A stretch of DNA of 64,000 bases from Rhizobiales bacterium GAS188 (lineage in GTDB: Bacteria > Pseudomonadota > Alphaproteobacteria > Rhizobiales > Beijerinckiaceae): assembly GCA_900104855.1 (NCBI GenBank), contig FNSS01000001.1, forward strand, positions 1,860,001-1,924,000, given 5' to 3'. The notes below the pieces were generated by a model. That model did not search any database and was not told the origin of the DNA. It was given only the letters and a program-made list of their open reading frames with translations. A program made the translations under genes and the position numbers. Numbering within the stretch: position 1 is the stretch's first letter; every line of letters begins with the position of its first letter. Shown in pieces: positions 1 to 64,000 of this stretch.

Positions 1-159
1 GCCGCGCACGAAGCCTGGCGAATGCGGCAAGGTGGTCGCCGGCGTCCAGCAGCGGATTTCCCGCACGGACATGATGTCCACGCAGAATTCCTGATTGCCG
101 ATGCGGAAGGCGATAACCTTGCGGGGTTCGGCCACTTCAGTCCTTGCGATGTCGTTCAT
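1..159 (-). CDS. cheW: Chemotaxis adaptor CheW (5' part, runs off the left edge)
   Basis: The first 53 codons of a CheW-like protein, starting [20 protein letters not shown], with the conserved strand [16 protein letters not shown] and the turn [15 protein letters not shown] seen in CheW. CheW couples chemoreceptors to the kinase CheA in the cytoplasmic signalling array. It starts 9 bases after the cheA stop on the same strand, so it is the most distal visible gene of the chemotaxis operon. The C-terminal two thirds lie outside the window. Confidence 0.9.
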
Positions 160-168
160 GGATCCCAC

Positions 169-2358
169 CTACGCTGCCTGACGGTGTTCAAGAGAGGTCG
201 ATAAGGTGTCGGTACCGGTAACCACGGTATCGACGTCGACGATGAGCGCGACCCGGCCGTCGCCGAGAATGGTCGCCGCCGCGATGCCGGGCACGTGCCC
301 GTAATTGCCTTCCAGGCTCTTGACGACGATCTGTCGCTGATCCTGGATGGTGTCGACCATCAAGGCGCTGCGGCTGCCGTTCTCGGATTCCACGAGGATG
401 GCGACGCAAGCGAGAGGGTCGGCGGGCTCGCTGCGGTAACCGAGGCGGCGTCCCACATCGATCAGCGGCGTCAACGCCTTCCTGACCGAGATCACCGACT
501 CGGTGGTGCCGAAGCCATGCACATTCTCGGCTTTCGGTTGAAGGGTCTCGATGATCGCGGTCAGCGGCAGCACCAAGGTCTGGCCCGCTACGCTCACCAC
601 CATCCCGTCGAGCACCGCGAGCGTCAGCGGCAAGCTCAGCGTGAAGGTCGAGCCCTTGCCGGGGCGGGAGCTGATGCTGATGCGTCCCCCGAGCGCCTGG
701 ATCGAGCGCTTGACGACATCCATTCCAACGCCGCGCCCCGAGATGTCGGAGACGGTCTCGGCGGTCGAGAATCCGGGCAGGAAGATGAGGTTGTCTATCT
801 CGTCGTCGCTGAGCACGGCGTCTTGCGCCACGAGGCCTTTGCGGATCGCGATGTCCTTGACGCGTGCTCTGTCGATCCCGGCGCCGTCATCGGCCACCTC
901 GATGACGATGCGTCCGGAGCGATGCAAGGCGCTGAGGCGCACGACCCCCTCGGCCGCCTTCCCTGCAGCGAGGCGCTTCTGCGGATTCTCGATGCCGTGA
1001 TCGATAGCGTTGCGGAGCATATGCGTGAGCGGATCGGCCAGGCGCTCGATCACGGTTTTGTCGACCTCGGTGCCTTCGCCATCCGTCACCAGATGGACGG
1101 ACTTGCCGGTCATCTCGGCAACTTCGCGCACGATGCGCGACATCCGCTGGAAGACGGGCTTCACCGGTTGGGCGCGGATGGCCATCACGCTGTCCTGGAT
1201 CTCGCGCGTCAGGCGTTCGAGCTCGTCGAGCCCCATGACGACCGTCGACCCGCTGGCAAGACCTGCCTCCGCCACGCGCTCCGACAGCATGGCCTGATTG
1301 ATGACCAGCTCGCCGATGAGATCCACGAGACGATCGACGCGGTCGATGTCGACGCGGATCGTCGTCTGCGCGGCGGGTGCCTTGGCCTCCGCCTTCGCCT
1401 GCTCGGATTTGGAAGCGATCGGCGCCGCAGGAGTCGAGGGATCGTTTCGGCGCGTCTCGCCCTCGCCCGACGGTCCGAGCGGATCCGCGACGGTGCCCAT
1501 CGGCATGTCGGGGCTCGTACCGATCTCGGCCTCCAATTTACGCAAGAGCGACGAAACGTCCGAGTTTTCGGCTTCCGCGGAAGCGTCGCTCGCGTCACTC
1601 TCTTGGCGAATCTCGAGCTCGCAATCCTGATCGACGAATTCGAAGACCTCGCGGATGGCGGATTCATCGCTCTCAGTCGTCAGCGCAATGGTCCAGCGCA
1701 GATAGGCGCCTTCGGGATCGAGCTCAGGGAGCTGCGGCAGATCGCCGATGTCGCAGGTGACGACGGTTTCCCCGAGGCGCCCGAGCTCGCGGAACAAGAG
1801 AGCAGCTTCGTTGGCCTTGGAATAGAGATCGGGCTTGGGCTTGAACAGGATCGTGAATCGGGCTGGTCCCGGCGCCGGCGCGGGCTCGAGAGCAAGCTCA
1901 TCGAAAGAGAAGGCGACCGGCTGGAAATTCAACTCCCCCATGCCGTCATCCGCATCCGCGCCCCCGTCAGAGTCCGCGACGAATAATGCTCCGACCTCCT
2001 CGATGATGGCTCCGCAACGCTCGAGATCGACGGAACCGCCGTCGCGGGCGCAGCGCACCAGATCGGCCAGCATGTCGGCCGCGCGCAGCATCACTTTCGA
2101 GCCCGCCGGCGTTGCGGTGAACCGTCCCGAACGCAAATGATCCAAGGTCGTTTCGAACGCATGGGCGAAGCGCACGAGGTCTTCGAGATGGAACGCACCT
2201 GCGCCACCCTTGATCGAATGCACGGCGCGGAAGATCGCATTGATCGTTTCGGGATCGGCGTCTCCGCTTTCGAGTGCGAGGAGACCGGTTTCCAGCTCCG
2301 CGAGTTGCTCCTCGCATTCCTGGAAGAAGGTCTGTTTGATGGTTGCCATCGTGTCCAC
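169..2358 (-). CDS. cheA: Chemotaxis histidine kinase CheA
   Basis: 729 residues with the full CheA layout. An N-terminal HPt domain carries the phosphorylated His47 in RAVHSIKGGAGAF. Residues about 150-250 form a CheY-binding-like P2 segment. Then come dimerisation helices, the ATP-binding domain (N box LTHMLRNAIDHGIE, G1 DDGAGID, G2 FSTAETVSDISGRGVGMD), and a C-terminal CheW-like domain. The GTG start at 2358 is chosen because a GGAGG motif lies 10 bases upstream; the ATG at 2349 is the alternative but is too far from that motif. It autophosphorylates in response to receptors and passes phosphate to CheY. It lies between cheY (21 bases upstream) and cheW (9 bases downstream). CheB and CheR are not in the window. 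Confidence 0.97.
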   Translation of the reverse strand: MDTMATIKQTFFQECEEQLAELETGLLALESGDADPETINAIFRAVHSIKGGAGAFHLEDLVRFAHAFETTLDHLRSGRFTATPAGSKVMLRAADMLADLVRCARDGGSVDLERCGAIIEEVGALFVADSDGGADADDGMGELNFQPVAFSFDELALEPAPAPGPARFTILFKPKPDLYSKANEAALLFRELGRLGETVVTCDIGDLPQLPELDPEGAYLRWTIALTTESDESAIREVFEFVDQDCELEIRQESDASDASAEAENSDVSSLLRKLEAEIGTSPDMPMGTVADPLGPSGEGETRRNDPSTPAAPIASKSEQAKAEAKAPAAQTTIRVDIDRVDRLVDLIGELVINQAMLSERVAEAGLASGSTVVMGLDELERLTREIQDSVMAIRAQPVKPVFQRMSRIVREVAEMTGKSVHLVTDGEGTEVDKTVIERLADPLTHMLRNAIDHGIENPQKRLAAGKAAEGVVRLSALHRSGRIVIEVADDGAGIDRARVKDIAIRKGLVAQDAVLSDDEIDNLIFLPGFSTAETVSDISGRGVGMDVVKRSIQALGGRISISSRPGKGSTFTLSLPLTLAVLDGMVVSVAGQTLVLPLTAIIETLQPKAENVHGFGTTESVISVRKALTPLIDVGRRLGYRSEPADPLACVAILVESENGSRSALMVDTIQDQRQIVVKSLEGNYGHVPGIAAATILGDGRVALIVDVDTVVTGTDTLSTSLEHRQAA

Positions 2359-2379
2359 GGGTCGGTGTCCTCCGCGATC

Positions 2380-2745
2380 TCAGGCTGCGACACGCCGGAT
2401 GGCGTCGACGAGCTTCACCGGATCGAAGGGCTTCACGATCCAGCCGGTGGCACCCGCCTGGCGGGCCCGATTTTTCTTCTCGGCATCGCTCTCGGTGGTC
2501 AGCACCAGGATGGGCACCGCGCGGTGACGCGGGTCGCGGCGCACCCCTTCAATGAATCCGAAGCCGTCGAGGCGCGGCATGTTGATGTCGGTGATGATGA
2601 CGTCGGGCTTCTCGCCCTGAAGGACGTCCAGCCCATGCAGCCCATCCTCGGCTTGCACGACACTGAAGCCCGCATCCGCCAAGGCCATCCGCAGCATGTC
2701 GCGCATGGTCCGCGAATCGTCGACGGTGAGTATGACCTTGCTCAT
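2380..2745 (-). CDS. cheY: Chemotaxis response regulator CheY
   Basis: A single 121-residue receiver domain without an output domain. It has the acidic pair Asp9-Asp10, phosphoacceptor Asp53 in IITDINMPRLDG, the conserved Thr in LVLTTES and Lys105 in IVKPFDP. That is the CheY set, so it should carry phosphate from CheA to the flagellar motor or act as a phosphate sink. Its ATG overlaps the stop of the upstream STAS gene by 4 bases (ATGA), which indicates translational coupling. No other cheY is visible in the window. Confidence 0.95.
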   Translation of the reverse strand: MSKVILTVDDSRTMRDMLRMALADAGFSVVQAEDGLHGLDVLQGEKPDVIITDINMPRLDGFGFIEGVRRDPRHRAVPILVLTTESDAEKKNRARQAGATGWIVKPFDPVKLVDAIRRVAA

Positions 2746-3041
2746 TGCTGCAGTTCTCGAGTTGTGAACATGGAAGGGTCGATTCCGAGATGGCGCAGGG
2801 CCTCGACGAAGTCCGGCGATGGGTGCAGGACCTCAAGCTTGGCGCCGTCGGCATCCCAGGTCTTGAGAGCGGCCAGGAGGACCTGCAAGCACTGCCCCCC
2901 GAGGCGCACCACCTCCGAGGCATCGATCGACAGATCGATGCCTCGCATCGACAGGAAGCGCTCGGCGAGCGGCGCTGCAGCCGTGAGATCCATGACCGGG
3001 GGGAGCTGCAGCGTTTGGGTCGTATCTGCCAGGTTCGTCAT
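2742..3041 (-). CDS. STAS-domain protein of the chemotaxis operon
   Basis: 99 residues forming one STAS fold: an N-terminal strand TLQLPPVMDL, a central LSIDASEVVRLGGQCLQVLL segment and a closing helix DFVEALRHLGI. STAS proteins such as SpoIIAA bind partner proteins and are often switched by phosphorylation of a Ser or Thr in the loop after the DAS strand; here that loop reads VVRLGG with no Ser or Thr, so a phosphoswitch is doubtful. STAS genes occur in several alphaproteobacterial che operons, where the role is poorly defined. It sits 9 bases after the receptor gene and overlaps cheY by 4 bases. Confidence 0.8.
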   Translation of the reverse strand: MTNLADTTQTLQLPPVMDLTAAAPLAERFLSMRGIDLSIDASEVVRLGGQCLQVLLAALKTWDADGAKLEVLHPSPDFVEALRHLGIDPSMFTTRELQQ

Positions 3042-3050
3042 CTGCGTGCC

Positions 3051-4300
3051 TCAGAACTCTTCCCAACCATCGGCGTCGGGCGCAGCCTCGGCCTTGCGGA
3101 CAGCGGTTTCGCCGCGGCGGCTGGCCACGGCCCTGAGAGCCGGCTGAGGCTTGCCGGAAGACGGATTGACTGAAAACGGCTTGGCAGAACTCGAATTGGC
3201 GGCTCGGGCCCGCATCGGCTCGACTTTGTTGCTGCCCTTGCCGGCAGCCTGCGTGCTGAGCTGAAATTGCGAGACGAGTTGCACGAGCTCGTCCGATTCC
3301 TGGGCCAGCGCATGCGTCGCGGCGGTCGACTCTTCGGCCATCGCGGCGCTCTGCTGCGTGCCCTGATCCATCTGGTTGATGGCGGTGTTCACCTGCTGCA
3401 GCCCCGTCGCCTGCTCGCGCGCCCCGACCGCGATATCGGCGATCACCGTGTTCATCTCGGCGATCTGGGTCGCGATCCGCTCCAGCGCCTGACCGGCCTT
3501 GCCGACCAGGTCCACGCCCTGCTCGACCTGCGTGCTCGAGGTGGAGATCAGTGCCTTGATCTCCTTCGCCGCCTCGGCCGAACGCTGCGCCAGGGCGCGC
3601 ACTTCGGAAGCGACGACCGCGAAGCCGCGGCCCGCATCGCCGGCACGTGCCGCTTCAACGCCGGCATTCAAGGCGAGCAGGTTAGTCTGGAAGGCGATCT
3701 CGTCGATCACCCCGATGATCTGGCCGATCTGCTGCGAGGATTTCTCGATGCCGCCCATGGCTTTGATGGCCTCGCGCACCACCTCGCCGCTCTTCTCGGC
3801 ATCGGTCTTGGCGTTGGAGACCACTTCGCGCGCATGGGCCGCGCCCTCGGCGGTCTTCTTCACGGTGGCGGTGATCTCGTCGAGGGCCGCCGCCGTCTCT
3901 TCGAGGCTCGCCGCCTGCTGCTCGGTGCGCCGCGACATGTCGTCGGCGGCCCGCGAGATCTCCTCGGTGCCCGAGCCGATGCCCTTGGTGTTCGAAGCGA
4001 TGGTCAGCATGGTGTGCTGCAGCTTCTCGACCGAGCGGTTGAAATCGAGGCGCAGCTTGTCGACCTTGGCCTGGAAGGGGGTCTCGAGGCGGAAGGCAAG
4101 ATCGCCGCTCGCCAGATGCTCCATGCCCTCGCCGAGCGCATCGGTGGCGAATTGCAGCTGGCGTGCCTCCTCGGCCTTCTCGGCCTCATGGGCGGCGCGG
4201 GCTTCCTCCGCATGTCGGTGCGTCGTCCCGGCCTGCGCTTCGAGCCGCGTCTTCTCGATCGCCGCATCCTTGAACACCTGCACGGCCTGCGCCATGCGGC
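3051..4300. repeat. Copy A of receptor signalling-domain direct repeat
   Basis: The 3' part of the downstream receptor gene matches the equivalent part of the upstream receptor (copy B) at nearly every base, in the same orientation. At protein level, from [15 protein letters not shown] to the GWEEF end, only scattered substitutions and a variable linker near the C-terminus are seen. This suggests recent duplication or gene conversion. The outer limit near 4300 is approximate. Confidence 0.85.
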
Positions 4301-5069
4301 CGATCTCGTCGTCGCTGCGCATCGCCGGCAGCTCGACATCACTCTTACCTTCGGCGAGGGACACCATCGCCTGGCTCAGATCATTGAGACGACGCGACAG
4401 GCCGAGCACGACGACACAAGCAAGGCCTCCGATCGCGAGAAGGAAGCCGAGCCCGATGCCGGCCGAGACATAGATCCTCTGCCAGATCTGGGCGCTGACA
4501 TCGTCGATATAAACGCCGGTGCCCAGCACCCATTTCCAGGGCGCGAACCATTTGACGTAGGACAGCTTGGGCGAGGGATTGTCCAAGGCCGCGCCGGGCT
4601 TGGCGTATTGATATTCCACGAAGCCCGCGCCCTTGGCGACGGCCGTCTCGTGCATGGCCAACGAGAGGGGCCTGCCGTCCAAGGCAACGGTGTTCGAGAC
4701 GACCCCTTCCTGGTCGGGCCGAGCGCCGTGGACGATCGACGTCCCGACGTCGTCTTGAACGAAGAAATAGTCGTTGGTGTTGTAGCGCATGGCGCGCACG
4801 GCGGCCTTGGCGCGCAGCTGTGCCTCGGCTTCGCTGATCTTGCCGGCCTTGAATTCCTGATATTGCTGCTCGATGACCTTATTGGCCACCTCGGACACGG
4901 TCCTGAGCTGGTCGCGGCGCGCCGCATAGATCGCGTCCGCCCCCATCCAAGTCAGCGCGGTGACGACCGCGACCAGGGCGAATGCGAAGAGCGCGACGAT
5001 TGCTGCGAGACGCGAGCGGATCGTCTTGAAAACGCGCCGGCCGCCGGTCTTCTCATCGGGTTGCTTCAT
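3051..5069 (-). CDS. Methyl-accepting chemotaxis protein with single Cache sensor
   Basis: 672 residues. TM1 lies at about 19-39, followed by a periplasmic single-Cache domain ([25 protein letters not shown]), TM2 at about 200-225 and a HAMP region. A long coiled coil carries the MCP hairpin tip [38 protein letters not shown], here given only as the family landmark around residues 470-505. The protein ends in DADGWEEF, a xWxxF pentapeptide of the type that tethers CheR/CheB. Single-Cache receptors usually sense small organic acids; the ligand is unknown here. Its C-terminal half is almost identical to that of the upstream receptor. AAGGA lies upstream of the chosen ATG. Confidence 0.95.
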
Positions 5070-5122
5070 GACACGCGACTTTCCTTGTTAACGCAACACT
5101 TTCGGCAGTTGATCGGTCTGCC

Positions 5123-6365
5123 TCAGAACTCTTCCCAACCATCGGCGTCGGGCGCAGCCTCGGCCTTGCGGACAGCGGTTTCGCCGCGGCGGCCGGCCAC
5201 GGCCCTGAGAGCCGGCTGAGGCTTGGCGGAAGACGGCCTGACTGAAGACGGCTTGGCAGAACTCGAATTGGCGACTCGGGCCCGCATCGGCTCGACCTTG
5301 GTGGCACCTTTGCTGGTGGCGCCGGCCCCAAGCTGGAACTGCGAGACAAGTTGCACGAGCTCGTCCGATTCCTGGGCCAGCGAATGGGTCGCTGCGGTCG
5401 ACTCTTCGGCCATCGCGGCGCTCTGCTGCGTGCCCTGATCCATCTGGTTGATGGCGGTGTTCACCTGCTGCAGCCCCGTCGCCTGCTCACGCGCCCCGAC
5501 CGCGATATCGGCGATCACCGTGTTCATCTCGGCGATCTGGGTCGCAATCCGCTCCAGCGCCTGGCCCGCCTTGCCGACCAGGTCCACGCCCTGCTCGACC
5601 TGCGTGCTCGAGGTGGAGATCAGCGCCTTGATCTCCTTCGCCGCCTCGGCCGAGCGCTGCGCCAGGGCACGCACCTCGGAAGCCACCACCGCGAAGCCGC
5701 GGCCCGCATCGCCGGCACGTGCCGCTTCGACGCCGGCATTCAAGGCGAGCAGGTTGGTCTGGAAGGCGATCTCGTCGATCACCCCGATGATCTGGCCGAT
5801 CTGCTGCGAGGATTTCTCGATGCCGCCCATGGCCTTGATGGCCTCGCGCACCACCGCGCCGCTCTTCTCGGCATCGGTCTTGGCGTTGGAGACCACTTCG
5901 CGCGCATGGGCCGCGCCCTCGGCGGTCTTCTTCACGGTGGCGGTGATCTCGTCGAGGGCCGCGGCCGTCTCTTCGAGGCTCGCCGCCTGCTGCTCGGTGC
6001 GCCGCGACATGTCGTCGGCGGCCCGCGAGATCTCCTCGGTGCCCGAGCCGATGCCCTTGGTGCTCGAGGCGATGGTCAGCATGGTGTGCTGCAGCTTCTC
6101 GACCGAGCGGTTGAAATCGAGGCGCAGCTTGTCGACCTTGGCCTGGAAGGGGGTCTCGAGACGAATGGCGAGATCGCCGCTCGCGAGATGCTCCATGCCT
6201 TCGCCGAGCGCATCGGTGGCGAATTGCAGCTGGCGTGCCTCTTCGGCCTTCTCGGCCTCATGGGCGGCGCGGGCCTCCTCAGCCTGCCGGCGCGTGGTCT
6301 CGGCCTGCGCTTCGAGCCGCGTCTTCTCGACCGCCGCATCCTTGAACACCTGCACGGCTTCCGCC
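5123..6365. repeat. Copy B of receptor signalling-domain direct repeat
   Basis: Partner of copy A, about 2.07 kb apart start to start. The matching stretch covers the HAMP-distal linker, the methylation helices and the hairpin tip of both receptors. Direct repeats of this length can recombine, which would fuse the two receptors and delete about 2 kb. Confidence 0.85.
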
Positions 6366-7108
6366 ATGCGGCCGATCTCGTCCCGACGCCCCAAAGCCGG
6401 AACGGCGACGCGGTCATCCCCCTCCGCCAGCTTCTTCATCGCGCCCGTCATCTCCCGCACCGGTGCCGCGATGGTGCGCGACAACCACCAGCCGACCAGC
6501 AGCGACAGGATGAGGGCCGACAGGCCGCCCAAAATCAGAGCGAGCTGGGCGAAGCTCATCAGACGGTCCTGCTTGCCCTGAGCATCGGCCGACCAGGCGT
6601 CGATCTTGCCGCGTGTCTCGTTGACGAGCTCACGCACGGGCTTCATCAGCTCGCGGCCTCGCGGCGACTTGGCGAGCTGTGCGGCTTGATCGAGCGTCTG
6701 CGGATTGCGGGCAAGACGCATCTGAGGTTCGCCGATTTCCTGGCGCCAGAGATCGGCCGCGGCCACCAACTTGTTGATGAGCGTCAGTATCTCCGGATGA
6801 GTCGCGGCGTCCTTGCGAACGGCAGCCACGTTCTGCTCGTAATACTTCACGGCGTCGTCGTAGGCCTTCGAGGCCTGCTCGGCCTGGGTGCTGATATAAC
6901 CGCGCGAAGATGACGACTGGTCGAACAGAGCGCCGATGATGCGGTCGACCTCATAGGTGACGTTATTGGTGTCCGTGTTCAGGCGCGCAGCCGCATCGAG
7001 AGAGCTCAAGACGCCGAACAAGGCCGCGCACATGATCGCGACCGCGACGAGAACGCACGCGAAGCCGGCAGCGAGCTTGCGTGACACCGAAAGATTTGAG
7101 AGCGACAT
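5123..7108 (-). CDS. Methyl-accepting chemotaxis protein with helical (CHASE3-like) sensor
   Basis: 661 residues. TM1 is at about 12-34, followed by a mostly helical periplasmic domain (residues 40-190, with DQSSSSRGYISTQ resembling CHASE3 or four-helix-bundle sensors). TM2 lies at about 190-212, then a HAMP region and the same cytoplasmic signalling coiled coil as the next gene. It ends in the same GWEEF pentapeptide. It is the first gene of the six-gene chemotaxis operon. Only the sensor halves differ between the two receptors, so they probably feed different stimuli into the same array. The ligand is unknown. Confidence 0.94.
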   Translation of the reverse strand: MSLSNLSVSRKLAAGFACVLVAVAIMCAALFGVLSSLDAAARLNTDTNNVTYEVDRIIGALFDQSSSSRGYISTQAEQASKAYDDAVKYYEQNVAAVRKDAATHPEILTLINKLVAAADLWRQEIGEPQMRLARNPQTLDQAAQLAKSPRGRELMKPVRELVNETRGKIDAWSADAQGKQDRLMSFAQLALILGGLSALILSLLVGWWLSRTIAAPVREMTGAMKKLAEGDDRVAVPALGRRDEIGRMAEAVQVFKDAAVEKTRLEAQAETTRRQAEEARAAHEAEKAEEARQLQFATDALGEGMEHLASGDLAIRLETPFQAKVDKLRLDFNRSVEKLQHTMLTIASSTKGIGSGTEEISRAADDMSRRTEQQAASLEETAAALDEITATVKKTAEGAAHAREVVSNAKTDAEKSGAVVREAIKAMGGIEKSSQQIGQIIGVIDEIAFQTNLLALNAGVEAARAGDAGRGFAVVASEVRALAQRSAEAAKEIKALISTSSTQVEQGVDLVGKAGQALERIATQIAEMNTVIADIAVGAREQATGLQQVNTAINQMDQGTQQSAAMAEESTAATHSLAQESDELVQLVSQFQLGAGATSKGATKVEPMRARVANSSSAKPSSVRPSSAKPQPALRAVAGRRGETAVRKAEAAPDADGWEEF

Positions 7109-8161
7109 CTAAATCTCGCAAATGATCTGCCGCTTTCGAGGGAGCGGCTTGGGGGGTGGCAATCTCACGGCGCCCCGCATCGCGCTTGCGATGGGAGGTT
7201 CATGAATGCAGATGAAAGACGTGTGGAACTGACCCGCAAACACGGACGCGCATGTCGCCCCCTTGCTTCCGGACATGGCGCAGTCGGCAGGCTTTGTTCA
7301 ATCGGTCGGCATGGCGCTACCCCAGATACTCGGGAGGTCTGAAACGACATCCGGGGATTCGACCCGTATGACAGAACGGCATCATGCCTTTGAGTTAGCC
7401 GCCCCCTGCGGAACTACCCAATCTGCCATGAATAAAAGGTCTCACATTTCTGTTACTAAAAGATTAGCCTCACAACCTTTGCAGATCAGCCGAGATTGTC
7501 CAGTTGCGGGCGCCAGAAGGCCTGAGCGCAATGTGCCGCCCGGCGGCCGCGAAGCTGGCGAGACGGTGCGCTTGTCCAAGCTTTGGAGCGGCGAGCATTT
7601 GCCCATTGCTGACGCGGGCAAGGCGAGGCTTGAATTCGGAGACCAGCGCCTGCTTCGAAGCTACCGGGAAGGATTGAAAGCCGATAGGACGGAGATGCGC
7701 CGCGATCCGCCCCTAACCCGGGGCACGCATCCGAGAGCGGTCCCTGCCGATCGGGTAGGCGGCAAATCAACGATTTCTCGCAGGGCCGCGGCACGCAGCG
7801 ACGTGCCACATGACCGCGGCTTACGCCCGATCGCGTGCTTGGCCTACCCGAACGAGATCCCACCGATCTCGCCTCGTTGCGGCAATCCTGTCATCGCCGG
7901 AGGCTATCGCCATTGATAGGTCGAATGGCGGGCCCAATCCCGCGGACACTCTAAGGCCTCTCACCCGATATGGCCTCTCGCCCTTAAGAAAGCATGATCA
8001 TGCGGAGTTTTGCCACGGCTCAAGGAGGGCCGGCCGCACGCCTTCTGCAGCTCCGCTCCTCAGGAAATGCCGCTTCACGCGCGACAAATTGCCAGGGTCA
8101 GGAGCAGAAAGATGATGCTGCCGTTGACAATCGGCTCCGAGCGCCCCAAACAGCGCGCCGG
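7109..8161. other. Gene-free stretch upstream of the chemotaxis operon
   Basis: About 1.05 kb with no ORF that resembles a protein. The reading frames of 125-217 codons here are low-complexity and Arg/Pro-rich on both strands, as expected for chance frames in GC-rich DNA. 7400-7490 is AT-richer and may hold the chemotaxis operon promoter, but I see no confident -35/-10 or flagellar sigma pattern. It could also hide a small RNA. Confidence 0.5.
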
Positions 8162-8246
8162 GCCCAGGTGGCGGAATTGGTAGACGCGCTGGTTTCAGGT
8201 ACCAGTGGTGAAAGCCGTGGAGGTTCGAGTCCTCTCCTGGGCACCA
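8162..8246 (+). tRNA. tRNA-Leu(CAG)
   Basis: Class II tRNA with acceptor stem GCCCAGG (8162-8168) paired to CCTGGGC (8236-8242), discriminator A and an encoded CCA end (8244-8246). The anticodon stem CTGGT/ACCAG closes the loop TTCAGGT, giving anticodon CAG. A long variable arm follows, as expected for leucine, and the T arm contains GGTTCGAGTCC. Its last bases are repeated at 11170-11189, so its 3' end served as an integration site. Confidence 0.97.
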
Positions 8247-8248
8247 TC
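8229..8248. repeat. Putative attL, overlapping the tRNA-Leu 3' end
   Basis: 20-bp sequence covering the last 18 bases of the tRNA gene (T-arm 3' side, acceptor strand and CCA) plus two following bases. It is identical to 11170-11189. Confidence 0.78.
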
Positions 8249-8317
8249 TTTGCGGCAAGGAATAATCGCAATATCAAGAAGTTAGGGCTACCCGACAGGT
8301 ACAAACGGGTGGTCCAA

Positions 8318-8668
8318 ATGGTCCTTTGTATGAGCCGTCCCTTCAAGCACCCCGAGACGGGTGTCTACTATTTCCGTAAGGCCGTTCCTGATCATCTCCG
8401 CGAGGCCCTCGGCAAGCGTGAGGAGAAGCGGTCGCTGCGCACCAAGGAGCCCGCCGAGGCGCGCCGGAAGTTCGCTGCCGTTGCCTCTGAAGTCGAACGG
8501 CAATGGGCCACCCTGCGCTCTGACGCGGTATCCCTGACGCACAAGGAAGCCTACGCCCTTGCGGGTCGGTGGTATGGCTGGTTCGTCTCGCGCTTCGAGG
8601 ATGACCCCGGCAGCCAGATAGAAGCCTGTGAGGGATGGAGTGGGCGTCTCGCCGAAATGCCGCGTTAG
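8318..8668 (+). pseudogene. Truncated site-specific integrase (DUF6538-like N-terminus)
   Basis: About 116 codons from ATG 8318 (or ATG 8330). The protein opens with SRPFKHPETGVYYFRKAVPDHLR and EKRSLRTKEPAEARR, the N-terminal DNA-contacting region of phage-type tyrosine recombinases that carry a DUF6538 domain. Homology fades near 8620 and the frame stops at 8668. The catalytic domain with its Arg-His-Arg-Tyr residues is absent from all frames downstream. It begins 72 bases after tRNA-Leu, the usual place for an integrase that uses the tRNA end as its site. It is therefore a remnant and not expected to recombine. Confidence 0.75.
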
Positions 8669-8951
8669 GCTATCAGCGCGTCCACGGGATTGGCGGCAGG
8701 CCGGAGGGAGGGATGAGCAGTGCGGAACAGGCGACTCAGCTTCAGCCTATCGGCAGCCGTCTTGCGCTCGATCTGTTGCCAGTCAGAGGTCGAGAAGGCG
8801 CGGCGGTCGCACAGAAGGTAACCCTATAGCTTGAGCGACTGGTTTGGGTGGAAGGCGCCCGGCCCCTTTTAGGAGCAATTTAGCAAAAGCGGACATCGCT
8901 GAGTTAGGCGCGCGCGGGGTAGCTCCGGAAGTGGCAGGCAGCACTCCTTTC

Positions 8952-10094
8952 TCAGCCATCTCGCGGACCGGCGACGAGTCGCGCGGTCAACGGCACCAGG
9001 CACAGCAATGCCGCGACCATCCAGAAGGCGGCATGCAGTCCCACGGCCTTCGAGACGAAACCTATGGCGGCCGGTCCGACGAGGATGCCTGCATAGCCGG
9101 TCGTCGTGATCGCGCCGATTGCAAGCGCCGATGGCATCGTCTTTTGCGATCCGGCGTTGCGGAAGAGAACGGGCACGATGTTGGACGCCCCCAACCCGAT
9201 CAACAGGAAGCCCGCCATCGCAACCGCTGCCAGCGGCGCCGTCAGAAGCAGGACGAAGCCGGCGATGGCGAGGGTGCCGCCCCAGAACAGGGTGCTGCGA
9301 TCCCCGGTGCGCGCGGTGATCCTGTCGCCCACAAGACGCCCCGCCGTCATGGCGACTGCGAAGAACATGTAGCCGACGCCGCCCTTGGTCGCGGTGACGA
9401 GGCCGGCATCGGTGATGAGGAGAGCGCTCCAGTCGAGGATCGCGCCCTCGGCGAGGAAGCTCGCGGCCGCCAGACCCGCAAGCAGCAGTACGATGCCGCG
9501 TGGCATCACGAACAGCAGTCCTCTTTCCCCTTGTGCGCCTGTCATCAGGCGAGGCCATGCGAGCGCCATCGCCGCCATCATGATGGCCGAACAGAACAAG
9601 GTTCCCCCCAGCGGAGCCACGCTAAGCGACAGCAGGAAGGTCATCAGCGTCGAGCCTGCAAATCCGCCGATGCTGAAAAGCGCATGGAAGCCCGACATCA
9701 GCGGCTTGTCGGCCGCGCGCTCGACCTCGACCGCATGCACGTTCATGGCGACATCGATCGAGCCCAACGATGCCCCGAACGCGAGAAGAGCGAGCGCGAC
9801 GGTCGTCGGTGTCGCGGCGACGGATAGGACAGGGAGGATGACGGCAAGCCCGAACCCGCCCGCCAGGATGACGGGCTTGCTCCCGTAGCGCGAACTCAGC
9901 GGCCCGGTGAGCAGCATGGCTACGACCGAACCAATGCCGATGCACAGCAGCAGCAGCCCGAGCGTTCCATCATCGACGGCGAGGCGCTGCTTGGCGAAAG
10001 GCACCAGTGGCGCCCAGCAGGCAATGCCGAAGCCTGCGACGAGGAAGGACAGGCGCGTGGCGAGCCGTGTCGCCGGACGATCGGACGAGACCAT
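8952..10094 (-). CDS. MFS transporter, YbjJ-like
   Basis: 380 residues from the ATG at 10094 (an upstream frame extension is Arg/Pro-rich and unlikely). About 12 hydrophobic segments are visible. Landmarks are the loop GPLSSRYGSKPVILAGG after TM2, LGSIDVAMNVHAVEVER, and MSGFHALFSIGGFAG, a set typical of the YbjJ branch of the major facilitator superfamily, whose substrates are mostly unknown and may be sugars or related solutes. It lies 49 bases after the DeoR gene on the same strand, so the pair is probably one operon controlled by that regulator. It is cargo of the tRNA-bounded element. Confidence 0.85.
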   Translation of the reverse strand: MVSSDRPATRLATRLSFLVAGFGIACWAPLVPFAKQRLAVDDGTLGLLLLCIGIGSVVAMLLTGPLSSRYGSKPVILAGGFGLAVILPVLSVAATPTTVALALLAFGASLGSIDVAMNVHAVEVERAADKPLMSGFHALFSIGGFAGSTLMTFLLSLSVAPLGGTLFCSAIMMAAMALAWPRLMTGAQGERGLLFVMPRGIVLLLAGLAAASFLAEGAILDWSALLITDAGLVTATKGGVGYMFFAVAMTAGRLVGDRITARTGDRSTLFWGGTLAIAGFVLLLTAPLAAVAMAGFLLIGLGASNIVPVLFRNAGSQKTMPSALAIGAITTTGYAGILVGPAAIGFVSKAVGLHAAFWMVAALLCLVPLTARLVAGPRDG

Positions 10095-10143
10095 GGATGC
10101 GGTACCGATCAGAGTGCGAATTGCCGGGGCGCGGACGCGCGGA

Positions 10144-10920
10144 TCAGGCGGGGGATTTGCCCGCCACGATGTCGACGCCGAGCCGCGTGATCGCCTCGAA
10201 CTCGGAATGGGTGGCAGCATCATGTTCGACCACTAGGCTGTCGATATGATCGAGTGGGGTCACGCGATGCGGTGCGCCCGTCCCGAGCTTGTCGTTGGTC
10301 ACCATCATCACAATCCGACGGCTACACGTCAGCAGGACGCGCTTGAACGCCGCGTCCGCTGGATCGAAGGCGGACACCCCCTCGACTACCGACGCCGAGC
10401 AGGCACCGAGAAAACAGCGGTCGACGTTCATTTGCTGGACGGCGAGAACGGCAGTGGCATCGACGCTGCCCCCGATCTCCGCGTCGACCAGACCACCCAC
10501 CAGATGGAGCCGAAGGTCGAGCCGATCCGCCAGCATGGCCGCAATGGCAACCGAGTTGGTGGCTATGGTCAGTTCGAGGCTCGGCAGTACCTCGGCTAGG
10601 GCCAGATTGGTGCTGCCATTGTCGAGGAACACGAACTCGCCCGGGCGGATCAATCCGACCGCCGCTGCGGCCAGCGCGGCCTTGCGCTCGCGCGCCTCCC
10701 CGACGCGGACAGTTATCGGCAATGAGGCCGGTAAGATGGGAAGCGCGCCCCCGTAGACGCGCCGGCAGCGGCCTTCCGCCGCCAAGGCGCGAAGGTCGCG
10801 GCGAATAGCGTCAGGTGAGACCGAAAACTCTTCGGCGAGCGAGCCGGCCGTGACCGACTGCCCCTGTGCGAGACGCCCCGCGATGATGTCACGGCGTTCC
10901 ATGGGAGGATCGATTGTCAT
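10144..10920 (-). CDS. DeoR/GlpR-family transcriptional regulator
   Basis: 258 residues. The N-terminal winged helix (residues about 8-62) shows SVTAGSLAEEFSVSPDAIRRDL and the conserved wing CRRVYGGA. The C-terminal DeoR sensor domain carries the phosphosugar-binding landmarks FLDNGSTNLALAEVLP and the later GACSASVVEGVSAFD and ND residues. Members usually repress sugar-metabolism genes and respond to a phosphorylated sugar. No Shine-Dalgarno is seen before the ATG at 10920, so the message may be leaderless or start at a later codon. Four C(A/G)TGCA boxes lie directly upstream. Confidence 0.9.
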   Translation of the reverse strand: MTIDPPMERRDIIAGRLAQGQSVTAGSLAEEFSVSPDAIRRDLRALAAEGRCRRVYGGALPILPASLPITVRVGEARERKAALAAAAVGLIRPGEFVFLDNGSTNLALAEVLPSLELTIATNSVAIAAMLADRLDLRLHLVGGLVDAEIGGSVDATAVLAVQQMNVDRCFLGACSASVVEGVSAFDPADAAFKRVLLTCSRRIVMMVTNDKLGTGAPHRVTPLDHIDSLVVEHDAATHSEFEAITRLGVDIVAGKSPA

Positions 10921-10924
10921 GAAT

Positions 10925-10963
10925 CATGCAATACCATGCATCATCGTGCATTACAATCGTGCA
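10925..10963. promoter_or_regulatory. Phased C(A/G)TGCA repeats upstream of the DeoR gene
   Basis: The hexamer CATGCA or CGTGCA occurs at 10925, 10935, 10945 and 10958. The first three are exactly 10 bp apart, one helical turn, so they face the same side of the DNA. DeoR proteins commonly bind such repeats. The array starts 4 bp upstream of the start codon, which fits autorepression of the regulator-transporter operon. Confidence 0.6.
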
Positions 10964-11169
10964 CGGTGATGGTAAGATTCCCTGACGAGCGGTAGCGAGC
11001 GCTAGTCTGACGAACTCGACGATGTGTCATCTGGAGAAGCATTTCGGAAACCCGCCCCTGTCGGACCAATCGGTAGCTCGACACTGGCACGACAGACTGG
11101 TACAAAGGGGAGGTCGTTGGGTTAGTCTAACTCATTGATATTGCATGTCGATCCAGGTCGGACGACCCC

Positions 11170-11189
11170 GTCCTCTCCTGGGCACCATC
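11170..11189. repeat. Putative attR, copy of the tRNA-Leu 3' end
   Basis: Perfect 20-bp match to 8229-8248, in direct orientation, without the rest of the tRNA. The bases just upstream do not match the tRNA T arm, so only the integration core is duplicated. Confidence 0.75.
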
Positions 11190-11323
11190 ATGACGCCAAG
11201 GCGTTGATGGGCGCGCGCCCTCGCGCATTCGCCTTTGGCCGCTGGTTTGGGCGAGAGCGAGCGCGCCGCCGATCAAGAAGCACGCGCAAGCAATGCCGCT
11301 CGACCGAACCGCACGCGCGGCCC

Positions 11324-12025
11324 TCAGATGAGGCCGGAGCCAATATTGATCGTGAGCGCCAGGATCGTCGTGTTGAAGAAGAAGGATATCACCCCATGAA
11401 TGAGCGTGACGACGCGCATGGGGCCTGAGGTCGTCTCGACATCGGCCGTCTGCGATGCGCAGCCGATCACGAAGGAATAATAGAGGAAGTCGATATAAGC
11501 CGGTTGCCGCGTTGCCGGAAAGCGAAGCCCGCCGCGCGCATCCTCAGGCAAAGCCCTTTCCGCTTCCCGCTCGACGAAAAATTCATGGGCATAGTGCTGC
11601 GCGAAGATCAGGTGGATGAAACTCCAGGCGCTGAAGATCGTGGCGATCGCCAGACCGAGATGCAGGGCTTTGAGATAGCCCTGCGCATCCTTTACGGCTC
11701 CGAGCTGAGCGAAGATGGCGGCGAGACTCGCGATCGCCGCCACAATAGCGAGCGTCAGCACGATGAAGCGGCTCTCGTCGGTGCGCACGGCATGGCGGCG
11801 AATGGTGGTCGCGGTCGCGGTCGTCATCATCCAGGTCGCGAGCCCGATATAGAGCCAGGTGCCGAGATTCCAGGCCAGCAATATGCGCGTGGAGAGATGC
11901 CACAGCGTCGGCATGAGGGCGTAGGCGAGAATGCCGATCAGGACCGAGGCGAGCAATCTCGGCCGCGCGAAGACATGCACCAGATAGCGGTTGCGCAACC
12001 AGAACGAGCCGGCTTCTTTCGTCAT
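11324..12025 (-). CDS. DUF1345 family inner-membrane protein
   Basis: 233 residues from the ATG at 12025. Five or six membrane segments are visible, among them LASVLIGILAYALMP, WLYIGLATWMM, FIVLTLAIVAAIASLAAIF and a C-terminal TLIHGVISFFFNTTILALTINI. The motif YIDFLYYSFVIGCASQTADVE and the closing helix are characteristic of DUF1345 proteins, whose function is not known. It is on the same strand as the next upstream porin gene but separated by about 150 bases. No regulator is adjacent. Confidence 0.88.
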   Translation of the reverse strand: MTKEAGSFWLRNRYLVHVFARPRLLASVLIGILAYALMPTLWHLSTRILLAWNLGTWLYIGLATWMMTTATATTIRRHAVRTDESRFIVLTLAIVAAIASLAAIFAQLGAVKDAQGYLKALHLGLAIATIFSAWSFIHLIFAQHYAHEFFVEREAERALPEDARGGLRFPATRQPAYIDFLYYSFVIGCASQTADVETTSGPMRVVTLIHGVISFFFNTTILALTINIGSGLI

Positions 12026-12174
12026 GTCCCTGTACCCCGTTTGCGCGGTGGCAATGTCAGCCCCGCAGGCTTGCGTCAAATCGACCCTTTCCGTTGCATC
12101 TGCACCTAGCGCCGGGCACCCTTCCCGGTGAAGACGCATGGCCGGGCGGAAGCGACCGGCGCCTTCACTCGGGT

Positions 12175-13662
12175 TCAGAACTTGATCTGGGTGTTGAGGC
12201 CGAGCACGGTCGCGTCCTTGACGACCTTGCCGAGATTGGGGCCGCTCGCCGCCAGCACATGGCCGCCTGGATGAAAGAAGTGCTGGACGTCGAGGTCGAC
12301 GGTGAGCCAGGGCGTGACGTTGACGGTGTAGAGCGCCTCGATCATCACCTCCTGGTCGCGCACCGGAGCCATCGGGCTTGAAGGAAAGGCGAAAGAAGCC
12401 GGGTTGGCGATCGCCGCCGTGGTCGCGAAGGCGCGCGTATCGCGATCGAGCGCGCGCGCCGCATCGCTGATGCGGTCATAGGCCATACCTACGCCGATCA
12501 GATCGGTGGGACGGCCGGGGATCAGGCCGGTGAAGGTCAAGCCGGCATCGGCATAAAGATCGACGAGGTTGCGGTCGCTCGGGCTGGCGCCGAGCCGCAG
12601 GAAGGCGGCGAGCTTGTGCACCCCGTCCTTGTCGCCGGTCAGCAGCGTCTGGTCGACGATGCCGTAGACGCCCCAATCATTGGAAGAGCGCTTCGGCTGG
12701 CCGGTCGAGCTCGGAGCCGCCAGGGACAGCCCGGTATTGTCGAGATGCAGGGCGTTGAAGTTATGACCGGTCTCGAACCAGGAGCCGATCTTGTAGGTGC
12801 CGGGCAACGCGACGCCGGAATTCGCGTAAGCCGTCGAATAGGCGGCTTCGGCGATCCATAAGGTGCCGCCGTTCAGGTTGAAGGTGGTGCCGAAACGGTT
12901 GGCGAGCTGGGGAACCGGATTGCTGCGGCCGGCCGGATCGCCCGTATAGGCACCGGCCATCACGGTTATGGCGTCGGTCGGCGAATATTTGACGCGCGCT
13001 CCCGGCCCTTGCAGCGGATAGGCGGCCCCTCCCCCCGGCAGCACGGCGCCTGTCCAGCCCGGAAAACCGAAGGTCGAGTTGAGGAAAGCCTGCGCGGTCG
13101 GCGCCTGGAAGAACTCATCGTCGATACCGAGCTGGCCCGCACGCAGGCTGAGCTTGCCGTCGAGGAAACGCCGTTCGATCCACACCGCGCCCAGCCGGTT
13201 GGTCGAAAGCGCCTCGAAGAAGCTCACCGAGGAGAAGGCGCCGATCTCGCGCGGCGTGATCGAGCGTCCTTGCAGCGAATACAGGCCTGCGTGCAGATAG
13301 GTGTCGCTCATAATGTCGGCGCGGGTGAACTTGCCGAGATCGATGTCGATCCAGGAATAGAGCTGGCCTTGCGCGTCGACGCCGCGCTTCAAGCCTCCAC
13401 GCGCATTGTCATAGGCGTAGAAATTATATTGCGAGCACAAGGTCACGCCGGCTTCGGTCCCCTTGGCGCGCACACCATAGAGATCGCCGAAAAGATAGGA
13501 TCCGGCCTTCCAGTCGAATTTGTCGGGATATTGCGCCGGACCGGTCGGCGCGTCGCAAGGACCGCCATCCGCGAAGGCGGGCGAACCCGCCAGCAGCCCA
13601 AAGACCGCTCCCGCTAGGAGAACTCTCGCAAAGAGACCCGCTCGCATTCTTATACCGGTCAT
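12175..13662 (-). CDS. OprB-type carbohydrate-selective porin
   Basis: 495 residues from ATG 13662; ATG 13647 is a close alternative. A signal peptide runs to about residue 32 with cleavage after SPAFA. The mature protein is rich in alternating beta-strand patterns (QLYSWIDIDLGKF, LGAVWIERRFLDGKLSLRAGQL) and ends in the aromatic residue of TQIKF, the outer-membrane insertion signal. The RAGQLGIDDEFF segment is typical of the OprB family, which forms 16-stranded channels for glucose and other sugars. It stands alone. An AT-rich region with a short palindrome lies upstream. Confidence 0.88.
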   Translation of the reverse strand: MTGIRMRAGLFARVLLAGAVFGLLAGSPAFADGGPCDAPTGPAQYPDKFDWKAGSYLFGDLYGVRAKGTEAGVTLCSQYNFYAYDNARGGLKRGVDAQGQLYSWIDIDLGKFTRADIMSDTYLHAGLYSLQGRSITPREIGAFSSVSFFEALSTNRLGAVWIERRFLDGKLSLRAGQLGIDDEFFQAPTAQAFLNSTFGFPGWTGAVLPGGGAAYPLQGPGARVKYSPTDAITVMAGAYTGDPAGRSNPVPQLANRFGTTFNLNGGTLWIAEAAYSTAYANSGVALPGTYKIGSWFETGHNFNALHLDNTGLSLAAPSSTGQPKRSSNDWGVYGIVDQTLLTGDKDGVHKLAAFLRLGASPSDRNLVDLYADAGLTFTGLIPGRPTDLIGVGMAYDRISDAARALDRDTRAFATTAAIANPASFAFPSSPMAPVRDQEVMIEALYTVNVTPWLTVDLDVQHFFHPGGHVLAASGPNLGKVVKDATVLGLNTQIKF

Positions 13663-14022
13663 GTGGAAGCCTGATGGTGTTGAGGGAGATGCGTCTGTGG
13701 TTGCTTGCCCCGAGCGCTCAAATCGTCGCACCGGCCCGGATGGGCCGGCAGAGAGGGCGAGGCCTGACATTCCGGCAACCTTCGCGGGAGCACACGGGAA
13801 TAATGTTCGTGCTAATAATTATAGCATGTGCTATTTTCTGTCAACTATGCGCGTCGGCACTGAGGCATGGCCGCTCCGTCACTCCGACGAGACGGCGACG
13901 CCCAAGTGCCGCGACGCCCAAGTCACGCGGGATCCCGGGGGTCGCGGCGTCGGCCAGGTGACGCTGCACATCTCACCTGGCCACTACCGTAGGAGCGGCC
14001 GAGCGCAGCGCGGCCCGCAACC
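13663..14022. other. Intergenic region with porin promoter candidates and hairpins
   Basis: 360 bases without a gene. 13800-13850 is AT-rich and includes the inverted repeat ATAGCA-TG-TGCTAT (13821-13834), a possible operator for the porin. 13952-13982 forms a 10-bp perfect hairpin. A 9-bp inverted repeat GGCCGCTCC/GGAGCGGCC brackets 13869-14000. Confidence 0.5.
13952..13982 (-). terminator. Hairpin after the HisE-like gene
   Basis: GGCCAGGTGA (13952-13961) pairs perfectly with TCACCTGGCC (13973-13982) around an 11-base loop, 40 bases past the stop of the HisE-like gene. There is no T run, so termination would need Rho or the hairpin may only protect the 3' end. Confidence 0.4.
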
Positions 14023-14484
14023 TCAGTCCTTCGGCCGCTTGGGCAGCTTCTCGGCGATGCCGAGCGTTTCAGCGCGCTGGCGCATCTCCTCCCAGACCTC
14101 GTCCGGGGCGACGCCGCATTCGCGCCACAGCACGACCAGATGGTAAATGAGATCCGCGCTTTCCCGCACGACGCCTCGTGCGCGGTTGCGCAACCCTTCG
14201 AAGGCGACCTCGCTCGCCTCTTCGATGAGCTTCTGACCCATCTTGCGCTTGCCGCAATCGAGCAATTGCGCCGTGCGCGGGTTGCGGTCGATGCTGACGA
14301 GGTCGAGCGCCGCGTACAGGCGCGCGATCTCGCCCGCATCGGCCGCAGGCGCAGCTTCGGCCGGCGGCAGCGCATCATTCGCCGATGAGAGGTTCAGTGC
14401 GCGCAAATCTTCGGCGCGGCACATCAGCGTCAGCGATGCCTTACGATCGTGCTGGTCGAGAGCATTCCTGTCGAGAGCAGTCAT
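14023..14484 (-). CDS. Phosphoribosyl-ATP pyrophosphatase (HisE)-like protein
   Basis: 153 residues. Residues about 53-145 match the all-alpha NTP pyrophosphatase fold of HisE: RTAQLLDCGKRKMGQKLIEEASEVAFE supplies the metal-binding E-x-x-E pair and RESADLIYHLVVLWRECGV the second metal helix. HisE removes pyrophosphate from phosphoribosyl-ATP in histidine synthesis. The 50-residue N-terminal part is extra compared with the usual 100-110 residues. No other his gene is near, so it may be a second paralogue. The start is not certain, since a shorter start at Met21 is possible. Confidence 0.72.
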   Translation of the reverse strand: MTALDRNALDQHDRKASLTLMCRAEDLRALNLSSANDALPPAEAAPAADAGEIARLYAALDLVSIDRNPRTAQLLDCGKRKMGQKLIEEASEVAFEGLRNRARGVVRESADLIYHLVVLWRECGVAPDEVWEEMRQRAETLGIAEKLPKRPKD

Positions 14485-14944
14485 GGCTCTGTTCTCCTAT
14501 CTCGGGTTGGTGATCACCGAACCGAGTGAAGCAGAGCCGGCCTCAACAGCTTGCGGCGGACCTCAGGCCCGGCGATCGCCCTTGAGAAATCCCTGATCCA
14601 TTACCCAGTTCGTTGCGCCCGCAGAGCCGTTCGTCGCGAAACGACGATCAGGCGCGCAGGTCGTGCTTCTAGGTCGAGGGCCCATGGTCCTTAACATTGG
14701 TTGGTACTGATGATCCTCGGCGGCGCCGAAGATACCCCTGCCGGTATGCCTCCCCTTCGCGCTTGTCAACCCGGAAAACGGCAAGGCAGCGAGGGAATTC
14801 GCGGCCGAGATTTTCCTGGAAACGGCCTGCGAGCGCCTGCCATTCCCGCTCCGGCTTGGACGGCGCCGGCAATCGGGTTTCCCCGGGCGGGCATTCGGAC
14901 TATAGGATCGCGATCGGTCGACGGCACGGGATCAACGCCAGGGC
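14485..14944. other. Gene-free divergent region between HisE-like and FrmR/CsoR genes
   Basis: 460 bases with no convincing ORF. It must hold the promoters of both divergent genes; ACTATAGGAT around 14898-14908 could contribute a -10 element for the repressor gene, but I cannot define a matching -35. No tRNA or clear hairpin is seen. Confidence 0.4.
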
Positions 14945-15262
14945 ATGAACAAGAAGATGGGTGCCAAGAACGAGCCGCTGGCGACGCAGCATGTGCTCCG
15001 CGACAAGCGCGGCCTCGTCAATAGGGTCCGCAGGCTGCGCGGCCAGGTCGATGCGATCGAACGCGCCCTCGACGGCGAAGCGAGCTGCTCCGACCTGCTG
15101 CAGCGCATCACGGCGGCGCGCGGAGCGATCAATGGGCTCATGGCGGAAGTGCTCGAGGAGCATGTGCGCGAATACCTCATCGAGACCAAGGACAATGATG
15201 CGCCGTCACGCGCGGATGCGGCCGAGGAATTGATCGAGATCATCCATTCCTACCTGACCTGA
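14945..15262 (+). CDS. FrmR/RcnR/CsoR family metal- or formaldehyde-sensing repressor
   Basis: 105 residues, all-helical DUF156 family. The landmarks are VNRVRRLRGQVDAIERALD, the conserved Cys in EASCSDLLQRITAARGAINGLMAEVLEEHVREYL, and downstream His74-like position in EEHV. The family represses efflux or detoxification operons and releases DNA on binding Cu, Ni/Co or formaldehyde at the conserved Cys. The AARGAINGLMAEV segment is closest to the FrmR/RcnR branch. No formaldehyde dehydrogenase or metal exporter adjoins; the next gene, 196 bases on, is MgtC-like. Confidence 0.88.
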   Translation: MNKKMGAKNEPLATQHVLRDKRGLVNRVRRLRGQVDAIERALDGEASCSDLLQRITAARGAINGLMAEVLEEHVREYLIETKDNDAPSRADAAEELIEIIHSYLT

Positions 15263-15458
15263 GCGCGTCGACCCCGTGGTGCGCGGCAGTGCCGACCATG
15301 GCTGCAATCCCGACCTGCACACAACTGTCATCTGTCTGACATATTGAGAAGCGATGGGATGCGCCGGCTTGCGCCTCATCGGCGCGGCCTTCGCCTCCAA
15401 TGCCGGGGACCCACATGCAAGCGAGCGCAAGACCGATAGGGACGTCCGAGCCGTAGAG

Positions 15459-16151
15459 ATGAACGATCTTGCCAATTCCGCGATCGGCCTCGCCTGCGCC
15501 TTCTTTCTCGGCACGCTGATCGGGGCGGAGCGCCAATACCGGCAGAGGACCGCGGGCCTGCGTACCAATGTGCTCGTGGCGCTCGGCGCTTCCGCCTTCG
15601 TCGATATGGGGATGCGGCTCATCGGCAAGCCTGGTGCCGTCCAGGTCGTTTCCTATGTGGTCTCAGGCGTCGGCTTCCTCGGCGCCGGCGTCATCATGAA
15701 GGAGGGCCTCAATATCCGCGGCCTGAATACGGCGGCAACGCTGTGGTGCTCCGCGGCCGTCGGCGCATTGTCCGGTGCCGCGCTCCCCGGCGAAGCCGCG
15801 CTCCTGACCATAGCGGTGCTTGCCGGCAATACGCTTCTGCGCCCGCTGATCAATGTGATCAATCGCGCCCCGATCGACGAGCGGCGCTCCGAGGCGACCT
15901 ATGAGGTGCGCGTGCACACCGAGGCGAGCAGCGTCGTCGGCGCACGCGACCTGCTTGTGGCGGCGCTCGAGGCTGCCAACTATCCGGTCGGGGATGTCGA
16001 GGTCGAGGAGCGCGGCGAAGAGGATGTGGAAGTCGTCGCGACCTTGATCAGCACGGCCGTCGAGCCGGCCGAGATCGAAGCCGTCATCGCGACGCTGAAG
16101 GCGCAGGCCCCGATCCGGGATGCGAGCTGGACGGTGCGGACCACCGATTAG
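15459..16151 (+). CDS. MgtC/SapB family membrane protein
   Basis: 230 residues from ATG 15459. The N-terminal half has about four or five membrane segments with the MgtC landmarks FFLGTLIGAERQYRQRTAGLRTNVLVALGA, given around residues 15-45, and VSGVGFLGAGVIMKEG. The C-terminal ACT-like soluble domain (EVRVHTEASSVVGARDLLVAALE) is as in Salmonella MgtC, which modulates F1Fo ATP synthase and supports growth at low magnesium. It follows the FrmR-like repressor on the same strand. A 5-bp inverted repeat TGTCA/TGACA at 15326-15341 lies upstream. Confidence 0.9.
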   Translation: MNDLANSAIGLACAFFLGTLIGAERQYRQRTAGLRTNVLVALGASAFVDMGMRLIGKPGAVQVVSYVVSGVGFLGAGVIMKEGLNIRGLNTAATLWCSAAVGALSGAALPGEAALLTIAVLAGNTLLRPLINVINRAPIDERRSEATYEVRVHTEASSVVGARDLLVAALEAANYPVGDVEVEERGEEDVEVVATLISTAVEPAEIEAVIATLKAQAPIRDASWTVRTTD

Positions 16152-16477
16152 GGTCGAGATCGTCATCGCTTGCGGCATCACGCCGGGTTCGCGTCTCGAC
16201 AAACCCGCATTCCTTGAGCGTCAAGGCGATCCCCTCATGCTGGTAACCTTAAGGCGCTTTCAAACAAACCCGCAAAGTTTCATTTCTCTCTCTTGTATCA
16301 AGAGCCGCAGCCTTTGCATGCAACGCCGCGGAACGACAATTTTCCTTAACGTGTAGCAAAAAAATAGGCCAACAAAAACACGCACTGCTCAAGGGTTTAA
16401 CTTATAGATTTACTGAGTATTAAGCCGGCTCCAACAGTGCTGAGGGCGAGCGCGGGGATTGGTGTTGGAGTGTCACG
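16152..16477. other. AT-rich upstream region of the TadG-like gene
   Basis: 326 bases, AT-rich from 16260 to 16430, without a gene. It probably contains the TadG-like gene promoter. A CTCTTG-TAT-CAAGAG inverted repeat lies near 16292-16306. At 16330 a GGAAC box is followed after 16 bases by GTG, one base off the EcfG -10, which is too weak to call. Confidence 0.4.
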
Positions 16478-17944
16478 ATGAGGCAACCCTTCAGCTGGCT
16501 GCTGCGAAGCGTCCGCCGATTTTACCGCAACCGAGCGGGCAATATCGCGATGATGACCGCATTCGCCATCGTTCCCCTGGTCTCGGCCGTCGGGGTCACG
16601 ATCGACTATTCACGTTTCGTGAATGCCCGCACCAAGGCGGACGGCGCCGCCGATGCGGCGACGCTCCAAGCCCTGTCAAAGAATGCGCAGCCCTTCGTCA
16701 ACACCCCGACGCAAAGCCAGGTGGCGCAATTCTTCAACACCATGACGTCGACGATCCCGGGGCTTACGATCACGTCAACCAATGTCAGCGTCACGCCGAG
16801 CGTCACCAACATGGCCGTGACCCTCACCTATTCGGGCACGGTCCAGACGGCATTCGGCGGCATACTCGGTGTCAATTCGGTCGCGATCGGAGGGACCTCG
16901 ACGGCCCAGGTCAACGCCCCGCCCTATGTCAATTTCTATCTCCTGCTCGACAATTCCCCCTCCATGGGATTGGGCGCCACGGACGCGGACATCAATAATC
17001 TGATCACGCTGACGGCCAATCAAACCTCGACTGTGTCGCCCAATGTGAAATCGGGAAGCATCCCCCGCGCGAACTGTGCCTTCGCCTGCCACCAGCACAC
17101 CTTCGACAGCAGCGGGAACATCACGGGCGACGATCTGAACGACAACTACCATATCGCCAAGAAGAATGGCGTGACGCTGCGTATCGACGTGCTGCGAACC
17201 GCAACTCAGCAGTTGACGCAGACCGCCACAGCTAACACGATACAACCCAACCAGTTCAGCATGGGCGTCTACACCTTCAGCGACACCTTCCAGACCGTCG
17301 CCCCATTGTCGTCCAACATGCCGACCGTGGCGAGCAACGCCGCCGCCATCGATCTGGCCTACGCCTATTGGGATGCGCGCGACGCGCAGACGTCATTTGA
17401 CACGGCCTTGACCTACATGAACGGGATCATGCCGAATCCGGGCTCGGGGACGAGCGCCGCCTTCCCGCAGGAATTCGTGTTCCTGGTGACCGATGGCGTT
17501 GAGGACGAGCCGGTCAGCGGCGCTTCGGGCTCAGGCGATCCTGCGGATAAACCAACCCATTACTTGCCGCTGAACAATCAGCCCAATCTGGCGAACTCGC
17601 AAACCGGGAACGTCAATTCGAAGCGCTTGATCGACATGATCAAATCGAGCCCAGGAGGTGTATGCGACACCATCAAGAGCCGCGGCATCAAGATTGCGGT
17701 TCTCTATACCCCCTATCTGCCGGTAACCAGCAACGCCTTCTACAATAAATGGATCGGGCCCTATAACAGCTCGCCCGTCAATCCCAACAACATCAGCGAC
17801 CCCGCCAACAATGAAATCGGCAAGGCCCTCCGGGCCTGTGCGTCACCAGGCTTCTATTTCCAGGTCACGCCGACACAGGGCATCAGCCAGGCGATGCAGC
17901 AAATGTTCGTGGCGGCCATCCAGTGGGTGCAGTTGACCAATTGA
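16478..17944 (+). CDS. TadG-like pilus-associated protein with vWA domain
   Basis: 488 residues. The N-terminus RFYRNRAGNIAMMTAFAIVPLVSAVGVTIDYSR (around residues 14-46) is the TadE/TadG-like membrane signal, followed by VNARTKADGAADAATLQA. From residue about 155 a von Willebrand A domain begins, with the metal site DNSPSM (DxSxS pattern) and a later VFLVTDGVED. TadG proteins accompany Flp/Tad pili and are exposed outside the inner membrane. No other tad or cpa gene is present, so this is an orphan copy. TTGGAG 7 bases before the ATG supports the start. Confidence 0.85.
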   Translation: MRQPFSWLLRSVRRFYRNRAGNIAMMTAFAIVPLVSAVGVTIDYSRFVNARTKADGAADAATLQALSKNAQPFVNTPTQSQVAQFFNTMTSTIPGLTITSTNVSVTPSVTNMAVTLTYSGTVQTAFGGILGVNSVAIGGTSTAQVNAPPYVNFYLLLDNSPSMGLGATDADINNLITLTANQTSTVSPNVKSGSIPRANCAFACHQHTFDSSGNITGDDLNDNYHIAKKNGVTLRIDVLRTATQQLTQTATANTIQPNQFSMGVYTFSDTFQTVAPLSSNMPTVASNAAAIDLAYAYWDARDAQTSFDTALTYMNGIMPNPGSGTSAAFPQEFVFLVTDGVEDEPVSGASGSGDPADKPTHYLPLNNQPNLANSQTGNVNSKRLIDMIKSSPGGVCDTIKSRGIKIAVLYTPYLPVTSNAFYNKWIGPYNSSPVNPNNISDPANNEIGKALRACASPGFYFQVTPTQGISQAMQQMFVAAIQWVQLTN

Positions 17945-18047
17945 GAGTGCCACCCCGTCGCGAGAGGCGAGGCTCGACGCGGCGGCGTTCATGCGGCGCC
18001 GCCGTGCCAGTCCTGCCAGGTGTTGGGCGCCTCCTCCGTGGCCGGGT

Positions 18048-19541
18048 TCAGGCGCGAATGACAAGCGTGTCGAGCACCCGGCTCAGATCGTCCTGGTGCT
18101 CGAGATCCCACAGACAAGCAAGTGCCCGCGCGACCTTGTCCTCCTGCAAGCGCTTCGCCACGTTCTTGCGGAACTTCGCCTCGAAATCCGCTCGCTGCAT
18201 CGGCATCCCCCGAAAGCCCGGAAGGGCCTCGACCTGGCAGGAGATCGTCGGGCCGCCGCTCAGGGTGGCACTGACCCTGTTCGGAAGGGCTTTCGGCGAC
18301 AAGGCGGTCAGAGCGTCATCCGGCTTGACGGTGATCTTGCGCATGAGCGCGCGGACTTTGGGGTCGCGGATCGCGCTCGGAGAGTAGCTGTCATTGGTGA
18401 TGTCGCCGTCGAGCATGGCACGCGCGACGATGAAGGGCAGGCTATGGTCCGCCGTCTCCTTCGTTTCGGGTGCCCATTTTTCGGGCTCCTTGCCCGCCGT
18501 CAGATAGGCGAACTTCGTCGTCGCGATCTCGATCGATGCGATCTGATCCAAATCTCCTGCCTCCTTCGCGACCCTTACGGCCGCCGGTATGGCGGTGAGC
18601 GCCCCGCCTTGGGCAGGGTATAATTTGATGCCGCAGTCCTTGATGCGGAAGCTCCCTGACCGGCCACCGAACTGATCCGTGTCGAGCTCGAAGGGCCCCG
18701 ACACTTGCTTGAAGACGCCCGCATTGCCCTCGAAGATCGGGGACGGGCCTGTCATGCCGCGGCGCGCCAGGAGAGCCGCGAAGACGCCATTGCGGGCCGC
18801 ATCCGCGTCGGCGATGCCTTTCCAGTCGGACAGCACCTGCATGCGCGTCTGATTCATGGCGATATGACCGTTGATCGCGAGATTGACCGCCTCGACCAGC
18901 TGCGCCGGCGCGAGCCGCATCAGCTTGCCGGCAGCGAGCGCTGAGGCCGGCAAGCTGTAGATCGGGTGGTCCCAGCCACGGCTCGTGAGTTCCGCGGCGT
19001 CCATCAAACGGCAATCGATCTCGTAAGCAATGACCATGGCCAGGATCAGGTCGCGTCCGTTGCAGCCTTCGGCCTCGGCCACCGCCAGGCAGGCCGTCAT
19101 ATTGTCGCTCGGATGGCCCGGCTCGCGCCCGACATAGACGTCGTTCATGTCGTAGTAGCGAAAAGCGGCACCATTGGCGAAGGCGGCGAGGTCCGGTGTC
19201 GTCCGTCTTGCGGTGCCGATGACGGTGGATACGCCGCCGGAGACGGCGAGGGCGACCTCCCGGCAGGCCCGGACCGGAGCCTCCTCATGAGCCGCGATGC
19301 CGCAACCAATGGCATCGACGAGGTGCGACTTCGCGGCCTCGATGGTGGCCTCGTCCAGATCCTTGTAGTCGATCGTCGCGACATATCGGCTGAGCCGCTC
19401 GGCGATATTTTGCTTCGGCATTTGCTGTCCTTGATCGCTGCCGCCGGCGGCGGGAGCCGCCAGGATGGCTTGCCCCCAAGCCGGCGACGCGGCTGCGCCG
19501 ATGGCCGCGAGAACCAGACGCCGATCGATCGATCTTGCCAT
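18048..19541 (-). CDS. MmgE/PrpD family protein with N-terminal export signal
   Basis: 497 residues from ATG 19541. The body from about residue 45 is an MmgE/PrpD fold: SHLVDAIGCGIAAHEEAPV, FANGAAFRYYDMNDVY, GHPSDNMTACLAVAEA, and a PAQGGALTAIPAAV segment. The family contains 2-methylcitrate dehydratase and cis-aconitate decarboxylase, normally cytosolic. Here the first 33 residues read MARSIDRRLVLAAIGAAAS with a twin Arg and a hydrophobic run, which resembles a Tat signal. A start at MPKQNIAERL (19421) would give a cytosolic form. It lies 99 bases after the IclR gene, so it probably belongs to the catabolic cluster. Confidence 0.85.
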   Translation of the reverse strand: MARSIDRRLVLAAIGAAASPAWGQAILAAPAAGGSDQGQQMPKQNIAERLSRYVATIDYKDLDEATIEAAKSHLVDAIGCGIAAHEEAPVRACREVALAVSGGVSTVIGTARRTTPDLAAFANGAAFRYYDMNDVYVGREPGHPSDNMTACLAVAEAEGCNGRDLILAMVIAYEIDCRLMDAAELTSRGWDHPIYSLPASALAAGKLMRLAPAQLVEAVNLAINGHIAMNQTRMQVLSDWKGIADADAARNGVFAALLARRGMTGPSPIFEGNAGVFKQVSGPFELDTDQFGGRSGSFRIKDCGIKLYPAQGGALTAIPAAVRVAKEAGDLDQIASIEIATTKFAYLTAGKEPEKWAPETKETADHSLPFIVARAMLDGDITNDSYSPSAIRDPKVRALMRKITVKPDDALTALSPKALPNRVSATLSGGPTISCQVEALPGFRGMPMQRADFEAKFRKNVAKRLQEDKVARALACLWDLEHQDDLSRVLDTLVIRA

Positions 19542-19640
19542 GTCGCGCTCCTTCAATCCCTGGTTTCCACTGCGCCTGCACGCCTCGATCCGCATGACTG
19601 AGATGCCAGCGTGTGCATTTTCGATCTCATGCCGGCAGCG

Positions 19641-20450
19641 TCATCCGCACGGCTTGCGCGCCGCCACGACGAAACCGTCCCAAGACAGCGCCGCTCCGAT
19701 CTCGGCAGCGGCACGCTGCAAGGGCTTCAGGTAGCGCTTCGGAATGTCGGTCGGGTCCATGAAGCGGGTGCTGCAGATGACATTGAGGGCAGCGACCGAC
19801 TGGCCGGCGACTGTTACCGCAACCGCAATGGTCGAGGCCCGGATGAAGGTGAAGCTTTCACCGCGCGTGGCAAAGCCTTGGTGGCGCGTCGCGTCGAGCA
19901 ATCTGCGCGTCAATTCAGCGTCGCGAGCCGCCGCATCGAGCTTGCGCTCGGAACGCGCCAGCGCGGCGAGGATTCGCGCTTGCTGCTCACTCGACGCGAA
20001 GGCCAGGAACGCCCTGCCGAAATCACTCTCGAGCATCGGCAGGCCGGCCGTGTTGATGGGATCGCTGATGGTGATGGGGGCAGTCGGTCGCGTCGTGTAA
20101 CGGATCGTCATGCCCCGGCCTTCGAAGATCGCGAAATCCGATGGCCAGTGGATCGCCTGTGACAGACGGTCGATCACGGGAACCGCCACTTCATGGATCC
20201 AGGCCTGAGACGATACACCGGCGCTGAGAACATGAACTTTCGAGGAAGGGCGGTAGCCGGCCGCACCGTCGCGCTGCACATAGCCGGCGGCGCGCAAGGT
20301 CGCGAGCAGGCGGGAGATCGTCGGCTTCGGCAGCCCGGTCAAGGCATGAAGGTCCCGGATCTGCAACGGATAGGCTTCGTTGAGCAGGCGCAGCAGCTCG
20401 AGGCCTCGCGTGAGCGTTCCCGTGGCACTGGTTTCGGCAGATCCGACCAT
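19641..20450 (-). CDS. IclR-family transcriptional regulator
   Basis: 269 residues from ATG 20450; the frame stays open upstream but the extra residues are unlike the family. The N-terminal winged helix reads GLELLRLLNEAYPLQIRDLHALTGLPKPTISRLLATL, landmarks near residues 15-50. The C-terminal IclR effector domain has SQAIHWPSDFAIFEG, PMLESDFGRAFLAF and a final AVAVTVAGQSVAALNVICS. IclR proteins act as repressors or activators of aromatic or organic-acid catabolism. It sits inside the cluster it probably controls. A palindrome at 24831-24845 is its likely target. Confidence 0.92.
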   Translation of the reverse strand: MVGSAETSATGTLTRGLELLRLLNEAYPLQIRDLHALTGLPKPTISRLLATLRAAGYVQRDGAAGYRPSSKVHVLSAGVSSQAWIHEVAVPVIDRLSQAIHWPSDFAIFEGRGMTIRYTTRPTAPITISDPINTAGLPMLESDFGRAFLAFASSEQQARILAALARSERKLDAAARDAELTRRLLDATRHQGFATRGESFTFIRASTIAVAVTVAGQSVAALNVICSTRFMDPTDIPKRYLKPLQRAAAEIGAALSWDGFVVAARKPCG

Positions 20451-20684
20451 GTGAATGCCGCTGTCCGGCGTCTCCCTCCTTGAGCCGCAATCGGCGGTAG
20501 CGCCCATCGAGGAGGCCCGCTCCTGCTGGAGCGCCCGTTCCTTGGGCCATCCCCTCGACGCACCACCATCCGGCACAGCGAACCGAATAGCAGCACCATC
20601 TCGTGGCGCGAAGCGAGGCTGCACCCGCTGCTCCAATTCAAGGCGCTCCGTCATGCATCCGTCGCGCCCCTGGTGCCGCCATGC

Positions 20685-21611
20685 TCAGCCATGTCCGTGC
20701 CCGGTGCGGCGCGTTCCCTTTTGGCGCGACGCACCGAGGCGAGACTCGTTGTGGAGAGACTCCTGGGATGCCAGCACAAGCGCGTCCCGCGCCTTGGCCG
20801 CGATGGCCTGGTCAACGAAAGTGCCGTCATCGAGTATGAGAGAGCCTCTTCCATTGGCGTTCGCCTCGGCATAGGCGGCGAGAATGGCCCGCGCCCGCGC
20901 GATCTCGTCCGTCCCACGGGTGAACGCCGCGTTGACGATCGGTATCTGCGAAGGATGGATGCAGGAGCGCCCGTAGAAGCCGAGGGCGCGATCCTCGGCG
21001 CAGGCGAGGCGCAATCCCTCGATATCCTTGATCGGCGTGAAGACATGCGCCACCGGCGGCTCGAGCCGCAGGAAACGCGAGCGCGCCACCAGTCGCATGC
21101 GCGCATACAGCGTCTCGCTGCGCGACGGCGTCGCCTCGGCCCGGATGTCACGCACGAAATCCCCCGCCCCGAAAGCAAAGCGCCTGATCCTCGCAGACGC
21201 CGCGGCGATCTCGGCCAAGCCATAGAGCCCAACGGTCGTCTCGATCAGCGGCTGGATGAGCACGCTGCCGGGCGGCCGTGTTTCGGCCCTCTCCATCGCG
21301 GCAAGCGTCTCGTCGATGCGCGAGACGAGAAGCGGGTCTTCGGCCTTCGGCAGGAGGACGCCGGACAAGCCGCGCACCGTGAGTCCAGCGAGGTCCGCAA
21401 GTGCTGCGTCCGCAGCGTTCAGCCGCACGAAGATCGCGACCGGCGGCAAGGATTTGAGGACAACCGACACCGCTTGGCGGGCCACCTTCTTCTCGGTCGC
21501 CGGCACCGCGTCCTCGAGATCCTGTATCACGACGTCGGCGCCGCTCGCGAGGGCCTTGCCGAAGAGGTCGGGACGGTTGCCCGGGACATAGAGATACGAC
21601 CTGATCGGCAT
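20685..21611 (-). CDS. HpcH/HpaI (CitE-like) CoA-ester lyase
   Basis: 308 residues. A CitE-type TIM barrel: RSYLYVPGNRPDLFGKALASGADVVIQDLEDAV opens it (around residues 4-36), with the metal ligands Glu in LIETTVGLYGL and Asp in FGAGDFVRDI. RSCIHPSQIPIVNAAF is the conserved CoA-binding end. Family members cleave citramalyl-CoA, malyl-CoA or related thioesters to acetyl-CoA and a keto acid. It follows the CoA-transferase by 1 base, so the two are very likely cotranslated and act in sequence. The C-terminal 20 residues are basic and poorly conserved. Confidence 0.88.
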   Translation of the reverse strand: MPIRSYLYVPGNRPDLFGKALASGADVVIQDLEDAVPATEKKVARQAVSVVLKSLPPVAIFVRLNAADAALADLAGLTVRGLSGVLLPKAEDPLLVSRIDETLAAMERAETRPPGSVLIQPLIETTVGLYGLAEIAAASARIRRFAFGAGDFVRDIRAEATPSRSETLYARMRLVARSRFLRLEPPVAHVFTPIKDIEGLRLACAEDRALGFYGRSCIHPSQIPIVNAAFTRGTDEIARARAILAAYAEANANGRGSLILDDGTFVDQAIAAKARDALVLASQESLHNESRLGASRQKGTRRTGHGHG

Positions 21612-21612
21612 G

Positions 21613-22803
21613 TCAGATCGCGCCTACGCTCTTCATGGCGGCGATCTCGGTATCGTTCATGCCGAGCTCGCCCTTGAACACCTCATCATTGTCGGCGCCG
21701 AGCGGGCGCCCGGTCCAGCGGATCGCGCCTGCCGTGTCGGACATGCGGAACATGACGTTCTGCATGCGCACCGGACCGAGCTCGGGATCGTCGACGGTGG
21801 TGATCGTGTCGAGCGCCCGATATTGCGGATCCTCGAAGATATCCGCGATGTCATAGACGGGCGCGAGCGCGGCCTGCGCCGCCTCGAAGGCTTGCACCAC
21901 CTGCGTCATCGGGCGAGCCCGGATCCACTCCGCGACCTTGGCGTCGAGCGCCTCGACATGCTGCAGCCGTCCCGACGCGGAAGCAAACCAGGGCTCCTCG
22001 ACCACCTCGGGCCAGCCGACGAGGCGCATGACCCGGGCAGCGATGGAGGTCGAGGATGTCGACACCGCGACCCATTTGCCGTCGGCCGTCATATAGGTGT
22101 TGCGCGGCGCGTTCTTGTCGGAGCGATTGCCGGTGCGGCGCTGGATCCGCCCGAGGCGATCATAAGTGATGGCCTGCGAGCCGAGAACCGCCATGATCGG
22201 CTCGATCAGAGCGAGATCGATGACCTGACCCTTGCCGGTGCGGCGGCGCGCATTCACCGCCATCATGACGGCGAGCGCCCCGGCGATTCCCGCGATGCCG
22301 TCGGCGAGGCCGAAGGGCGGCAAGGTCGGCGGACCATCCGGCTGGCCGGTGATGGCGGCAAAGCCGCTCATTGCCTCGGCGATCGTGCCGAAGCCCGGGC
22401 GTTGGGCGTAGGGGCCGTGCTGGCCGAAGGCGGTGACCCGCAGAAGGATCAAGCCCGGATTATCGCTAGCGAGCTCGTCGTAGCCGAGGCCCCATCTCTC
22501 GAGCGTGCCGGGACGAAAATTCTCGACGATGATATCGGCTTGGCGCGCCAGCTTGCGGAACACCGCCTGGCCCTCAGCGCTGCCGAGATAGAGCGTTATG
22601 GCGCGCTTGTTGCGCCCGATGACCTTCCACCAGAGCGATACGCCGTCGAGCGAAGGTCCGTGCGTGCGCGAATTATCTCCGTTCGGGTGCTCGATCTTCA
22701 GCACCTCGGCGTCGTAATCGCCGAGCAGCATCGCGGCGACCGGCCCCGCGAACAGGGTCGCGACGTCGATCACCTTGAGACCGGCGCATGGTCCTTCGTT
22801 CAC
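21613..22803 (-). CDS. CaiB/BaiF family CoA-transferase
   Basis: 396 residues from a GTG at 22803, supported by AAGGAG 7 bases upstream; longer upstream frames are shadows of the HD gene. Family III CoA-transferase: GLKVIDVATLFAGPVAAMLLGDYDAEVLKIEHP at the N-terminus (residues about 7-39), the catalytic Asp in PGLILLRVTAFGQHG-to-GLADGIAG region, and NFRPGTLERWGL. It transfers CoA between carboxylic acids, here probably activating the substrate for the adjacent lyase. It is coupled to the CitE-like gene downstream. Confidence 0.9.
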   Translation of the reverse strand: MNEGPCAGLKVIDVATLFAGPVAAMLLGDYDAEVLKIEHPNGDNSRTHGPSLDGVSLWWKVIGRNKRAITLYLGSAEGQAVFRKLARQADIIVENFRPGTLERWGLGYDELASDNPGLILLRVTAFGQHGPYAQRPGFGTIAEAMSGFAAITGQPDGPPTLPPFGLADGIAGIAGALAVMMAVNARRRTGKGQVIDLALIEPIMAVLGSQAITYDRLGRIQRRTGNRSDKNAPRNTYMTADGKWVAVSTSSTSIAARVMRLVGWPEVVEEPWFASASGRLQHVEALDAKVAEWIRARPMTQVVQAFEAAQAALAPVYDIADIFEDPQYRALDTITTVDDPELGPVRMQNVMFRMSDTAGAIRWTGRPLGADNDEVFKGELGMNDTEIAAMKSVGAI

Positions 22804-22841
22804 TGTTGTACTCCTTGAAAAACCGGAAGAGCGCGGGCCGG

Positions 22842-23429
22842 CTAGCGCCAATGCCGCTGGTAGTAGGGCGTCACGCCTTCGCGCATGCAGGCATGGTCTG
22901 TCGCGAAGAAATCCGCATAATGCAGGACATAAGCCTCGAAGCTGCTGCCGTGGAACGGCGCGTTCGACGCATGGGTCGCGACGGTACTGACGACGAGATG
23001 CGGGAAGCCGAGCTCCTTGAGCAGCATGGCGCCGACCACGCCATGCGGCAGCTCCTTGGCGAGCCTGGAATAGCTGACCATGCCGCCGTCGCGCACATAT
23101 AGCAGCGGCTTGTCGACATCGTGCATCGTGAGAATGGAGACGAGCGCGTCGAAATCGAGCCTCTCGCCCCATTCCTGCGCGGCCCGGCGCGCCAGGTCGA
23201 TGCCGGTGCGCGTCACCTCGTTGATGTGCTGCTTGAGCTGATAGCTTTGGGCGAGCGGCGAATACGGCATGTCGTCCAGCGCCTCGTAGGGGCTCGACAT
23301 CCACGAGCTCACCCAACCGGTCACGATCCGCTCTCGCACCGGCGGCGATACGAGATCGAGCCCTGCGAGCCAAGCTTCCACTTGCGCGCGGCGTTCGCCG
23401 TCACCCCGATGAATCGCGTATGGGCTCAT
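22842..23429 (-). CDS. HD-domain hydrolase
   Basis: 195 residues. The HD-superfamily metal ligands are visible as QLKQHINEVTRTG, TMHDVDKPLLY (the HD pair), PHGVVGAMLLKELGFPHLVVSTVATHA and HYADFFATD. HD proteins are metal-dependent phosphohydrolases, but some family members inside catabolic operons act on other substrates, so the reaction cannot be named. Its ATG overlaps the MFS stop by 4 bases (ATGA) and it is 38 bases ahead of the CaiB gene, which places it firmly in the operon. Confidence 0.82.
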   Translation of the reverse strand: MSPYAIHRGDGERRAQVEAWLAGLDLVSPPVRERIVTGWVSSWMSSPYEALDDMPYSPLAQSYQLKQHINEVTRTGIDLARRAAQEWGERLDFDALVSILTMHDVDKPLLYVRDGGMVSYSRLAKELPHGVVGAMLLKELGFPHLVVSTVATHASNAPFHGSSFEAYVLHYADFFATDHACMREGVTPYYQRHWR

Positions 23430-24718
23430 TCGATGCTCACTCCTTTGGTTTCGGGGGCAAAGAGCAGCACGATGATCGCCAGCACGAAGGCGAGCGTCGT
23501 GGTCAGCATGCCGGCCTGGAACCCCTGCTCGCTGGTGGCCAGGAGCCCGATCAGATAGGGCGCAATCAGACCACCAACCCTTCCGCCATTGTAGGCGATG
23601 GCCATGCCTAGCGCCCGCGACCGGGTCGAGCGGATCAGCTCGGCCGTGAACGGGCCCATTCCGGCGAAGATTCCGCCGATTCCGAAGCCCGTGAAGAAGC
23701 TCGCCGCCAACAAGAAGCCCGGCGAGGACGCCAGCGCGAAGACCGCGATCGCGGCTGCCCCGATCAAGAGGAAGAGCGCGAAGGTCGGGCGGCGTCCGAG
23801 CCGATCCACAAGGGCAGCGAAAACGAGGAAACCTGCGAGCGATCCGATCTGCTGGATCAAGGTGAAGCCGAGGCTCTTGACGAAATCGAGATGCTTGACC
23901 GCGACGAGGAAGGTCGGCGTCCAGGAGAACACCGCCCAGTAGATGTATTGCACGAAGAAGATGAAGGCGAACGCGATCAGGAGGCCGCGCCCCGTGCCGC
24001 CGCGAAACAGCTCGCGGATGCCGGCCGGTGCAGCCTTATCGCCGCTGCGACGTAGCCAAACCGGAGATTCCGGCGTGCGCCACGCGACGAGCCATATCAC
24101 CACGATCGGCAAGCCGCCTGCCGCATAGACCCAACGCCAGGCGCCGGCCTCGAGCCCATCTGCGAGTGCCGAGATTCCGGCCACCACCGCAATCGCCAGC
24201 ATCGAACCGAGCGGCAGGCCCATCTGCATCAAGGCACCGCCCTTGCCGCGATGTTGCGGGTGCCAGCTCTCGGCAACCAGCGAGGCGCCCGCCGTCCAGG
24301 CTCCGCCCATGCCGAGGCCGCCCAGCAGCCGCAAGGCAAGCAAGGCATTCAATGAATTCGCGAATACGATGGCGCCGGTGAACACAGAATAGACGAGGAT
24401 CGTCAGATGCAGCGTGCGGACCCGGCCGATGCGGTCGGCCACCCATCCGAACAGGATGCCGCCGAGGATGGCGCCCGTCGCGGACACGCTGGTGATCAAG
24501 CCGGCATCGGCGCGCGACAGCTCGAAGACGACGATCAGCGCGGGTGTGGTCAGCGCCAGTATGTAGAGATCGAAGACCTCGAAGAGCCAGCCGAGCCCAG
24601 CTGCGAGGAGGCTGCGCCAGGCATCCGGCGTGACCTCGCGATACCAGGGCAGACGCGTCTCGCCGGCCGCTGCACGGATGCCGATCGAACTGTGATGTCG
24701 GCTTGCTGCTGCATACAC
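23426..24718 (-). CDS. MFS transporter, aromatic/organic-acid:H+ symporter type
   Basis: About 430 residues with 12 membrane segments. It carries WLFEVFDLYILALTTPAL in TM1, the loop GWVADRIGRVRTLHLTIL after TM2, RLLGGLGMGGAW and AESWHPQHRGKGGALMQMG, and a second FAALVDRLGRRPTFALFLL loop. These match the acid:proton symporters related to sialate and benzoate transporters. The GTG at 24718 is the only good-length start in frame, but the GGGAGG motif is only 3 bases away, so the exact start is uncertain. As first gene of the minus-strand cluster it probably imports the substrate. Confidence 0.85.
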   Translation of the reverse strand: MYAAASRHHSSIGIRAAAGETRLPWYREVTPDAWRSLLAAGLGWLFEVFDLYILALTTPALIVVFELSRADAGLITSVSATGAILGGILFGWVADRIGRVRTLHLTILVYSVFTGAIVFANSLNALLALRLLGGLGMGGAWTAGASLVAESWHPQHRGKGGALMQMGLPLGSMLAIAVVAGISALADGLEAGAWRWVYAAGGLPIVVIWLVAWRTPESPVWLRRSGDKAAPAGIRELFRGGTGRGLLIAFAFIFFVQYIYWAVFSWTPTFLVAVKHLDFVKSLGFTLIQQIGSLAGFLVFAALVDRLGRRPTFALFLLIGAAAIAVFALASSPGFLLAASFFTGFGIGGIFAGMGPFTAELIRSTRSRALGMAIAYNGGRVGGLIAPYLIGLLATSEQGFQAGMLTTTLAFVLAIIVLLFAPETKGVSIE

Positions 24719-25043
24719 GATCCTCCCTGCCGGTGCTCTTTTTGGGAGCACGGCAGTCCCGCGGCCCCGAAAACTCGGCGGTGGATGTCTTCCACCCGCG
24801 AGGCCATCGGGGAAGCGATATCGGGCAGCGTTTCGATAATCGAAATGCAGAGCCCGACGAGAACGGGCGCGATGGACCGATTGTCCCGCTGACTCGGCCG
24901 GGTGCTGCCACATCACCATCGGCGCCGCCGGACACAAGGCCGTGAGTTGGCACGCATCCGGGAAGGCATGACCTCGTGTGCGCCCGCTCCGATTGCGTCG
25001 CCGCCGGGACGGCTCTAGCAACGAAGCTCGACCCACAGAGGAC
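24719..25043. other. Divergent promoter region of the catabolic cluster
   Basis: 325 bases between the leftward transporter operon and the rightward NIPSNAP gene. It contains a palindrome at 24831-24845 and a small hairpin GTGCTC/GAGCAC (24733-24751) in the transporter leader. No ORF is convincing. Confidence 0.55.
24831..24845. promoter_or_regulatory. Candidate IclR-family operator
   Basis: TTTCGATAATCGAAA is a perfect 7-bp inverted repeat around a single A. It closely resembles the known PcaR box GTTCGATAATCGCAC of Pseudomonas, an IclR-family operator. It lies between the divergent MFS and NIPSNAP genes, and an IclR regulator is encoded in the same cluster. Confidence 0.65.
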
Positions 25044-25661
25044 ATGTCGATGCTCTACGAACTTGCTCAACTGACCTTGCAGATCGGTGCGACGCAAAAG
25101 GCGGTCGCCGGCATCAAGGCCTATGTCTCGGACAGCGCCGCCAAGGGCACGCTGCTCGGTTGCTGGTCGTCCGAGATCGGCGAGCTCAACAAGGTCGCGG
25201 TGCTGCGTGGCTTCGCCGACGCCGCCGAGCTTCGCGATGAGCGCAAGCGCGCCCTCGAAGGCAGCAATCCCTTCAGCTGCCTCGATGTGCTCACTCATCT
25301 CGAGATGGACAGCTATGCTCCCTTTCCCGGCATCGCGCCGGTCAAGCCCGGCGCACTGGGGCCGATCTACGAGATCCGGACCTATGCGTTGAAGCCGGAT
25401 GGATTGCCGGGCACCATCGCGGCCTGGCAGGCCTCGCTGCCGGCGCGCAACGCGCTTTCCGCTAATCTCGTCGTCATGCACACGCTCGACGGACCGCCGC
25501 GCTTCACGCATATCTGGCCCTATGCGAGCCTCGAGCAACGCACCGCCATCCGAACGAAATCGGTCGCGACCGGCGTCTGGCCGCCTGCCGGCGGGCCCGC
25601 CAACATTGCGGTGATGAAGAACGGCATCTGGCTGCCCACCGAGATCTCTCCGTTGAAATGA
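25044..25661 (+). CDS. NIPSNAP family protein
   Basis: 205 residues from ATG 25044. Two ferredoxin-like alpha/beta barrels are suggested: residues about 1-100 (MLYELAQLTLQIGATQKAV, KGTLLGCWSSEIGELNKVAVLRGF) and 115-200 (IYEIRTYALKPDGLPGTIAAW, FTHIWPYASLEQRTAIR). IYEIRTY and the W-x-Y-x-S-x-E-x-R pattern are NIPSNAP landmarks. The bacterial role is not established; the dimeric barrel resembles small monooxygenases. It is divergent from the transporter and probably shares its regulation by the IclR protein. Confidence 0.85.
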   Translation: MSMLYELAQLTLQIGATQKAVAGIKAYVSDSAAKGTLLGCWSSEIGELNKVAVLRGFADAAELRDERKRALEGSNPFSCLDVLTHLEMDSYAPFPGIAPVKPGALGPIYEIRTYALKPDGLPGTIAAWQASLPARNALSANLVVMHTLDGPPRFTHIWPYASLEQRTAIRTKSVATGVWPPAGGPANIAVMKNGIWLPTEISPLK

Positions 25662-25760
25662 GCAAGCTCGAGGCCGGCAGCGTCCGAGCATGGGCGCACC
25701 GGCTCGAACCGGCGCCCGGGATTTTCACGCGGATTCGGGCGGGCGGGCCGTCCAATTCGT

Positions 25761-25788
25761 TTGACAAACGACGCCAACACGGTTAGTC
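25761..25788 (+). promoter_or_regulatory. Probable rplU promoter
   Basis: A full-consensus -35 TTGACA (25761-25766), followed after 16 bases by TTAGTC (25783-25788) as a weak -10. This places transcription start about 150 bases before rplU. The -35 is clear; the -10 is tentative. Confidence 0.45.
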
Positions 25789-25799
25789 GAACCCCCGTC

Positions 25800-25819
25800 G
25801 GCGCGGGGAGACCCGCGCC
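25800..25819 (+). promoter_or_regulatory. GNRA-capped hairpin in the rplU leader
   Basis: GGCGCGGG pairs perfectly with CCCGCGCC around a GAGA tetraloop, just downstream of the predicted promoter and 125 bases before the rplU start codon. Such a stable leader hairpin may mediate control of the ribosomal operon. No terminator T run follows. Confidence 0.45.
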
Positions 25820-25944
25820 CTCTGCGTTTTGCGGGGACAGGCGTGCATCAAATGCCGCAGTCCGCCGGGATCGCTCCATCGCAACCGACTGCCAAGAAGT
25901 CGGCGGGCCTCATCGCCTCGTCGGGCCGAACACGGGAGACAACG

Positions 25945-26688
25945 ATGTTCGCAGTCATTAAGACCGGCGGCAAGCAATACCGCGTCGCTGCCGGAGACAC
26001 GATCACCGTCGAGAAGCTCGCAGGCGAGCCCGGCGAAACCATTGCATTCGAGCAGGTGCTGATGCTCGTCGATGGCACGACGACGCAAGTCGGCGCCCCG
26101 GCTGTCGCAGGCGTCACTGTGGCCGGCGAGCTGGTCGAGCAGACGCGCGGCGCCAAGGTCATCGCCTTCAAGAAACGCCGCCGCAAGAATTCGCGCCGCA
26201 AGCGCGGTCATCGCCAGGATCTCACGGTCGTCAAGATCGTCGATATCCTGACGGGCGGTGCCAGGCCTGTCCTCAAGGCGAAGGCCGAGACGGCGCCGAA
26301 GGCCGCTGTCGCAGCCGCGACGCCTGCGACCGATCACGACCATGCCGGTATCGCTGCGGGTGCCGCAGCCGCTGTCGCCGCCGCCAAGGCGAAGGGCATC
26401 GATACCGACAAGTTCCAGCATCTGGAAAAGGCGATCGGCCAGGCGGATGACCTCAAATTGATCTCCGGCGTCGGCCCGACCATCGAGAAGAAGTTGAATG
26501 CCATCGGCATTTGGCATTATTGGCAGGTCAAGGCCTTGTCGGAAGAGGATATCGCGACGGTCGAACATCAGGTCGGCTTCAAGGGTCGCGCCCATCGCGA
26601 CGATTGGATGGGCCAGGCGGCTGATCTGATGGCCGGCAAGGGGCCGCGGCCGAAGTCGCATCACGTCCATCACGACGACGAGCATTGA
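25945..26688 (+). CDS. rplU: 50S ribosomal protein L21 with long C-terminal extension
   Basis: 247 residues from ATG 25945, preceded by a GGGAGA motif. Residues 1-103 are a normal L21: FAVIKTGGKQYRVAAGD, then KVIAFKKRRRKNSRRKRGHRQ, the 23S-rRNA-binding basic loop. An Ala/Lys-rich linker leads to residues about 185-245, with DDLKLISGVGPTIEKKLNAIGIWHYWQV, a helix-hairpin-helix-like domain found attached to L21 in Rhizobiales. E. coli L21 has only 103 residues. The product is a large-subunit protein. It leads the rplU-rpmA operon. Confidence 0.95.
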   Translation: MFAVIKTGGKQYRVAAGDTITVEKLAGEPGETIAFEQVLMLVDGTTTQVGAPAVAGVTVAGELVEQTRGAKVIAFKKRRRKNSRRKRGHRQDLTVVKIVDILTGGARPVLKAKAETAPKAAVAAATPATDHDHAGIAAGAAAAVAAAKAKGIDTDKFQHLEKAIGQADDLKLISGVGPTIEKKLNAIGIWHYWQVKALSEEDIATVEHQVGFKGRAHRDDWMGQAADLMAGKGPRPKSHHVHHDDEH

Positions 26689-26723
26689 GGCCTTTCGGCC
26701 GTATCGAGGATTAGGAGCGCAAC

Positions 26724-26990
26724 ATGGCTCACAAGAAAGCTGGCGGTTCGTCGCGCAACGGGCGCGATTCTGAGTCGAAGCGCCTCGGCGTGAAGAAGTT
26801 CGGCGGCGAGCACGTGCTCGCCGGCAACATCATCATCCGCCAGCGCGGCACCAAGGTGCATCCGGGCCCCAATGTCGGGCTTGCCAAGGACCATACGCTC
26901 TTTGCCCTGACCTCGGGCCGCGTAAGCTTCGGCATGAAACGAGGCCGCTCGACGGTCGCCGTGATTGCCGCCACGCAAGCGGCCGAATAA
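26724..26990 (+). CDS. rpmA: 50S ribosomal protein L27
   Basis: 88 residues: [20 protein letters not shown] at the N-terminus, which reaches the peptidyl-transferase centre, then [24 protein letters not shown] and [16 protein letters not shown]. Length and motifs match L27 exactly. A GGAG motif precedes the ATG and the gene lies 35 bases after rplU, the conserved order. Two hairpins follow, one with a T run that ends the operon. Confidence 0.98.
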
Positions 26991-27013
26991 CCGGCGGAAC
27001 AGATATCCGCCGG
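26991..27013 (+). terminator. Hairpin directly after rpmA
   Basis: CCGGCGGA (26991-26998) and TCCGCCGG (27006-27013) form a perfect 8-bp stem with a 7-base loop right after the rpmA stop. It lacks a T run and may protect the message end or slow polymerase ahead of the stronger terminator. Confidence 0.4.
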
Positions 27014-27078
27014 CCCGTCGAACCGGGACCTGCGGATGAGAGCCTGGCTCAGCCAAGCCAAAGCCCAAGCCCAGGAGG

Positions 27079-27109
27079 GGATCGACGGGGAACCATCGAT
27101 CCCTTTTTG
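27079..27109 (+). terminator. Intrinsic terminator of rplU-rpmA
   Basis: GGGATCGA (27079-27086) pairs with TCGATCCC (27097-27104), followed at once by five T residues (27105-27109). This is a classic Rho-independent terminator. It ends 16 bases before the start of the acetyltransferase gene, which must therefore be read through or have its own promoter. Confidence 0.8.
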
Positions 27110-27125
27110 CTGCTTGGAGCTTCAG

Positions 27126-27683
27126 ATGCCCTCTCCAGCGACATCATCGAGCCCGATCGCCACGGCGCGGCTGTTGCTCGAGCCCGTCAGAAGCGAATTC
27201 GCCCCGGCGCTCTTCACTCACATGAATGACTGGGAGGTGATGCGTTGGCTCGCCTCCCCACCCTGGCCATATGGGCTCACTGACATGGAAGGCTGGATCG
27301 ACAGGGCGAGCCGCGCACGCCTTGAAGGGCGCGATCTCGACATGACGATCATGCTGTCCGGCCTGCCGATCGGCTGCATCGGGGTCACAGGGCTCGATCT
27401 CGACCCTGTGCTCGGCTACTGGCTGGCCCGGCCTTTCTGGGGGCGCGGCTATATGAGCGAAGCGGCGGCAGCCTTCGTCGATTGCCTGTTCTCCGACGGT
27501 CATTCCTTCCTCGCTTCGGGCGTGCTCGCGGGCAACACGGCCTCCTTGCGCATCCAGAAGAAACTCGGTTTCCGTGTCGTCAATGAGCGCTATATCCATG
27601 CGCGGCCGCATGGCCGCCAGATGCCGCATCTCGATACCGTACTCGGGCGAACCTATTGGTCGCGTTTGCGCCGGGCCGCATAG
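27126..27683 (+). CDS. GNAT N-acetyltransferase, RimJ/RimL-like
   Basis: 185 residues from ATG 27126. GNAT fold: ATARLLLEPVRSEF, MNDWEVMRWLASPPWPYG, the strand PIGCIGVTGLD, VLGYWLARPFWGRGYMSEAA (the acetyl-CoA pyrophosphate loop region) and NTASLRIQKKLGFRVV. Such proteins acetylate an amino group of a protein or small molecule; the substrate is unknown. An acetyltransferase in this position after rpmA and before obgE is common in Rhizobiales, but here obgE does not follow. Confidence 0.88.
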   Translation: MPSPATSSSPIATARLLLEPVRSEFAPALFTHMNDWEVMRWLASPPWPYGLTDMEGWIDRASRARLEGRDLDMTIMLSGLPIGCIGVTGLDLDPVLGYWLARPFWGRGYMSEAAAAFVDCLFSDGHSFLASGVLAGNTASLRIQKKLGFRVVNERYIHARPHGRQMPHLDTVLGRTYWSRLRRAA

Positions 27684-27852
27684 GGTGGGCTGGAGCAACA
27701 CCTTTTGCGCGAGCCGCGTCGCGCAAGCAGTGCTGCCATGCACTCTTCCGATTCGCGAAGCACAGGCAACGCCTTAGATGTGGTCGTCGGCGGCCACGAC
27801 ATGAAGAACGAGACGTGAAACGCGAGGCTTGGAAACACGAGGCTTGGCTGAA

Positions 27853-29088
27853 ATGAGCGTCCAGACGAGCATGGCGGCCGAAGGCGGCACGCGCAGCGCC
27901 GCCAAAGGGCTTGCGCTCGGCGTGCTCCTCGCCGTCAGCTTCTCGCATCTGATGAACGACCTCGTGCAGTCGCTCATCCCAGCCATCTATCCGATCCTCA
28001 AATCGAGCTTCGATCTCGATTTCGGGCAGATCGGCCTGATCACTCTCACCTTCCAGCTCACCGCCTCGCTGCTGCAGCCGGTGGTCGGCATCTATACCGA
28101 CCGCAAACCGATGCCCCATTCGCTGGCGATCGGCATGGGCTTCTCGCTTCTCGGCCTCGTGCTCCTGGCCATCGCCTCGAGCTTTGCCATGCTGCTTCTC
28201 TCGGTCGCGCTGGTCGGTTGCGGCTCTTCCGTGTTCCATCCGGAATCCTCGCGCGTTGCCCGCATGGCCTCAGGCGGCCGCCATGGCCTGGCGCAATCCC
28301 TGTTCCAGGTCGGCGGCAATGCCGGGCAGGCGCTCGGCCCGCCGCTCGCTGCCCTGATTGTGCTGCCGCATGGCCAAAAGAGCGTTGCCTGGTTTTCGGT
28401 CGCGGCTCTGATCGGCATGATCGTGCTGTTCCGCGTCGGCATCTGGTACAAGGCGCGCCGTGCGACGGCGGGCGGCACCGGCAATTTCGCGCTGCCCTCG
28501 CCGATCCTGTCCTCACGCAAGCTGATGCTCTCGGCCCTGGTGCTGACGGCGCTGATGTTCTCCAAGGCCTTCTACACGGCGAGCTTCACGAGCTATTACA
28601 CCTTCTACCTGATCGATAAATTCCATGTGAGCGTGCAGGAATCGCAGCTCTATCTGTTCCTGTTCCTGGGCGCGGTAGCCGCCGGCGCCCTGGTGGGTGG
28701 GCCGGTCGGTGATCGGTTGGGCCGCAAATTCGTGATCTGGTTCTCGATCCTCGGCGTCTTCCCCTTCACCTTCGCGCTGCCCTACGCCAATCTGTTCTGG
28801 ACCGCCGTGCTGACGGTGCCGATCGGCTTGATCATGGCCTCAGCCTTCTCGGCCATTCTCGTCTACGCGCAGGAACTGGTTCCGGGACGGGTCGGCACAG
28901 TCGCCGGCGTTTTCTTCGGCTTTGCCTTCGGGCTTGGCGGCCTCGGTGCTGCGGTCCTGGGCGAGCTTGCCGATCACACCAGCATCGAATTCGTCTACAG
29001 GATCTGCGCCTATCTGCCCTTGATCGGCCTCTTGACCGCTTTCCTGCCCTACACGGAACCCCATAGGCCGACCGTCAAACCAGGCTGA
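27853..29088 (+). CDS. MFS transporter, fosmidomycin-resistance (Fsr)-like
   Basis: 411 residues from ATG 27853; a TTG at 27829 is an in-frame alternative. Twelve membrane segments are visible. Fsr-type landmarks are SHLMNDLVQSLIPAIYPILK in TM1, FQLTASLLQPVVGIYTDRKP, and CGSSVFHPESSRVARMASGGRHG, a signature of the Fsr group. E. coli Fsr exports fosmidomycin. The natural substrate here is unknown. It reads toward the trehalose operon, 226 bases away, but probably forms its own unit. Confidence 0.87.
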   Translation: MSVQTSMAAEGGTRSAAKGLALGVLLAVSFSHLMNDLVQSLIPAIYPILKSSFDLDFGQIGLITLTFQLTASLLQPVVGIYTDRKPMPHSLAIGMGFSLLGLVLLAIASSFAMLLLSVALVGCGSSVFHPESSRVARMASGGRHGLAQSLFQVGGNAGQALGPPLAALIVLPHGQKSVAWFSVAALIGMIVLFRVGIWYKARRATAGGTGNFALPSPILSSRKLMLSALVLTALMFSKAFYTASFTSYYTFYLIDKFHVSVQESQLYLFLFLGAVAAGALVGGPVGDRLGRKFVIWFSILGVFPFTFALPYANLFWTAVLTVPIGLIMASAFSAILVYAQELVPGRVGTVAGVFFGFAFGLGGLGAAVLGELADHTSIEFVYRICAYLPLIGLLTAFLPYTEPHRPTVKPG

Positions 29089-29157
29089 ACCAGCCGGCTT
29101 GACGGGCCTCAACGCGTCATTTTCGCGAGGCCCCCTGGAGCCATGCCGCGCCCGGCG

Positions 29158-29182
29158 GGAACCTTCCGGCGGCTCATGCGTT
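29158..29182 (+). promoter_or_regulatory. EcfG-type general stress promoter of the trehalose operon
   Basis: GGAAC (29158-29162), 16 bases, then CGTT (29179-29182): an exact match to the alphaproteobacterial EcfG consensus GGAAC-N16-17-CGTT. It is 130 bases before the otsB start codon in the right orientation. Trehalose synthesis genes are known general-stress targets, and the EcfG pathway regulator PhyR is encoded at 53534-54364. Confidence 0.75.
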
Positions 29183-29314
29183 CTTCCTTCCGGGCTTTCG
29201 GCGTTGGGATTGCGTGTCGCCGCCGCCGGAAAGGCTATCCGCGCCATCGACATAAGGCTTACCGTCTCGCTGGCGAGGCTCGTTCGTGTAGGGACCGCAG
29301 CAGACGGAGAGAAA

Positions 29315-30088
29315 ATGCCGGGCAGCAGCGCGGATGGACCGAAAGACGAGCTGGACGCTGAACGCATTGCCTTGTTCCTCGATGTCGATGGAACGCTCCT
29401 TGATCTCGCGCCCCGTCCGGGCGCCGTCGTGGTTCCCCCCTCGCTTCTTGCTTCGCTCGCCGAGGCCGAGAAGGCGCTGGGCGGCGCGCTCGCCTTGGTG
29501 AGCGGGCGCCCGATCGATGACCTCGATCGCTTATTCGCGCCGCTCTCCCTTTGCGCCAGCGGCGTGCATGGGGCGCAGATGCGCTTTTCGCCGAGCGGAG
29601 CTCGCCAGCAGGACCAGAAGGCCGACGAGGGCTTGCCGCGCCAACTGTGGATGGCACTCACCGAGCTGCTCTTCGACTTTCCCGGCACTTTCGCCGAGAA
29701 CAAGCGCTACAGCTTCGCGGTGCACTATCGCACCGTGCCGATGCTCAAGCGGCGCCTGCGCGAGGGCGTGACCCGCCTGATCGCCCGGCATGCCGATCTC
29801 GATCTCGACCTGATTCATGGCCACTGCGTCTTCGAGATCAAGGCGCGCGGCTACGACAAAGGCAAGGCGATCGCGCGTTTCCTGGAGCACAAGCCATTCC
29901 TCGGGCGAATGCCGGTCTTCATCGGCGACGACATGACCGATGAGGCGGGCTTTGCGATGGTCGTCAGCCGTGGTGGGCACGCCTTCTCGGTCGGCGAGAC
30001 TCGACCGGGCGCGAGCTTCGTGTTCGCCACTCCGGCAAGCGTGCGCCGCTGGCTCGCCGAATTCGCGCACAAGCGAGCCATCGCATGA
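29315..30088 (+). CDS. otsB: Trehalose-6-phosphate phosphatase
   Basis: 257 residues from ATG 29315, with GGAG 7 bases upstream; longer frames in the leader are unlikely. HAD-fold phosphatase: ALFLDVDGTLLDLAPRPG supplies the nucleophile Asp, LVSGRPIDDLDRLF follows, and GDDMTDEAGFAMV supplies the metal-binding acidic residues. It hydrolyses trehalose 6-phosphate to trehalose. It is the first gene of an operon with a GH15 hydrolase and otsA, and overlaps the GH15 start by 4 bases. An EcfG promoter lies upstream. Confidence 0.95.
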   Translation: MPGSSADGPKDELDAERIALFLDVDGTLLDLAPRPGAVVVPPSLLASLAEAEKALGGALALVSGRPIDDLDRLFAPLSLCASGVHGAQMRFSPSGARQQDQKADEGLPRQLWMALTELLFDFPGTFAENKRYSFAVHYRTVPMLKRRLREGVTRLIARHADLDLDLIHGHCVFEIKARGYDKGKAIARFLEHKPFLGRMPVFIGDDMTDEAGFAMVVSRGGHAFSVGETRPGASFVFATPASVRRWLAEFAHKRAIA

Positions 30089-31902
30089 ACATCGCGGCGA
30101 TGGCGGGACATGATCTCGATCTGGCGCTGATCGGCAATTGCCGGGTCGGCGCCCTCGTCGACAAGCGCGCGCGCATTGTGTGGTGGTGCTTCCCGCGCTT
30201 CGACTCGGACCCGATCTTCTCGCGCCTCCTGGCGGGCGACATCGAGAAGGGTTTCTGCGATGTCGTGCTCGCAGATTGCATCGAGACACGCTCGCAATAT
30301 CTGCGCAACACCGCCATCGTCGAAACCGTGCTGACCGATGCACGCGGCGGGCAAGTGCGGATCACCGATTTCGCACCGCGCTTCGATCAATTCGAGCGGA
30401 TGTTCCGTCCACCGCAGCTCGTCCGGCGCATCGAGCCCATAGCCGGCTTGCCGCGCATCGCCATCAGGGTGCGCCCGACCTTTGCCTATGGCCGCCCGGT
30501 CTCCGAACATGCGATCGGCTCGAACCATATCCGCTACATGGGCGGGACCGAGATCATGCGGCTGTCGACAGATGCGCCCTTGTCTTATGTCGTGGCAGAA
30601 ACGAGCTTTGCCCTCACGCGTCCGGTGAGCCTGGTGCTCGGCCAGGACGAACCCTTCCGCAGCGCCATCGATGCCACGAGCCGGGAATTCCTCGACCGCA
30701 CCCGCGACCATTGGCTCGGCTGGGTTCGTCATCTCGGCGTGCCCTTCGAGTGGCAGTCCGAGGTCGTCCGGGCTGCAATCACCTTGAAGCTGTGCAATTT
30801 CGAGGAGACCGGGGCGATCATCGCGGCGCATACGACCTCGATCCCAGAGGCGCCCGGCAGCTCCCGCAACTGGGATTACCGCTATTGCTGGCTACGCGAC
30901 GCCTTCTTCGTCATCCACGCGCTCAATCGCCTGGGCGCCACGCAGACGATGGAAGCCTATATCAACTACATCACGACGATCGCGGTCGAGGTGGAGGATG
31001 TGCAACCGCTGCAGCCGGTGCACGGCATCGTGCCCTTCACGCCCCTCGACGAGACCATCGCGCCTGATCTCAAGGGATTTCTCGGGCAGGGACCGGTGCG
31101 TGTCGGCAACCAGGCGGCGTCGCAAGTCCAACACGATGTCTATGGCAGCGTCGTGCTCGGCGCGACGCAGATGTTCGTGGACGAACGTCTGCCCAGGATG
31201 GGCGACGAGGCCTTGTTCCACCAGCTCGAGCGTCTCGGCCAGAGGGCCCGCGCCGTGGCGCTGAAGCCGGATGCCGGCATCTGGGAATATCGGGGCCGCT
31301 CGCGCATCTACACCTATTCGGCCACTCTATGCTGGGCGGCCTGCGACAGGCTCGGCCAGATCGCCATGCGGCTCGGCCTCACTCAGCGTGCGCTGTTCTG
31401 GAACAGCGAAGCGGCCGAGCTACGCAGCAAGATTCTGGAAGGAGCCTGGGACGAGAAGCGCGGCGCCATCACCGGCGCATTCGGCCATGCTGATCTCGAT
31501 GCGAGCGTCCTCCTCTTCGCCGAGCTCGGCTTGCTCGCCCCGACCGATGAGCGTTTCACACGCAGTTGCGACGCTATCGGGCGCGAGCTGATGCGCAACA
31601 ACCGCATCATGCGCTACACCGCCGAGGATGATTTCGGCGCCCCCGAGACCGCCTTCCTCGTCTGCAATTTCTGGTACATGGACGCCCTCACCTCGCTCGG
31701 CCGCCACGGCGAGGCGCGCGACATGTTCACGGACATCCTCGACCGGCGCAACGCCTTCGGCCTGCTCTCCGAGGATATCCACCCCGTCACTGGCGCCCTT
31801 TGGGGCAATTTTCCGCAAACCTATTCGATGGCCGGCATCATCAACACCGCGATGCGACTGTCGGCGAGCTGGGAGGATGCATGGGCGCGCGGCTCATCAT
31901 AG
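30085..31902 (+). CDS. GH15 family glucoamylase/trehalase-like hydrolase
   Basis: 605 residues, no signal peptide, so cytoplasmic. The N-terminal beta domain (ALIGNCRVGALVDKRARIVWWCFPRFD) is followed by an (alpha/alpha)6 barrel with NWDYRYCWLRDAFF, the catalytic-base region IWEYRG and the second Glu in LLSEDIHP. Bacterial GH15 enzymes of this layout include trehalases and alpha-glucosidases. Its ATG overlaps the otsB stop by 4 bases and its 3' end overlaps otsA by 22 bases, so all three are coupled. Placed between the two synthesis genes, it probably acts on trehalose or a related glucoside. Confidence 0.9.
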   Translation: MNIAAMAGHDLDLALIGNCRVGALVDKRARIVWWCFPRFDSDPIFSRLLAGDIEKGFCDVVLADCIETRSQYLRNTAIVETVLTDARGGQVRITDFAPRFDQFERMFRPPQLVRRIEPIAGLPRIAIRVRPTFAYGRPVSEHAIGSNHIRYMGGTEIMRLSTDAPLSYVVAETSFALTRPVSLVLGQDEPFRSAIDATSREFLDRTRDHWLGWVRHLGVPFEWQSEVVRAAITLKLCNFEETGAIIAAHTTSIPEAPGSSRNWDYRYCWLRDAFFVIHALNRLGATQTMEAYINYITTIAVEVEDVQPLQPVHGIVPFTPLDETIAPDLKGFLGQGPVRVGNQAASQVQHDVYGSVVLGATQMFVDERLPRMGDEALFHQLERLGQRARAVALKPDAGIWEYRGRSRIYTYSATLCWAACDRLGQIAMRLGLTQRALFWNSEAAELRSKILEGAWDEKRGAITGAFGHADLDASVLLFAELGLLAPTDERFTRSCDAIGRELMRNNRIMRYTAEDDFGAPETAFLVCNFWYMDALTSLGRHGEARDMFTDILDRRNAFGLLSEDIHPVTGALWGNFPQTYSMAGIINTAMRLSASWEDAWARGSS

Positions 31903-33311
31903 TCTCGAACCGCGTGGCGGTACCGGATCCGGCGAGCGAGCAAAGCCCCGGAGGCCTTGCGGTCGCGGTGAAGGCCGCCTTGAGAAATCGGACCGGCCTG
32001 TGGTTCGGCTGGAGCGGCAAGGCGCATGACACGACCGATAGCGAGCCGCGCATCATCGAGCGCAACAAGATCACCTATGTCGTGATCGACATCACGACCA
32101 ACGACTTCCAGGAATATTACAACGGTTTCGCCAATCGGGTGCTCTGGCCGATCCTGCATTACCGGGTCGATCTCGCCGAGTATTCGCGCTCCGATCTCTC
32201 GGGCTATATGCGTGTCAACCGCCTCTTTGCCGACAAGCTCGGCGAGCTGATCGAAGACGACGACGTCATCTGGGTGCATGACTACCATTTGATGCCGCTC
32301 GCCAAGGAGCTGCGCCAGCGCGGCCACGCCAACCCGATCGGCTTCTATCTTCACATACCTTGCGCACCGCCCGACATCCTGATGGCCTTGCCGCGCCACC
32401 AGGAAATCCTTGGCACCCTGAGCTTCTACGACCTTGCCGGCTTCCAGACCGAGAATGACCGCGACAATTTCGGCCAATACCTCGCGACCCTGGGTGCCCA
32501 GCGCGGCCGCGACGGGCAAAGCTTCACCCTGGACGGGCGCCAGCTGCGTATCGGCGCCTTTCCGGTCAGCATCGAGACGGCCGCCTATGCCAGGCTCGCC
32601 CGCAACGCGGTCCGCTCGACATTCGTGCGCGAGATCGAAGAGAGCCTCGGCGGTCGACATCTGGTGCTGGGTGTCGACCGGCTCGACTATTCGAAAGGCA
32701 TCCTGCACCGCATCAACGCTTTCGATCGTTTCCTGGAGACGAACCCCGATTGGCGCTCGCGCGTCACCTTTCTGCAGATCACCCCGCGCAGCCGCGCCGA
32801 TATCCAGGAATATGCATCGATCGAGGACGAGGTCACGACCCTCGTCGGCAGGATCAATGGCCGCTATGGCGAGGCATCCTGGACACCGATCCGCTACATC
32901 AACCGCTCTTATTCACGCACTGCGCTCGCGGGCATCTACCGCTCGGCCGATGTGGCGCTTGTGACCCCGCTGCGGGACGGCATGAATCTCGTGGCCAAGG
33001 AATTCGTGGCCGCACAGGACGCCAAGGATCCGGGCGTCCTGATCCTCTCGCAATTCGCGGGGGCGGCGGCCGAGCTCGACCAGGCGCTGATCGTCAATCC
33101 GCATGAGACGGAAGGCGTCGCCGCGGCGCTCAAGCGCGCCCTCGAAATGCCACTCGATGAACGCCGCCGACGCCAGGAAGCGATGTTCACGCATCTGTCC
33201 AACAACGATATCGAGCTCTGGGCACGCAATTATCTGAGTACCCTCGCTGATACGCGACAACGGCCCGGTCTGCTCGACGGCTTGCGCACGCTCTTCGGAA
33301 GCCTTGCCTGA
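31881..33311 (+). CDS. otsA: Trehalose-6-phosphate synthase
   Basis: 476 residues from ATG 31881, with GGGAGGA 3-9 bases upstream inside the GH15 gene. GT20 landmarks are [59 protein letters not shown] and [18 protein letters not shown]. It makes trehalose 6-phosphate from UDP-glucose (or another NDP-glucose) and glucose 6-phosphate; OtsB then removes the phosphate. The order otsB-GH15-otsA with overlaps suggests fixed stoichiometry. It is about the same length as E. coli OtsA (474). Confidence 0.97.
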
Positions 33312-33427
33312 AGAGCAATCGCGTCTCTACTCTGGCAGGCGCGCCCAATGTGCCTCGAAGGGCGCGGGCCGTGAATAAACCACCTTGTTGCGGTGTTCTT
33401 TGCCGTCCAACATATTGGAGAACCACC

Positions 33428-33976
33428 ATGCCACGTTCGAGCCTTGCCTTCTGGAAGTCCGACATGACCGCGATGGCGCTGGGGTTGGCGCTTGGTGCGG
33501 CAGCCTTCGCACCGGCCTTCGCTGCTGGCGGCGGCGGCGATCCGCCCAAACCCCCGACCTGTGCCAAAGGCCAAGTCTATGATTCGAAGAAGGGGTGCGT
33601 GAAGGCCGAGCGCGGGGTGCTGCCCGACGAGCAGATGACCCAATACGCCTATGCGCTCGCCAAGGAAGACCGCTTTGTCGAAGCGCTGGACACCCTCAAC
33701 CTGTTGGAGAACCCCAACACCGCCAAAGCGCTCAATTATCGCGGCTATGCGACACGCAAGCTCGGCCGGACCGAGGAAGGCATCGGCTATTATCTCAAAT
33801 CGGTCTCGCTCGATCCGGGCTACGCGCAGGTACGCGAATATCTCGGCGAAGCCTATGTGATCCAAGGCAAGGTCGATCTCGCCAAGGCCCAGCTTGCGAC
33901 CATCAAGACGCTCTGCGGCACGGGTTGCGAGGAATATGAGGACCTGGCGCAAGCCATCGAGGACGCCAAGCTCTGA
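33428..33976 (+). CDS. Secreted tetratricopeptide-repeat protein
   Basis: 182 residues from ATG 33428 with TTGGAG upstream. The signal peptide MPRSSLAFWKSDMTAMALGLALGAAAFAPAFA is given only as residues 1-32, cleaving after AFA. Two Cys form a short loop in PPTCAKGQVYDSKKGCVKA, then about three TPR-like helical pairs (EALDTLNLLENPNTAKALNYRGYATRKLG; EGIGYYLKSVSLDPGYAQVREYLGEAYV). It is probably a periplasmic protein-interaction factor. It stands alone; a strong hairpin follows its stop. Confidence 0.82.
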   Translation: MPRSSLAFWKSDMTAMALGLALGAAAFAPAFAAGGGGDPPKPPTCAKGQVYDSKKGCVKAERGVLPDEQMTQYAYALAKEDRFVEALDTLNLLENPNTAKALNYRGYATRKLGRTEEGIGYYLKSVSLDPGYAQVREYLGEAYVIQGKVDLAKAQLATIKTLCGTGCEEYEDLAQAIEDAKL

Positions 33977-33997
33977 CGGGTCGCAAGGGGGCAAAAC

Positions 33998-34025
33998 GGG
34001 CGCGGCGGCGAATTCCGCCGCGCCC
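33998..34025 (+). terminator. Strong hairpin after the TPR gene
   Basis: GGGCGCGGCGG (33998-34008) and CCGCCGCGCCC (34015-34025) pair perfectly over 11 bp around the loop CGAATT, 22 bases after the stop. No T run follows. It is the likely 3' end of the TPR message. Confidence 0.5.
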
Positions 34026-34255
34026 GAAGCCGCGCATCGATTGACATGCCATGAAGCCGTCCAGACGATCCCGGCAAGCCTCATGGTGCCTTCGCGAGCC
34101 CGCGCCTTCATGCCTTCGAGCGATTTGATCGGGGCGTTACCGCCTTCGACGGGTGCCGGCCGGTACACATCCCGGTGAGCGTGCATTGTGCCTGTGGAGC
34201 AACTGGGCTAGGCGTCCTCGATGCAGGACGCTCGGTGCAACCTGTCCCTTCAGGC

Positions 34256-34789
34256 ATGACCGGGAAGGGGCAGATCGAGGTGAGAGCCGGCCTGGCGGAG
34301 CATCTCGCCCGCCTATGGCGCTACGGGCTCGTGCTGTCGAGCCGCGGCGACGTGGCCGAGGACCTGGTTCAAGCGACCTGCCTTCGCGCTCTCGAACGAT
34401 CCCACCAATTTCTGGCCGGATCGCGGCTCGACAGATGGCTGTTCTCGATACTGCGCTCGATCTGGTTGAACGAGGTGCGGGCGCGCCGAATCCGCCAGGG
34501 CGAAGGGGTAGTCGACGCTGAAATCGCCCTGACCTTCGACGGCGAAAAGGAAATCGAGACGAATATTCTTACCCATCAAGTGTTGAAAGAGGTGCAGTTG
34601 CTTCCCCAAACGCAACGGGAGACGCTCTTCTTGGTTTATGTTGAGGGCCTGACCTATCGCGAGGCCGCGCAGATATTGGAGGTGCCGATCGGCACCGTCA
34701 TGAGCCGGCTGGCGGCCGTGCGCCAGGAGCTGGGAAGGCTCGGCGCCAATCCTGCGGGCGAGCTGCCGGCAGGGGCGAAGCGCCGATGA
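34256..34789 (+). CDS. ECF-family RNA polymerase sigma factor
   Basis: 177 residues from ATG 34256 (GTG 34175 is an unlikely longer start). Region 2 shows DVAEDLVQATCLRALERSHQF and RLDRWLFSILRSIWLNEVRARR; region 4 shows LPQTQRETLFLVYVEGLTYREAAQILEVPIGTVMSRL near residues 115-155. There is no region 3, as usual for ECF factors. It overlaps the next gene, a membrane anti-sigma factor, by 4 bases. That pairing argues against it being EcfG, which pairs with NepR. Its target promoter is unknown. Confidence 0.92.
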   Translation: MTGKGQIEVRAGLAEHLARLWRYGLVLSSRGDVAEDLVQATCLRALERSHQFLAGSRLDRWLFSILRSIWLNEVRARRIRQGEGVVDAEIALTFDGEKEIETNILTHQVLKEVQLLPQTQRETLFLVYVEGLTYREAAQILEVPIGTVMSRLAAVRQELGRLGANPAGELPAGAKRR

Positions 34790-35631
34790 CCCAATCCCCG
34801 CCCACCGATCGCCCAACCGATGCTGACCTCGTCGCCTATCTCGACGAGGAGCTCGCGGCTGACCGCAGGACCGAGATCGCGCGCTGGCTCGACCGTGACG
34901 GCGAGCTGCAGCAAAGGCTGACATTGCTGGCCGGCGGGGCGAGACCTTTCCGCGAAGCTTTCGAGCCGCTGCTCGCCGAAGCCCCGCTGGCGCGTTTGCA
35001 AGGGATGCTGGACGGTCTGCCCGGGAACCGGCCGGCCACAACCAAAGTGGTACCGCCCATGCGGAGCCGGCCGCGCCTCGCGTGGACTTGGCCGCGCCTG
35101 CCCCTGATCGCGGCCGGCCTGGCGCTATTCCTGGTCGGGGCCGGCGCCGATCGCTGGCTGGCTTCCTGGCGTGACGGCGACGGGAGCGAGGCCACGGGCG
35201 AATCCGAAAACGACTGGCGGCAGGCCGTCGCGGAATATATTTCGCTCTATTCGCCCGACACATTGACCGCAATTCCCGACGATGCGGCCCCCAGGCAAGG
35301 CGAACTCACTCTGGTGGGCTCCAAGCTCGGCGCCGCCTTGCCGCTCGAGCAGATTTCCTTGCCCGGCCTGACGCTGAAGCGCGCTCAGCTCCTCGAATAT
35401 GACAAAAAGCCGCTTGCACAGCTCGCCTATCTCGATTCGAAGAGCGGGGTTGTGGCGCTGTGCATCTATGGCGACGGCCATGCCGATTCAGCGGCAACGA
35501 GCGAACGACGCGCGGGTCTCAACATCGTCCATTGGTCCGCGCATGGCCGCGCTTTCATGCTCGTCGGACACGCCGAAATGCCCGAATTGCAGCGGCTTGC
35601 CGGTCTTTTGTCGCAGAAGCTGACGCTGTGA
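34786..35631 (+). CDS. Transmembrane anti-sigma factor
   Basis: 281 residues. The N-terminal cytoplasmic part DADLVAYLDEELAADRRTEIARWL resembles the anti-sigma domain of RsiW/ChrR-type proteins but lacks the zinc-binding HxxxCxxC. A single membrane segment lies at about 105-122 (LPLIAAGLALFLVGAGA). The C-terminal periplasmic domain is about 155 residues long. It should hold the adjacent ECF sigma factor inactive until an envelope signal is received. It is translationally coupled to the sigma gene. Confidence 0.85.
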   Translation: MTQSPPTDRPTDADLVAYLDEELAADRRTEIARWLDRDGELQQRLTLLAGGARPFREAFEPLLAEAPLARLQGMLDGLPGNRPATTKVVPPMRSRPRLAWTWPRLPLIAAGLALFLVGAGADRWLASWRDGDGSEATGESENDWRQAVAEYISLYSPDTLTAIPDDAAPRQGELTLVGSKLGAALPLEQISLPGLTLKRAQLLEYDKKPLAQLAYLDSKSGVVALCIYGDGHADSAATSERRAGLNIVHWSAHGRAFMLVGHAEMPELQRLAGLLSQKLTL

Positions 35632-35691
35632 ACGCCTTGCCCCTTGTTTCCCTCAGGGTGCTCCCGCAGATGCGAATTGCCGAGGTGCGCG

Positions 35692-36516
35692 ATGTCAGAA
35701 CACGATGATTCGACCCCGCTGAATGATCATCCGGAAGCCGAGCCCTACGAGCCCGGCCCCTTCGACTTTGCACCTGCGTGGCCGGTTGGGCTAAAGTTAA
35801 AGCCTCACTCGCCCGATTCGAGCCCGGATATGTCCAACCGCCCGCGCATTCTCGTCGTCGATGACGATGTCGACATTGTCGATACCCTCACCGATCAGCT
35901 CAGCATCAACGGGGAATTCTCGGTCAGCTCCGCCGCGACGGCGCAGGCCGCCCTGGCGCTCGTCAAATCCGAGCCCTTCGATCTCCTCATCATGGATGTG
36001 GGCTTGCCCGATATGGATGGGCGCGAGGCCGTCAGGGTCTTGCGGGCCGGCGGAGCACGCATGCCGATCATCATGCTCACCGGCCATACGAGCGACGCCG
36101 ACACCGTGGCCGGCCTCGGCTCAGGCGCCAATGACTATGTGGCGAAGCCCTTCCGTTTCGCGGTGCTGCTGGCCCGCATCAGGGTGCATCTGCGCCAGCA
36201 CGAAGCAAGCGACGATGCGGTGCTGCGCATCGGCCCCTTGCAGTTCAAGCCCGCCTCCAAGCTGATCGTCACGGAAAAGGGCTCCAAGCTGAAGCTCACC
36301 GAGAAGGAGGCCGCGATCTTGCGCTTCCTCTATCGCTCGAACGGCCATCCGGTGGCCCGCAAGGTGCTCCTGCAGGAAGTCTGGGGCTATAACGCCGCCG
36401 TTTCGACCCATACGCTCGAAACCCATATCTACCGCTTGCGCCAGAAGATCGAGGCCGGGCCTGACGCCGCCAAGATGATCGTCACCGACCAAGGCGGCTA
36501 CAAGCTCGTCATCTGA
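35692..36516 (+). CDS. OmpR-family DNA-binding response regulator
   Basis: 274 residues from ATG 35692, which has GAGG 7 bases upstream. A start at ATG 35830 would give a standard-length 228-residue protein. The extra 46 residues are acidic and Pro-rich. The receiver domain has ILVVDDDVDIVDTL, phosphoacceptor Asp in LLIMDVGLPDMDG, Thr in MLTGHT and Lys in YVAKPF. The C-terminal winged helix includes LTEKEAAILRFLYRSNG and STHTLETHIYRLRQKIE. No partner histidine kinase is adjacent. It lies 60 bases after the anti-sigma gene. Confidence 0.9.
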   Translation: MSEHDDSTPLNDHPEAEPYEPGPFDFAPAWPVGLKLKPHSPDSSPDMSNRPRILVVDDDVDIVDTLTDQLSINGEFSVSSAATAQAALALVKSEPFDLLIMDVGLPDMDGREAVRVLRAGGARMPIIMLTGHTSDADTVAGLGSGANDYVAKPFRFAVLLARIRVHLRQHEASDDAVLRIGPLQFKPASKLIVTEKGSKLKLTEKEAAILRFLYRSNGHPVARKVLLQEVWGYNAAVSTHTLETHIYRLRQKIEAGPDAAKMIVTDQGGYKLVI

Positions 36517-36565
36517 AGGCACGCGGGTCACCGGCTCGAGCGCCGCACCCGAATCGAAAGGGCCG

Positions 36566-37045
36566 ATGCAACTCAACGTCAAGACGCAACGCCTGGCGCG
36601 GGTCGCCCCTCTCGCCGTTCTCGAAAGCGAAGCCGTGCGGCTCCTTGCCTTTGACGGCGAAGAGGTGACGCTGGAGCCGCAAGCCGTGCTGTTTCGGCAA
36701 GGCGATACGGCTGATAGTGGTTATGCTGTGCTCTCAGGCGCGGTCGCGCTCGAACGCGAAGCCGAGATCCCGACGCCTGTGCGGCTCATGGGGGCAGGTT
36801 CGCTGATCGGCGTCAACGCCCTGATCGTGGAAGGCGAACGGCCGACGAGCGCCACGGCGCGCGAGAAATCATTGCTGATCAAGCTGCCGCGCCGCCTGAT
36901 GCTGCGTGTGCTCGAAGCCTTCCCCGACTCGGCTTTGGCCTTCAAGAACTATGTCGAGGGCAGCATCGCCGAACAGGCGAGCGCGCTCGGACGTGTCGCG
37001 GATGCGATCGACGCGGTGGCGAGGAGCTACGCCAAAGCCCGATAA
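36566..37045 (+). CDS. Cyclic-nucleotide-binding-domain protein without DNA-binding domain
   Basis: 159 residues. A Crp-type beta roll is seen: VTLEPQAVLFRQGDTADSGYAVLSGAVAL, followed by LMGAGSLIGVNALIVEGERPTSATAREKS and a final helix. The phosphate-binding cassette residues of true cAMP sensors (GELAL, RxA) are not conserved, so ligand binding is uncertain. The winged helix of Crp/Fnr regulators is absent. It starts 49 bases after the response regulator on the same strand, so the two may act together. Confidence 0.8.
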   Translation: MQLNVKTQRLARVAPLAVLESEAVRLLAFDGEEVTLEPQAVLFRQGDTADSGYAVLSGAVALEREAEIPTPVRLMGAGSLIGVNALIVEGERPTSATAREKSLLIKLPRRLMLRVLEAFPDSALAFKNYVEGSIAEQASALGRVADAIDAVARSYAKAR

Positions 37046-37075
37046 GGCTTTGGCACGACACGTCTCGGCGCGACG

Positions 37076-37885
37076 TCATACCTCGAGCGAAAGCAGCACC
37101 GGCACATGGTCCGACGGACGCTGCAGGCCGCGCGCCGCTTTCTCGATAGCGACATTGCCGATACGCGGCGCGAGTGGCGGCGACACCCAGATATGGTCGA
37201 GGCGCCGCCCGCGGTTGGAAGCCGCCCAATCGGCCGCGCGATAGCTCCACCAAGTGTAGACGCGCTCGGGCTCGGGGATGCGATGGCGGATGGCGTCCGT
37301 CCACTCGCCGCGCCGGCGAATATCTTCGAGCGTCTCGGTCTCGATCGGCGTGTGGCTCACCACGTCGAGAAGCTGCTTATGGCTCCAGACATCGCTCTCA
37401 TAAGGCGCGATGTTGAGATCGCCGGTGATCACGCTCGGACGATTGCTGCCGGCCTGCTCGCGGCTCCAACTGCGCATATCGTCGAGGAAGCCGAGCTTAT
37501 GGGCGAATTTCACATTCACGGCAGCATCGGGGACGTCGCCCCCCGCCGGCACGTAGAAATTATGCACCGTCAGCGGCGCCCCGGCCGCCGGTGTGACCTC
37601 GGCCGAGACATGGCGCGCATCGCCCTTGCCGCCGAAAGGCAGGAAGGAGGGCACGCCAAGCGGCAGGCGCGACAGGATGGCGACGCCGTTATAGCCCTTA
37701 TCGCCCTTGATCGCCTGATGCACATAGCCAGCTTCCCGGAAGGCCGAACGCGGAAACTGATCGTCGAGGCACTTCGTCTCTTGCAGGCAGAGCACATCCG
37801 GCTGGGCGCGCTGGAGATAATCGAGCACGAGCTGCAGACGCAGCCGCACGGAGTTGATGTTCCAGGTCGCGACAGAAATGGGCAT
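37076..37885 (-). CDS. xth: Exodeoxyribonuclease III
   Basis: 269 residues of the Mg-dependent endonuclease/exonuclease/phosphatase fold. Landmarks: SVATWNINSVRLRLQLV, VLCLQETKCLDDQFP (metal Glu), HNFYVPAGGD, VITGDLNIAP (catalytic Asp/Asn), NRGRRLDHIWVSP and the final SDHVPVLL His. It repairs abasic sites and 3'-blocked ends in DNA. It is convergent with the cyclic-nucleotide-binding gene and lies 10 bases after the HicA-like gene on the same strand, which is probably a chance neighbour. Confidence 0.95.
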   Translation of the reverse strand: MPISVATWNINSVRLRLQLVLDYLQRAQPDVLCLQETKCLDDQFPRSAFREAGYVHQAIKGDKGYNGVAILSRLPLGVPSFLPFGGKGDARHVSAEVTPAAGAPLTVHNFYVPAGGDVPDAAVNVKFAHKLGFLDDMRSWSREQAGSNRPSVITGDLNIAPYESDVWSHKQLLDVVSHTPIETETLEDIRRRGEWTDAIRHRIPEPERVYTWWSYRAADWAASNRGRRLDHIWVSPPLAPRIGNVAIEKAARGLQRPSDHVPVLLSLEV

Positions 37886-37895
37886 GGGGCACTCT

Positions 37896-38090
37896 TTAGA
37901 ACGTCTTCGGCAAGCCGGCCTGTTTCAGAACTGCATTTGCTGTGTGCCGTGACTTGATCTTCCCGTCGACAACAGTTTGACGTCCGGTCGTTGTGTTACG
38001 CCAAATCTCGTGATCGCCCTTGCCTCGTCGCACCATTTCGAAGTGGTGGTCCTGTAGGATCCTACGAAGGGCCGGAGCCAAGTCCGTCAC
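37896..38090 (-). CDS. HicA-family toxin (mRNA interferase)
   Basis: 64 residues from a GTG at 38090 with GAGGG 6 bases upstream. The dsRBD-like HicA fold is seen in LRRILQDHHFEMVRRGKGDHEIWRNTTTG, with the catalytic His in GDHEIW, then RQTVVDGKIKSRHTANAVLKQAGL. HicA toxins cleave mRNA and are restrained by a HicB-type partner. The GTG overlaps the stop of the middle gene (38087-38326) by 4 bases, so translation is coupled. Size and motifs match the family (about 60 residues). Confidence 0.88.
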   Translation of the reverse strand: MTDLAPALRRILQDHHFEMVRRGKGDHEIWRNTTTGRQTVVDGKIKSRHTANAVLKQAGLPKTF

Positions 38091-38326
38091 GAACTGCCCT
38101 CGCCATATCGCCGTGAAGATCGGCTGGTGACGAGGCTCCTGTCGCGGCAAAATTCGATTGCTTGCTTGTGACCTGTTCCATCGATGAAAAACCAATTCAC
38201 CCAGGCGTTCTCAGTCGTTACGCCGATCGCGTTGCTCAGCTCGTTGAGTGTCGGATAGGTGCTGCCCGAGGTCGCAAGGCGCCAAGAGCCACCTGACGCA
38301 ACAGCCCGATACTGCCGGGAGGGCAA
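38087..38326 (-). CDS. Small unknown protein inside the HicA-type operon
   Basis: 79 residues from a TTG at 38326. A GGAGG motif 6 bases upstream, inside the end of the preceding gene, supports this start; the gene begins one base after the DUF1902 stop and its own stop overlaps the hicA GTG by 4 bases. I do not recognise the family with confidence. The core GSTYPTLNELSNAIGVTTENAWVNWFFI has a Leu/Ala-rich helix then NxWVNWFF, loosely like RAMA or DUF4357 modules of restriction systems. It is not a shadow of another gene. The last 15 residues are Ser/Arg-rich. Confidence 0.6.
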   Translation of the reverse strand: MPSRQYRAVASGGSWRLATSGSTYPTLNELSNAIGVTTENAWVNWFFIDGTGHKQAIEFCRDRSLVTSRSSRRYGEGSS

Positions 38327-38327
38327 T

Positions 38328-38561
38328 TCAAGCCTCCACGTGCACCCGGTCATGCGCATAGGCGATGATATCGAGCTCAACATCATCAGGACGATCGGGT
38401 GCATCCGACAAGAGGTCAGCCGTGATGATCTTGATCCGCTCGCGCAGGGCTTCGAGCGTGTCGGCCTCGGTGGCGAGGCCCTGGATGTCGCTGTCCTCGA
38501 CATACCAGACTTTAGCCTCGTCATCCCAGGCGACGCGCACGACGGCGTGACGACGCATCAT
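38328..38561 (-). CDS. DUF1902 protein, putative HicB-like antitoxin
   Basis: 77 residues from ATG 38561 (or ATG 38558), with GGAG 5-8 bases upstream. It reads AVVRVAWDDEAKVWYVEDSDIQGLATEADTLEAL, a partial RNase-H-like HicB fold in which D-x-x-x-x-x-W-Y-V-E-D-S-D is the DUF1902 landmark; the usual C-terminal DNA-binding region is missing. DUF1902 proteins are commonly encoded with HicA toxins and probably neutralise them. It is the first gene of the three-gene operon, upstream of the toxin. Confidence 0.82.
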   Translation of the reverse strand: MMRRHAVVRVAWDDEAKVWYVEDSDIQGLATEADTLEALRERIKIITADLLSDAPDRPDDVELDIIAYAHDRVHVEA

Positions 38562-38617
38562 GTGTTCTCCTCGAAGCAGAAACTGATCATCGCCGATGCT
38601 CGCCTCGGGTGCAACGT

Positions 38618-40201
38618 TCAAAACACCAGTGCCTTCGCCTGCTTGACGCCCGGTATCTTATGCACCTGGTCGAGCACCGCCGACGGCACCTGGCTATCGA
38701 CCTCGACGAGCGCGATGGCCGAGCCGCCCTGCTTGTCGCGGCCGAGCGCGAAGGTCGCGATATTGATGCCGGCCTCACCGAGCAAGCTGGCGAAGCGTCC
38801 AATGAAGCCCGGCTTGTCCTCATTCGTCACATAGATCATGGAGGGGGCGAATTCGGCATCGACCTTGATGCCCTTGATCTCCAATATGCGCGGCTTGCCG
38901 TCATGGAACACCGTGCCCGAGACGGCACGCTCCTGGCGATCGGTGGTGACGCTCACGGTGATCAGCGACGCATAGTCGCCGGTCGCCTCGCGCACCGTCT
39001 CTTCGACGACCACGCCCCGCTCCTTGGCGACGCTCGGCGCCGAGACGACGTTGATGTCGGCGAGCATCGGGCGCAGCAATCCGGCAACCGCCGCGCTCGT
39101 CAGCGCCTTCGTCTTCATGCCGGCGACCTCGCCCGAATAGGTGATGCGCACCGTCTTCAAGCCGCTCTCGGTGAGCTGGCCCGCGAAGGAGCCGAGCTTC
39201 TCGGCAAGCGCGATATAAGGCCTGAGCTTGGGGGCTTCCTCGGCCGTGATCGAGGGGAAGTTGATGGCGTTCGAGATGGCGCCGCGCAACAGATAGTCCG
39301 ACATCTGCTCGGCGACCTGGAGCGCCACATTCTCCTGCGCCTCGGTGGTGGCGGCGCCGAGATGGGGCGTGCAGACCACGTTCGGATGGCCGAAGAGCGG
39401 ATTGGACTTCGCCGGCTCCTCCACAAAGACGTCGATTGCGGCACCCGCCACATGGCCGGAATCGAGGGCGGCGCGAAGGGCAATCTCGTCGATGAGGCCG
39501 CCGCGCGCGCAATTGACGATGCGCACGCCCTTCTTGGTCTTGGCGAGGTTCTCGGCCGACAGGACGTTCTTGGTCTGCGCCGTCATCGGCGTGTGCAAGG
39601 TGATGATGTCGGCGCGCTTGAGGAGGTCGGCGAGCTCAACCTTCTCGACGCCGAGCTCGACCGCACGCTCCAGCGACAGGAACGGATCATAGGCGATCAC
39701 GCGCATCTTGAGCCCGATGGCGCGGTCGGCGACGATCGAGCCGATATTGCCGCAGCCGATGATGCCGAGCAGCTTGCCGGACAGCTCGACGCCCATGAAG
39801 CGGTTCTTCTCCCATTTGCCGGCTTGCGTCGAGACATCGGCCTGCGGGATCTGGCGAGCCAGCGCGAACATCATGGCGATGGCGTGCTCGGCCGTGGTGA
39901 TGGAATTGCCGAAAGGTGTGTTCATGACGATCACACCCTTGGCGGTGGCGGCCGGGATATCGACATTGTCGACGCCGATTCCGGCTCGCCCAACCACCTT
40001 GAGCTTGGTCGCTGCGCCGAGCAGCTTCGCCGTGACCTTGGTGGCGGAGCGGATGGCGAGACCATCATAATTGCCGATGATCTTGGCGATTTCGTCCTTG
40101 TCGATGCCGGGCTTGAAATCGACCGCGACCCCGCGATCCTTGAAGATCTGCAGGGCGGCATCGGAGAGGGCATCGGAGATGAGAACGCGGGGTTTGGTCA
40201 T
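38618..40201 (-). CDS. serA: D-3-phosphoglycerate dehydrogenase
   Basis: 527 residues from ATG 40201, the long form with an extra ASB domain. The NAD-binding fold shows KLLGIIGCGNIGSIVADRA, catalytic residues in NCARGGLIDE (Arg), and HLGAATTEAQ (His). A C-terminal ACT domain (SMIYVTNEDKPGFIGRFASLLGEAGINIATF) is the usual serine-feedback site. It catalyses the first step of serine synthesis. It follows serC on the same strand after 164 bases that contain a 17-bp tandem repeat. Confidence 0.96.
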   Translation of the reverse strand: MTKPRVLISDALSDAALQIFKDRGVAVDFKPGIDKDEIAKIIGNYDGLAIRSATKVTAKLLGAATKLKVVGRAGIGVDNVDIPAATAKGVIVMNTPFGNSITTAEHAIAMMFALARQIPQADVSTQAGKWEKNRFMGVELSGKLLGIIGCGNIGSIVADRAIGLKMRVIAYDPFLSLERAVELGVEKVELADLLKRADIITLHTPMTAQTKNVLSAENLAKTKKGVRIVNCARGGLIDEIALRAALDSGHVAGAAIDVFVEEPAKSNPLFGHPNVVCTPHLGAATTEAQENVALQVAEQMSDYLLRGAISNAINFPSITAEEAPKLRPYIALAEKLGSFAGQLTESGLKTVRITYSGEVAGMKTKALTSAAVAGLLRPMLADINVVSAPSVAKERGVVVEETVREATGDYASLITVSVTTDRQERAVSGTVFHDGKPRILEIKGIKVDAEFAPSMIYVTNEDKPGFIGRFASLLGEAGINIATFALGRDKQGGSAIALVEVDSQVPSAVLDQVHKIPGVKQAKALVF

Positions 40202-40317
40202 GGGTGCACCTTCGTCAGGGCCGCCCTCGGACCTCGCCTCGGGATCGGCCGGCCGTCCACGCCTCGGCGTGGCTGAATGGGGAAGATCGAGCTTGGCCGG
40301 GCAAAGCCCGACCAAAA

Positions 40318-40351
40318 TGGCGTCAAAGCCAGGATGGCATCAAAGCCAAGA
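40318..40351. repeat. Two tandem 17-bp repeats between serC and serA
   Basis: ATGGCGTCAAAGCCAGG (40318-40334) is followed directly by ATGGCATCAAAGCCAAG (40335-40351), 15 of 17 bases alike, then a further ATGGC. Seen only here in the window. Function unknown. Confidence 0.6.
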
Positions 40352-40365
40352 TGGCCTGGGATAAA

Positions 40366-41541
40366 TCAGGCCGCTTTCTGCAGCGCTGCCTTTTCGCGGA
40401 GGAAGGCCCAGTCGAGCCAATGGGTCAGCGCTTCGACATCCGCGGTCTCGACCGTGGCGCCGCACCAGATGCGCAAGCCGGGCGGCGCATCGCGATAGGC
40501 ACCGATGTCGAAGGCCACGCCTTCCTTGTCGAGCGTCGCGGCAATGCCCTTGGCGACCGAGGCCACGGCCTCAGGCCCACGCGCCGTCACCTCCGGATCG
40601 GCGATGACGAGGCAAACGCTGGTGTTGGAGCGCGTCGCCTGGTCCTTGGCGAGATGGGCGACCCAGGGGGTGCGCGCCACGAACGCCGACAACGCGGCTG
40701 CATTGGCATCGACGCGCTTGAACAGGCCGTCGAGGCCGCCGACCGACTTCGCCCAGCGCAGCGTGTCGAGATAGTCCTCGACGCAGAGCATTGAGGGCGT
40801 GTTGATGGTCTCGCCCTCGAAGATCGCCTCGTTGAGCTTGCCGGCCTTGGTGAGCCGGAACAGCTTCGGCAGCGGCCAGGCGGGCGAATAGCTCTCGAGC
40901 CGCGCGACGGCGCGAGGCGACAAGATCAGCATGCCATGCGCGGCTTCGCCGCCGAGCACCTTCTGCCAGGAGAAGGTGACGACATCGAGTTTCTCGAAAT
41001 CGAGATCCTGGGCGAAGGCGGCCGAGGTGGCGTCGCAGATGGTGAGGCCCTCGCGGTCCGCCGCGATCCAGTCGGCATTGGCGACCCGCACCCCTGAAGT
41101 CGTGCCGTTCCAGGTGAACACCACGTCGCGCTGCCTTGAGTCGACCTGCGTCAGATCCGGCAGCTCGCCATAGCCGGCCTTGATGATGCGGCAATCCTTC
41201 AGCTTGAGCTGCTTTGCGACATCCGTCACCCAGCCTTCGCCGAAGCTTTCCCAGGCGAGCATGTCGACACCGCGCGCGCCGAGCAGCGACCACAGCGCCA
41301 GCTCGACCGCGCCCGTATCCGAGGCCGGCACGATACCGATGCGATGGGAGGCCGGCACGCGCAGCACTTCGCGCGTCAACTCGATAGCCTGCTTGAGCTT
41401 GGTCTTGCCGATCTTGGCTCGATGCGAGCGGCCAAGCGCCGCATCCTTCAGAGCCTCGACGCTCCAACCCGGGCGCTTGGCGCAGGGGCCAGACGAAAAA
41501 TGCGGATTCACCGGCCGCATGCCGGGCTTTTCATTCGCCAT
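40366..41541 (-). CDS. serC: Phosphoserine aminotransferase
   Basis: 391 residues, class V PLP enzyme. The N-terminus [20 protein letters not shown] and the PLP lysine in [15 protein letters not shown] mark the alphaproteobacterial SerC type; [18 protein letters not shown]-like and [10 protein letters not shown] segments supply cofactor contacts. It converts 3-phosphohydroxypyruvate to phosphoserine, step two of serine synthesis, and can also act in pyridoxal phosphate synthesis. It is upstream of serA in the same direction, so the pair forms a serine operon. Confidence 0.95.
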
Positions 41542-41790
41542 GTCTCTCCATCCTTCCAGATGGGCGCTCCCCGTTGGGGGGGAGTGACCCGGCGCCGCTT
41601 CTACGGGAGCGCGCCCGATCGGTCAATGCGGTGTCTTGAATTCCGTGTTTTGAAGCGTTGCTGTCAGGGCCCGGGGATCGGCAGCAGTCGAGAGGACATC
41701 GCCTCGCCGACTTGCCCGGCCGTGCTTTCGTCGCTATCCACCGTGATGCTGCACTGCGCGGGTTGGGGATTCGGCGGAGGCAGGACGCAA

Positions 41791-41955
41791 TTGGCCGGGA
41801 GCGGCAAGACCAAGCGCGAGGAACGCCTTGTTAAGGCCTTGCGCGACAATCTCAGGCGGCGCAAGGCGCCGCTTCGCGAGGCTGCGAAGGATTCAGGCGA
41901 AAGCGGGCGCGCAGCCCCGCCCGAAACACCGATCGAATCGAAGCAGCCATCGTGA
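41791..41955 (+). CDS. Small basic protein upstream of murA
   Basis: 54 residues from a TTG at 41791, with GGAGG 10 bases upstream; an ATG at 41746 in the same frame lacks a ribosome site. The core KTKREERLVKALRDNLRRRKAPLREAA is a highly charged helix. From memory, short proteins with a very similar R-E-x-R-L-x-x-A-L-R-x-N-L-x-R-R-K pattern are encoded near murA in many Rhizobiales and have no known function. It is 35 bases ahead of murA on the same strand. No domain is assigned. Confidence 0.6.
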   Translation: MAGSGKTKREERLVKALRDNLRRRKAPLREAAKDSGESGRAAPPETPIESKQPS

Positions 41956-41990
41956 CATAGGCCGGCCGGGCGCCGGCGAGGAGAATATTC

Positions 41991-43280
41991 GTGGATCGCA
42001 TCAAAATCACCGGCGGCGCCAGGCTCAACGGCACGATCCCGATTTCGGGAGCCAAGAATGCGGCCCTGCCGCTGATGATCGCCTCGCTGCTGACGCCCTA
42101 TACGCTCGAGCTCGAGAATGTTCCGCGCCTCGCCGATGTGCAGACGCTCCTGCGCATCCTCGCCAATCACGGCGTCGATCACGCCATCAACGGCAAGCGT
42201 CCAGGCGAACGGGCCGAGACCGGCCAGACCTTGCGCCTGACCGCCGCCTCCATCGTCGACACCACGGCGCCCTATGACCTTGTCTCCAAGATGCGGGCGG
42301 GCTTCTGGGTGATCGCACCGCTGCTGGCCAGAGTGGGCGAAGCGCGCATCTCCCTGCCTGGCGGCTGCGCCATCGGCACGCGGCCGGTCGATCTTCTGAT
42401 CATGGCGCTCGAACGGCTCGGCGCCACGATCGACATCGAGGCGGGCTATGTGGTCGCCAAGGCGCCGCGCGGGCTGAAGGGGGCGGAGATCGCCTTCCCG
42501 AAAGTCACGGTCGGGGGCACGCATACCGCCATGATGGGCGCGGTGCTGGCCAACGGCACGACCGTGATCGGCAATGCGGCGCGCGAGCCCGAAGTCGTCG
42601 ACCTCGCACGATGCCTGACTGCCATGGGCGCGCGCATCGAGGGCGCCGGCTCATCGACGATCACGGTGCAAGGCGTCGCCACTTTGTCGGGCGCACGCCA
42701 TGCCGTGCTGCCTGACCGGATCGAGACCGGCACCTATGCGATGGCGGTCGCCATGGCGGGTGGCGATGTGCTCCTCGAAGGAGCTCGGCCGGACCTCTTG
42801 CAAGCAGCGCTCGACGCCGTCAGCGAGGCCGGGGCCGAGATTTCGGTGACGAATGAGGGTGTGAGGGTGAGGCGCAATGGTGCAGGCCTCGCGCCGGTCA
42901 ACGTCATCACCAACCCCTTTCCGGGCTTCCCCACCGACCTGCAGGCGCAATTCATGGCGCTGATGAGCCACGCCGAGGGCACCTCGACCATCCGCGAGAC
43001 GATCTTCGAGAACCGCTTCATGCATGTGCAGGAGCTGGCACGCCTCGGGGCCCGCATCCGGCTCGACGGCGATGCCGCCTATGTCGAGGGAGTCGAGCGC
43101 CTCAAGGGTGCGCCCGTGATGGCGACCGATCTGCGCGCCTCGGTGTCGCTGGTGATCGGCGGCCTCGCCGCGGAGGGCGAGACCCTCATCAACCGCGTCT
43201 ATCATCTCGATCGCGGCTTCGAAGCGCTGGAGACGAAGCTGTCGCGCTGCGGCGCCCAGATCGAGCGCCTCTCCGCCTGA
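41991..43280 (+). CDS. murA: UDP-N-acetylglucosamine 1-carboxyvinyltransferase
   Basis: 429 residues from a GTG at 41991 with GAGGAGAA upstream. MurA landmarks: [22 protein letters not shown] at the N-terminus with the catalytic Lys-Asn, the catalytic loop [14 protein letters not shown] that carries the Cys attacked by fosfomycin, and [15 protein letters not shown]. It adds enolpyruvate to UDP-GlcNAc, the first committed step of peptidoglycan synthesis. The Cys is present, so the enzyme is expected to be fosfomycin-sensitive. Length is standard. Confidence 0.97.
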
Positions 43281-43314
43281 AGCGGCCGATCGGCGCCTCA
43301 GGGAACGCGGCGCC

Positions 43315-43794
43315 TCAGGGAACCACCACACCGCGCCTGCGCTCACCGCCGATCTCGCAACGGCAAGGTGCGCGCAGGATGGCCGCGAAACCGAGCTCGC
43401 AGAGGCCCCTCGAGGAGGCGCAATGCAGGCCCTGGCCGGGCGGGGCCGCACCCGCACCTCTTTGGCGATAGCCGCCTTCAGGCCGATAGCCGCCTTCCGG
43501 ACGATAACCACCTTCGGGACGATAGCCACCTTCAGGCCGATAGCCACCTTCAGGCCGATAGCCACCTTCAGGCCGATAGCCACCTTCGGGGCGATAGCCG
43601 CCATCGGGACGGTAGCCTCCCCCGCCATTGGGCGGATAGGCGGGGCGCCCATAACCGGGAGGTGGCGGATATCCAGGCGCCTGCGGCTGCTCATAACCAG
43701 GCTGCGGGTAATATTGCGCGAAGGCCGGCGCTGCGGTCGACGCGATCAACGCGCAGCCGCCGATACATGCAAGGAAGAGCGAAGCGCGAAGCAT
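43315..43794 (-). CDS. Secreted protein with YRPEGG repeats
   Basis: 159 residues from ATG 43794. A signal peptide of about 26 residues ends at TAAPAFA. The mature part is Pro/Gly/Tyr-rich, with eight tandem hexapeptides (one YRPDGG, seven YRPEGG) at residues 61-108. A short Cys-rich tail holds LHCASSRGLCELGFAAILRAPCRCEIGG, four or more Cys, which resembles conserved tails of small Rhizobiales proteins. The function is unknown; it may be a cell-surface protein. Copy number of the repeats could vary by slippage. Confidence 0.75.
   Translation of the reverse strand: MLRASLFLACIGGCALIASTAAPAFAQYYPQPGYEQPQAPGYPPPPGYGRPAYPPNGGGGYRPDGGYRPEGGYRPEGGYRPEGGYRPEGGYRPEGGYRPEGGYRPEGGYRQRGAGAAPPGQGLHCASSRGLCELGFAAILRAPCRCEIGGERRRGVVVP
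43471..43614. repeat. Eight tandem 18-bp repeats encoding YR(P)(D/E)GG
   Basis: Units such as GATAGCCACCTTCAGGCC repeat with small variations across 144 bases. They lie in frame in the secreted protein gene. There are no spacers, so this is not a CRISPR array. Confidence 0.9.
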
Positions 43795-43923
43795 GAGAAG
43801 TCCTTTCCCGACCCGACGCCAGCCGCGCCGAATCAATCCCCGCCACAACATCGCCGAATTGCAAGGGCCTTGCCACGGCAAAATTGAGCCACAGCAAAAT
43901 TGAGGAGAGAGGCCCGCGGCTCC

Positions 43924-44988
43924 TCAGATGACCGTCTTGACCAGGATCAGCGCCAGCGTGGCCACAAAGACGGAGGCCAGGCCGCCGAGCAGGAACGGAC
44001 GAAACCCTTTGGCCATGAGCTTACGGATATCGGTCTCGAGGCCCATCGCGGCAGTCGCCATGGCAAGCAGGAATGGGGTGGCCTGGATCAGCCCGGATTT
44101 CACATCCGACGGGATCGTCACCAGACTGTTGAGGACGACGACGGCCAGGAAGCCGAACACGAACCAGGGCGCCGGCGCCGAAGCGTGGCTCGCGCCGCGC
44201 CGCCGCGCGCGCAGGAAGCCGAGGCTCAACACCAGAGGCGCGAGCAAGGCGACCCGCGTCAGCTTGGCGATCAGCCCGAAATCGCCGGAGACCTGGCCGT
44301 TCTGCAGCGAGGCCGCGACGACTTGGGCGACTTCGTGAATGGCGCTTCCGGTCCACAGCCCATAACCGCGCGCGTCGAGATGCAGGAGCTGCGGCAGCAG
44401 TGGGTAGAGGAACATGGCGATCGTGCCATAGGCGGTGACGCAGGCGACGCCATAGGCGACATCTTCTTCGGAGCCTTCCGTCACGGTGTTCGTGGCGACC
44501 ACGGCCGCGGCGCCGCAGACCGCCGTGCCGGCACCGACCAGCTCGGCAAGCTTCGGCTCGACCCCGATCAGCTTGCCCATCTGGACGGTGACCAGGAAGG
44601 TCGCAGCGAGCGAGGCACTGATGGCGAGGAAGCCGACCACGCCGACCGAGGCGACCTGGGTCAGCGTTAGTTGCAAGCCGTAGAGGATGATGGCGAAGCG
44701 CAGGATGCGCCGCATCGAGAATTTGATGCCGGCCCGGCAGATCGCCGGAGCCCCGACCAGGTTGTGGAAAGCGATGCCGATCAGGATCGCCAGGATCAGC
44801 GCGCTGAAGGTCGCAACGCCCGGGATCAGGCGCAGGATGTAGGCGAGGACCGCGATCGTGAAAGTGAGGGCGACGCCCGGCAGAACCGCGATCCAGCCCG
44901 ATTGCGCCGCAAGGCTTTGCTGGGGTCCGGCCGGAAGCGGCTCAGGCTTTTGGGCTTGGGCCGCCGGAGCGGCCGTTGTTTCGTTCAT
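43924..44988 (-). CDS. YeiH/UPF0324 family membrane protein
   Basis: 354 residues with about 10 membrane segments. Landmarks are PGVATFSALILAILIGIAFHNLVG, AGIKFSMRRILRFAIILYGLQLTLTQV, GAGTAVCGAAAVVATNTV, and SAIHEVAQVVAASL, typical of the YeiH (conserved hypothetical 698) family. Members are putative anion transporters, with sulfur-compound export suggested for some. No LysR regulator (YeiE-like) is next to it. It stands alone between the repeat protein and leuD. Confidence 0.88.
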   Translation of the reverse strand: MNETTAAPAAQAQKPEPLPAGPQQSLAAQSGWIAVLPGVALTFTIAVLAYILRLIPGVATFSALILAILIGIAFHNLVGAPAICRAGIKFSMRRILRFAIILYGLQLTLTQVASVGVVGFLAISASLAATFLVTVQMGKLIGVEPKLAELVGAGTAVCGAAAVVATNTVTEGSEEDVAYGVACVTAYGTIAMFLYPLLPQLLHLDARGYGLWTGSAIHEVAQVVAASLQNGQVSGDFGLIAKLTRVALLAPLVLSLGFLRARRRGASHASAPAPWFVFGFLAVVVLNSLVTIPSDVKSGLIQATPFLLAMATAAMGLETDIRKLMAKGFRPFLLGGLASVFVATLALILVKTVI

Positions 44989-45172
44989 CGCGTATCCGGC
45001 TATGCGGCGACACGCCGCTTCCCACGCCGAAGGCCGGGCTCACCGACCTTGGCGCGAAGGGCCTCATGACGCAGAGCAGGCGGTGAGTCCAGTCTCGCCT
45101 GGGGCCTGGGTCTATGCCGGGGCGCGCGCTGGCCCTATCCGGCCCCGATCCGTTAGCGCGGCGATGCGCCCT

Positions 45173-45778
45173 TCACAGCCAGGGATGGGCCAACTGGGCC
45201 TTCGCCTCATAAGCGCCGATGCGCTCCTTCTTCTCCATGGTGAGGCCGATATCGTCGAGCCCGTTCAACAGGCAGTGCTTGAGATGCGCATCGATGTCGA
45301 AATGCACGACCCCGCCATCGGGCCCGCGAATCTCCTGCTTCTCGAGATCGACCGTCAAGGTGGCGTTGGCGCCGCGCTCCGCATCATCGAAAAGCTTCTC
45401 GATATCCTCCGGGCTCACCTTGATGAGCAACATGCCGTTCTTGAACGAGTTGTTGTAGAAGATGTCGGCGAAGCTCGTGGAGATCACGCAGCGTATACCG
45501 AAATCGGCGAGCGCCCAGGGGGCGTGCTCGCGCGATGAGCCGCAGCCGAAATTGTCGCCGGCGACAATCACCTTGGCGTTGCGATAGGCCGGCTTGTTCA
45601 GGACGAAATCCGGGTTCTCCGACCCATCCTCGTTGTAGCGCATCTCGGCGAACAGCCCCTTGCCGAGGCCGGTGCGCTCGATGGTCTTGAGATACTGCTT
45701 GGGGATGATCTTGTCGGTATCGACATTGATCATCTTCAAGGGCGCCGCGACGCCGGTCAGGGTGGTGAATTTCTGCAT
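45173..45778 (-). CDS. leuD: 3-isopropylmalate dehydratase small subunit
   Basis: 201 residues from ATG 45778. The swivel domain is recognised from [24 protein letters not shown] and [26 protein letters not shown], the substrate-binding loop shared by LeuD and aconitase. It works with LeuC to isomerise 2- and 3-isopropylmalate in leucine synthesis. LeuC is not in the window, as is usual in this group, where leuC and leuD are unlinked. Length is standard. Confidence 0.96.
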
Positions 45779-45884
45779 GGGCCTGTCTCGCATGGAAGCG
45801 GCGCTCTGTTAGCAGATGGTAGCCGGATTGGCGATTCGCACGAGACGGACGGATCGGCGTTCTGCCACGCACTTGCGCCGCGCG

Positions 45885-46583
45885 TCATGATGCAGCTCGC
45901 GGCCGATCTTGGCGAGCCCGGCAGCCGTCGAGGAACAACGCGATGGCGGCGCGAAGCCGACGCTCCGCATCGGGCGGGTCTTCCTTCATGCCGATCAACG
46001 CGAAGCGTTGGGGAACCCCGACCACCAATATGAAGAAGTGCTCGGCCATCATCTGGGCATCGCCCAGCGCGAGCTCACCACGCTGCTCATAGGCCTGCAG
46101 CACACGCAGGATTGGCCCGATGGCGCGTTCGCGGTTGCGCTCCATGAACAGCCTGGCGAGATTGGGGAAGCGCGCGCCCTCGAGCGCCAGCGTCCGGAAG
46201 GCGGAAAGCGGCTCGGGCTGCAGCGCCACGCCGAGCATCCTGCGCCCGAACTCGAAAAGACCGGTCTCGACCGGAACCGCCGGGACCTCGAAATTCGTCA
46301 AAGGAGAGATCGCCTGGATGAGGTAACGGCCGATGGCCGCCACGAACAGCTCGTCCTTGTCGGCGTAGCGGGCATAGATGAACCGCTTGGCGACGCCGGC
46401 CTGCTCGGCAATGGCTTCGACGGAGGTAGCGCTCAGGCCGTTTCCGAGGAACAGGCGACGAGCAACGTCGAGCAGGACCGCGTGACGCCGCTCGGCCTCC
46501 TCGCGCGTCGGCCGGCCGCCCGGGCCTCGCTTGAAAGCAGCGCTTTCGAGCGGCCCTCCCGACCTGTCAGACCATGCCGGCAA
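45885..46583 (-). CDS. TetR/AcrR-family transcriptional regulator
   Basis: 232 residues. The N-terminal helix-turn-helix is VLLDVARRLFLGNGLSATSVEAIAEQAGVAKRFIYARYADKDELF, residues about 36-80. The C-terminal ligand domain (RTLALEGARFPNLARLFMERNRERAI) is of the common AefR-like type. It is divergent from the HlyD-ABC exporter genes, the usual place for a repressor of an efflux operon. The start may be one of several in the N-terminal Gly/Arg-rich stretch. Confidence 0.9.
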   Translation of the reverse strand: MPAWSDRSGGPLESAAFKRGPGGRPTREEAERRHAVLLDVARRLFLGNGLSATSVEAIAEQAGVAKRFIYARYADKDELFVAAIGRYLIQAISPLTNFEVPAVPVETGLFEFGRRMLGVALQPEPLSAFRTLALEGARFPNLARLFMERNRERAIGPILRVLQAYEQRGELALGDAQMMAEHFFILVVGVPQRFALIGMKEDPPDAERRLRAAIALFLDGCRARQDRPRAAS

Positions 46584-46686
46584 TGGTGTTTTCGAAGGAA
46601 TCGCCTCTATCCTATCTCTTTGTTTTAGCTATCTTTCTAGCCACAGACCGAGCTCCCGCGAGGCGCAAACAGCTTTAGCTCGCTTG

Positions 46687-46706
46687 CATGATCCTATGCC
46701 ATCATG
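46687..46706. promoter_or_regulatory. Inverted repeat, candidate TetR operator
   Basis: CATGAT (46687-46692) and ATCATG (46701-46706) flank CCTATGCC in the divergent region, about 42 bases before the HlyD GTG. The 20-bp palindrome suits a TetR dimer. Its use by the adjacent regulator is inferred from position only. Confidence 0.45.
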
Positions 46707-46748
46707 ATAATGCAACGCAACCGTATCGTTCCTAAGTGGATATGAGCC

Positions 46749-47756
46749 GTGGCCTGGCGCGTGGGATTGGCGATCGCTACCCTTATCGCTGCGGCCGCCC
46801 TTTTTTGGTGGTGGTCGTCGGATCGCGACCCGCCTCCCCTGTCCTGGCAAGGCTATGGGGAAGCCGATTACGTGAAGGTCGGCCCCACCCAGCAGGGGCT
46901 CCTCACCAGCCTGTCGGTGGGGCGCGGTGACGAGGTCGTGCAAGGTGCGCCGCTGTTCACCCTGGACGAAACCGAATATCTCGCCGCCCGCGATCAGGCG
47001 AAGCGGCAGCTCAGCCAAGCCGAGGAGCAGCTCGCCAACTTGCAGGCGAGCGGCAAGGAGACCGAGATCCGGCAAGCCGAGGCCAATCTTGCCGATGCCC
47101 GTTCGACCTTGGCGCGCATCGAGGCGGATCTGCAACGTGGCGAGCAGCTGCTGCGCAGCGGCAATGCGACGATCCAGAGCGTCGACCAGCTCCGGGCCGA
47201 TGCGCGCTCGGCGCGCGCCAAGGTCGCGGCCGCCGAGGCCGCGCTCGCCCAGACCATGGCGCCGCTCGGGCGGGACCGGGAAATCAAGGCGCAGGCCGCG
47301 GCGGTCGAGGCGGGACGCGCCGCGCTCGCCATGAGCGAGTGGCGCCTCGGCCAACGCCGCGTCACGGCGCCCGTGGGCGGGCGGGTCGCCGACGTCATCG
47401 CCTTGCCGGGGGAGACAGTGGCGGCAGGCGCGCCGGTCGTTTCGTTGCTGCCGCCGGGCAACATCGTGGTGCGCTTTTTCGTGCCGGAACCGCATCTCGC
47501 CACGGTCCATCGCGGCGACGAAGTGACCCTCATCTGCGATCGCTGCCCGAAGGATCTCGCGGCCACCATTTCCTTCATCTCGCCGCAGGCCGAGTACACG
47601 CCTCCGTTGATCTACAGCGAATCGAGCCGGGCCAAGCTCGTCTACCTGATCGAGGCGCGACCGAGGCCGGACCAGGCGACACTCATCAATCCCGGCCAGC
47701 CGATCGAGGTGCGCCCGATGCCCGAGCCGGCCGCGACCAAGGCCGCTAGGCCATGA
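46749..47756 (+). CDS. HlyD-family membrane fusion protein
   Basis: 335 residues from a GTG at 46749. An N-terminal membrane anchor (VGLAIATLIAAAALFWWW, residues about 5-22) is followed by a lipoyl half-motif (LLTSLSVGRGDEVVQGAPLFTLDETEYLAARD), a coiled coil at about 75-170 (QAKRQLSQAEEQLANLQA; ADARSTLARIEADLQRGEQLL), then the second lipoyl and beta-barrel parts. Such proteins link inner-membrane exporters to the outer membrane, as YbhG does for YbhFSR. Its stop overlaps the ABC ATPase start by 4 bases. A TetR regulator is divergent. Confidence 0.93.
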   Translation: MAWRVGLAIATLIAAAALFWWWSSDRDPPPLSWQGYGEADYVKVGPTQQGLLTSLSVGRGDEVVQGAPLFTLDETEYLAARDQAKRQLSQAEEQLANLQASGKETEIRQAEANLADARSTLARIEADLQRGEQLLRSGNATIQSVDQLRADARSARAKVAAAEAALAQTMAPLGRDREIKAQAAAVEAGRAALAMSEWRLGQRRVTAPVGGRVADVIALPGETVAAGAPVVSLLPPGNIVVRFFVPEPHLATVHRGDEVTLICDRCPKDLAATISFISPQAEYTPPLIYSESSRAKLVYLIEARPRPDQATLINPGQPIEVRPMPEPAATKAARP

Positions 47757-48718
47757 GCGGGCTCGCCGACAACCCTGCTACCCCGCCGCCCGTCATCGAT
47801 GTGCATGAGCTGCGCAAGAGCTTCGGGACGCAGCGCGTGGTGGACGGGCTGACGCTGCGGGTCGAGGCCGGCGAGATCTGCGGCTTCCTCGGCGCCAATG
47901 GTAGCGGCAAGACGACCACCATCCGCATGCTCTGCGGCCTGCTGACCCCGGATGGCGGCGAGGGAAGCTGCCTCGGGCTCGATATCATTCGCGAGGCGCC
48001 GCGCATCCGCCGTCAGATCGGCTACATGACGCAGCGCTTCAGCTTCTATGAAGACCTGACGGTGTTCGAGAATCTCGATTTCGTCGGCAGCGTCTATGAG
48101 CTGCGCGATCGCAAGCGCGCGGTCGCCGAGATCATGACGCGCATGGGCCTCGCTGACCGGGCCGGGCAGCTCGCCGGGCAGTTGTCCGGCGGCTGGAAGC
48201 AGAGGCTCGCACTTGCGGCCTGCGTGCTGCACCGGCCGAAACTGCTCCTGCTCGACGAGCCGACCGCCGGTGTCGACGCGCAGGCGCGCCGCGAATTCTG
48301 GGACCTGATCCACGACATGGCCGGCGAAGGGCTCACCGTGCTGGTCTCGACGCATTACATGGACGAGGCGGAGCGCTGCAAACGCATCGTCTATCTTTCG
48401 AATGGCCGGATCGTGGTGCAGGGCACGCCCGAAGATGTGGCGCGTGGTTCCGGGCTCATCACCTTCGAGGCGACCGGGCCGGGCGTGGACGAGGCAGCGC
48501 GTGAGCTGCGCCGCACCGAGGGTGTCGAAGCGGCCGCGGTGTTCGGCCGCTCCCTGCATGTCGCCGGCACGCAGCGCGAGGTCCTCGAGCGCGCCATCGC
48601 AGGCCAGAATCAGCACGGAATGCTGAACTTCGAGGAGGTCGAGCCGCGCCTCGAGGACGTGTTCATCCACCTTCTCACCAAGCCCAAAGAAGGCACTGGC
48701 CCAAAGGAGGATGCATGA
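47753..48718 (+). CDS. ABC transporter ATP-binding protein (exporter)
   Basis: 321 residues. It has Walker A GANGSGKTTTI, the signature LSGGWKQRLALA, Walker B LLLLDEPTAGVDA, and the switch His in VSTHYMDEAERC. An extra C-terminal part (residues about 225-321) is as in drug-type ABC-2 exporters (YbhF/DrrA group). It powers the permease encoded next, with which it overlaps by 4 bases. The substrate is unknown; the TetR-controlled setting suggests a toxic compound. Confidence 0.95.
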   Translation: MSGLADNPATPPPVIDVHELRKSFGTQRVVDGLTLRVEAGEICGFLGANGSGKTTTIRMLCGLLTPDGGEGSCLGLDIIREAPRIRRQIGYMTQRFSFYEDLTVFENLDFVGSVYELRDRKRAVAEIMTRMGLADRAGQLAGQLSGGWKQRLALAACVLHRPKLLLLDEPTAGVDAQARREFWDLIHDMAGEGLTVLVSTHYMDEAERCKRIVYLSNGRIVVQGTPEDVARGSGLITFEATGPGVDEAARELRRTEGVEAAAVFGRSLHVAGTQREVLERAIAGQNQHGMLNFEEVEPRLEDVFIHLLTKPKEGTGPKEDA

Positions 48719-49839
48719 GCGACATCTCCTTCAGACGCTTCCTCGCAGTCCTGCGCAAGGAATGGATCCAGGTGCGACGCGATCCGATGACGCTGCGCCT
48801 GATCATCGCGCTGCCGCTGATGCAGCTCTTCCTGTTCGGCTATGCGATCAACTCGGATCCCAAGCACCTGCCGACCGGGGTGATCTCGGCCGGTCATTCC
48901 CAATATGAGCGCACGCTGATCGCGGCGCTCGAGAACACCGGCTATTACGATATACGCCCGCTCGCTTCGGAAGCTGAAGGAGAAAAGGCGCTCGCGGAAG
49001 GCGAGCTGCTCTTCGTGCTCAACATCCCGCCCGATTTCGACCGGTCGGTCGACCGGGGCGAGAAGCCGACCGTGCTGATGGATGCCGACGCCACCGACCC
49101 GACCGCGATCGGCAATGCCACGGCGGCGCTTACCAGCATCTCGGCGGCGCTGACCCGCGACCTGCCCCCGACCTTGCGGGAGCGAGATGCGAGCCCGCCT
49201 TTCCGCTTCGAGCTGCATGCCCGCTACAACCCCGAGCAGCTCACCGTGTTGAACATCGTGCCCGGCCTGATCTGCGTGGTCCTGACCTTCTCCACCTTGA
49301 TCATCACCACCTTGTCGATCACGCGCGAACGCGAGCGCGGCACCATGGAGAATCTGCTCGCCATGCCGGTGCGGCCGATCGAGGTGATGCTCGCCAAGAT
49401 CGTGCCCTATGTCGCCATCGGCTACCTGCAGGTGATGCTGATCCTGGCGTTCGCCGCGCTCGTCTTTCAGGTGCCGATCCGCGGCTCCATCGTGCTGCTG
49501 GTTTTGGCGCTCGGGCTCTTCATCGCCAGCAATCTCGCCCTCGGCTTCACCTTCTCGACGATTGCCACCAACCAGATGCAGGCGCAGCAGATGGCGCAAT
49601 TCGCGCTGATGCCGTCGATCCTTTTGTCAGGCTTCATGTTCCCGTTCCAGGGCATGCCGGGCTGGGCCCAATTCCTCGGCGAGCTCATCCCGATCACGCA
49701 CGCGCTGCGCCTGACGCGGGGCGTGCTGCTCAAGGGCAACGGCATGGCCGAGATCCTGCCGCAGCTCTGGCCGATCGCGCTGTTCACGCTGGTGATCGGC
49801 CTTGTCGCGATATGGTTCTATCGCGAGACGCTCGATTGA
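48715..49839 (+). CDS. ABC-2 type exporter permease
   Basis: 374 residues: an N-terminal membrane segment (LRLIIALPLMQLFLFGYAI), a large extracytoplasmic loop, and five C-terminal membrane segments. LSITRERERGTMENLLAMPVRPIEVMLAKIVPY and FPFQGMPGWAQFLGELIPITHALR are landmarks of YbhS/YbhR-like permeases. E. coli YbhFSR has two permease subunits; only one is encoded here, so it may act as a homodimer. It is the last gene of the HlyD-ATPase-permease operon and the IS4 element begins 78 bases after its stop. Confidence 0.93.
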   Translation: MSDISFRRFLAVLRKEWIQVRRDPMTLRLIIALPLMQLFLFGYAINSDPKHLPTGVISAGHSQYERTLIAALENTGYYDIRPLASEAEGEKALAEGELLFVLNIPPDFDRSVDRGEKPTVLMDADATDPTAIGNATAALTSISAALTRDLPPTLRERDASPPFRFELHARYNPEQLTVLNIVPGLICVVLTFSTLIITTLSITRERERGTMENLLAMPVRPIEVMLAKIVPYVAIGYLQVMLILAFAALVFQVPIRGSIVLLVLALGLFIASNLALGFTFSTIATNQMQAQQMAQFALMPSILLSGFMFPFQGMPGWAQFLGELIPITHALRLTRGVLLKGNGMAEILPQLWPIALFTLVIGLVAIWFYRETLD

Positions 49840-49904
49840 GGCGGGGCTGCGGCCCCCGGTCGCCCGTCTTCCCCGCAGCGCTCGGCCTCGCCGTTCCGAA
49901 GAGC

Positions 49905-49917
49905 GGGCGGGACGCCC
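49905..49917. repeat. Left target-site duplication of the IS4 element
   Basis: GGGCGGGACGCCC, identical to 51312-51324 on the other side of the element. IS4-type elements make duplications of about this length (10-13 bp). Confidence 0.88.
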
Positions 49918-51311
49918 ATATGCGCTAAGTTAAGAGCATTCCAAAGTTGTCGGCCTGTTTCTTTCTCTTTCTTGGGGGTTCGTAGAGTGCGTTTGGGAGG
50001 CCGTGTCTGCGGATATTGCGAATCTGCGCGGCGAGGTCACCCAGTAGATGGGCGACGATGACTATGCGGCACAGGACGAGGAGCCGGATTTTGCAAGGGC
50101 TTCGATAGGCGGCGGCGGTGGTTTGAGGGGGGAATGGCGCGCTCGAGGGCGCTTGCGAGGAGATTGGCGAGGAGGGCGGCGGCGAGATTGGCCAGGATCC
50201 AGGTTCGCGCGAGCGCAGGATCTTTGGCGGGGACGGCCCGCATCGCGAAGATGGATTTGAGTACCTTGAAGGCCAGCTCAATCTGCCATCGCAGCCGGTA
50301 GAGGGGGATGAGCCGTTCGATCGGCCAATCCTCAGCCAACAGGTTCGTGGCGAACATGATCAGGCCGGCCATGGCCTTGGTGTCCTCGCGGGGCGTCACC
50401 CCGTGCTTGGAACGCGAGCGTTCGATGCGGGCGCGCTCGCGGGCGGCGACCGCTTCGCTGGCGCGCACAATGACGATTCGGGTCTTCAGCGGCTTGGACA
50501 AAGGCCGGGGGTTTGCCTGGTCCTTTTTGGGCTTGGCCTCTTGCAATGTGACTGCGATCTCGACGGCTTCGGCCTCGCCGAGGGCGGCGATGACATCCTG
50601 CGCGGTCAGGCGTTCGCCAGTCTTGTCATAAATCATCTTCATCGCGCTGATCCCGGCGCGGACGAGGAAAAACGCCATGTTGTCGGCCAGTTCCCGCAAG
50701 GCTTTGGTTTTGGCGTAATTGCGGTCGGCGACAGCAATGGTCCCCGGCTCGATCCGAGCCAGGCTCAGCGTTTCGCCGACCTTCACGTCGGTCAGATTCA
50801 GGAGATCAAATCTTCCGGTCCCGGGATCGTAGCTGGCGTGCAGCCGATGCTGCCCACCGCGTTTGCCAGGGCCGGCGAACATGCTGCCATCGACAAGACG
50901 GATCGGCGGGCCTCGCCAAAGCGCCGAAGGCTCGGCCCATTCGGTGGACAGGCTCAGAAGCCGACCTACCACCGAAGACAGCAGATCGCCGCAGTCGCGC
51001 AGTCGCTGCAGCACGGCCACGTCGCTCAGCGGGATGCCCAACGCCGAATGGCTCCACGCCGCCGCCGAGCGCAGAGACTGTCCGGTTGCCGCATAGCCAA
51101 GCGCTAGGCGAAGCAGTTGCGATCCATTGCAGATACGACGACGACGAACCAGCGCGCCAGTCTCGCGCGCCAGCGCGTCCAGCTTACTCGCGCCGCCCAG
51201 AAGACCCTCGACCGCGGGCCAGTCACCTTCAAATGAGAACACCGAATCATCTTGCATCCGCAGCTTGAATCACAAGCCGCCAGCGGTGTGAATCCCAAAG
51301 TTAGCGCATAT
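49918..51311. mobile_element. IS4-family insertion sequence, apparently intact
   Basis: 1394 bp. The ends are perfect 11-bp inverted repeats ATATGCGCTAA (49918-49928 and the complement at 51301-51311), with partial pairing beyond. A 13-bp target duplication flanks it. It contains one full-length transposase gene. It was inserted in a GC-rich hairpin between the convergent exporter and cysS genes, so no gene is broken. Confidence 0.92.
50037..51257 (-). CDS. IS4-family transposase
   Basis: 406 residues, uninterrupted. DDE catalytic residues are seen as Asp in IRLVDGSMFAGPG, Asp in TIAVADRNYAKTKAL, and Glu in the YREK signature YRLRWQIELAFKVLK (Y-x2-R-x3-E-x6-K), typical of IS4. The C-terminal 25 residues are basic and Pro-rich. 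All catalytic residues are intact, so the element may still be mobile. No second copy is seen in the window. Confidence 0.93.
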   Translation of the reverse strand: MQDDSVFSFEGDWPAVEGLLGGASKLDALARETGALVRRRRICNGSQLLRLALGYAATGQSLRSAAAWSHSALGIPLSDVAVLQRLRDCGDLLSSVVGRLLSLSTEWAEPSALWRGPPIRLVDGSMFAGPGKRGGQHRLHASYDPGTGRFDLLNLTDVKVGETLSLARIEPGTIAVADRNYAKTKALRELADNMAFFLVRAGISAMKMIYDKTGERLTAQDVIAALGEAEAVEIAVTLQEAKPKKDQANPRPLSKPLKTRIVIVRASEAVAARERARIERSRSKHGVTPREDTKAMAGLIMFATNLLAEDWPIERLIPLYRLRWQIELAFKVLKSIFAMRAVPAKDPALARTWILANLAAALLANLLASALERAIPPSNHRRRLSKPLQNPAPRPVPHSHRRPSTG

Positions 51312-51324
51312 GGGCGGGACGCCC
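51312..51324. repeat. Right target-site duplication of the IS4 element
   Basis: GGGCGGGACGCCC, copy of 49905-49917. With the element removed, the site reads GCGGGCG-GGA-CGCCCGC, a perfect 7-bp hairpin, probably the shared terminator of the permease gene and cysS. Confidence 0.88.
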
Positions 51325-51358
51325 GCGGTCCCAGCCGCTGCCCAAGCCGCAGCTCGGG

Positions 51359-52756
51359 TCAGCGCTTCGCCTCCCAGCTCGTCGTGCCGTCCCGGTTATC
51401 CTTCAGCGCGATGCCCATGGCGAGCAGCTCGTCACGGATGCGGTCGGATTCCCGCCAATCTTTACGGGCGCGCGCGGCGTTGCGGGCGGTGAGCCGCGCC
51501 TCGACCTCGAGCTTCTGCGGCTCGGAGAGCTTGGCGGTCTCGTCGGCGACCGGGCCGATTCCGAGCAATCCCAGCGCCGCCTTGAGCTCCGAGGCCCGTC
51601 CGGCCTTTCGCAGCGCGTGCAGCTCGGCGATCATCATCGGCGTGTTGAGGTCATCGGCAAGCGCCGCCAAGGCCGGAGCAGGAACTTCACCGGGCTGAAC
51701 TTTCGCCACGAAGGCCGACCAATCCTGCGTCACGCGATGCGCCTCTCTCAGCCCCGACAAGGTCCAATCGATCGGCTGGCGATAATGGGCGCCCAGCATC
51801 GCGTAACGCAGCGTCGCGCCCGGCCAGGACCGCCCGCCGAATATATCGGTGGTCAAGAGCTCGTTGATGGTCACGAAATTCCCCAGGCTCTTGGACATCT
51901 TCTGCGCTTCGACCTGCAGGAAGCCGTTATGCATCCAGTAATTCGCCATCTGCCGATGGCCGAAGGCTGAGCATGACTGGGCGATCTCGTTCTCGTGATG
52001 CGGGAAGACGAGATCGACGCCTCCGCCGTGAATATCGAAGACCTCACCGAGATGCTTCCAGGACATGGCCGAGCACTCGATATGCCAGCCGGGTCGCCCC
52101 AGCGTCGCGATGCCGGCCGGCGAAGGCCAGCCGGGCTCGCCCGATTTCGAGGGCTTCCACAGCACGAAATCCATCGGATCGCGCTTATAGGGGGCGACGT
52201 CGACGCGCGCGCCGGCGAGCATCTCGTCGAGCGAACGATTGGCGAGAGCCCCGTAGCGCGGCAGCCGGTTGGATCGCGCCGCGTCCATGGCGGTCGGCGA
52301 GAACAGCACATGCTCCTGCGCCACATAGGCGAAACCGCCTCGCACCAATCGTTCGATGATGTCGCGCATTTCCGCCAGATGCTCGGTGGCGCGCGGCTCG
52401 ACCGTCGGCGGCAAGGCGCCGAGCGCCAGGACATCGGCGTGGAACTGCTTCCCCGTCGTCTCGGTGACGCGGCGGATCGCCTCGTTCAGCTTCAGGTCCG
52501 GGTAGTCCCGCGCCGCTCTATCGTTGATCTTGTCGTCGACATCGGTGATGTTGCGCACATAGGTGACGTGGGCCTCGCCATAGAGGTGTCGCAGCAGCCG
52601 GAACAAGACGTCGAAGACGATGATCGGGCGCGCATTGCCGATATGAGCGAAATCATAGACCGTCGGCCCGCAGACATAGAGGCGCACATTGTCGGCGTCG
52701 ATGGGCGTGAACTCGCGCTTCTTGCGCGTGAGCGTGTCGTAGAGCTTCAGGGTCAT
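51359..52756 (-). CDS. cysS: Cysteinyl-tRNA synthetase
   Basis: 465 residues, class I synthetase. The HIGH motif is in [17 protein letters not shown], which also supplies a zinc Cys; further zinc ligands are in [10 protein letters not shown] and the [14 protein letters not shown] His pair. The KMSKS loop is in [12 protein letters not shown]. It charges tRNA-Cys. The C-terminal helical domain is normal in length. It is transcribed toward the IS4 element; its stop is 35 bases beyond the right target duplication. Confidence 0.97.
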
Positions 52757-53169
52757 GGAAGCGTTCCGCGTCGGTAAGGTCTCAATCTTGCATTCTCAAT
52801 CTGCATCGGTGTCGCGCAGCCGCGACGATGCCGGCCGTGAGGGCTAGCAACAGAGATTGAAGATCCGACTAAGGGCCCGGCGCGTAAACATGGCCGTTCT
52901 ATCGCGCCACTTTGCGCCAAGGTCAAGAGCGGCACAGAGCAGTGTCGTAAGCCCTGCAACACTTTCTTAACGACAAGGACGGAATCGGGTCGCGCCGCCA
53001 TTGTCCTCGGTATCGCTGAAAAATCCTCAATCTTGTCATTGGTTTCGAGCCGAACCGCTCGACAAAACGCGGAGCTGGACTCCGGTTCCTGCCGCATCGC
53101 CGCCCCGAAGCTTAACGGTCCTTAAGGGATTTCCTGACAAGTTTCGGCAATCGGCAGGCGAGCTTGTGG
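52757..53169. other. Divergent region upstream of cysS and a small secreted protein gene
   Basis: 413 bases without a gene. It must hold the cysS promoter. A GGAAC-N16-GTT pattern occurs on the minus strand (53089 to 53066), but it lies 310 bases from cysS and such a short pattern is expected by chance a few times in this window. No leader hairpin or T-box is visible. Confidence 0.4.
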
Positions 53170-53493
53170 ATGTGGGCTATGCGTCAAGCGGTAATGTGGG
53201 GCGCCGGCGTTCTGGTGTCCGTCGGAATGCTCTCCTACGAGCCGTTGTCATCCGCGCCCATCCAGGGCCCGAGCCATGCCGTGATCTCCGCCAGCGACGG
53301 CTATGGCGTCAGCGAGTGCCTGACCAGCGGAGAGGCCTGCGGCGCCCTCGTGGCGCAAGGCTGGTGCCAATCCAACGGCTATCGCCGCCTCATCGCCTAT
53401 CGCAAGGCAAGCCCGGAAGATGTGACCGGCGCCATCGGCACACTCATCACCGGCGACGATGGCGGCGCGGTGGTGATCAATTGCGGCTCCTGA
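53170..53493 (+). CDS. Small secreted protein of unknown function
   Basis: 107 residues from ATG 53170 (ATG 53179 is also possible). An N-terminal hydrophobic stretch (MRQAVMWGAGVLVSVGML) suggests a signal peptide. The mature part has three or four Cys: SASDGYGVSECLTSGEACGALVAQGWCQSNGY and a final VVINCG. Proteins with this spacing are, from memory, conserved in Rhizobiales without a known role. It converges with phyR, whose stop is 40 bases away. Confidence 0.72.
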   Translation: MWAMRQAVMWGAGVLVSVGMLSYEPLSSAPIQGPSHAVISASDGYGVSECLTSGEACGALVAQGWCQSNGYRRLIAYRKASPEDVTGAIGTLITGDDGGAVVINCGS

Positions 53494-53533
53494 GCCGCCG
53501 TCCATCTCGTCCTGAATCCGTCGCAACCGCGCC

Positions 53534-54364
53534 TCAATACGCGGGCGCTGCCGCCCGCGGCCGTGCCGAGCCGGCCCTATGCGTCTTGCGGTCGAAGAAC
53601 AGCGCCTGGCTGATCACGGCCTTCAGCGTGTCATCGTTGAACGGCTTCGTCAGCAGGAAGGCTGGCTCCGGCTTCTCGCCGGTCAGGAGCCGCTCCGGAT
53701 AGGCGGTGATGAACACCACCGGCACCTCGAAGGAACCGAGGATGTCGTTGACGGCGTCAAGCCCGGAACTGCCATCGGCAAGCTGGATATCGGCGAGGAT
53801 CAGGCCGGGCCTGGTCCGCTCGGCTTCGCGCACCGCTTGGTTGCGCGTCCGCGCCATTCCGGCCACGCGGTGGCCGAGCCGTTCCACCACGGCCTGGATG
53901 TCCATGGCGATGACCGGCTCATCCTCGATGATCAGCACATCGGTGGCGATCCGCTCCGCGATCTCGCGCCCGGCCTCGTCGATCAGCGAGGAGGCCTCAT
54001 CAGGCGAGCAACCGAGCACATAGGCGACGCGATCCCGGTCGAAGCCCTCGAGCGCGCTCAGGAGGAATGCCACGCGCGGGCGCGGCGTGATTGCCTCTAG
54101 GCTGCGGTCGGCGACTGCGGCGAGGCCGCTCTTCGGCTCGTCACGGGCTTGCACATTGAGGCGGATCGAGCCCCAGAGCGTCAGAAATATCCGATAGAGT
54201 CCGGCCCGCACATCGAATCCCGCGTTGAAGGCGGCCGGATCGGCGACGATCGTCTCCAACGTCGCGAGCGCATAGGCATCCCCTCCGGACTGGGAGCCCG
54301 CAAGGGCGCGCGCGAAGCGCCGCAGATAGGGAATATGAGGCGAGATGGTCTCGGCAATCGACAT
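53534..54364 (-). CDS. phyR: General stress response regulator PhyR
   Basis: 276 residues from ATG 54364, with GGAGG upstream. Residues 1-135 form a sigma-like (EcfG-mimic) domain: YLRRFARALAGSQSGGDAYALATLETIV and a region-4-like PRVAFLLSALEGFDRDRVAYVLGCSPDEASSLIDEA. Residues 142-262 are a receiver domain with DVLIIEDEPVIAMDIQ, phosphoacceptor Asp192 in LILADIQLADGSSG and Lys in LLTKPFND. When phosphorylated it binds the anti-sigma factor NepR and frees EcfG. The usual neighbours nepR and ecfG are absent. Confidence 0.95.
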   Translation of the reverse strand: MSIAETISPHIPYLRRFARALAGSQSGGDAYALATLETIVADPAAFNAGFDVRAGLYRIFLTLWGSIRLNVQARDEPKSGLAAVADRSLEAITPRPRVAFLLSALEGFDRDRVAYVLGCSPDEASSLIDEAGREIAERIATDVLIIEDEPVIAMDIQAVVERLGHRVAGMARTRNQAVREAERTRPGLILADIQLADGSSGLDAVNDILGSFEVPVVFITAYPERLLTGEKPEPAFLLTKPFNDDTLKAVISQALFFDRKTHRAGSARPRAAAPAY

Positions 54365-54548
54365 TAATCCCTCCGTCGACAGTCATTTCTGTCGGATTGG
54401 GCATTGAGTCGGACCAAGCTGCCGCGTCGCTCCCTGGCGAGGCGCAGCCTCACGCTTGGCCACGATTGGCGCATCCATCGCTATGAATGGTCCTCGCAAG
54501 CACAGGCCATCAACGCGACGTGCATCCGAAAGGTTCCGGCGCAGCAAA

Positions 54549-55193
54549 CTATGTGGCGTGCCGGCCGGGTGCGGCGTTCGAGCGCAGGGTGCGCGCGACC
54601 TCGATCAGCCCGTCGACATCCGTCGAGAGAAGCAGCGGGGATAACTCACTGATCGCCGCGTCGTCGAGGTCCCACCATGCGGTCTGCAAGAGGCCTGCGA
54701 TCTGCATCGCCGAGAAGCGCAGGCGAGCGACCCGCCCCGGATTGCCGACCGTGACCGAATAGGGAGGGACGTCGGCCGTCACCACGGCACGCGCCCCGAT
54801 GATCGCGCCCGAGCCGATGGTCACACCTGCCAGGATGGCCACGCCCGCCCCGATCCAGACATCCGAGCCGATGACCACATCGCCGCGCCCCGGAGCCACC
54901 GGATCGAGCTTGGGCACCTTCGGCCATTGCTTCGGGAAGGACGGGAACGGATAGGTGGTCACCCATTCGCTGTGGTGATTGCCACCGAGGAAGATCTCGA
55001 CCTGATCTGCGATCGAGCAGAAGCGCCCGATGGTGAGGCGCGCCTTTTCGCCCCACCAGCGGATCTTCGGGGCACCATAGGAATGATCCCCAATCTCGAA
55101 GCCATGTTGCGCCACATAGTCGGCGAGATGCAGGCGTGTCAGATTATGCGGGTTGCGGGACCGCTGCAGGCGCTTGCGCAGGCGGCCGAGCAT
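54549..55193 (-). CDS. CatB-like hexapeptide-repeat acetyltransferase
   Basis: 214 residues from ATG 55193; an in-frame ATG at 55220 would overlap the upstream SDR gene. The left-handed beta-helix core is seen in LTIGRFCSIADQVEIFLGG, VVIGSDVWIGAGVAILAGVTIGSGAIIGARAVV. The catalytic His is in GGNHHSEWVTTYPF, as in chloramphenicol (xenobiotic) acetyltransferases. The C-terminal WWDLDDAAISELSPLL helix also matches. The substrate may be a surface sugar or a drug. It starts 7 bases after the SDR gene, so they may be cotranscribed. Confidence 0.88.
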   Translation of the reverse strand: MLGRLRKRLQRSRNPHNLTRLHLADYVAQHGFEIGDHSYGAPKIRWWGEKARLTIGRFCSIADQVEIFLGGNHHSEWVTTYPFPSFPKQWPKVPKLDPVAPGRGDVVIGSDVWIGAGVAILAGVTIGSGAIIGARAVVTADVPPYSVTVGNPGRVARLRFSAMQIAGLLQTAWWDLDDAAISELSPLLLSTDVDGLIEVARTLRSNAAPGRHAT

Positions 55194-55200
55194 GGCCCGC

Positions 55201-55950
55201 CTAAATGCAACGCCCGCCATCGACCTCGAGCACCGAGCCCGTGATCATGGAGGCTTCGTCCGAAGCGAGGAACAAGGCGGCGTTGGCGATGTCCTGGGGC
55301 GTCGAGAGCCGCCCGAGCGGCACGCTCGCCCGGAAGGCGGCGCGCTTCTCCGGCGTATCCTCACCCATGAAGGAGACGAGCAGTGGGGTCTCCCCGGCCA
55401 CCGGCGCCAAGGCCACGACCCTGATCTTGTCGGGCGCCAGCTCCACCGCCATCGATTTGGAGAGGAGGTTCACAGCGCCCTTGCTCGCATTGTACCAAGC
55501 GAGGCCCGGGCGCGGCCTGATGCCGGCCGTCGAGCCGATATTGACGATCACGCCCCCGCCTTTCTCACGAAAATGCGGCACGAACGCCTTGGCGGTGAGA
55601 TAAATCGATTTCACATTGACGGCGAACACCTTGTCGAACTCGGCTTCCTCGACATCGAGCATCGGCTGGTTGCGATGGGTGGTGCCGGCATTGTTCACGA
55701 CGATATCCACCCGGCCGAAAGCCGCGATGGCCGCCTTGGCCGCCGCATCGACGTCGGCGGCCTTGGATACGTCGCAGCGCACCGGCAGCGCGGCTGCCCC
55801 GATCCCCTTGGCAACGGCCTCGGCCTTGTCCATCTGCAGATCCGCGATGACCACGCGTGCACCCTCGCGCGCGAAGGTTTCGGCGATGCCCTGGCCGAAG
55901 CCTTGCGCCGCCCCGGTGATGAAGGCAGTCTTGCCCTCGAGCCTTTTCAT
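55201..55950 (-). CDS. Short-chain dehydrogenase/reductase
   Basis: 249 residues from ATG 55950. Classical SDR: GKTAFITGAAQGFGQGIAETFA for cofactor binding, ADLQ at the end of strand 2 (NAD preference), NNAGTTH, catalytic Ser in VNIGSTAGIRP, and the YNASK catalytic Tyr/Lys pair. The C-terminal ITGSVLEVDGGRCI is standard. The substrate is not apparent; the SVPLGRLSTPQDIANAALFLASDEA segment is common to sugar and hydroxy-acid dehydrogenases. It is followed by the acetyltransferase on the same strand. Confidence 0.92.
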   Translation of the reverse strand: MKRLEGKTAFITGAAQGFGQGIAETFAREGARVVIADLQMDKAEAVAKGIGAAALPVRCDVSKAADVDAAAKAAIAAFGRVDIVVNNAGTTHRNQPMLDVEEAEFDKVFAVNVKSIYLTAKAFVPHFREKGGGVIVNIGSTAGIRPRPGLAWYNASKGAVNLLSKSMAVELAPDKIRVVALAPVAGETPLLVSFMGEDTPEKRAAFRASVPLGRLSTPQDIANAALFLASDEASMITGSVLEVDGGRCI

Positions 55951-56591
55951 GCGAGTGACCCTCAATCGATTCCTTCGCCATGTCATAATCGGGCCGCGCC
56001 CGGGGCGAAAGCAATCTTTCGCGCGCCCGACTTATGCGCGCTTGCCCAATTGCCCGCTTCCCCGCGGCCGAATTGGGCGCCTCCCTGAAGGCCGGTCTCC
56101 ACGAAAGACTGATGGCCGGCGAGCTCAGCGCGCAAACCTGACCGTCCCTCGAGCTACGATCAGCGCGACGTCGGGGTCGAAGCCCAGGATGGCACGTAAT
56201 CTCACATGCATGTAACGACGCGTCCACGTTGGTGTATACATCGAACCGAGGGCTGGCTATATGGGCGCGGGAATCGTGGCTCGAAACGCGCGCAGGCTGC
56301 CGGGGGGTCGCGTGCACCAACCGCAAGGTAGTCGTCACGATTGGGCAAATGAAAGACGTGGCGGCGCGCCGGAATGGCTCGCATGAACGCAGCTTGGCAC
56401 AGCGGACGACAGCGCAGCTTGAATTGGGATTGAAGCCAAAACTACATGTTCCGGACACACGACTTCAATGCTTCCAATGAACCATCGCCGCACAGCGTGA
56501 GCTCTCGCCTCTGATGCGATCCCTGCAGCAGGATGACGGCGGACCGTCATTGCAACACGCAAAGCTCGCTAGCAGTTCGAGGCATTTGCTC
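55951..56591. other. AT-richer gene-free stretch before the glycosyltransferase
   Basis: 641 bases. From about 56120 to 56510 the GC content drops below the flanks, with short open frames that resemble nothing known. It probably contains the promoter of the glycosyltransferase gene and may be foreign DNA. No hairpin or repeat stood out. Confidence 0.45.
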
Positions 56592-59500
56592 ATGAAAGCA
56601 CGGTTGCGTTCGATAACCTGGAAGCTGATGGTTGTCGCGCGCTCTGCATCGTGGGTGAAGCGACCTGTTCTGTTCCTGCTTTCGCGCAATCGAAATGTGT
56701 TTGATTGGCTCAACGTTCGCTATGTTGCCTATCAAAGGACTTTCGCGGATCGCTCGAGCAACACCCACGCCGGCCAGCGCGCGCTCGGGAAGGCGGCAAC
56801 AGGGGCGCACAGCGGCTATGTGGATCGCGTGCCACGTCCCACGATCAAGGTACATCAGTTTCACTCGGGGTCGGGATTTGGCGATGGTGTCACCAACAGC
56901 ATGCTTCTGCTGCAACGCCTGCTGCGGGCAGAGGGCTTCGAGAGTGAAATCTACGCCAATTTTCTAGATTCAAAACTCGACGGGCGGATCCTTCCATTCG
57001 CTCAGATATCCCGAGAAGATGATTATGTGCTCTTGCTGCATCATTCGATGGGATTCGACAATTATGACGAAGTTGTTGCGCTGCCTTGCCGCAAGATTCT
57101 CGTATATCACAACATTACTCCCGTAGAATTCCTCGGAGATCATGTACATGTGATACCGTACTCGAAGCTTGGGCGCGCCCAATTGAGGGACCTCGTCACC
57201 CGCGTCGACAGCGCGATCGGCGATAGCCCCTACAACGCGATCGAATTGCACTCACTCGGATTCTCGCCCGTCGAGGTTTTGCCTCTCCTGATCGATCCGC
57301 AGCCTTGGCAGCAAAGACGGGCCAAAAGCAAACGCCCGAGTGGCATGGATGCCCTTCGACCTTTCACGGTCCTGTTCGTCGGACGTGTCGTTCGTCAGAA
57401 AGGCCAGCGCGACCTCGTCGATGCTTTTGCCGTCTTCAAGGCCAGGCTCGGGCGCGCCTGCCGTCTCGTCCTGGTCGGTGCGCATAGCGAAGAATATGTT
57501 GCCGAGATAGAGCGCGCAGTCGAGACGCAAGGCCTCTCGAACGATGTCGTCGTGACCGGGCATGTGAGTGATGACGAACTTCACGAATGGTACGCACAAT
57601 CTGATCTCTACGTATCACTGAGCCGCCATGAGGGGTTCGGAATCCCGCTGATCGAAGCTCTGGCATATGAACTGCCCGTGCTCGCCTGGCCGGCCGGCAA
57701 CGTGCCCTATACCTTGCAGGACGCGGCAGTCCTCTTGAGTTCGCGCAGCCCGGAGGCCGTTGCAGATGCGATGCAGCGCATTGCAACCGACCCTTCATTG
57801 CAGGAACGATTGGCGCAAGCGCGCAAGCGCGTCTTGGCGGAGTATGATCCGCGCCGCGCGATGCGATGTCTGTCGGCACTCCTGGCTCGTTCCGGGGCGC
57901 TCGCCCCCACTGATCCTGGTATCGATGTACTCGCGGCGCAGGCCAAGGTCCATGTCATGGGGCATGCCAATGGCAGCTACAGCCTCGCGCGCGTCACGCG
58001 GGATCTTGCAGCCGCGATCGAAGCGAGACGCCCGGGCAGCGTGCGCCTCACGGCGGTCGAGGGCCATGAGATTGGCAAGCTCAAGGACATCCCTGACGAC
58101 GCGCGCTCATGGGTCAACGAACTGTCGGCTCGAGAACCGTTCACAACCGGCCCGCAAATCGGCGTAACCAGTCATTATCCGCCGATCGCCGGGCCCCCCG
58201 ATGCGGACGTCACCTTGCCTCTCTTCTACTGGGAAGAGAGCATCGTGCCCGACCATCTCGTGCAGGCCTTGGAGGCCAACGCCGACGCGGTGATCGCGCC
58301 CTCGAGCTTCGTCAGGCGTGCGCTCATCGATTCAGGGTTCAGAAAGCCGGTCTGGACAGTTCTTCAGGCACCCAATCTCGCGCCGTTCGCCGCGATCGAT
58401 CGCGAGCGGCAGTGGCCGTTCGGGGAAGGCGAGTTCACCTTCCTGCATGTCTCGTCCTGCTTCCCGCGCAAGGGCGTCGATGTCCTGATCAAGGCCTTCA
58501 TCGCAGGCTTCCGCCCGACAGACACGGTCCGCCTCGTCATCAAGGGCTTTCCCAATCCCCACAACGATATCGCCGAGCAACTGGCCGAGGCGGCCAGGCT
58601 GCACAGCGAAATGCCGCGCATCGACTTCATCAATGAGGACCTATCCGACGAAGCCATGATGGCGCTCTACCGCAGGGCGGATGCGATCGTCCTCCCGACC
58701 CGCGGCGAGGGTTTCAACATGTCGCTCGCCGAGGCCTGCGCGGCCGGCATCCCGGCAATCGTGACAGGCTTCTCCGGACATACGGATTTCGTCAGCGCGG
58801 ACGATGTCAGCCTCGTCGATTTCGATTTTGGAATGTCGCGGAGCCATGTGTCGTCCCCCGGATCGACCTGGGTCGAGCCCAAGGTGGAGGATCTCGCCTC
58901 CGCCATGCGAGACTTGGTTCAGGCCGCCAAATCCGAGGACGGGCGTCGCAAGGTCGTCGATCGATCCAACCGGGCACGGGCGCAGATCCTGGCCGGTCTC
59001 ACTTCGGAGGCATGGGTCGACGGCATCATTCGGGCCGGAGTGGGCACACTCGTTTCGCCGCCGACAAGGCGACCGCGCGTCGCTTGGGTCTCGACCTGGC
59101 GAACTCAATGCGGAATAGCGGAATATTCCCATTGGCTCTTGCGTCACATGACACAGGGCGAGCTCGATATCGTGGTCCTCGGCGATAAGCGCACGCCACC
59201 ACACTCGCCGCGCGAGGCTCCGGCGGTCGGCCATTCCACCATCGCCTGGTGGCATGCGGAAGACGGTTGGCGTCGTCTCGTCGAACAGATCTGCCAATGC
59301 GATCCCGACATCATCTTCATCCAGCACCAATGGGGTTTGTTCACCCCAGCCCATTTGAGTTCCTGGCTGGCGGACCCCGCTTTGGCCGGCCGCAAAGTGC
59401 TGATGACCATGCACAACACGGCCGAAATGGACAAGTTCGGGAAAGACAAGCTCGCGGACATGCAGAGCTCGTTGGCTCGTGTCAGCCGCATCCTGGTCCA

Positions 59501-60188
59501 CAATCTGTCGGACATGAACCGTCTCAAACGGCTCGGACATGCGGACAAGGTCACCTTGTTCCCGCATGGCGCCGACGCCTCGGCGCTGGAGCGCGTCCGG
59601 CAGTTGCGTCCGGCTTCCCGGGATCTTGTCATCGGCACATATGGCTTCTTTCTCCCACACAAAGGCCTGCGACAGCTCGTCGAGGCTCTCGCCGAGCTGC
59701 GACGCACCCTTCCGAAGGCGACACTGCGCCTGGTGAATGCACGCTACCCCGCAGTCATTTCGGATGAGGAGATTGTCGCCGTGCGCTCGCGCGCCGCCGA
59801 GCTCGGGCTCTTGAATGCCGTCCAGTTTCACACGGATTTCTTGCCCAACGAGAAGTCGCTCAAGCTCTTGTCGGAATGCGATATCCTGGTGTTCCCCTAT
59901 CAAGACACCAACGAATCCGCGAGCGGGGCGGTACGCATCGGCCTTGCCTCGCGCGTTCCCGTGCTCACCACGCCGCTGCCCATCTTCGACGAGCTCGGCG
60001 AGGCGGTGTCCCGGCTGGAAGGCACCGGACCAACCGACATTGCGGACGGGATCGCCAAATTCTGGAATGATCGCGATCGTCGCGTTGCGACCGCCGAAGC
60101 CCAGGATGCATGGCTGGCGGCCCATGATTGGCGGAAATTGGCTCGGCGCTTGCAATCGATGATCGTAGCCAATGCGGTCAATAAGTGA
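56592..60188 (+). CDS. Triple-module GT4-type glycosyltransferase
   Basis: 1198 residues from ATG 56592, which has GAGG 9 bases upstream; ATG 56514 has no ribosome site. Three GT-B modules follow each other. Module 1 (56840-57945) has HQFHSGSGFGDGVTNSMLL, VLFVGRVVRQKG and the E-x7-E site RHEGFGIPLIEALAYE. Module 2 (57950-59040) has HVSSCFPRKGVDVLI and GEGFNMSLAEACAAG. Module 3 (59075-60170) has STWRTQCGIAEYS, GTYGFFLPHKG and NESASGAVRIGLAS, which lacks the second Glu. It probably builds several linkages of a surface polysaccharide. No other polysaccharide genes are adjacent. Confidence 0.88.
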   Translation: MKARLRSITWKLMVVARSASWVKRPVLFLLSRNRNVFDWLNVRYVAYQRTFADRSSNTHAGQRALGKAATGAHSGYVDRVPRPTIKVHQFHSGSGFGDGVTNSMLLLQRLLRAEGFESEIYANFLDSKLDGRILPFAQISREDDYVLLLHHSMGFDNYDEVVALPCRKILVYHNITPVEFLGDHVHVIPYSKLGRAQLRDLVTRVDSAIGDSPYNAIELHSLGFSPVEVLPLLIDPQPWQQRRAKSKRPSGMDALRPFTVLFVGRVVRQKGQRDLVDAFAVFKARLGRACRLVLVGAHSEEYVAEIERAVETQGLSNDVVVTGHVSDDELHEWYAQSDLYVSLSRHEGFGIPLIEALAYELPVLAWPAGNVPYTLQDAAVLLSSRSPEAVADAMQRIATDPSLQERLAQARKRVLAEYDPRRAMRCLSALLARSGALAPTDPGIDVLAAQAKVHVMGHANGSYSLARVTRDLAAAIEARRPGSVRLTAVEGHEIGKLKDIPDDARSWVNELSAREPFTTGPQIGVTSHYPPIAGPPDADVTLPLFYWEESIVPDHLVQALEANADAVIAPSSFVRRALIDSGFRKPVWTVLQAPNLAPFAAIDRERQWPFGEGEFTFLHVSSCFPRKGVDVLIKAFIAGFRPTDTVRLVIKGFPNPHNDIAEQLAEAARLHSEMPRIDFINEDLSDEAMMALYRRADAIVLPTRGEGFNMSLAEACAAGIPAIVTGFSGHTDFVSADDVSLVDFDFGMSRSHVSSPGSTWVEPKVEDLASAMRDLVQAAKSEDGRRKVVDRSNRARAQILAGLTSEAWVDGIIRAGVGTLVSPPTRRPRVAWVSTWRTQCGIAEYSHWLLRHMTQGELDIVVLGDKRTPPHSPREAPAVGHSTIAWWHAEDGWRRLVEQICQCDPDIIFIQHQWGLFTPAHLSSWLADPALAGRKVLMTMHNTAEMDKFGKDKLADMQSSLARVSRILVHNLSDMNRLKRLGHADKVTLFPHGADASALERVRQLRPASRDLVIGTYGFFLPHKGLRQLVEALAELRRTLPKATLRLVNARYPAVISDEEIVAVRSRAAELGLLNAVQFHTDFLPNEKSLKLLSECDILVFPYQDTNESASGAVRIGLASRVPVLTTPLPIFDELGEAVSRLEGTGPTDIADGIAKFWNDRDRRVATAEAQDAWLAAHDWRKLARRLQSMIVANAVNK

Positions 60189-60213
60189 GCTTGGAGGAGC
60201 TGGTCCAGCTCTG

Positions 60214-62718
60214 CTAAGGCGCGAGCGTCGCTACACCTGGCTTGTTCATCGATGAGCGTGCCTCGGCGATGCGATTGATCTCGAAGCGAACATCGCGATT
60301 ATCCCGCATGAAGCGATCGAAATCGGCCTTGCGCAGCATCAGCAGCCGGCAATAAGTGAGCGCCACCACATCGGCCTGGCGCGGCATGCCGCTGAGTAGT
60401 GCCATCTCGCCGAACACGTCGCCGCTGCCGAGCGGGATGCGGCGATCCGGCAGCACCACCTCGGCGGCGCCGGAGGCGATGAAGAACACCGCGTCGCCGC
60501 GCTCTCCCTTGCGGACGACGCGCTCATTGGGCACCGTGAAACGCGGCCGCAGCAGCTTCTGCACGCGCTCGAGCTGCGTGTCGCTGAGGCTCGAGAACAG
60601 ATCGAGCCGCGCGATCAGATGACGCGTATCGAGGCCGAGATCGAAGCGCGGCCGCGCCAGCTCCGTCTGGGCGTCGGCGACGCTGCCCTTCAGGTCCTGA
60701 TAAACTTCGGAGGCGATCAGCCCTTCCTCGAACAGCGCCTGGTATCGCCCCATCTCCCGCCGCAGAGCCGATTGGCGCAGGAAGCGCGCCTCGAGCGCCG
60801 CCGCATAGTCGGGATATTGGCGGCGCAAGGCATCGAGCGCAGTCGTCGTCTTGTCGAGGCGCTGGCGCAGCATCTCGGCGATCAGCGAGGTGACCCGCTC
60901 CCCGAAGAGCGAGCGCGAGCGCGCCGCATTGGCGCCGGCGAGTTCCTGGATCAGGAGGCGCATCACCAGCAGCATCTCGAACCGGTCTCCGAGCCGATCG
61001 GCGAAGAAGCGCAGAATGCCGCATCGCCGGTAGAGCGCATAAGCTGCACGAAAGGCGAGCGGAAAGGCCAGCGCCGCCTCGGCGGCCCGCTTATAGCCGA
61101 GGCGCCCGCCGCTTCGCGCGCCCTCGATCAGCACTTCGGCATTGCGCAGCAGCGCCTGCACCGTGGCCGGCGAGGCGGCACGTTGCGCCAGCGTCTCGAG
61201 CACGAGCATGCGCTCCTGATTGCCGAGGGCCACGAGGCCGATCGCCAGACGTTCGCGATCCGTCAAGACGCGCTCGGCATCGCCGCGCGCGCCGGCCGCG
61301 CCGATCCAAGTCTCATAGGGCTCGAGCGCGCTCTGCACGGCGGAGGGTGAGAGTTCGTGCTCCTCACCGAGATTGCGGATAGTCTCCCCCATTTCGGCGT
61401 AGGAGAGCGCCAGCACCCGGTCACGCAGCACCTGATCGACCGGTGAAAGCTGGTCGAGCCCGAAGAGATGAATGATCAGCCGCAAGGTCGTGCCGTTGAC
61501 GAGCAACGTGAACAGCACGAGGCCGGTCGCCAGCACCGCGACGAAACGCTGCACATCCGTATGCAGTGGCGGGTTCTCGGTAACGGCGAGCGCCAGCACC
61601 AGAGTCAAGGCGCCCCGTAACCCACCCCAGGCGATGGTGAGCTTGTAGGAGGTGCTGATCGGCTGCGTCAGCCTGGCGAGGCTCAGCAACGGCAACAGCA
61701 GGAACAGCACCAGGAGCCGGGCCGCGAAAGCCGCCGCGATCAGCACGACCACCAGGACGAGATCGCGGAATTGCACATCGAGCAGCAGCTTGGGCACCAG
61801 GATCGAGGCGAGGAGGAACACCAACGAATGCGCCCAGAAGGCGATCTGGGCCCACAGATCGGTCAGGAACGACCAGTTATAGGGTGTGATGCGCGCCCGC
61901 CCGAAAGCGCTGACCGTCATGCCGGCCGACAGCACGGCGACCACGCCCGACACATGCCCGAGGCGTTCGGCCGCGATGAAGGCGAGATAGGCGAGCGCGA
62001 CCGTCAAGGTCGCCTCGGCCAGCCGGTCGCCACGCGTCCAGGGGATCACCTGCAGGAAAGCCCGGCCGGCCACCACGCCCAGCGCCGCGCCGCCCAGGAA
62101 GGCGCCCACGAATTCGAGGGCTCCACCCCCGATATCGGGCTCGCGCCCCGACACGATCATGCCGAGCAGCACTGCGAACAGCACGATCGCCACCGCATCG
62201 TTGAGCAGGGCTTCGCCCTCGACAAGCCGGGTGAGCCGAGCCGGCGCGCCGACATCGCGAAAGACCGCAATGACTGCGGCGGGATCCGTGGTCGCCACCA
62301 CGGATCCGAGCAGGAGACAGACGACGAGCGGCACTCCGGCGAGCGGCAACAGGGCCACGCCGACGATCGCGGTGGTGACGAGCGTCGCGACAACTGCAAG
62401 CATCAGGATGGGCGCCCAGTCCTCGATGATGCGCCGCACATCGCTCGTGATCGCGGCCTCGAACACCAGGAGCGGCAGGAAGACGTAGATGAAGGTTTCG
62501 GAGCCGACCGGCAGATCCGCGAAGAGCTTGGCGACCCGCCCGAACTCCGTCGAGAGCGGCGTGCGCAGCAGCATGGCCGACACGCTCCCAATCGCCACGC
62601 CGATCACGGCGAGCAGCACTACCGGAGACAGTTTGAGGCGCACGGCAAGCGGCTGGCTGAGGGCGACGACGACCAGCAGGACCGCGAAGACGGCGAGGAC
62701 GAGGACGATATCGAGCAT
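60214..62718 (-). CDS. CPA1 Na+/H+ antiporter with C-terminal cyclic-nucleotide-binding domain
   Basis: 834 residues from ATG 62718. About 12-13 membrane segments fill residues 1-410, with LLLGSVVATTDPAAVIAVFRDVGAPARL (the TDPA/ND ion-site region) and GEALLNDAVAIVLFAVL. A cytosolic helical region leads to a Crp-like domain at about 705-815: VPNERVVRKGERGDAVFFIASGAAEV, SGDVFGEMALLSGMPRQADVVAL. The antiporter exchanges Na+ or K+ for protons; the C-terminal domain may gate it. Related plant and protist exchangers have the same arrangement. Confidence 0.92.
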   Translation of the reverse strand: MLDIVLVLAVFAVLLVVVALSQPLAVRLKLSPVVLLAVIGVAIGSVSAMLLRTPLSTEFGRVAKLFADLPVGSETFIYVFLPLLVFEAAITSDVRRIIEDWAPILMLAVVATLVTTAIVGVALLPLAGVPLVVCLLLGSVVATTDPAAVIAVFRDVGAPARLTRLVEGEALLNDAVAIVLFAVLLGMIVSGREPDIGGGALEFVGAFLGGAALGVVAGRAFLQVIPWTRGDRLAEATLTVALAYLAFIAAERLGHVSGVVAVLSAGMTVSAFGRARITPYNWSFLTDLWAQIAFWAHSLVFLLASILVPKLLLDVQFRDLVLVVVLIAAAFAARLLVLFLLLPLLSLARLTQPISTSYKLTIAWGGLRGALTLVLALAVTENPPLHTDVQRFVAVLATGLVLFTLLVNGTTLRLIIHLFGLDQLSPVDQVLRDRVLALSYAEMGETIRNLGEEHELSPSAVQSALEPYETWIGAAGARGDAERVLTDRERLAIGLVALGNQERMLVLETLAQRAASPATVQALLRNAEVLIEGARSGGRLGYKRAAEAALAFPLAFRAAYALYRRCGILRFFADRLGDRFEMLLVMRLLIQELAGANAARSRSLFGERVTSLIAEMLRQRLDKTTTALDALRRQYPDYAAALEARFLRQSALRREMGRYQALFEEGLIASEVYQDLKGSVADAQTELARPRFDLGLDTRHLIARLDLFSSLSDTQLERVQKLLRPRFTVPNERVVRKGERGDAVFFIASGAAEVVLPDRRIPLGSGDVFGEMALLSGMPRQADVVALTYCRLLMLRKADFDRFMRDNRDVRFEINRIAEARSSMNKPGVATLAP

Positions 62719-62913
62719 GGTTCCGCGCTCCGCGGCGGCGTCTCTCCGGTGCTGGTGTGACCCGATTATGCCGATATCGGCCTTCCGGGCCATCAAAATC
62801 GGGATGGCGCCGGGATTTGGCTCATTTGCCTGGGCAAAATGCTCAGTCGCGAACGGTCTCGGCGCTCAGCCTTCGAGGCGTGGGTGGGGATGGGCCCTGC
62901 TGCTTGCCCGGTC

Positions 62914-64000
62914 TTACGGGCTCGTGAGCGAAAGCTCGGGGGCTGTGAACCGTCCTTCCAGAGCCGAGAGCCGCTGCTCGAGCCTGCCGACATCTTCGGC
63001 GCCGAGCCGCGCCGCGCAGCCTTCTACGATGCGCCGGCCACGCGAGGCGAGCTCGGCCCGCATCTCCTCGCTGGCCAGCGTCGAGGCCACATCGTCGAGG
63101 GCGCGCAGCAGCCTGAGGCTGACCACCACATCGCTCGCCGCGTAATGCCTGATCTGCTCGAAGGCGGTGTCGAGGAGACCCAAAAAGCCGATCCACGGGA
63201 TGACGACCCGCACGACATGCGGAGGATGGCAGAGTTGGGAAGGAGGCGGTTCGCGGCTCGCCCAGCGGATGAGGATGCGGCCGAGTTGATCGATGCAGTT
63301 GATCGCCGTGCTCGGGTCGTTCACGGCCGGCGAGATGGCCTTCAAGGCGATGTCGACGATCTGCAGGATGCCGAACTCGACATCCTGCTGCATGGTGCGG
63401 GCCGGCCCGATATCGAAAGCGGAAATGAGCTCGGCGCTGCGCTCGCTGCTCATCCGGTCTTCGCGCGACACCGAGAACAGCGGCACGCCCTCGGGAATGA
63501 AGTGACCGACACGGCGCAGCACGCGAACCCGCAACCGATAGCTCTTCGCCAGATTGAGGAGGCGCGCGGTGTCGACGAAGCGGATATAGCCGGAGACGCG
63601 GCTTCTCACTTCGTGCTCGGGCCCCTTGGCCTCGAAGGTGAGGGGCGGTGCCCGATGGATGTTCGCCCGTTTGTGCGGCATCAGATCGTCGATCACATCC
63701 TCGGCCTCGCGCGCGATCCGATCGACGATATGGGTCACGCTGATCGCCTGCGAGATATGGTGGATGAAGAAGATGAGGCCGACGGCCGAAGCGAGGGCCA
63801 GCAGCATGGCACCGGTGACCGTCAGCACAGGCGCAAAGGCGATCGGCGCGGAGCGGGCGGCCGGCAAGGCGCACAGGCAATAGAGGAAGGTGCCGAGGAA
63901 GATGCCGAGCGTCCACTGGGTCACGCGATCCTTGACGAAGCTCACCAGGATGCGCGGCGAGAACTGCATCGAGGCGAGCGTCAAGGTCATCAGCAGGATG
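62914..64000 (-). CDS. DUF2254 family membrane protein (5' end outside window)
   Basis: The frame is open to the right edge; 362 codons are visible. The segment LLMTLTLASMQFSPRIL is the conserved internal part of the DUF2254 N-terminus, so the start lies beyond 64000. A membrane segment FLGTFLYCLCALPA and a second TVTGAMLLALASAVGLIFFIHHI follow, then a cytosolic part with ISPAVNDPSTAINCIDQLGRIL, a DUF2254 landmark. Function unknown. It is on the same strand as the antiporter gene, 195 bases ahead of it. Confidence 0.88.
   Translation of the reverse strand, partial: ILLMTLTLASMQFSPRILVSFVKDRVTQWTLGIFLGTFLYCLCALPAARSAPIAFAPVLTVTGAMLLALASAVGLIFFIHHISQAISVTHIVDRIAREAEDVIDDLMPHKRANIHRAPPLTFEAKGPEHEVRSRVSGYIRFVDTARLLNLAKSYRLRVRVLRRVGHFIPEGVPLFSVSREDRMSSERSAELISAFDIGPARTMQQDVEFGILQIVDIALKAISPAVNDPSTAINCIDQLGRILIRWASREPPPSQLCHPPHVVRVVIPWIGFLGLLDTAFEQIRHYAASDVVVSLRLLRALDDVASTLASEEMRAELASRGRRIVEGCAARLGAEDVGRLEQRLSALEGRFTAPELSLTSP

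Follow-up and report, generated by a model that had tools for sequence, protein, structure and literature searches.

Probable remnant of a tyrosine-recombinase element at the 3' end of a tRNA-Leu(CAG) gene, with a deoR-MFS gene pair between its ends

The window analysed here, a stretch of 64,000 nucleotides (64 kb) from the genome of Rhizobiales bacterium GAS188, contains at 8229-11189 what is very probably a tyrosine-recombinase element that integrated at the 3' end of a tRNA-Leu(CAG) gene and has lost its recombinase activity. An earlier note on this DNA had described the locus as a defective element of that kind, and the description is supported by the occurrence of DUF6538 integrases at tRNA genes in relatives as well as by paired arm motifs at the two ends. 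The element is probably immobile today. It represents a compact, well-bounded remnant of a tRNA island minus its integrase, in which complete-looking ends enclose one gene pair. The features are listed in Table 1.

Table 1. Features of the element and of its integration target (window positions)
Feature	Position	Strand	Basis or remark
tRNA-Leu(CAG), integration target	8162..8246	+	ARAGORN; 3' end is the core repeat
Core repeat, left copy GTCCTCTCCTGGGCACCATC, 18 nt of tRNA plus 2	8229..8248	+	exact match
IHF-like motif, left end, GCAATATCAA	8268..8277	+	sequence; one plus-strand copy in the window
Two tandem arm-like motifs AGGTACAAACGG, GTGGTCCAAATGG	8297..8321	+	overlap the likely integrase start; comparison with other elements
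Integrase stub of 116 aa, reduced to the N-terminal DUF6538 domain	8318..8668	+	Pfam and homology to full integrases
Element DNA between stub homology and cargo	8618..8932		no match among fetched loci
Cargo unit	8933..10991	-	nucleotide comparison with Bradyrhizobium sp. S69
MFS transporter, 380 aa	8952..10094	-	Pfam MFS_1
DeoR/GlpR-type regulator, 258 aa, preceding the MFS gene in the same orientation	10144..10920	-	Pfam DeoRC, HTH_DeoR
Right arm-like motif ACTGGTACAAA	11096..11106	+	75 nt before the 17-nt core; motif model
Inverted IHF-like motif (TTGATATTGC on the plus strand)	11135..11144	-	motif model and sequence
Core repeat, right copy GTCCTCTCCTGGGCACCATC	11170..11189	+	exact match

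The perfect 20-bp direct repeat derived from the tRNA 3' end, on which the earlier note was built, could be confirmed by exact match. The two copies are identical and lie 2,941 bp apart. Within the window they are the only two matches at up to three mismatches, 100 shuffles gave none, and the whole genome of 9,090,457 bp contains two exact copies, which are those of the window. The 20-bp match is therefore not one that recurs at many unrelated sites of the genome. In base composition nothing striking was seen by eye.

The proposed integrase stub was borne out as well. The frame starts with an ATG at 8318, 72 bases past the tRNA, ends with a stop at 8668 and matches Pfam DUF6538 with an E value of 1.5e-19 (scanned from 8330), and at E <= 0.001 no other Pfam family was found in it. 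The stub covers approximately the first 95-100 residues of full integrases, and its homology to them stops near 8608 in a translated search or near 8617 in a profile search. A stub match at E <= 0.001 was obtained for 19 of 60 relatives. Among the best matches, four correspond to open frames of 525-593 aa, in which DUF6538 is followed by the Phage_integrase catalytic family, the latter with a match below the family cut-off in two of these four. The nearest relative among 397 genomes of the order is a 559-aa integrase frame in genome G394, with 65% identity over the stub. A translated search with four full integrases found no catalytic part in 8100-11400, the best E value beyond 8608 being 0.21. 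All four match the N-terminal part only, and on the basis of this search a hidden catalytic remnant between the repeats was rejected. Against the fetched loci, neither a nucleotide nor a six-frame search (E <= 0.01) gave a match for the stretches 8600-8935 and 10985-11169. Of the features that define the DUF6538 recombinase group, an integrase gene with this domain adjoining the tRNA target is thus represented by the stub, and the catalytic integrase domain is missing from the stub and from 8100-11400. The element is a defective derivative of this group, not an active member.

Both ends were compared with those of other elements. The DNA downstream of the tRNA was searched at 38 loci, which derive from full-length and short-frame DUF6538 hits, for a recurrence of the 17-nt tRNA end, one mismatch being allowed; for the short-frame loci the tRNA used may not be the element's own. 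Two-copy elements were identified at 15 of these loci, window included. Among these the window element, at 2.9 kb, is the shortest; the longest measures 49.3 kb. Of the remaining loci, 16 have a tRNA but lack a second copy within the range fetched, and seven have no tRNA on the examined strand. DUF6538 is present in all 14 other two-copy elements, with the one in G103 just under the cut-off (26.7 bits versus 27).

For each element, strings shared between nucleotides 21-110 past the tRNA and the 130 nt on the inner side of the second copy were sought. The longest of them are mostly GTGGTACAAA-like; on the left they are located at +49 to +77, on the right at -57 to -79. Their total amounts to 161 when each end is paired with its own partner, versus a mean of 108.8 for random pairing, and none of 20,000 random pairings reaches 161, with the own partner being the best or equal-best match in only 11 of the 15 elements. 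The window's 8-nt string is weak when taken singly (reached by 24 of 200 shuffles), as are those of G174, G232 and G027, whose lengths are reached by 37, 11 and 9 of 200 shuffles, respectively. Each of the 15 elements hence appears to carry a short element-specific arm string inside both ends, for which the evidence is strong for the set and weak for some members singly. In the window this string, GGTACAAA, is found on the plus strand at 8298 and at 11099 and nowhere else in the 64 kb, the minus strand included. The motif GCAATATCAA likewise occurs once in the window in addition to one inverted copy, each of them between arm and core. This inner TTGAT-type motif resembles the consensus of an IHF site and is presumably such a site.

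A motif model was built from 12 other elements, with the window held out and with G244 and G269 dropped as near copies of G219 and G025. It places the right arm of the window at -75 and, at -37, an inner motif of the TTGAT type. Neither the arm score nor the summed score is reached by any of 127,619 other window positions, a count from which the vicinity of the real core (60 bp) is excluded; without this exclusion 9 of 42,580 positions scored as high. The inner-motif score alone is reached by 119 of the 127,619 positions. Arms were also found by eye and with the motif model in three two-copy elements fetched later (G394, G529 and G381). These comparisons support the view that both recombination ends of the window element survive and would still be complete. 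An own arm string inside each end may moreover serve as a simple check on where DUF6538 islands end. G381 has two second copies, of which the one at 35,060 lacks an arm by eye, and in G482 the contig end precedes any second copy.

The anatomy obtained by comparison allows a reaction to be proposed. An integrase of the DUF6538 type would have inserted a circular form at the tRNA without disrupting this gene, using the core sites of the tRNA 3' end together with arm sites that would be brought close by a bend at each end. Of the integrase gene only the first ~100 codons, with the DUF6538 domain, are present now.

Tyrosine recombinases are known to integrate at the ends of tRNA genes, and the relatives indicate the same for this group. 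With a profile of the full integrases, matches at E <= 1e-20 were obtained in 81 of the 248 genomes of the family sample. A tRNA gene is located within ~1.5 kb at 23 of 29 new loci from this search, and in 10 of the 23 it is tRNA-Leu(CAG), which is a repeated target of the DUF6538 integrase group. The earlier note had named as a check a larger island with a full DUF6538 integrase at the same tRNA. Such islands with full-length integrase exist in six relatives, G016 (49.3 kb), G018 (6.9 kb), G061 (6.2 kb), G103 (9.8 kb), G219 (18.4 kb) and G244 (11.1 kb). The window element shares with them the tRNA target and the layout of the ends, whereas the six differ by their full-length integrase and by their size of 6.2-49.3 kb. 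The MFS matches listed for these six genomes are located outside the islands.

Besides the stub, a DeoR-type regulator and an MFS transporter are the sole genes recognised by Pfam between the repeats, as the earlier note had stated. Neither protein has an NCBIfam match above cut-off. For the MFS protein no sequence relative was found in the PDB at E <= 1; the DeoR protein has one in the deoxyribose operon repressor 7l6l (5.9e-5). At the level of the families the regulator presumably controls the transporter, and the label "sugar-type" for the cargo is a guess at the same level. MFS matches at E <= 0.001 are found in 76 of the 248 family genomes, that of the window included, and in none of three congeners. 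In at least 26 of 109 fetched loci the MFS gene is directly preceded by a DeoR homologue on its own strand; this is a lower bound, most family loci being ~4 kb long. Twenty-one of these 26 loci were checked, and none has a tRNA or a DUF6538 integrase match within the locus. Apart from frames overlapping the pair, the most widespread neighbouring family is shown in 6 of the 21. In a plasmid search, among the 20 of 100 records listed, the matches are confined to the deoR-MFS part or the tRNA. Bradyrhizobium sp. S69 shows 92% nucleotide identity over 8933-10133 and 88% over 10935-10991, with deoR absent between them, and its 13-kb locus contains no tRNA. Because S69 and the 21 deoR-MFS loci are devoid of a tRNA, the pair can be said to move independently of the window element, which carries it here.

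These loci would also fit the assumption that the repeat arose by chance or as a duplication without function and that the gene pair arrived in another way, since at 21 places the pair does without a nearby tRNA or DUF6538 integrase and since S69 has nearly the same MFS gene. This assumption is nevertheless highly improbable, as the repeat is unique and the arm and inner motifs are found at the expected positions. A repeat by chance was rejected on the same grounds, namely its uniqueness in window and genome and the two kinds of motif. A state in which relatives all carry the pair at this locus without the distal repeat was not found either.

How the element became so small is less certain. 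We moderately favour that the rest of a larger element was lost by deletion over an arrival of the element already small. According to the latter explanation, which is possible but rather doubtful, the element was small at this site from the outset, having formed elsewhere and entered with the help of an integrase acting in trans, as a satellite or mobilizable mini-element does. The ends look complete around a cut integrase, as this would require, and G027 contains at a tRNA-Phe a second two-copy element of this kind (5.2 kb, with a 172-aa frame that holds DUF6538 only), which shows that small stub-bearing pieces recur. However, the single DUF6538 match at E <= 0.01 in the genome of the window (G000) is the stub itself, so that no DUF6538 helper integrase, such as a satellite would need, was found in this genome. 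In addition, only two of 15 short-frame DUF6538 loci, the window and G027, combine a tRNA with a second copy within the range fetched; in this sample the class is thus not abundant. Under the preferred deletion as well, mobilisation is possible in principle because both ends remain: a matching DUF6538 integrase in trans, or a related element inserting alongside, could move the element.

The 2.94-kb element adjoins the tRNA within a variable region of larger extent. On the left side of the tRNA the synteny with the three congeners stops at 1,856,344-1,856,353 of G000. To the right it restarts at window position 25,049 for G001 and 24,993 for G002, near a NIPSNAP gene and rplU. G001 and G002 carry 1.9 and 1.7 kb there, in G001 by eye a pair of ABC transporter genes. 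Compared to the congeners the extra DNA comprises ~11.8 kb left of the tRNA and 16.8 kb right of it. The three congeners have one exact copy of the 17-nt tRNA end each, besides one match with two mismatches on another contig. The empty site that the earlier note had suggested to look for was recovered in part: a single repeat copy and the absence of an MFS match hold for the three congeners, whereas a precise, clean empty site was seen in none of them. In G001 and G002 the DNA past the tRNA differs from the DNA past 11189, and in G003 the contig stops just past the tRNA. Since the DNA past 11189 is also extra, the comparison yields no pre-insertion joint.

The late restart of synteny at 25,049 and 24,993 would be expected if the distal repeat copy were only the border of two tandem elements and the true island extended to ~25 kb, so that it included all 16.8 kb of extra DNA. 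Tandem arrays do occur, as G018 has a second DUF6538-like remnant directly past its second repeat copy. For the window we regard such an arrangement as unlikely. The best integrase match right of 11189 (24569-24736) has an E value of 0.035 and was taken as chance, and other repeat-like places in the first 30 kb have 5-6 mismatches of 20, the rightward one on the plus strand at 22477 having six. The genome of the window is about twice the size of a congener genome, and with extra DNA on the left side too the extra genes need no second element.

A single element with 11189 as its right border resembles, by its sequence features, a cis-mobilizable element (CIME). CIMEs are described as decayed by deletion, with att sites kept, genes for recombination and transfer lost and cargo carried, and as mobilised through accretion with a functional relative; classical CIMEs measure 1.2-13 kb, and 10 CIMEs with carbohydrate-metabolism genes are mentioned (PMC7563491, PMC5704250). 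Judged from sequence, attL and attR would both be kept here, with the 20-bp cores and the arm and inner motifs at both ends. Of the integrase the DUF6538 domain is left, the other genes are MFS and DeoR, and Pfam recognises no conjugation genes in 8229-11189. Unlike the CIMEs of ICE and IME families, the element was not seen in tandem with a functional element and its integrase is of the DUF6538 type; an ICE or IME is a possible parent only. In the Mesorhizobium element ICEMlSymR7A the integrase gene intS is reported directly past attL, and five arm-type motifs TGKTGGTATC are given for a 283-bp attP (PMC11963761). The position of the integrase gene next to the left end and the presence of arm-type motifs agree with the window element, whereas ICEMlSymR7A as described there is an active ICE of 502 kb with another arm sequence. 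The lambda integrase uses core and arm-type sites, of which the arms are bound by its N-terminal domain, with sites for IHF and other bending sites between them (PMC4880445). The window element would share the order core, bend site and arm, with roles assigned here from the DNA alone; unlike in lambda, its target is a tRNA.

The comparison of the elements also points to a role in arm-site recognition for a domain that is still called "of unknown function"; a text search of open-licence PMC articles found no papers on DUF6538. Arm similarity was correlated with integrase identity in 16 full-length elements, near copies being kept and the window, which has no catalytic part, as well as G027 being absent. 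For the DUF6538 part the rank correlation is 0.55 (4 of 2,000 permutations as high), versus 0.13 for the catalytic part (464 of 2,000). When each part is controlled for the other, 0.54 (2 of 2,000) and -0.03 (1,057 of 2,000) are obtained. Choosing arms by the motif model only led to the same arms and to 0.55 (3 of 2,000). The DUF6538 correlation is 0.50 (8 of 2,000) without G244 and G269, and 0.27 (149 of 2,000) when G103, G199 and G198 are removed as well. The link depends in part on these last three, because their arms differ most and their removal lowers the correlation. This suggests, not more, that DUF6538 may bind the arm sites. The structure model of the stub (mean pLDDT 83, pTM 0.58) has no fold match in the PDB at E <= 0.001 and therefore adds no structural support for arm binding. 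A bolder reading, to which we attach little credence, would be that the stub still binds the paired arm sites where it starts, prevents recombination at either end and thereby locks the island at the tRNA. Movement of small stub-bearing islands such as those of the window and G027 would then require the entry of an intact DUF6538 integrase with the matching arm type, and reading arm sites would be the function of DUF6538 throughout a large integrase group. The G394 element, whose integrase is nearest to the stub, has similar arms although its target is a tRNA-Ser.

The two methyl-accepting chemotaxis protein-like genes to the left of the tRNA-Leu(CAG) gene are arranged in tandem, and their 3' 1,260 bases are 95% identical. 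This degree of identity suggests a recent duplication or gene conversion.

About 11.8 kb to the left of the tRNA-Leu gene (window -3656 to 8120; 1856345-1868120 of the GAS188 contig) are absent from that place in the three congeners compared. Two of these congeners (G001 and G002) also lack the gene cluster listed in the table at the corresponding place.

Genes on both sides of the tRNA-Leu(CAG)-bounded element
Feature	Position	Strand	Assignment
Methyl-accepting chemotaxis protein-like gene 1	3051-5069	-	by eye
Methyl-accepting chemotaxis protein-like gene 2	5123-7108	-	by eye
Cluster: MmgE/PrpD, IclR regulator, HpcH/HpaI-type lyase, CoA-transferase family III, one unassigned protein, MFS transporter	18048-25045	-	

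Upstream of deoR, words containing TGCA recur at 10921-10991 and may be operators. Bradyrhizobium sp. S69 lacks deoR at its version of this locus but still retains some of the 10921-10991 sequence.

The relative G027 carries a 5.2 kb element at a tRNA-Phe gene (contig C10; locus L219, about 3825-9083), which has two repeat copies and a cut integrase, a 172-aa frame with DUF6538 as its sole domain. The element also has two adjacent genes, the second of which is ATPase-like by eye. In G018 (locus L215, about 7831-8139) a second integrase remnant directly follows the second repeat copy, which is a tandem arrangement. Two full tRNA-Leu(CAG)-like copies, located on the same strand and spaced by 0.6 to 12.5 kb, are found in G226 (C34), G211 (C1), G255 (C1) and G247 (C23).
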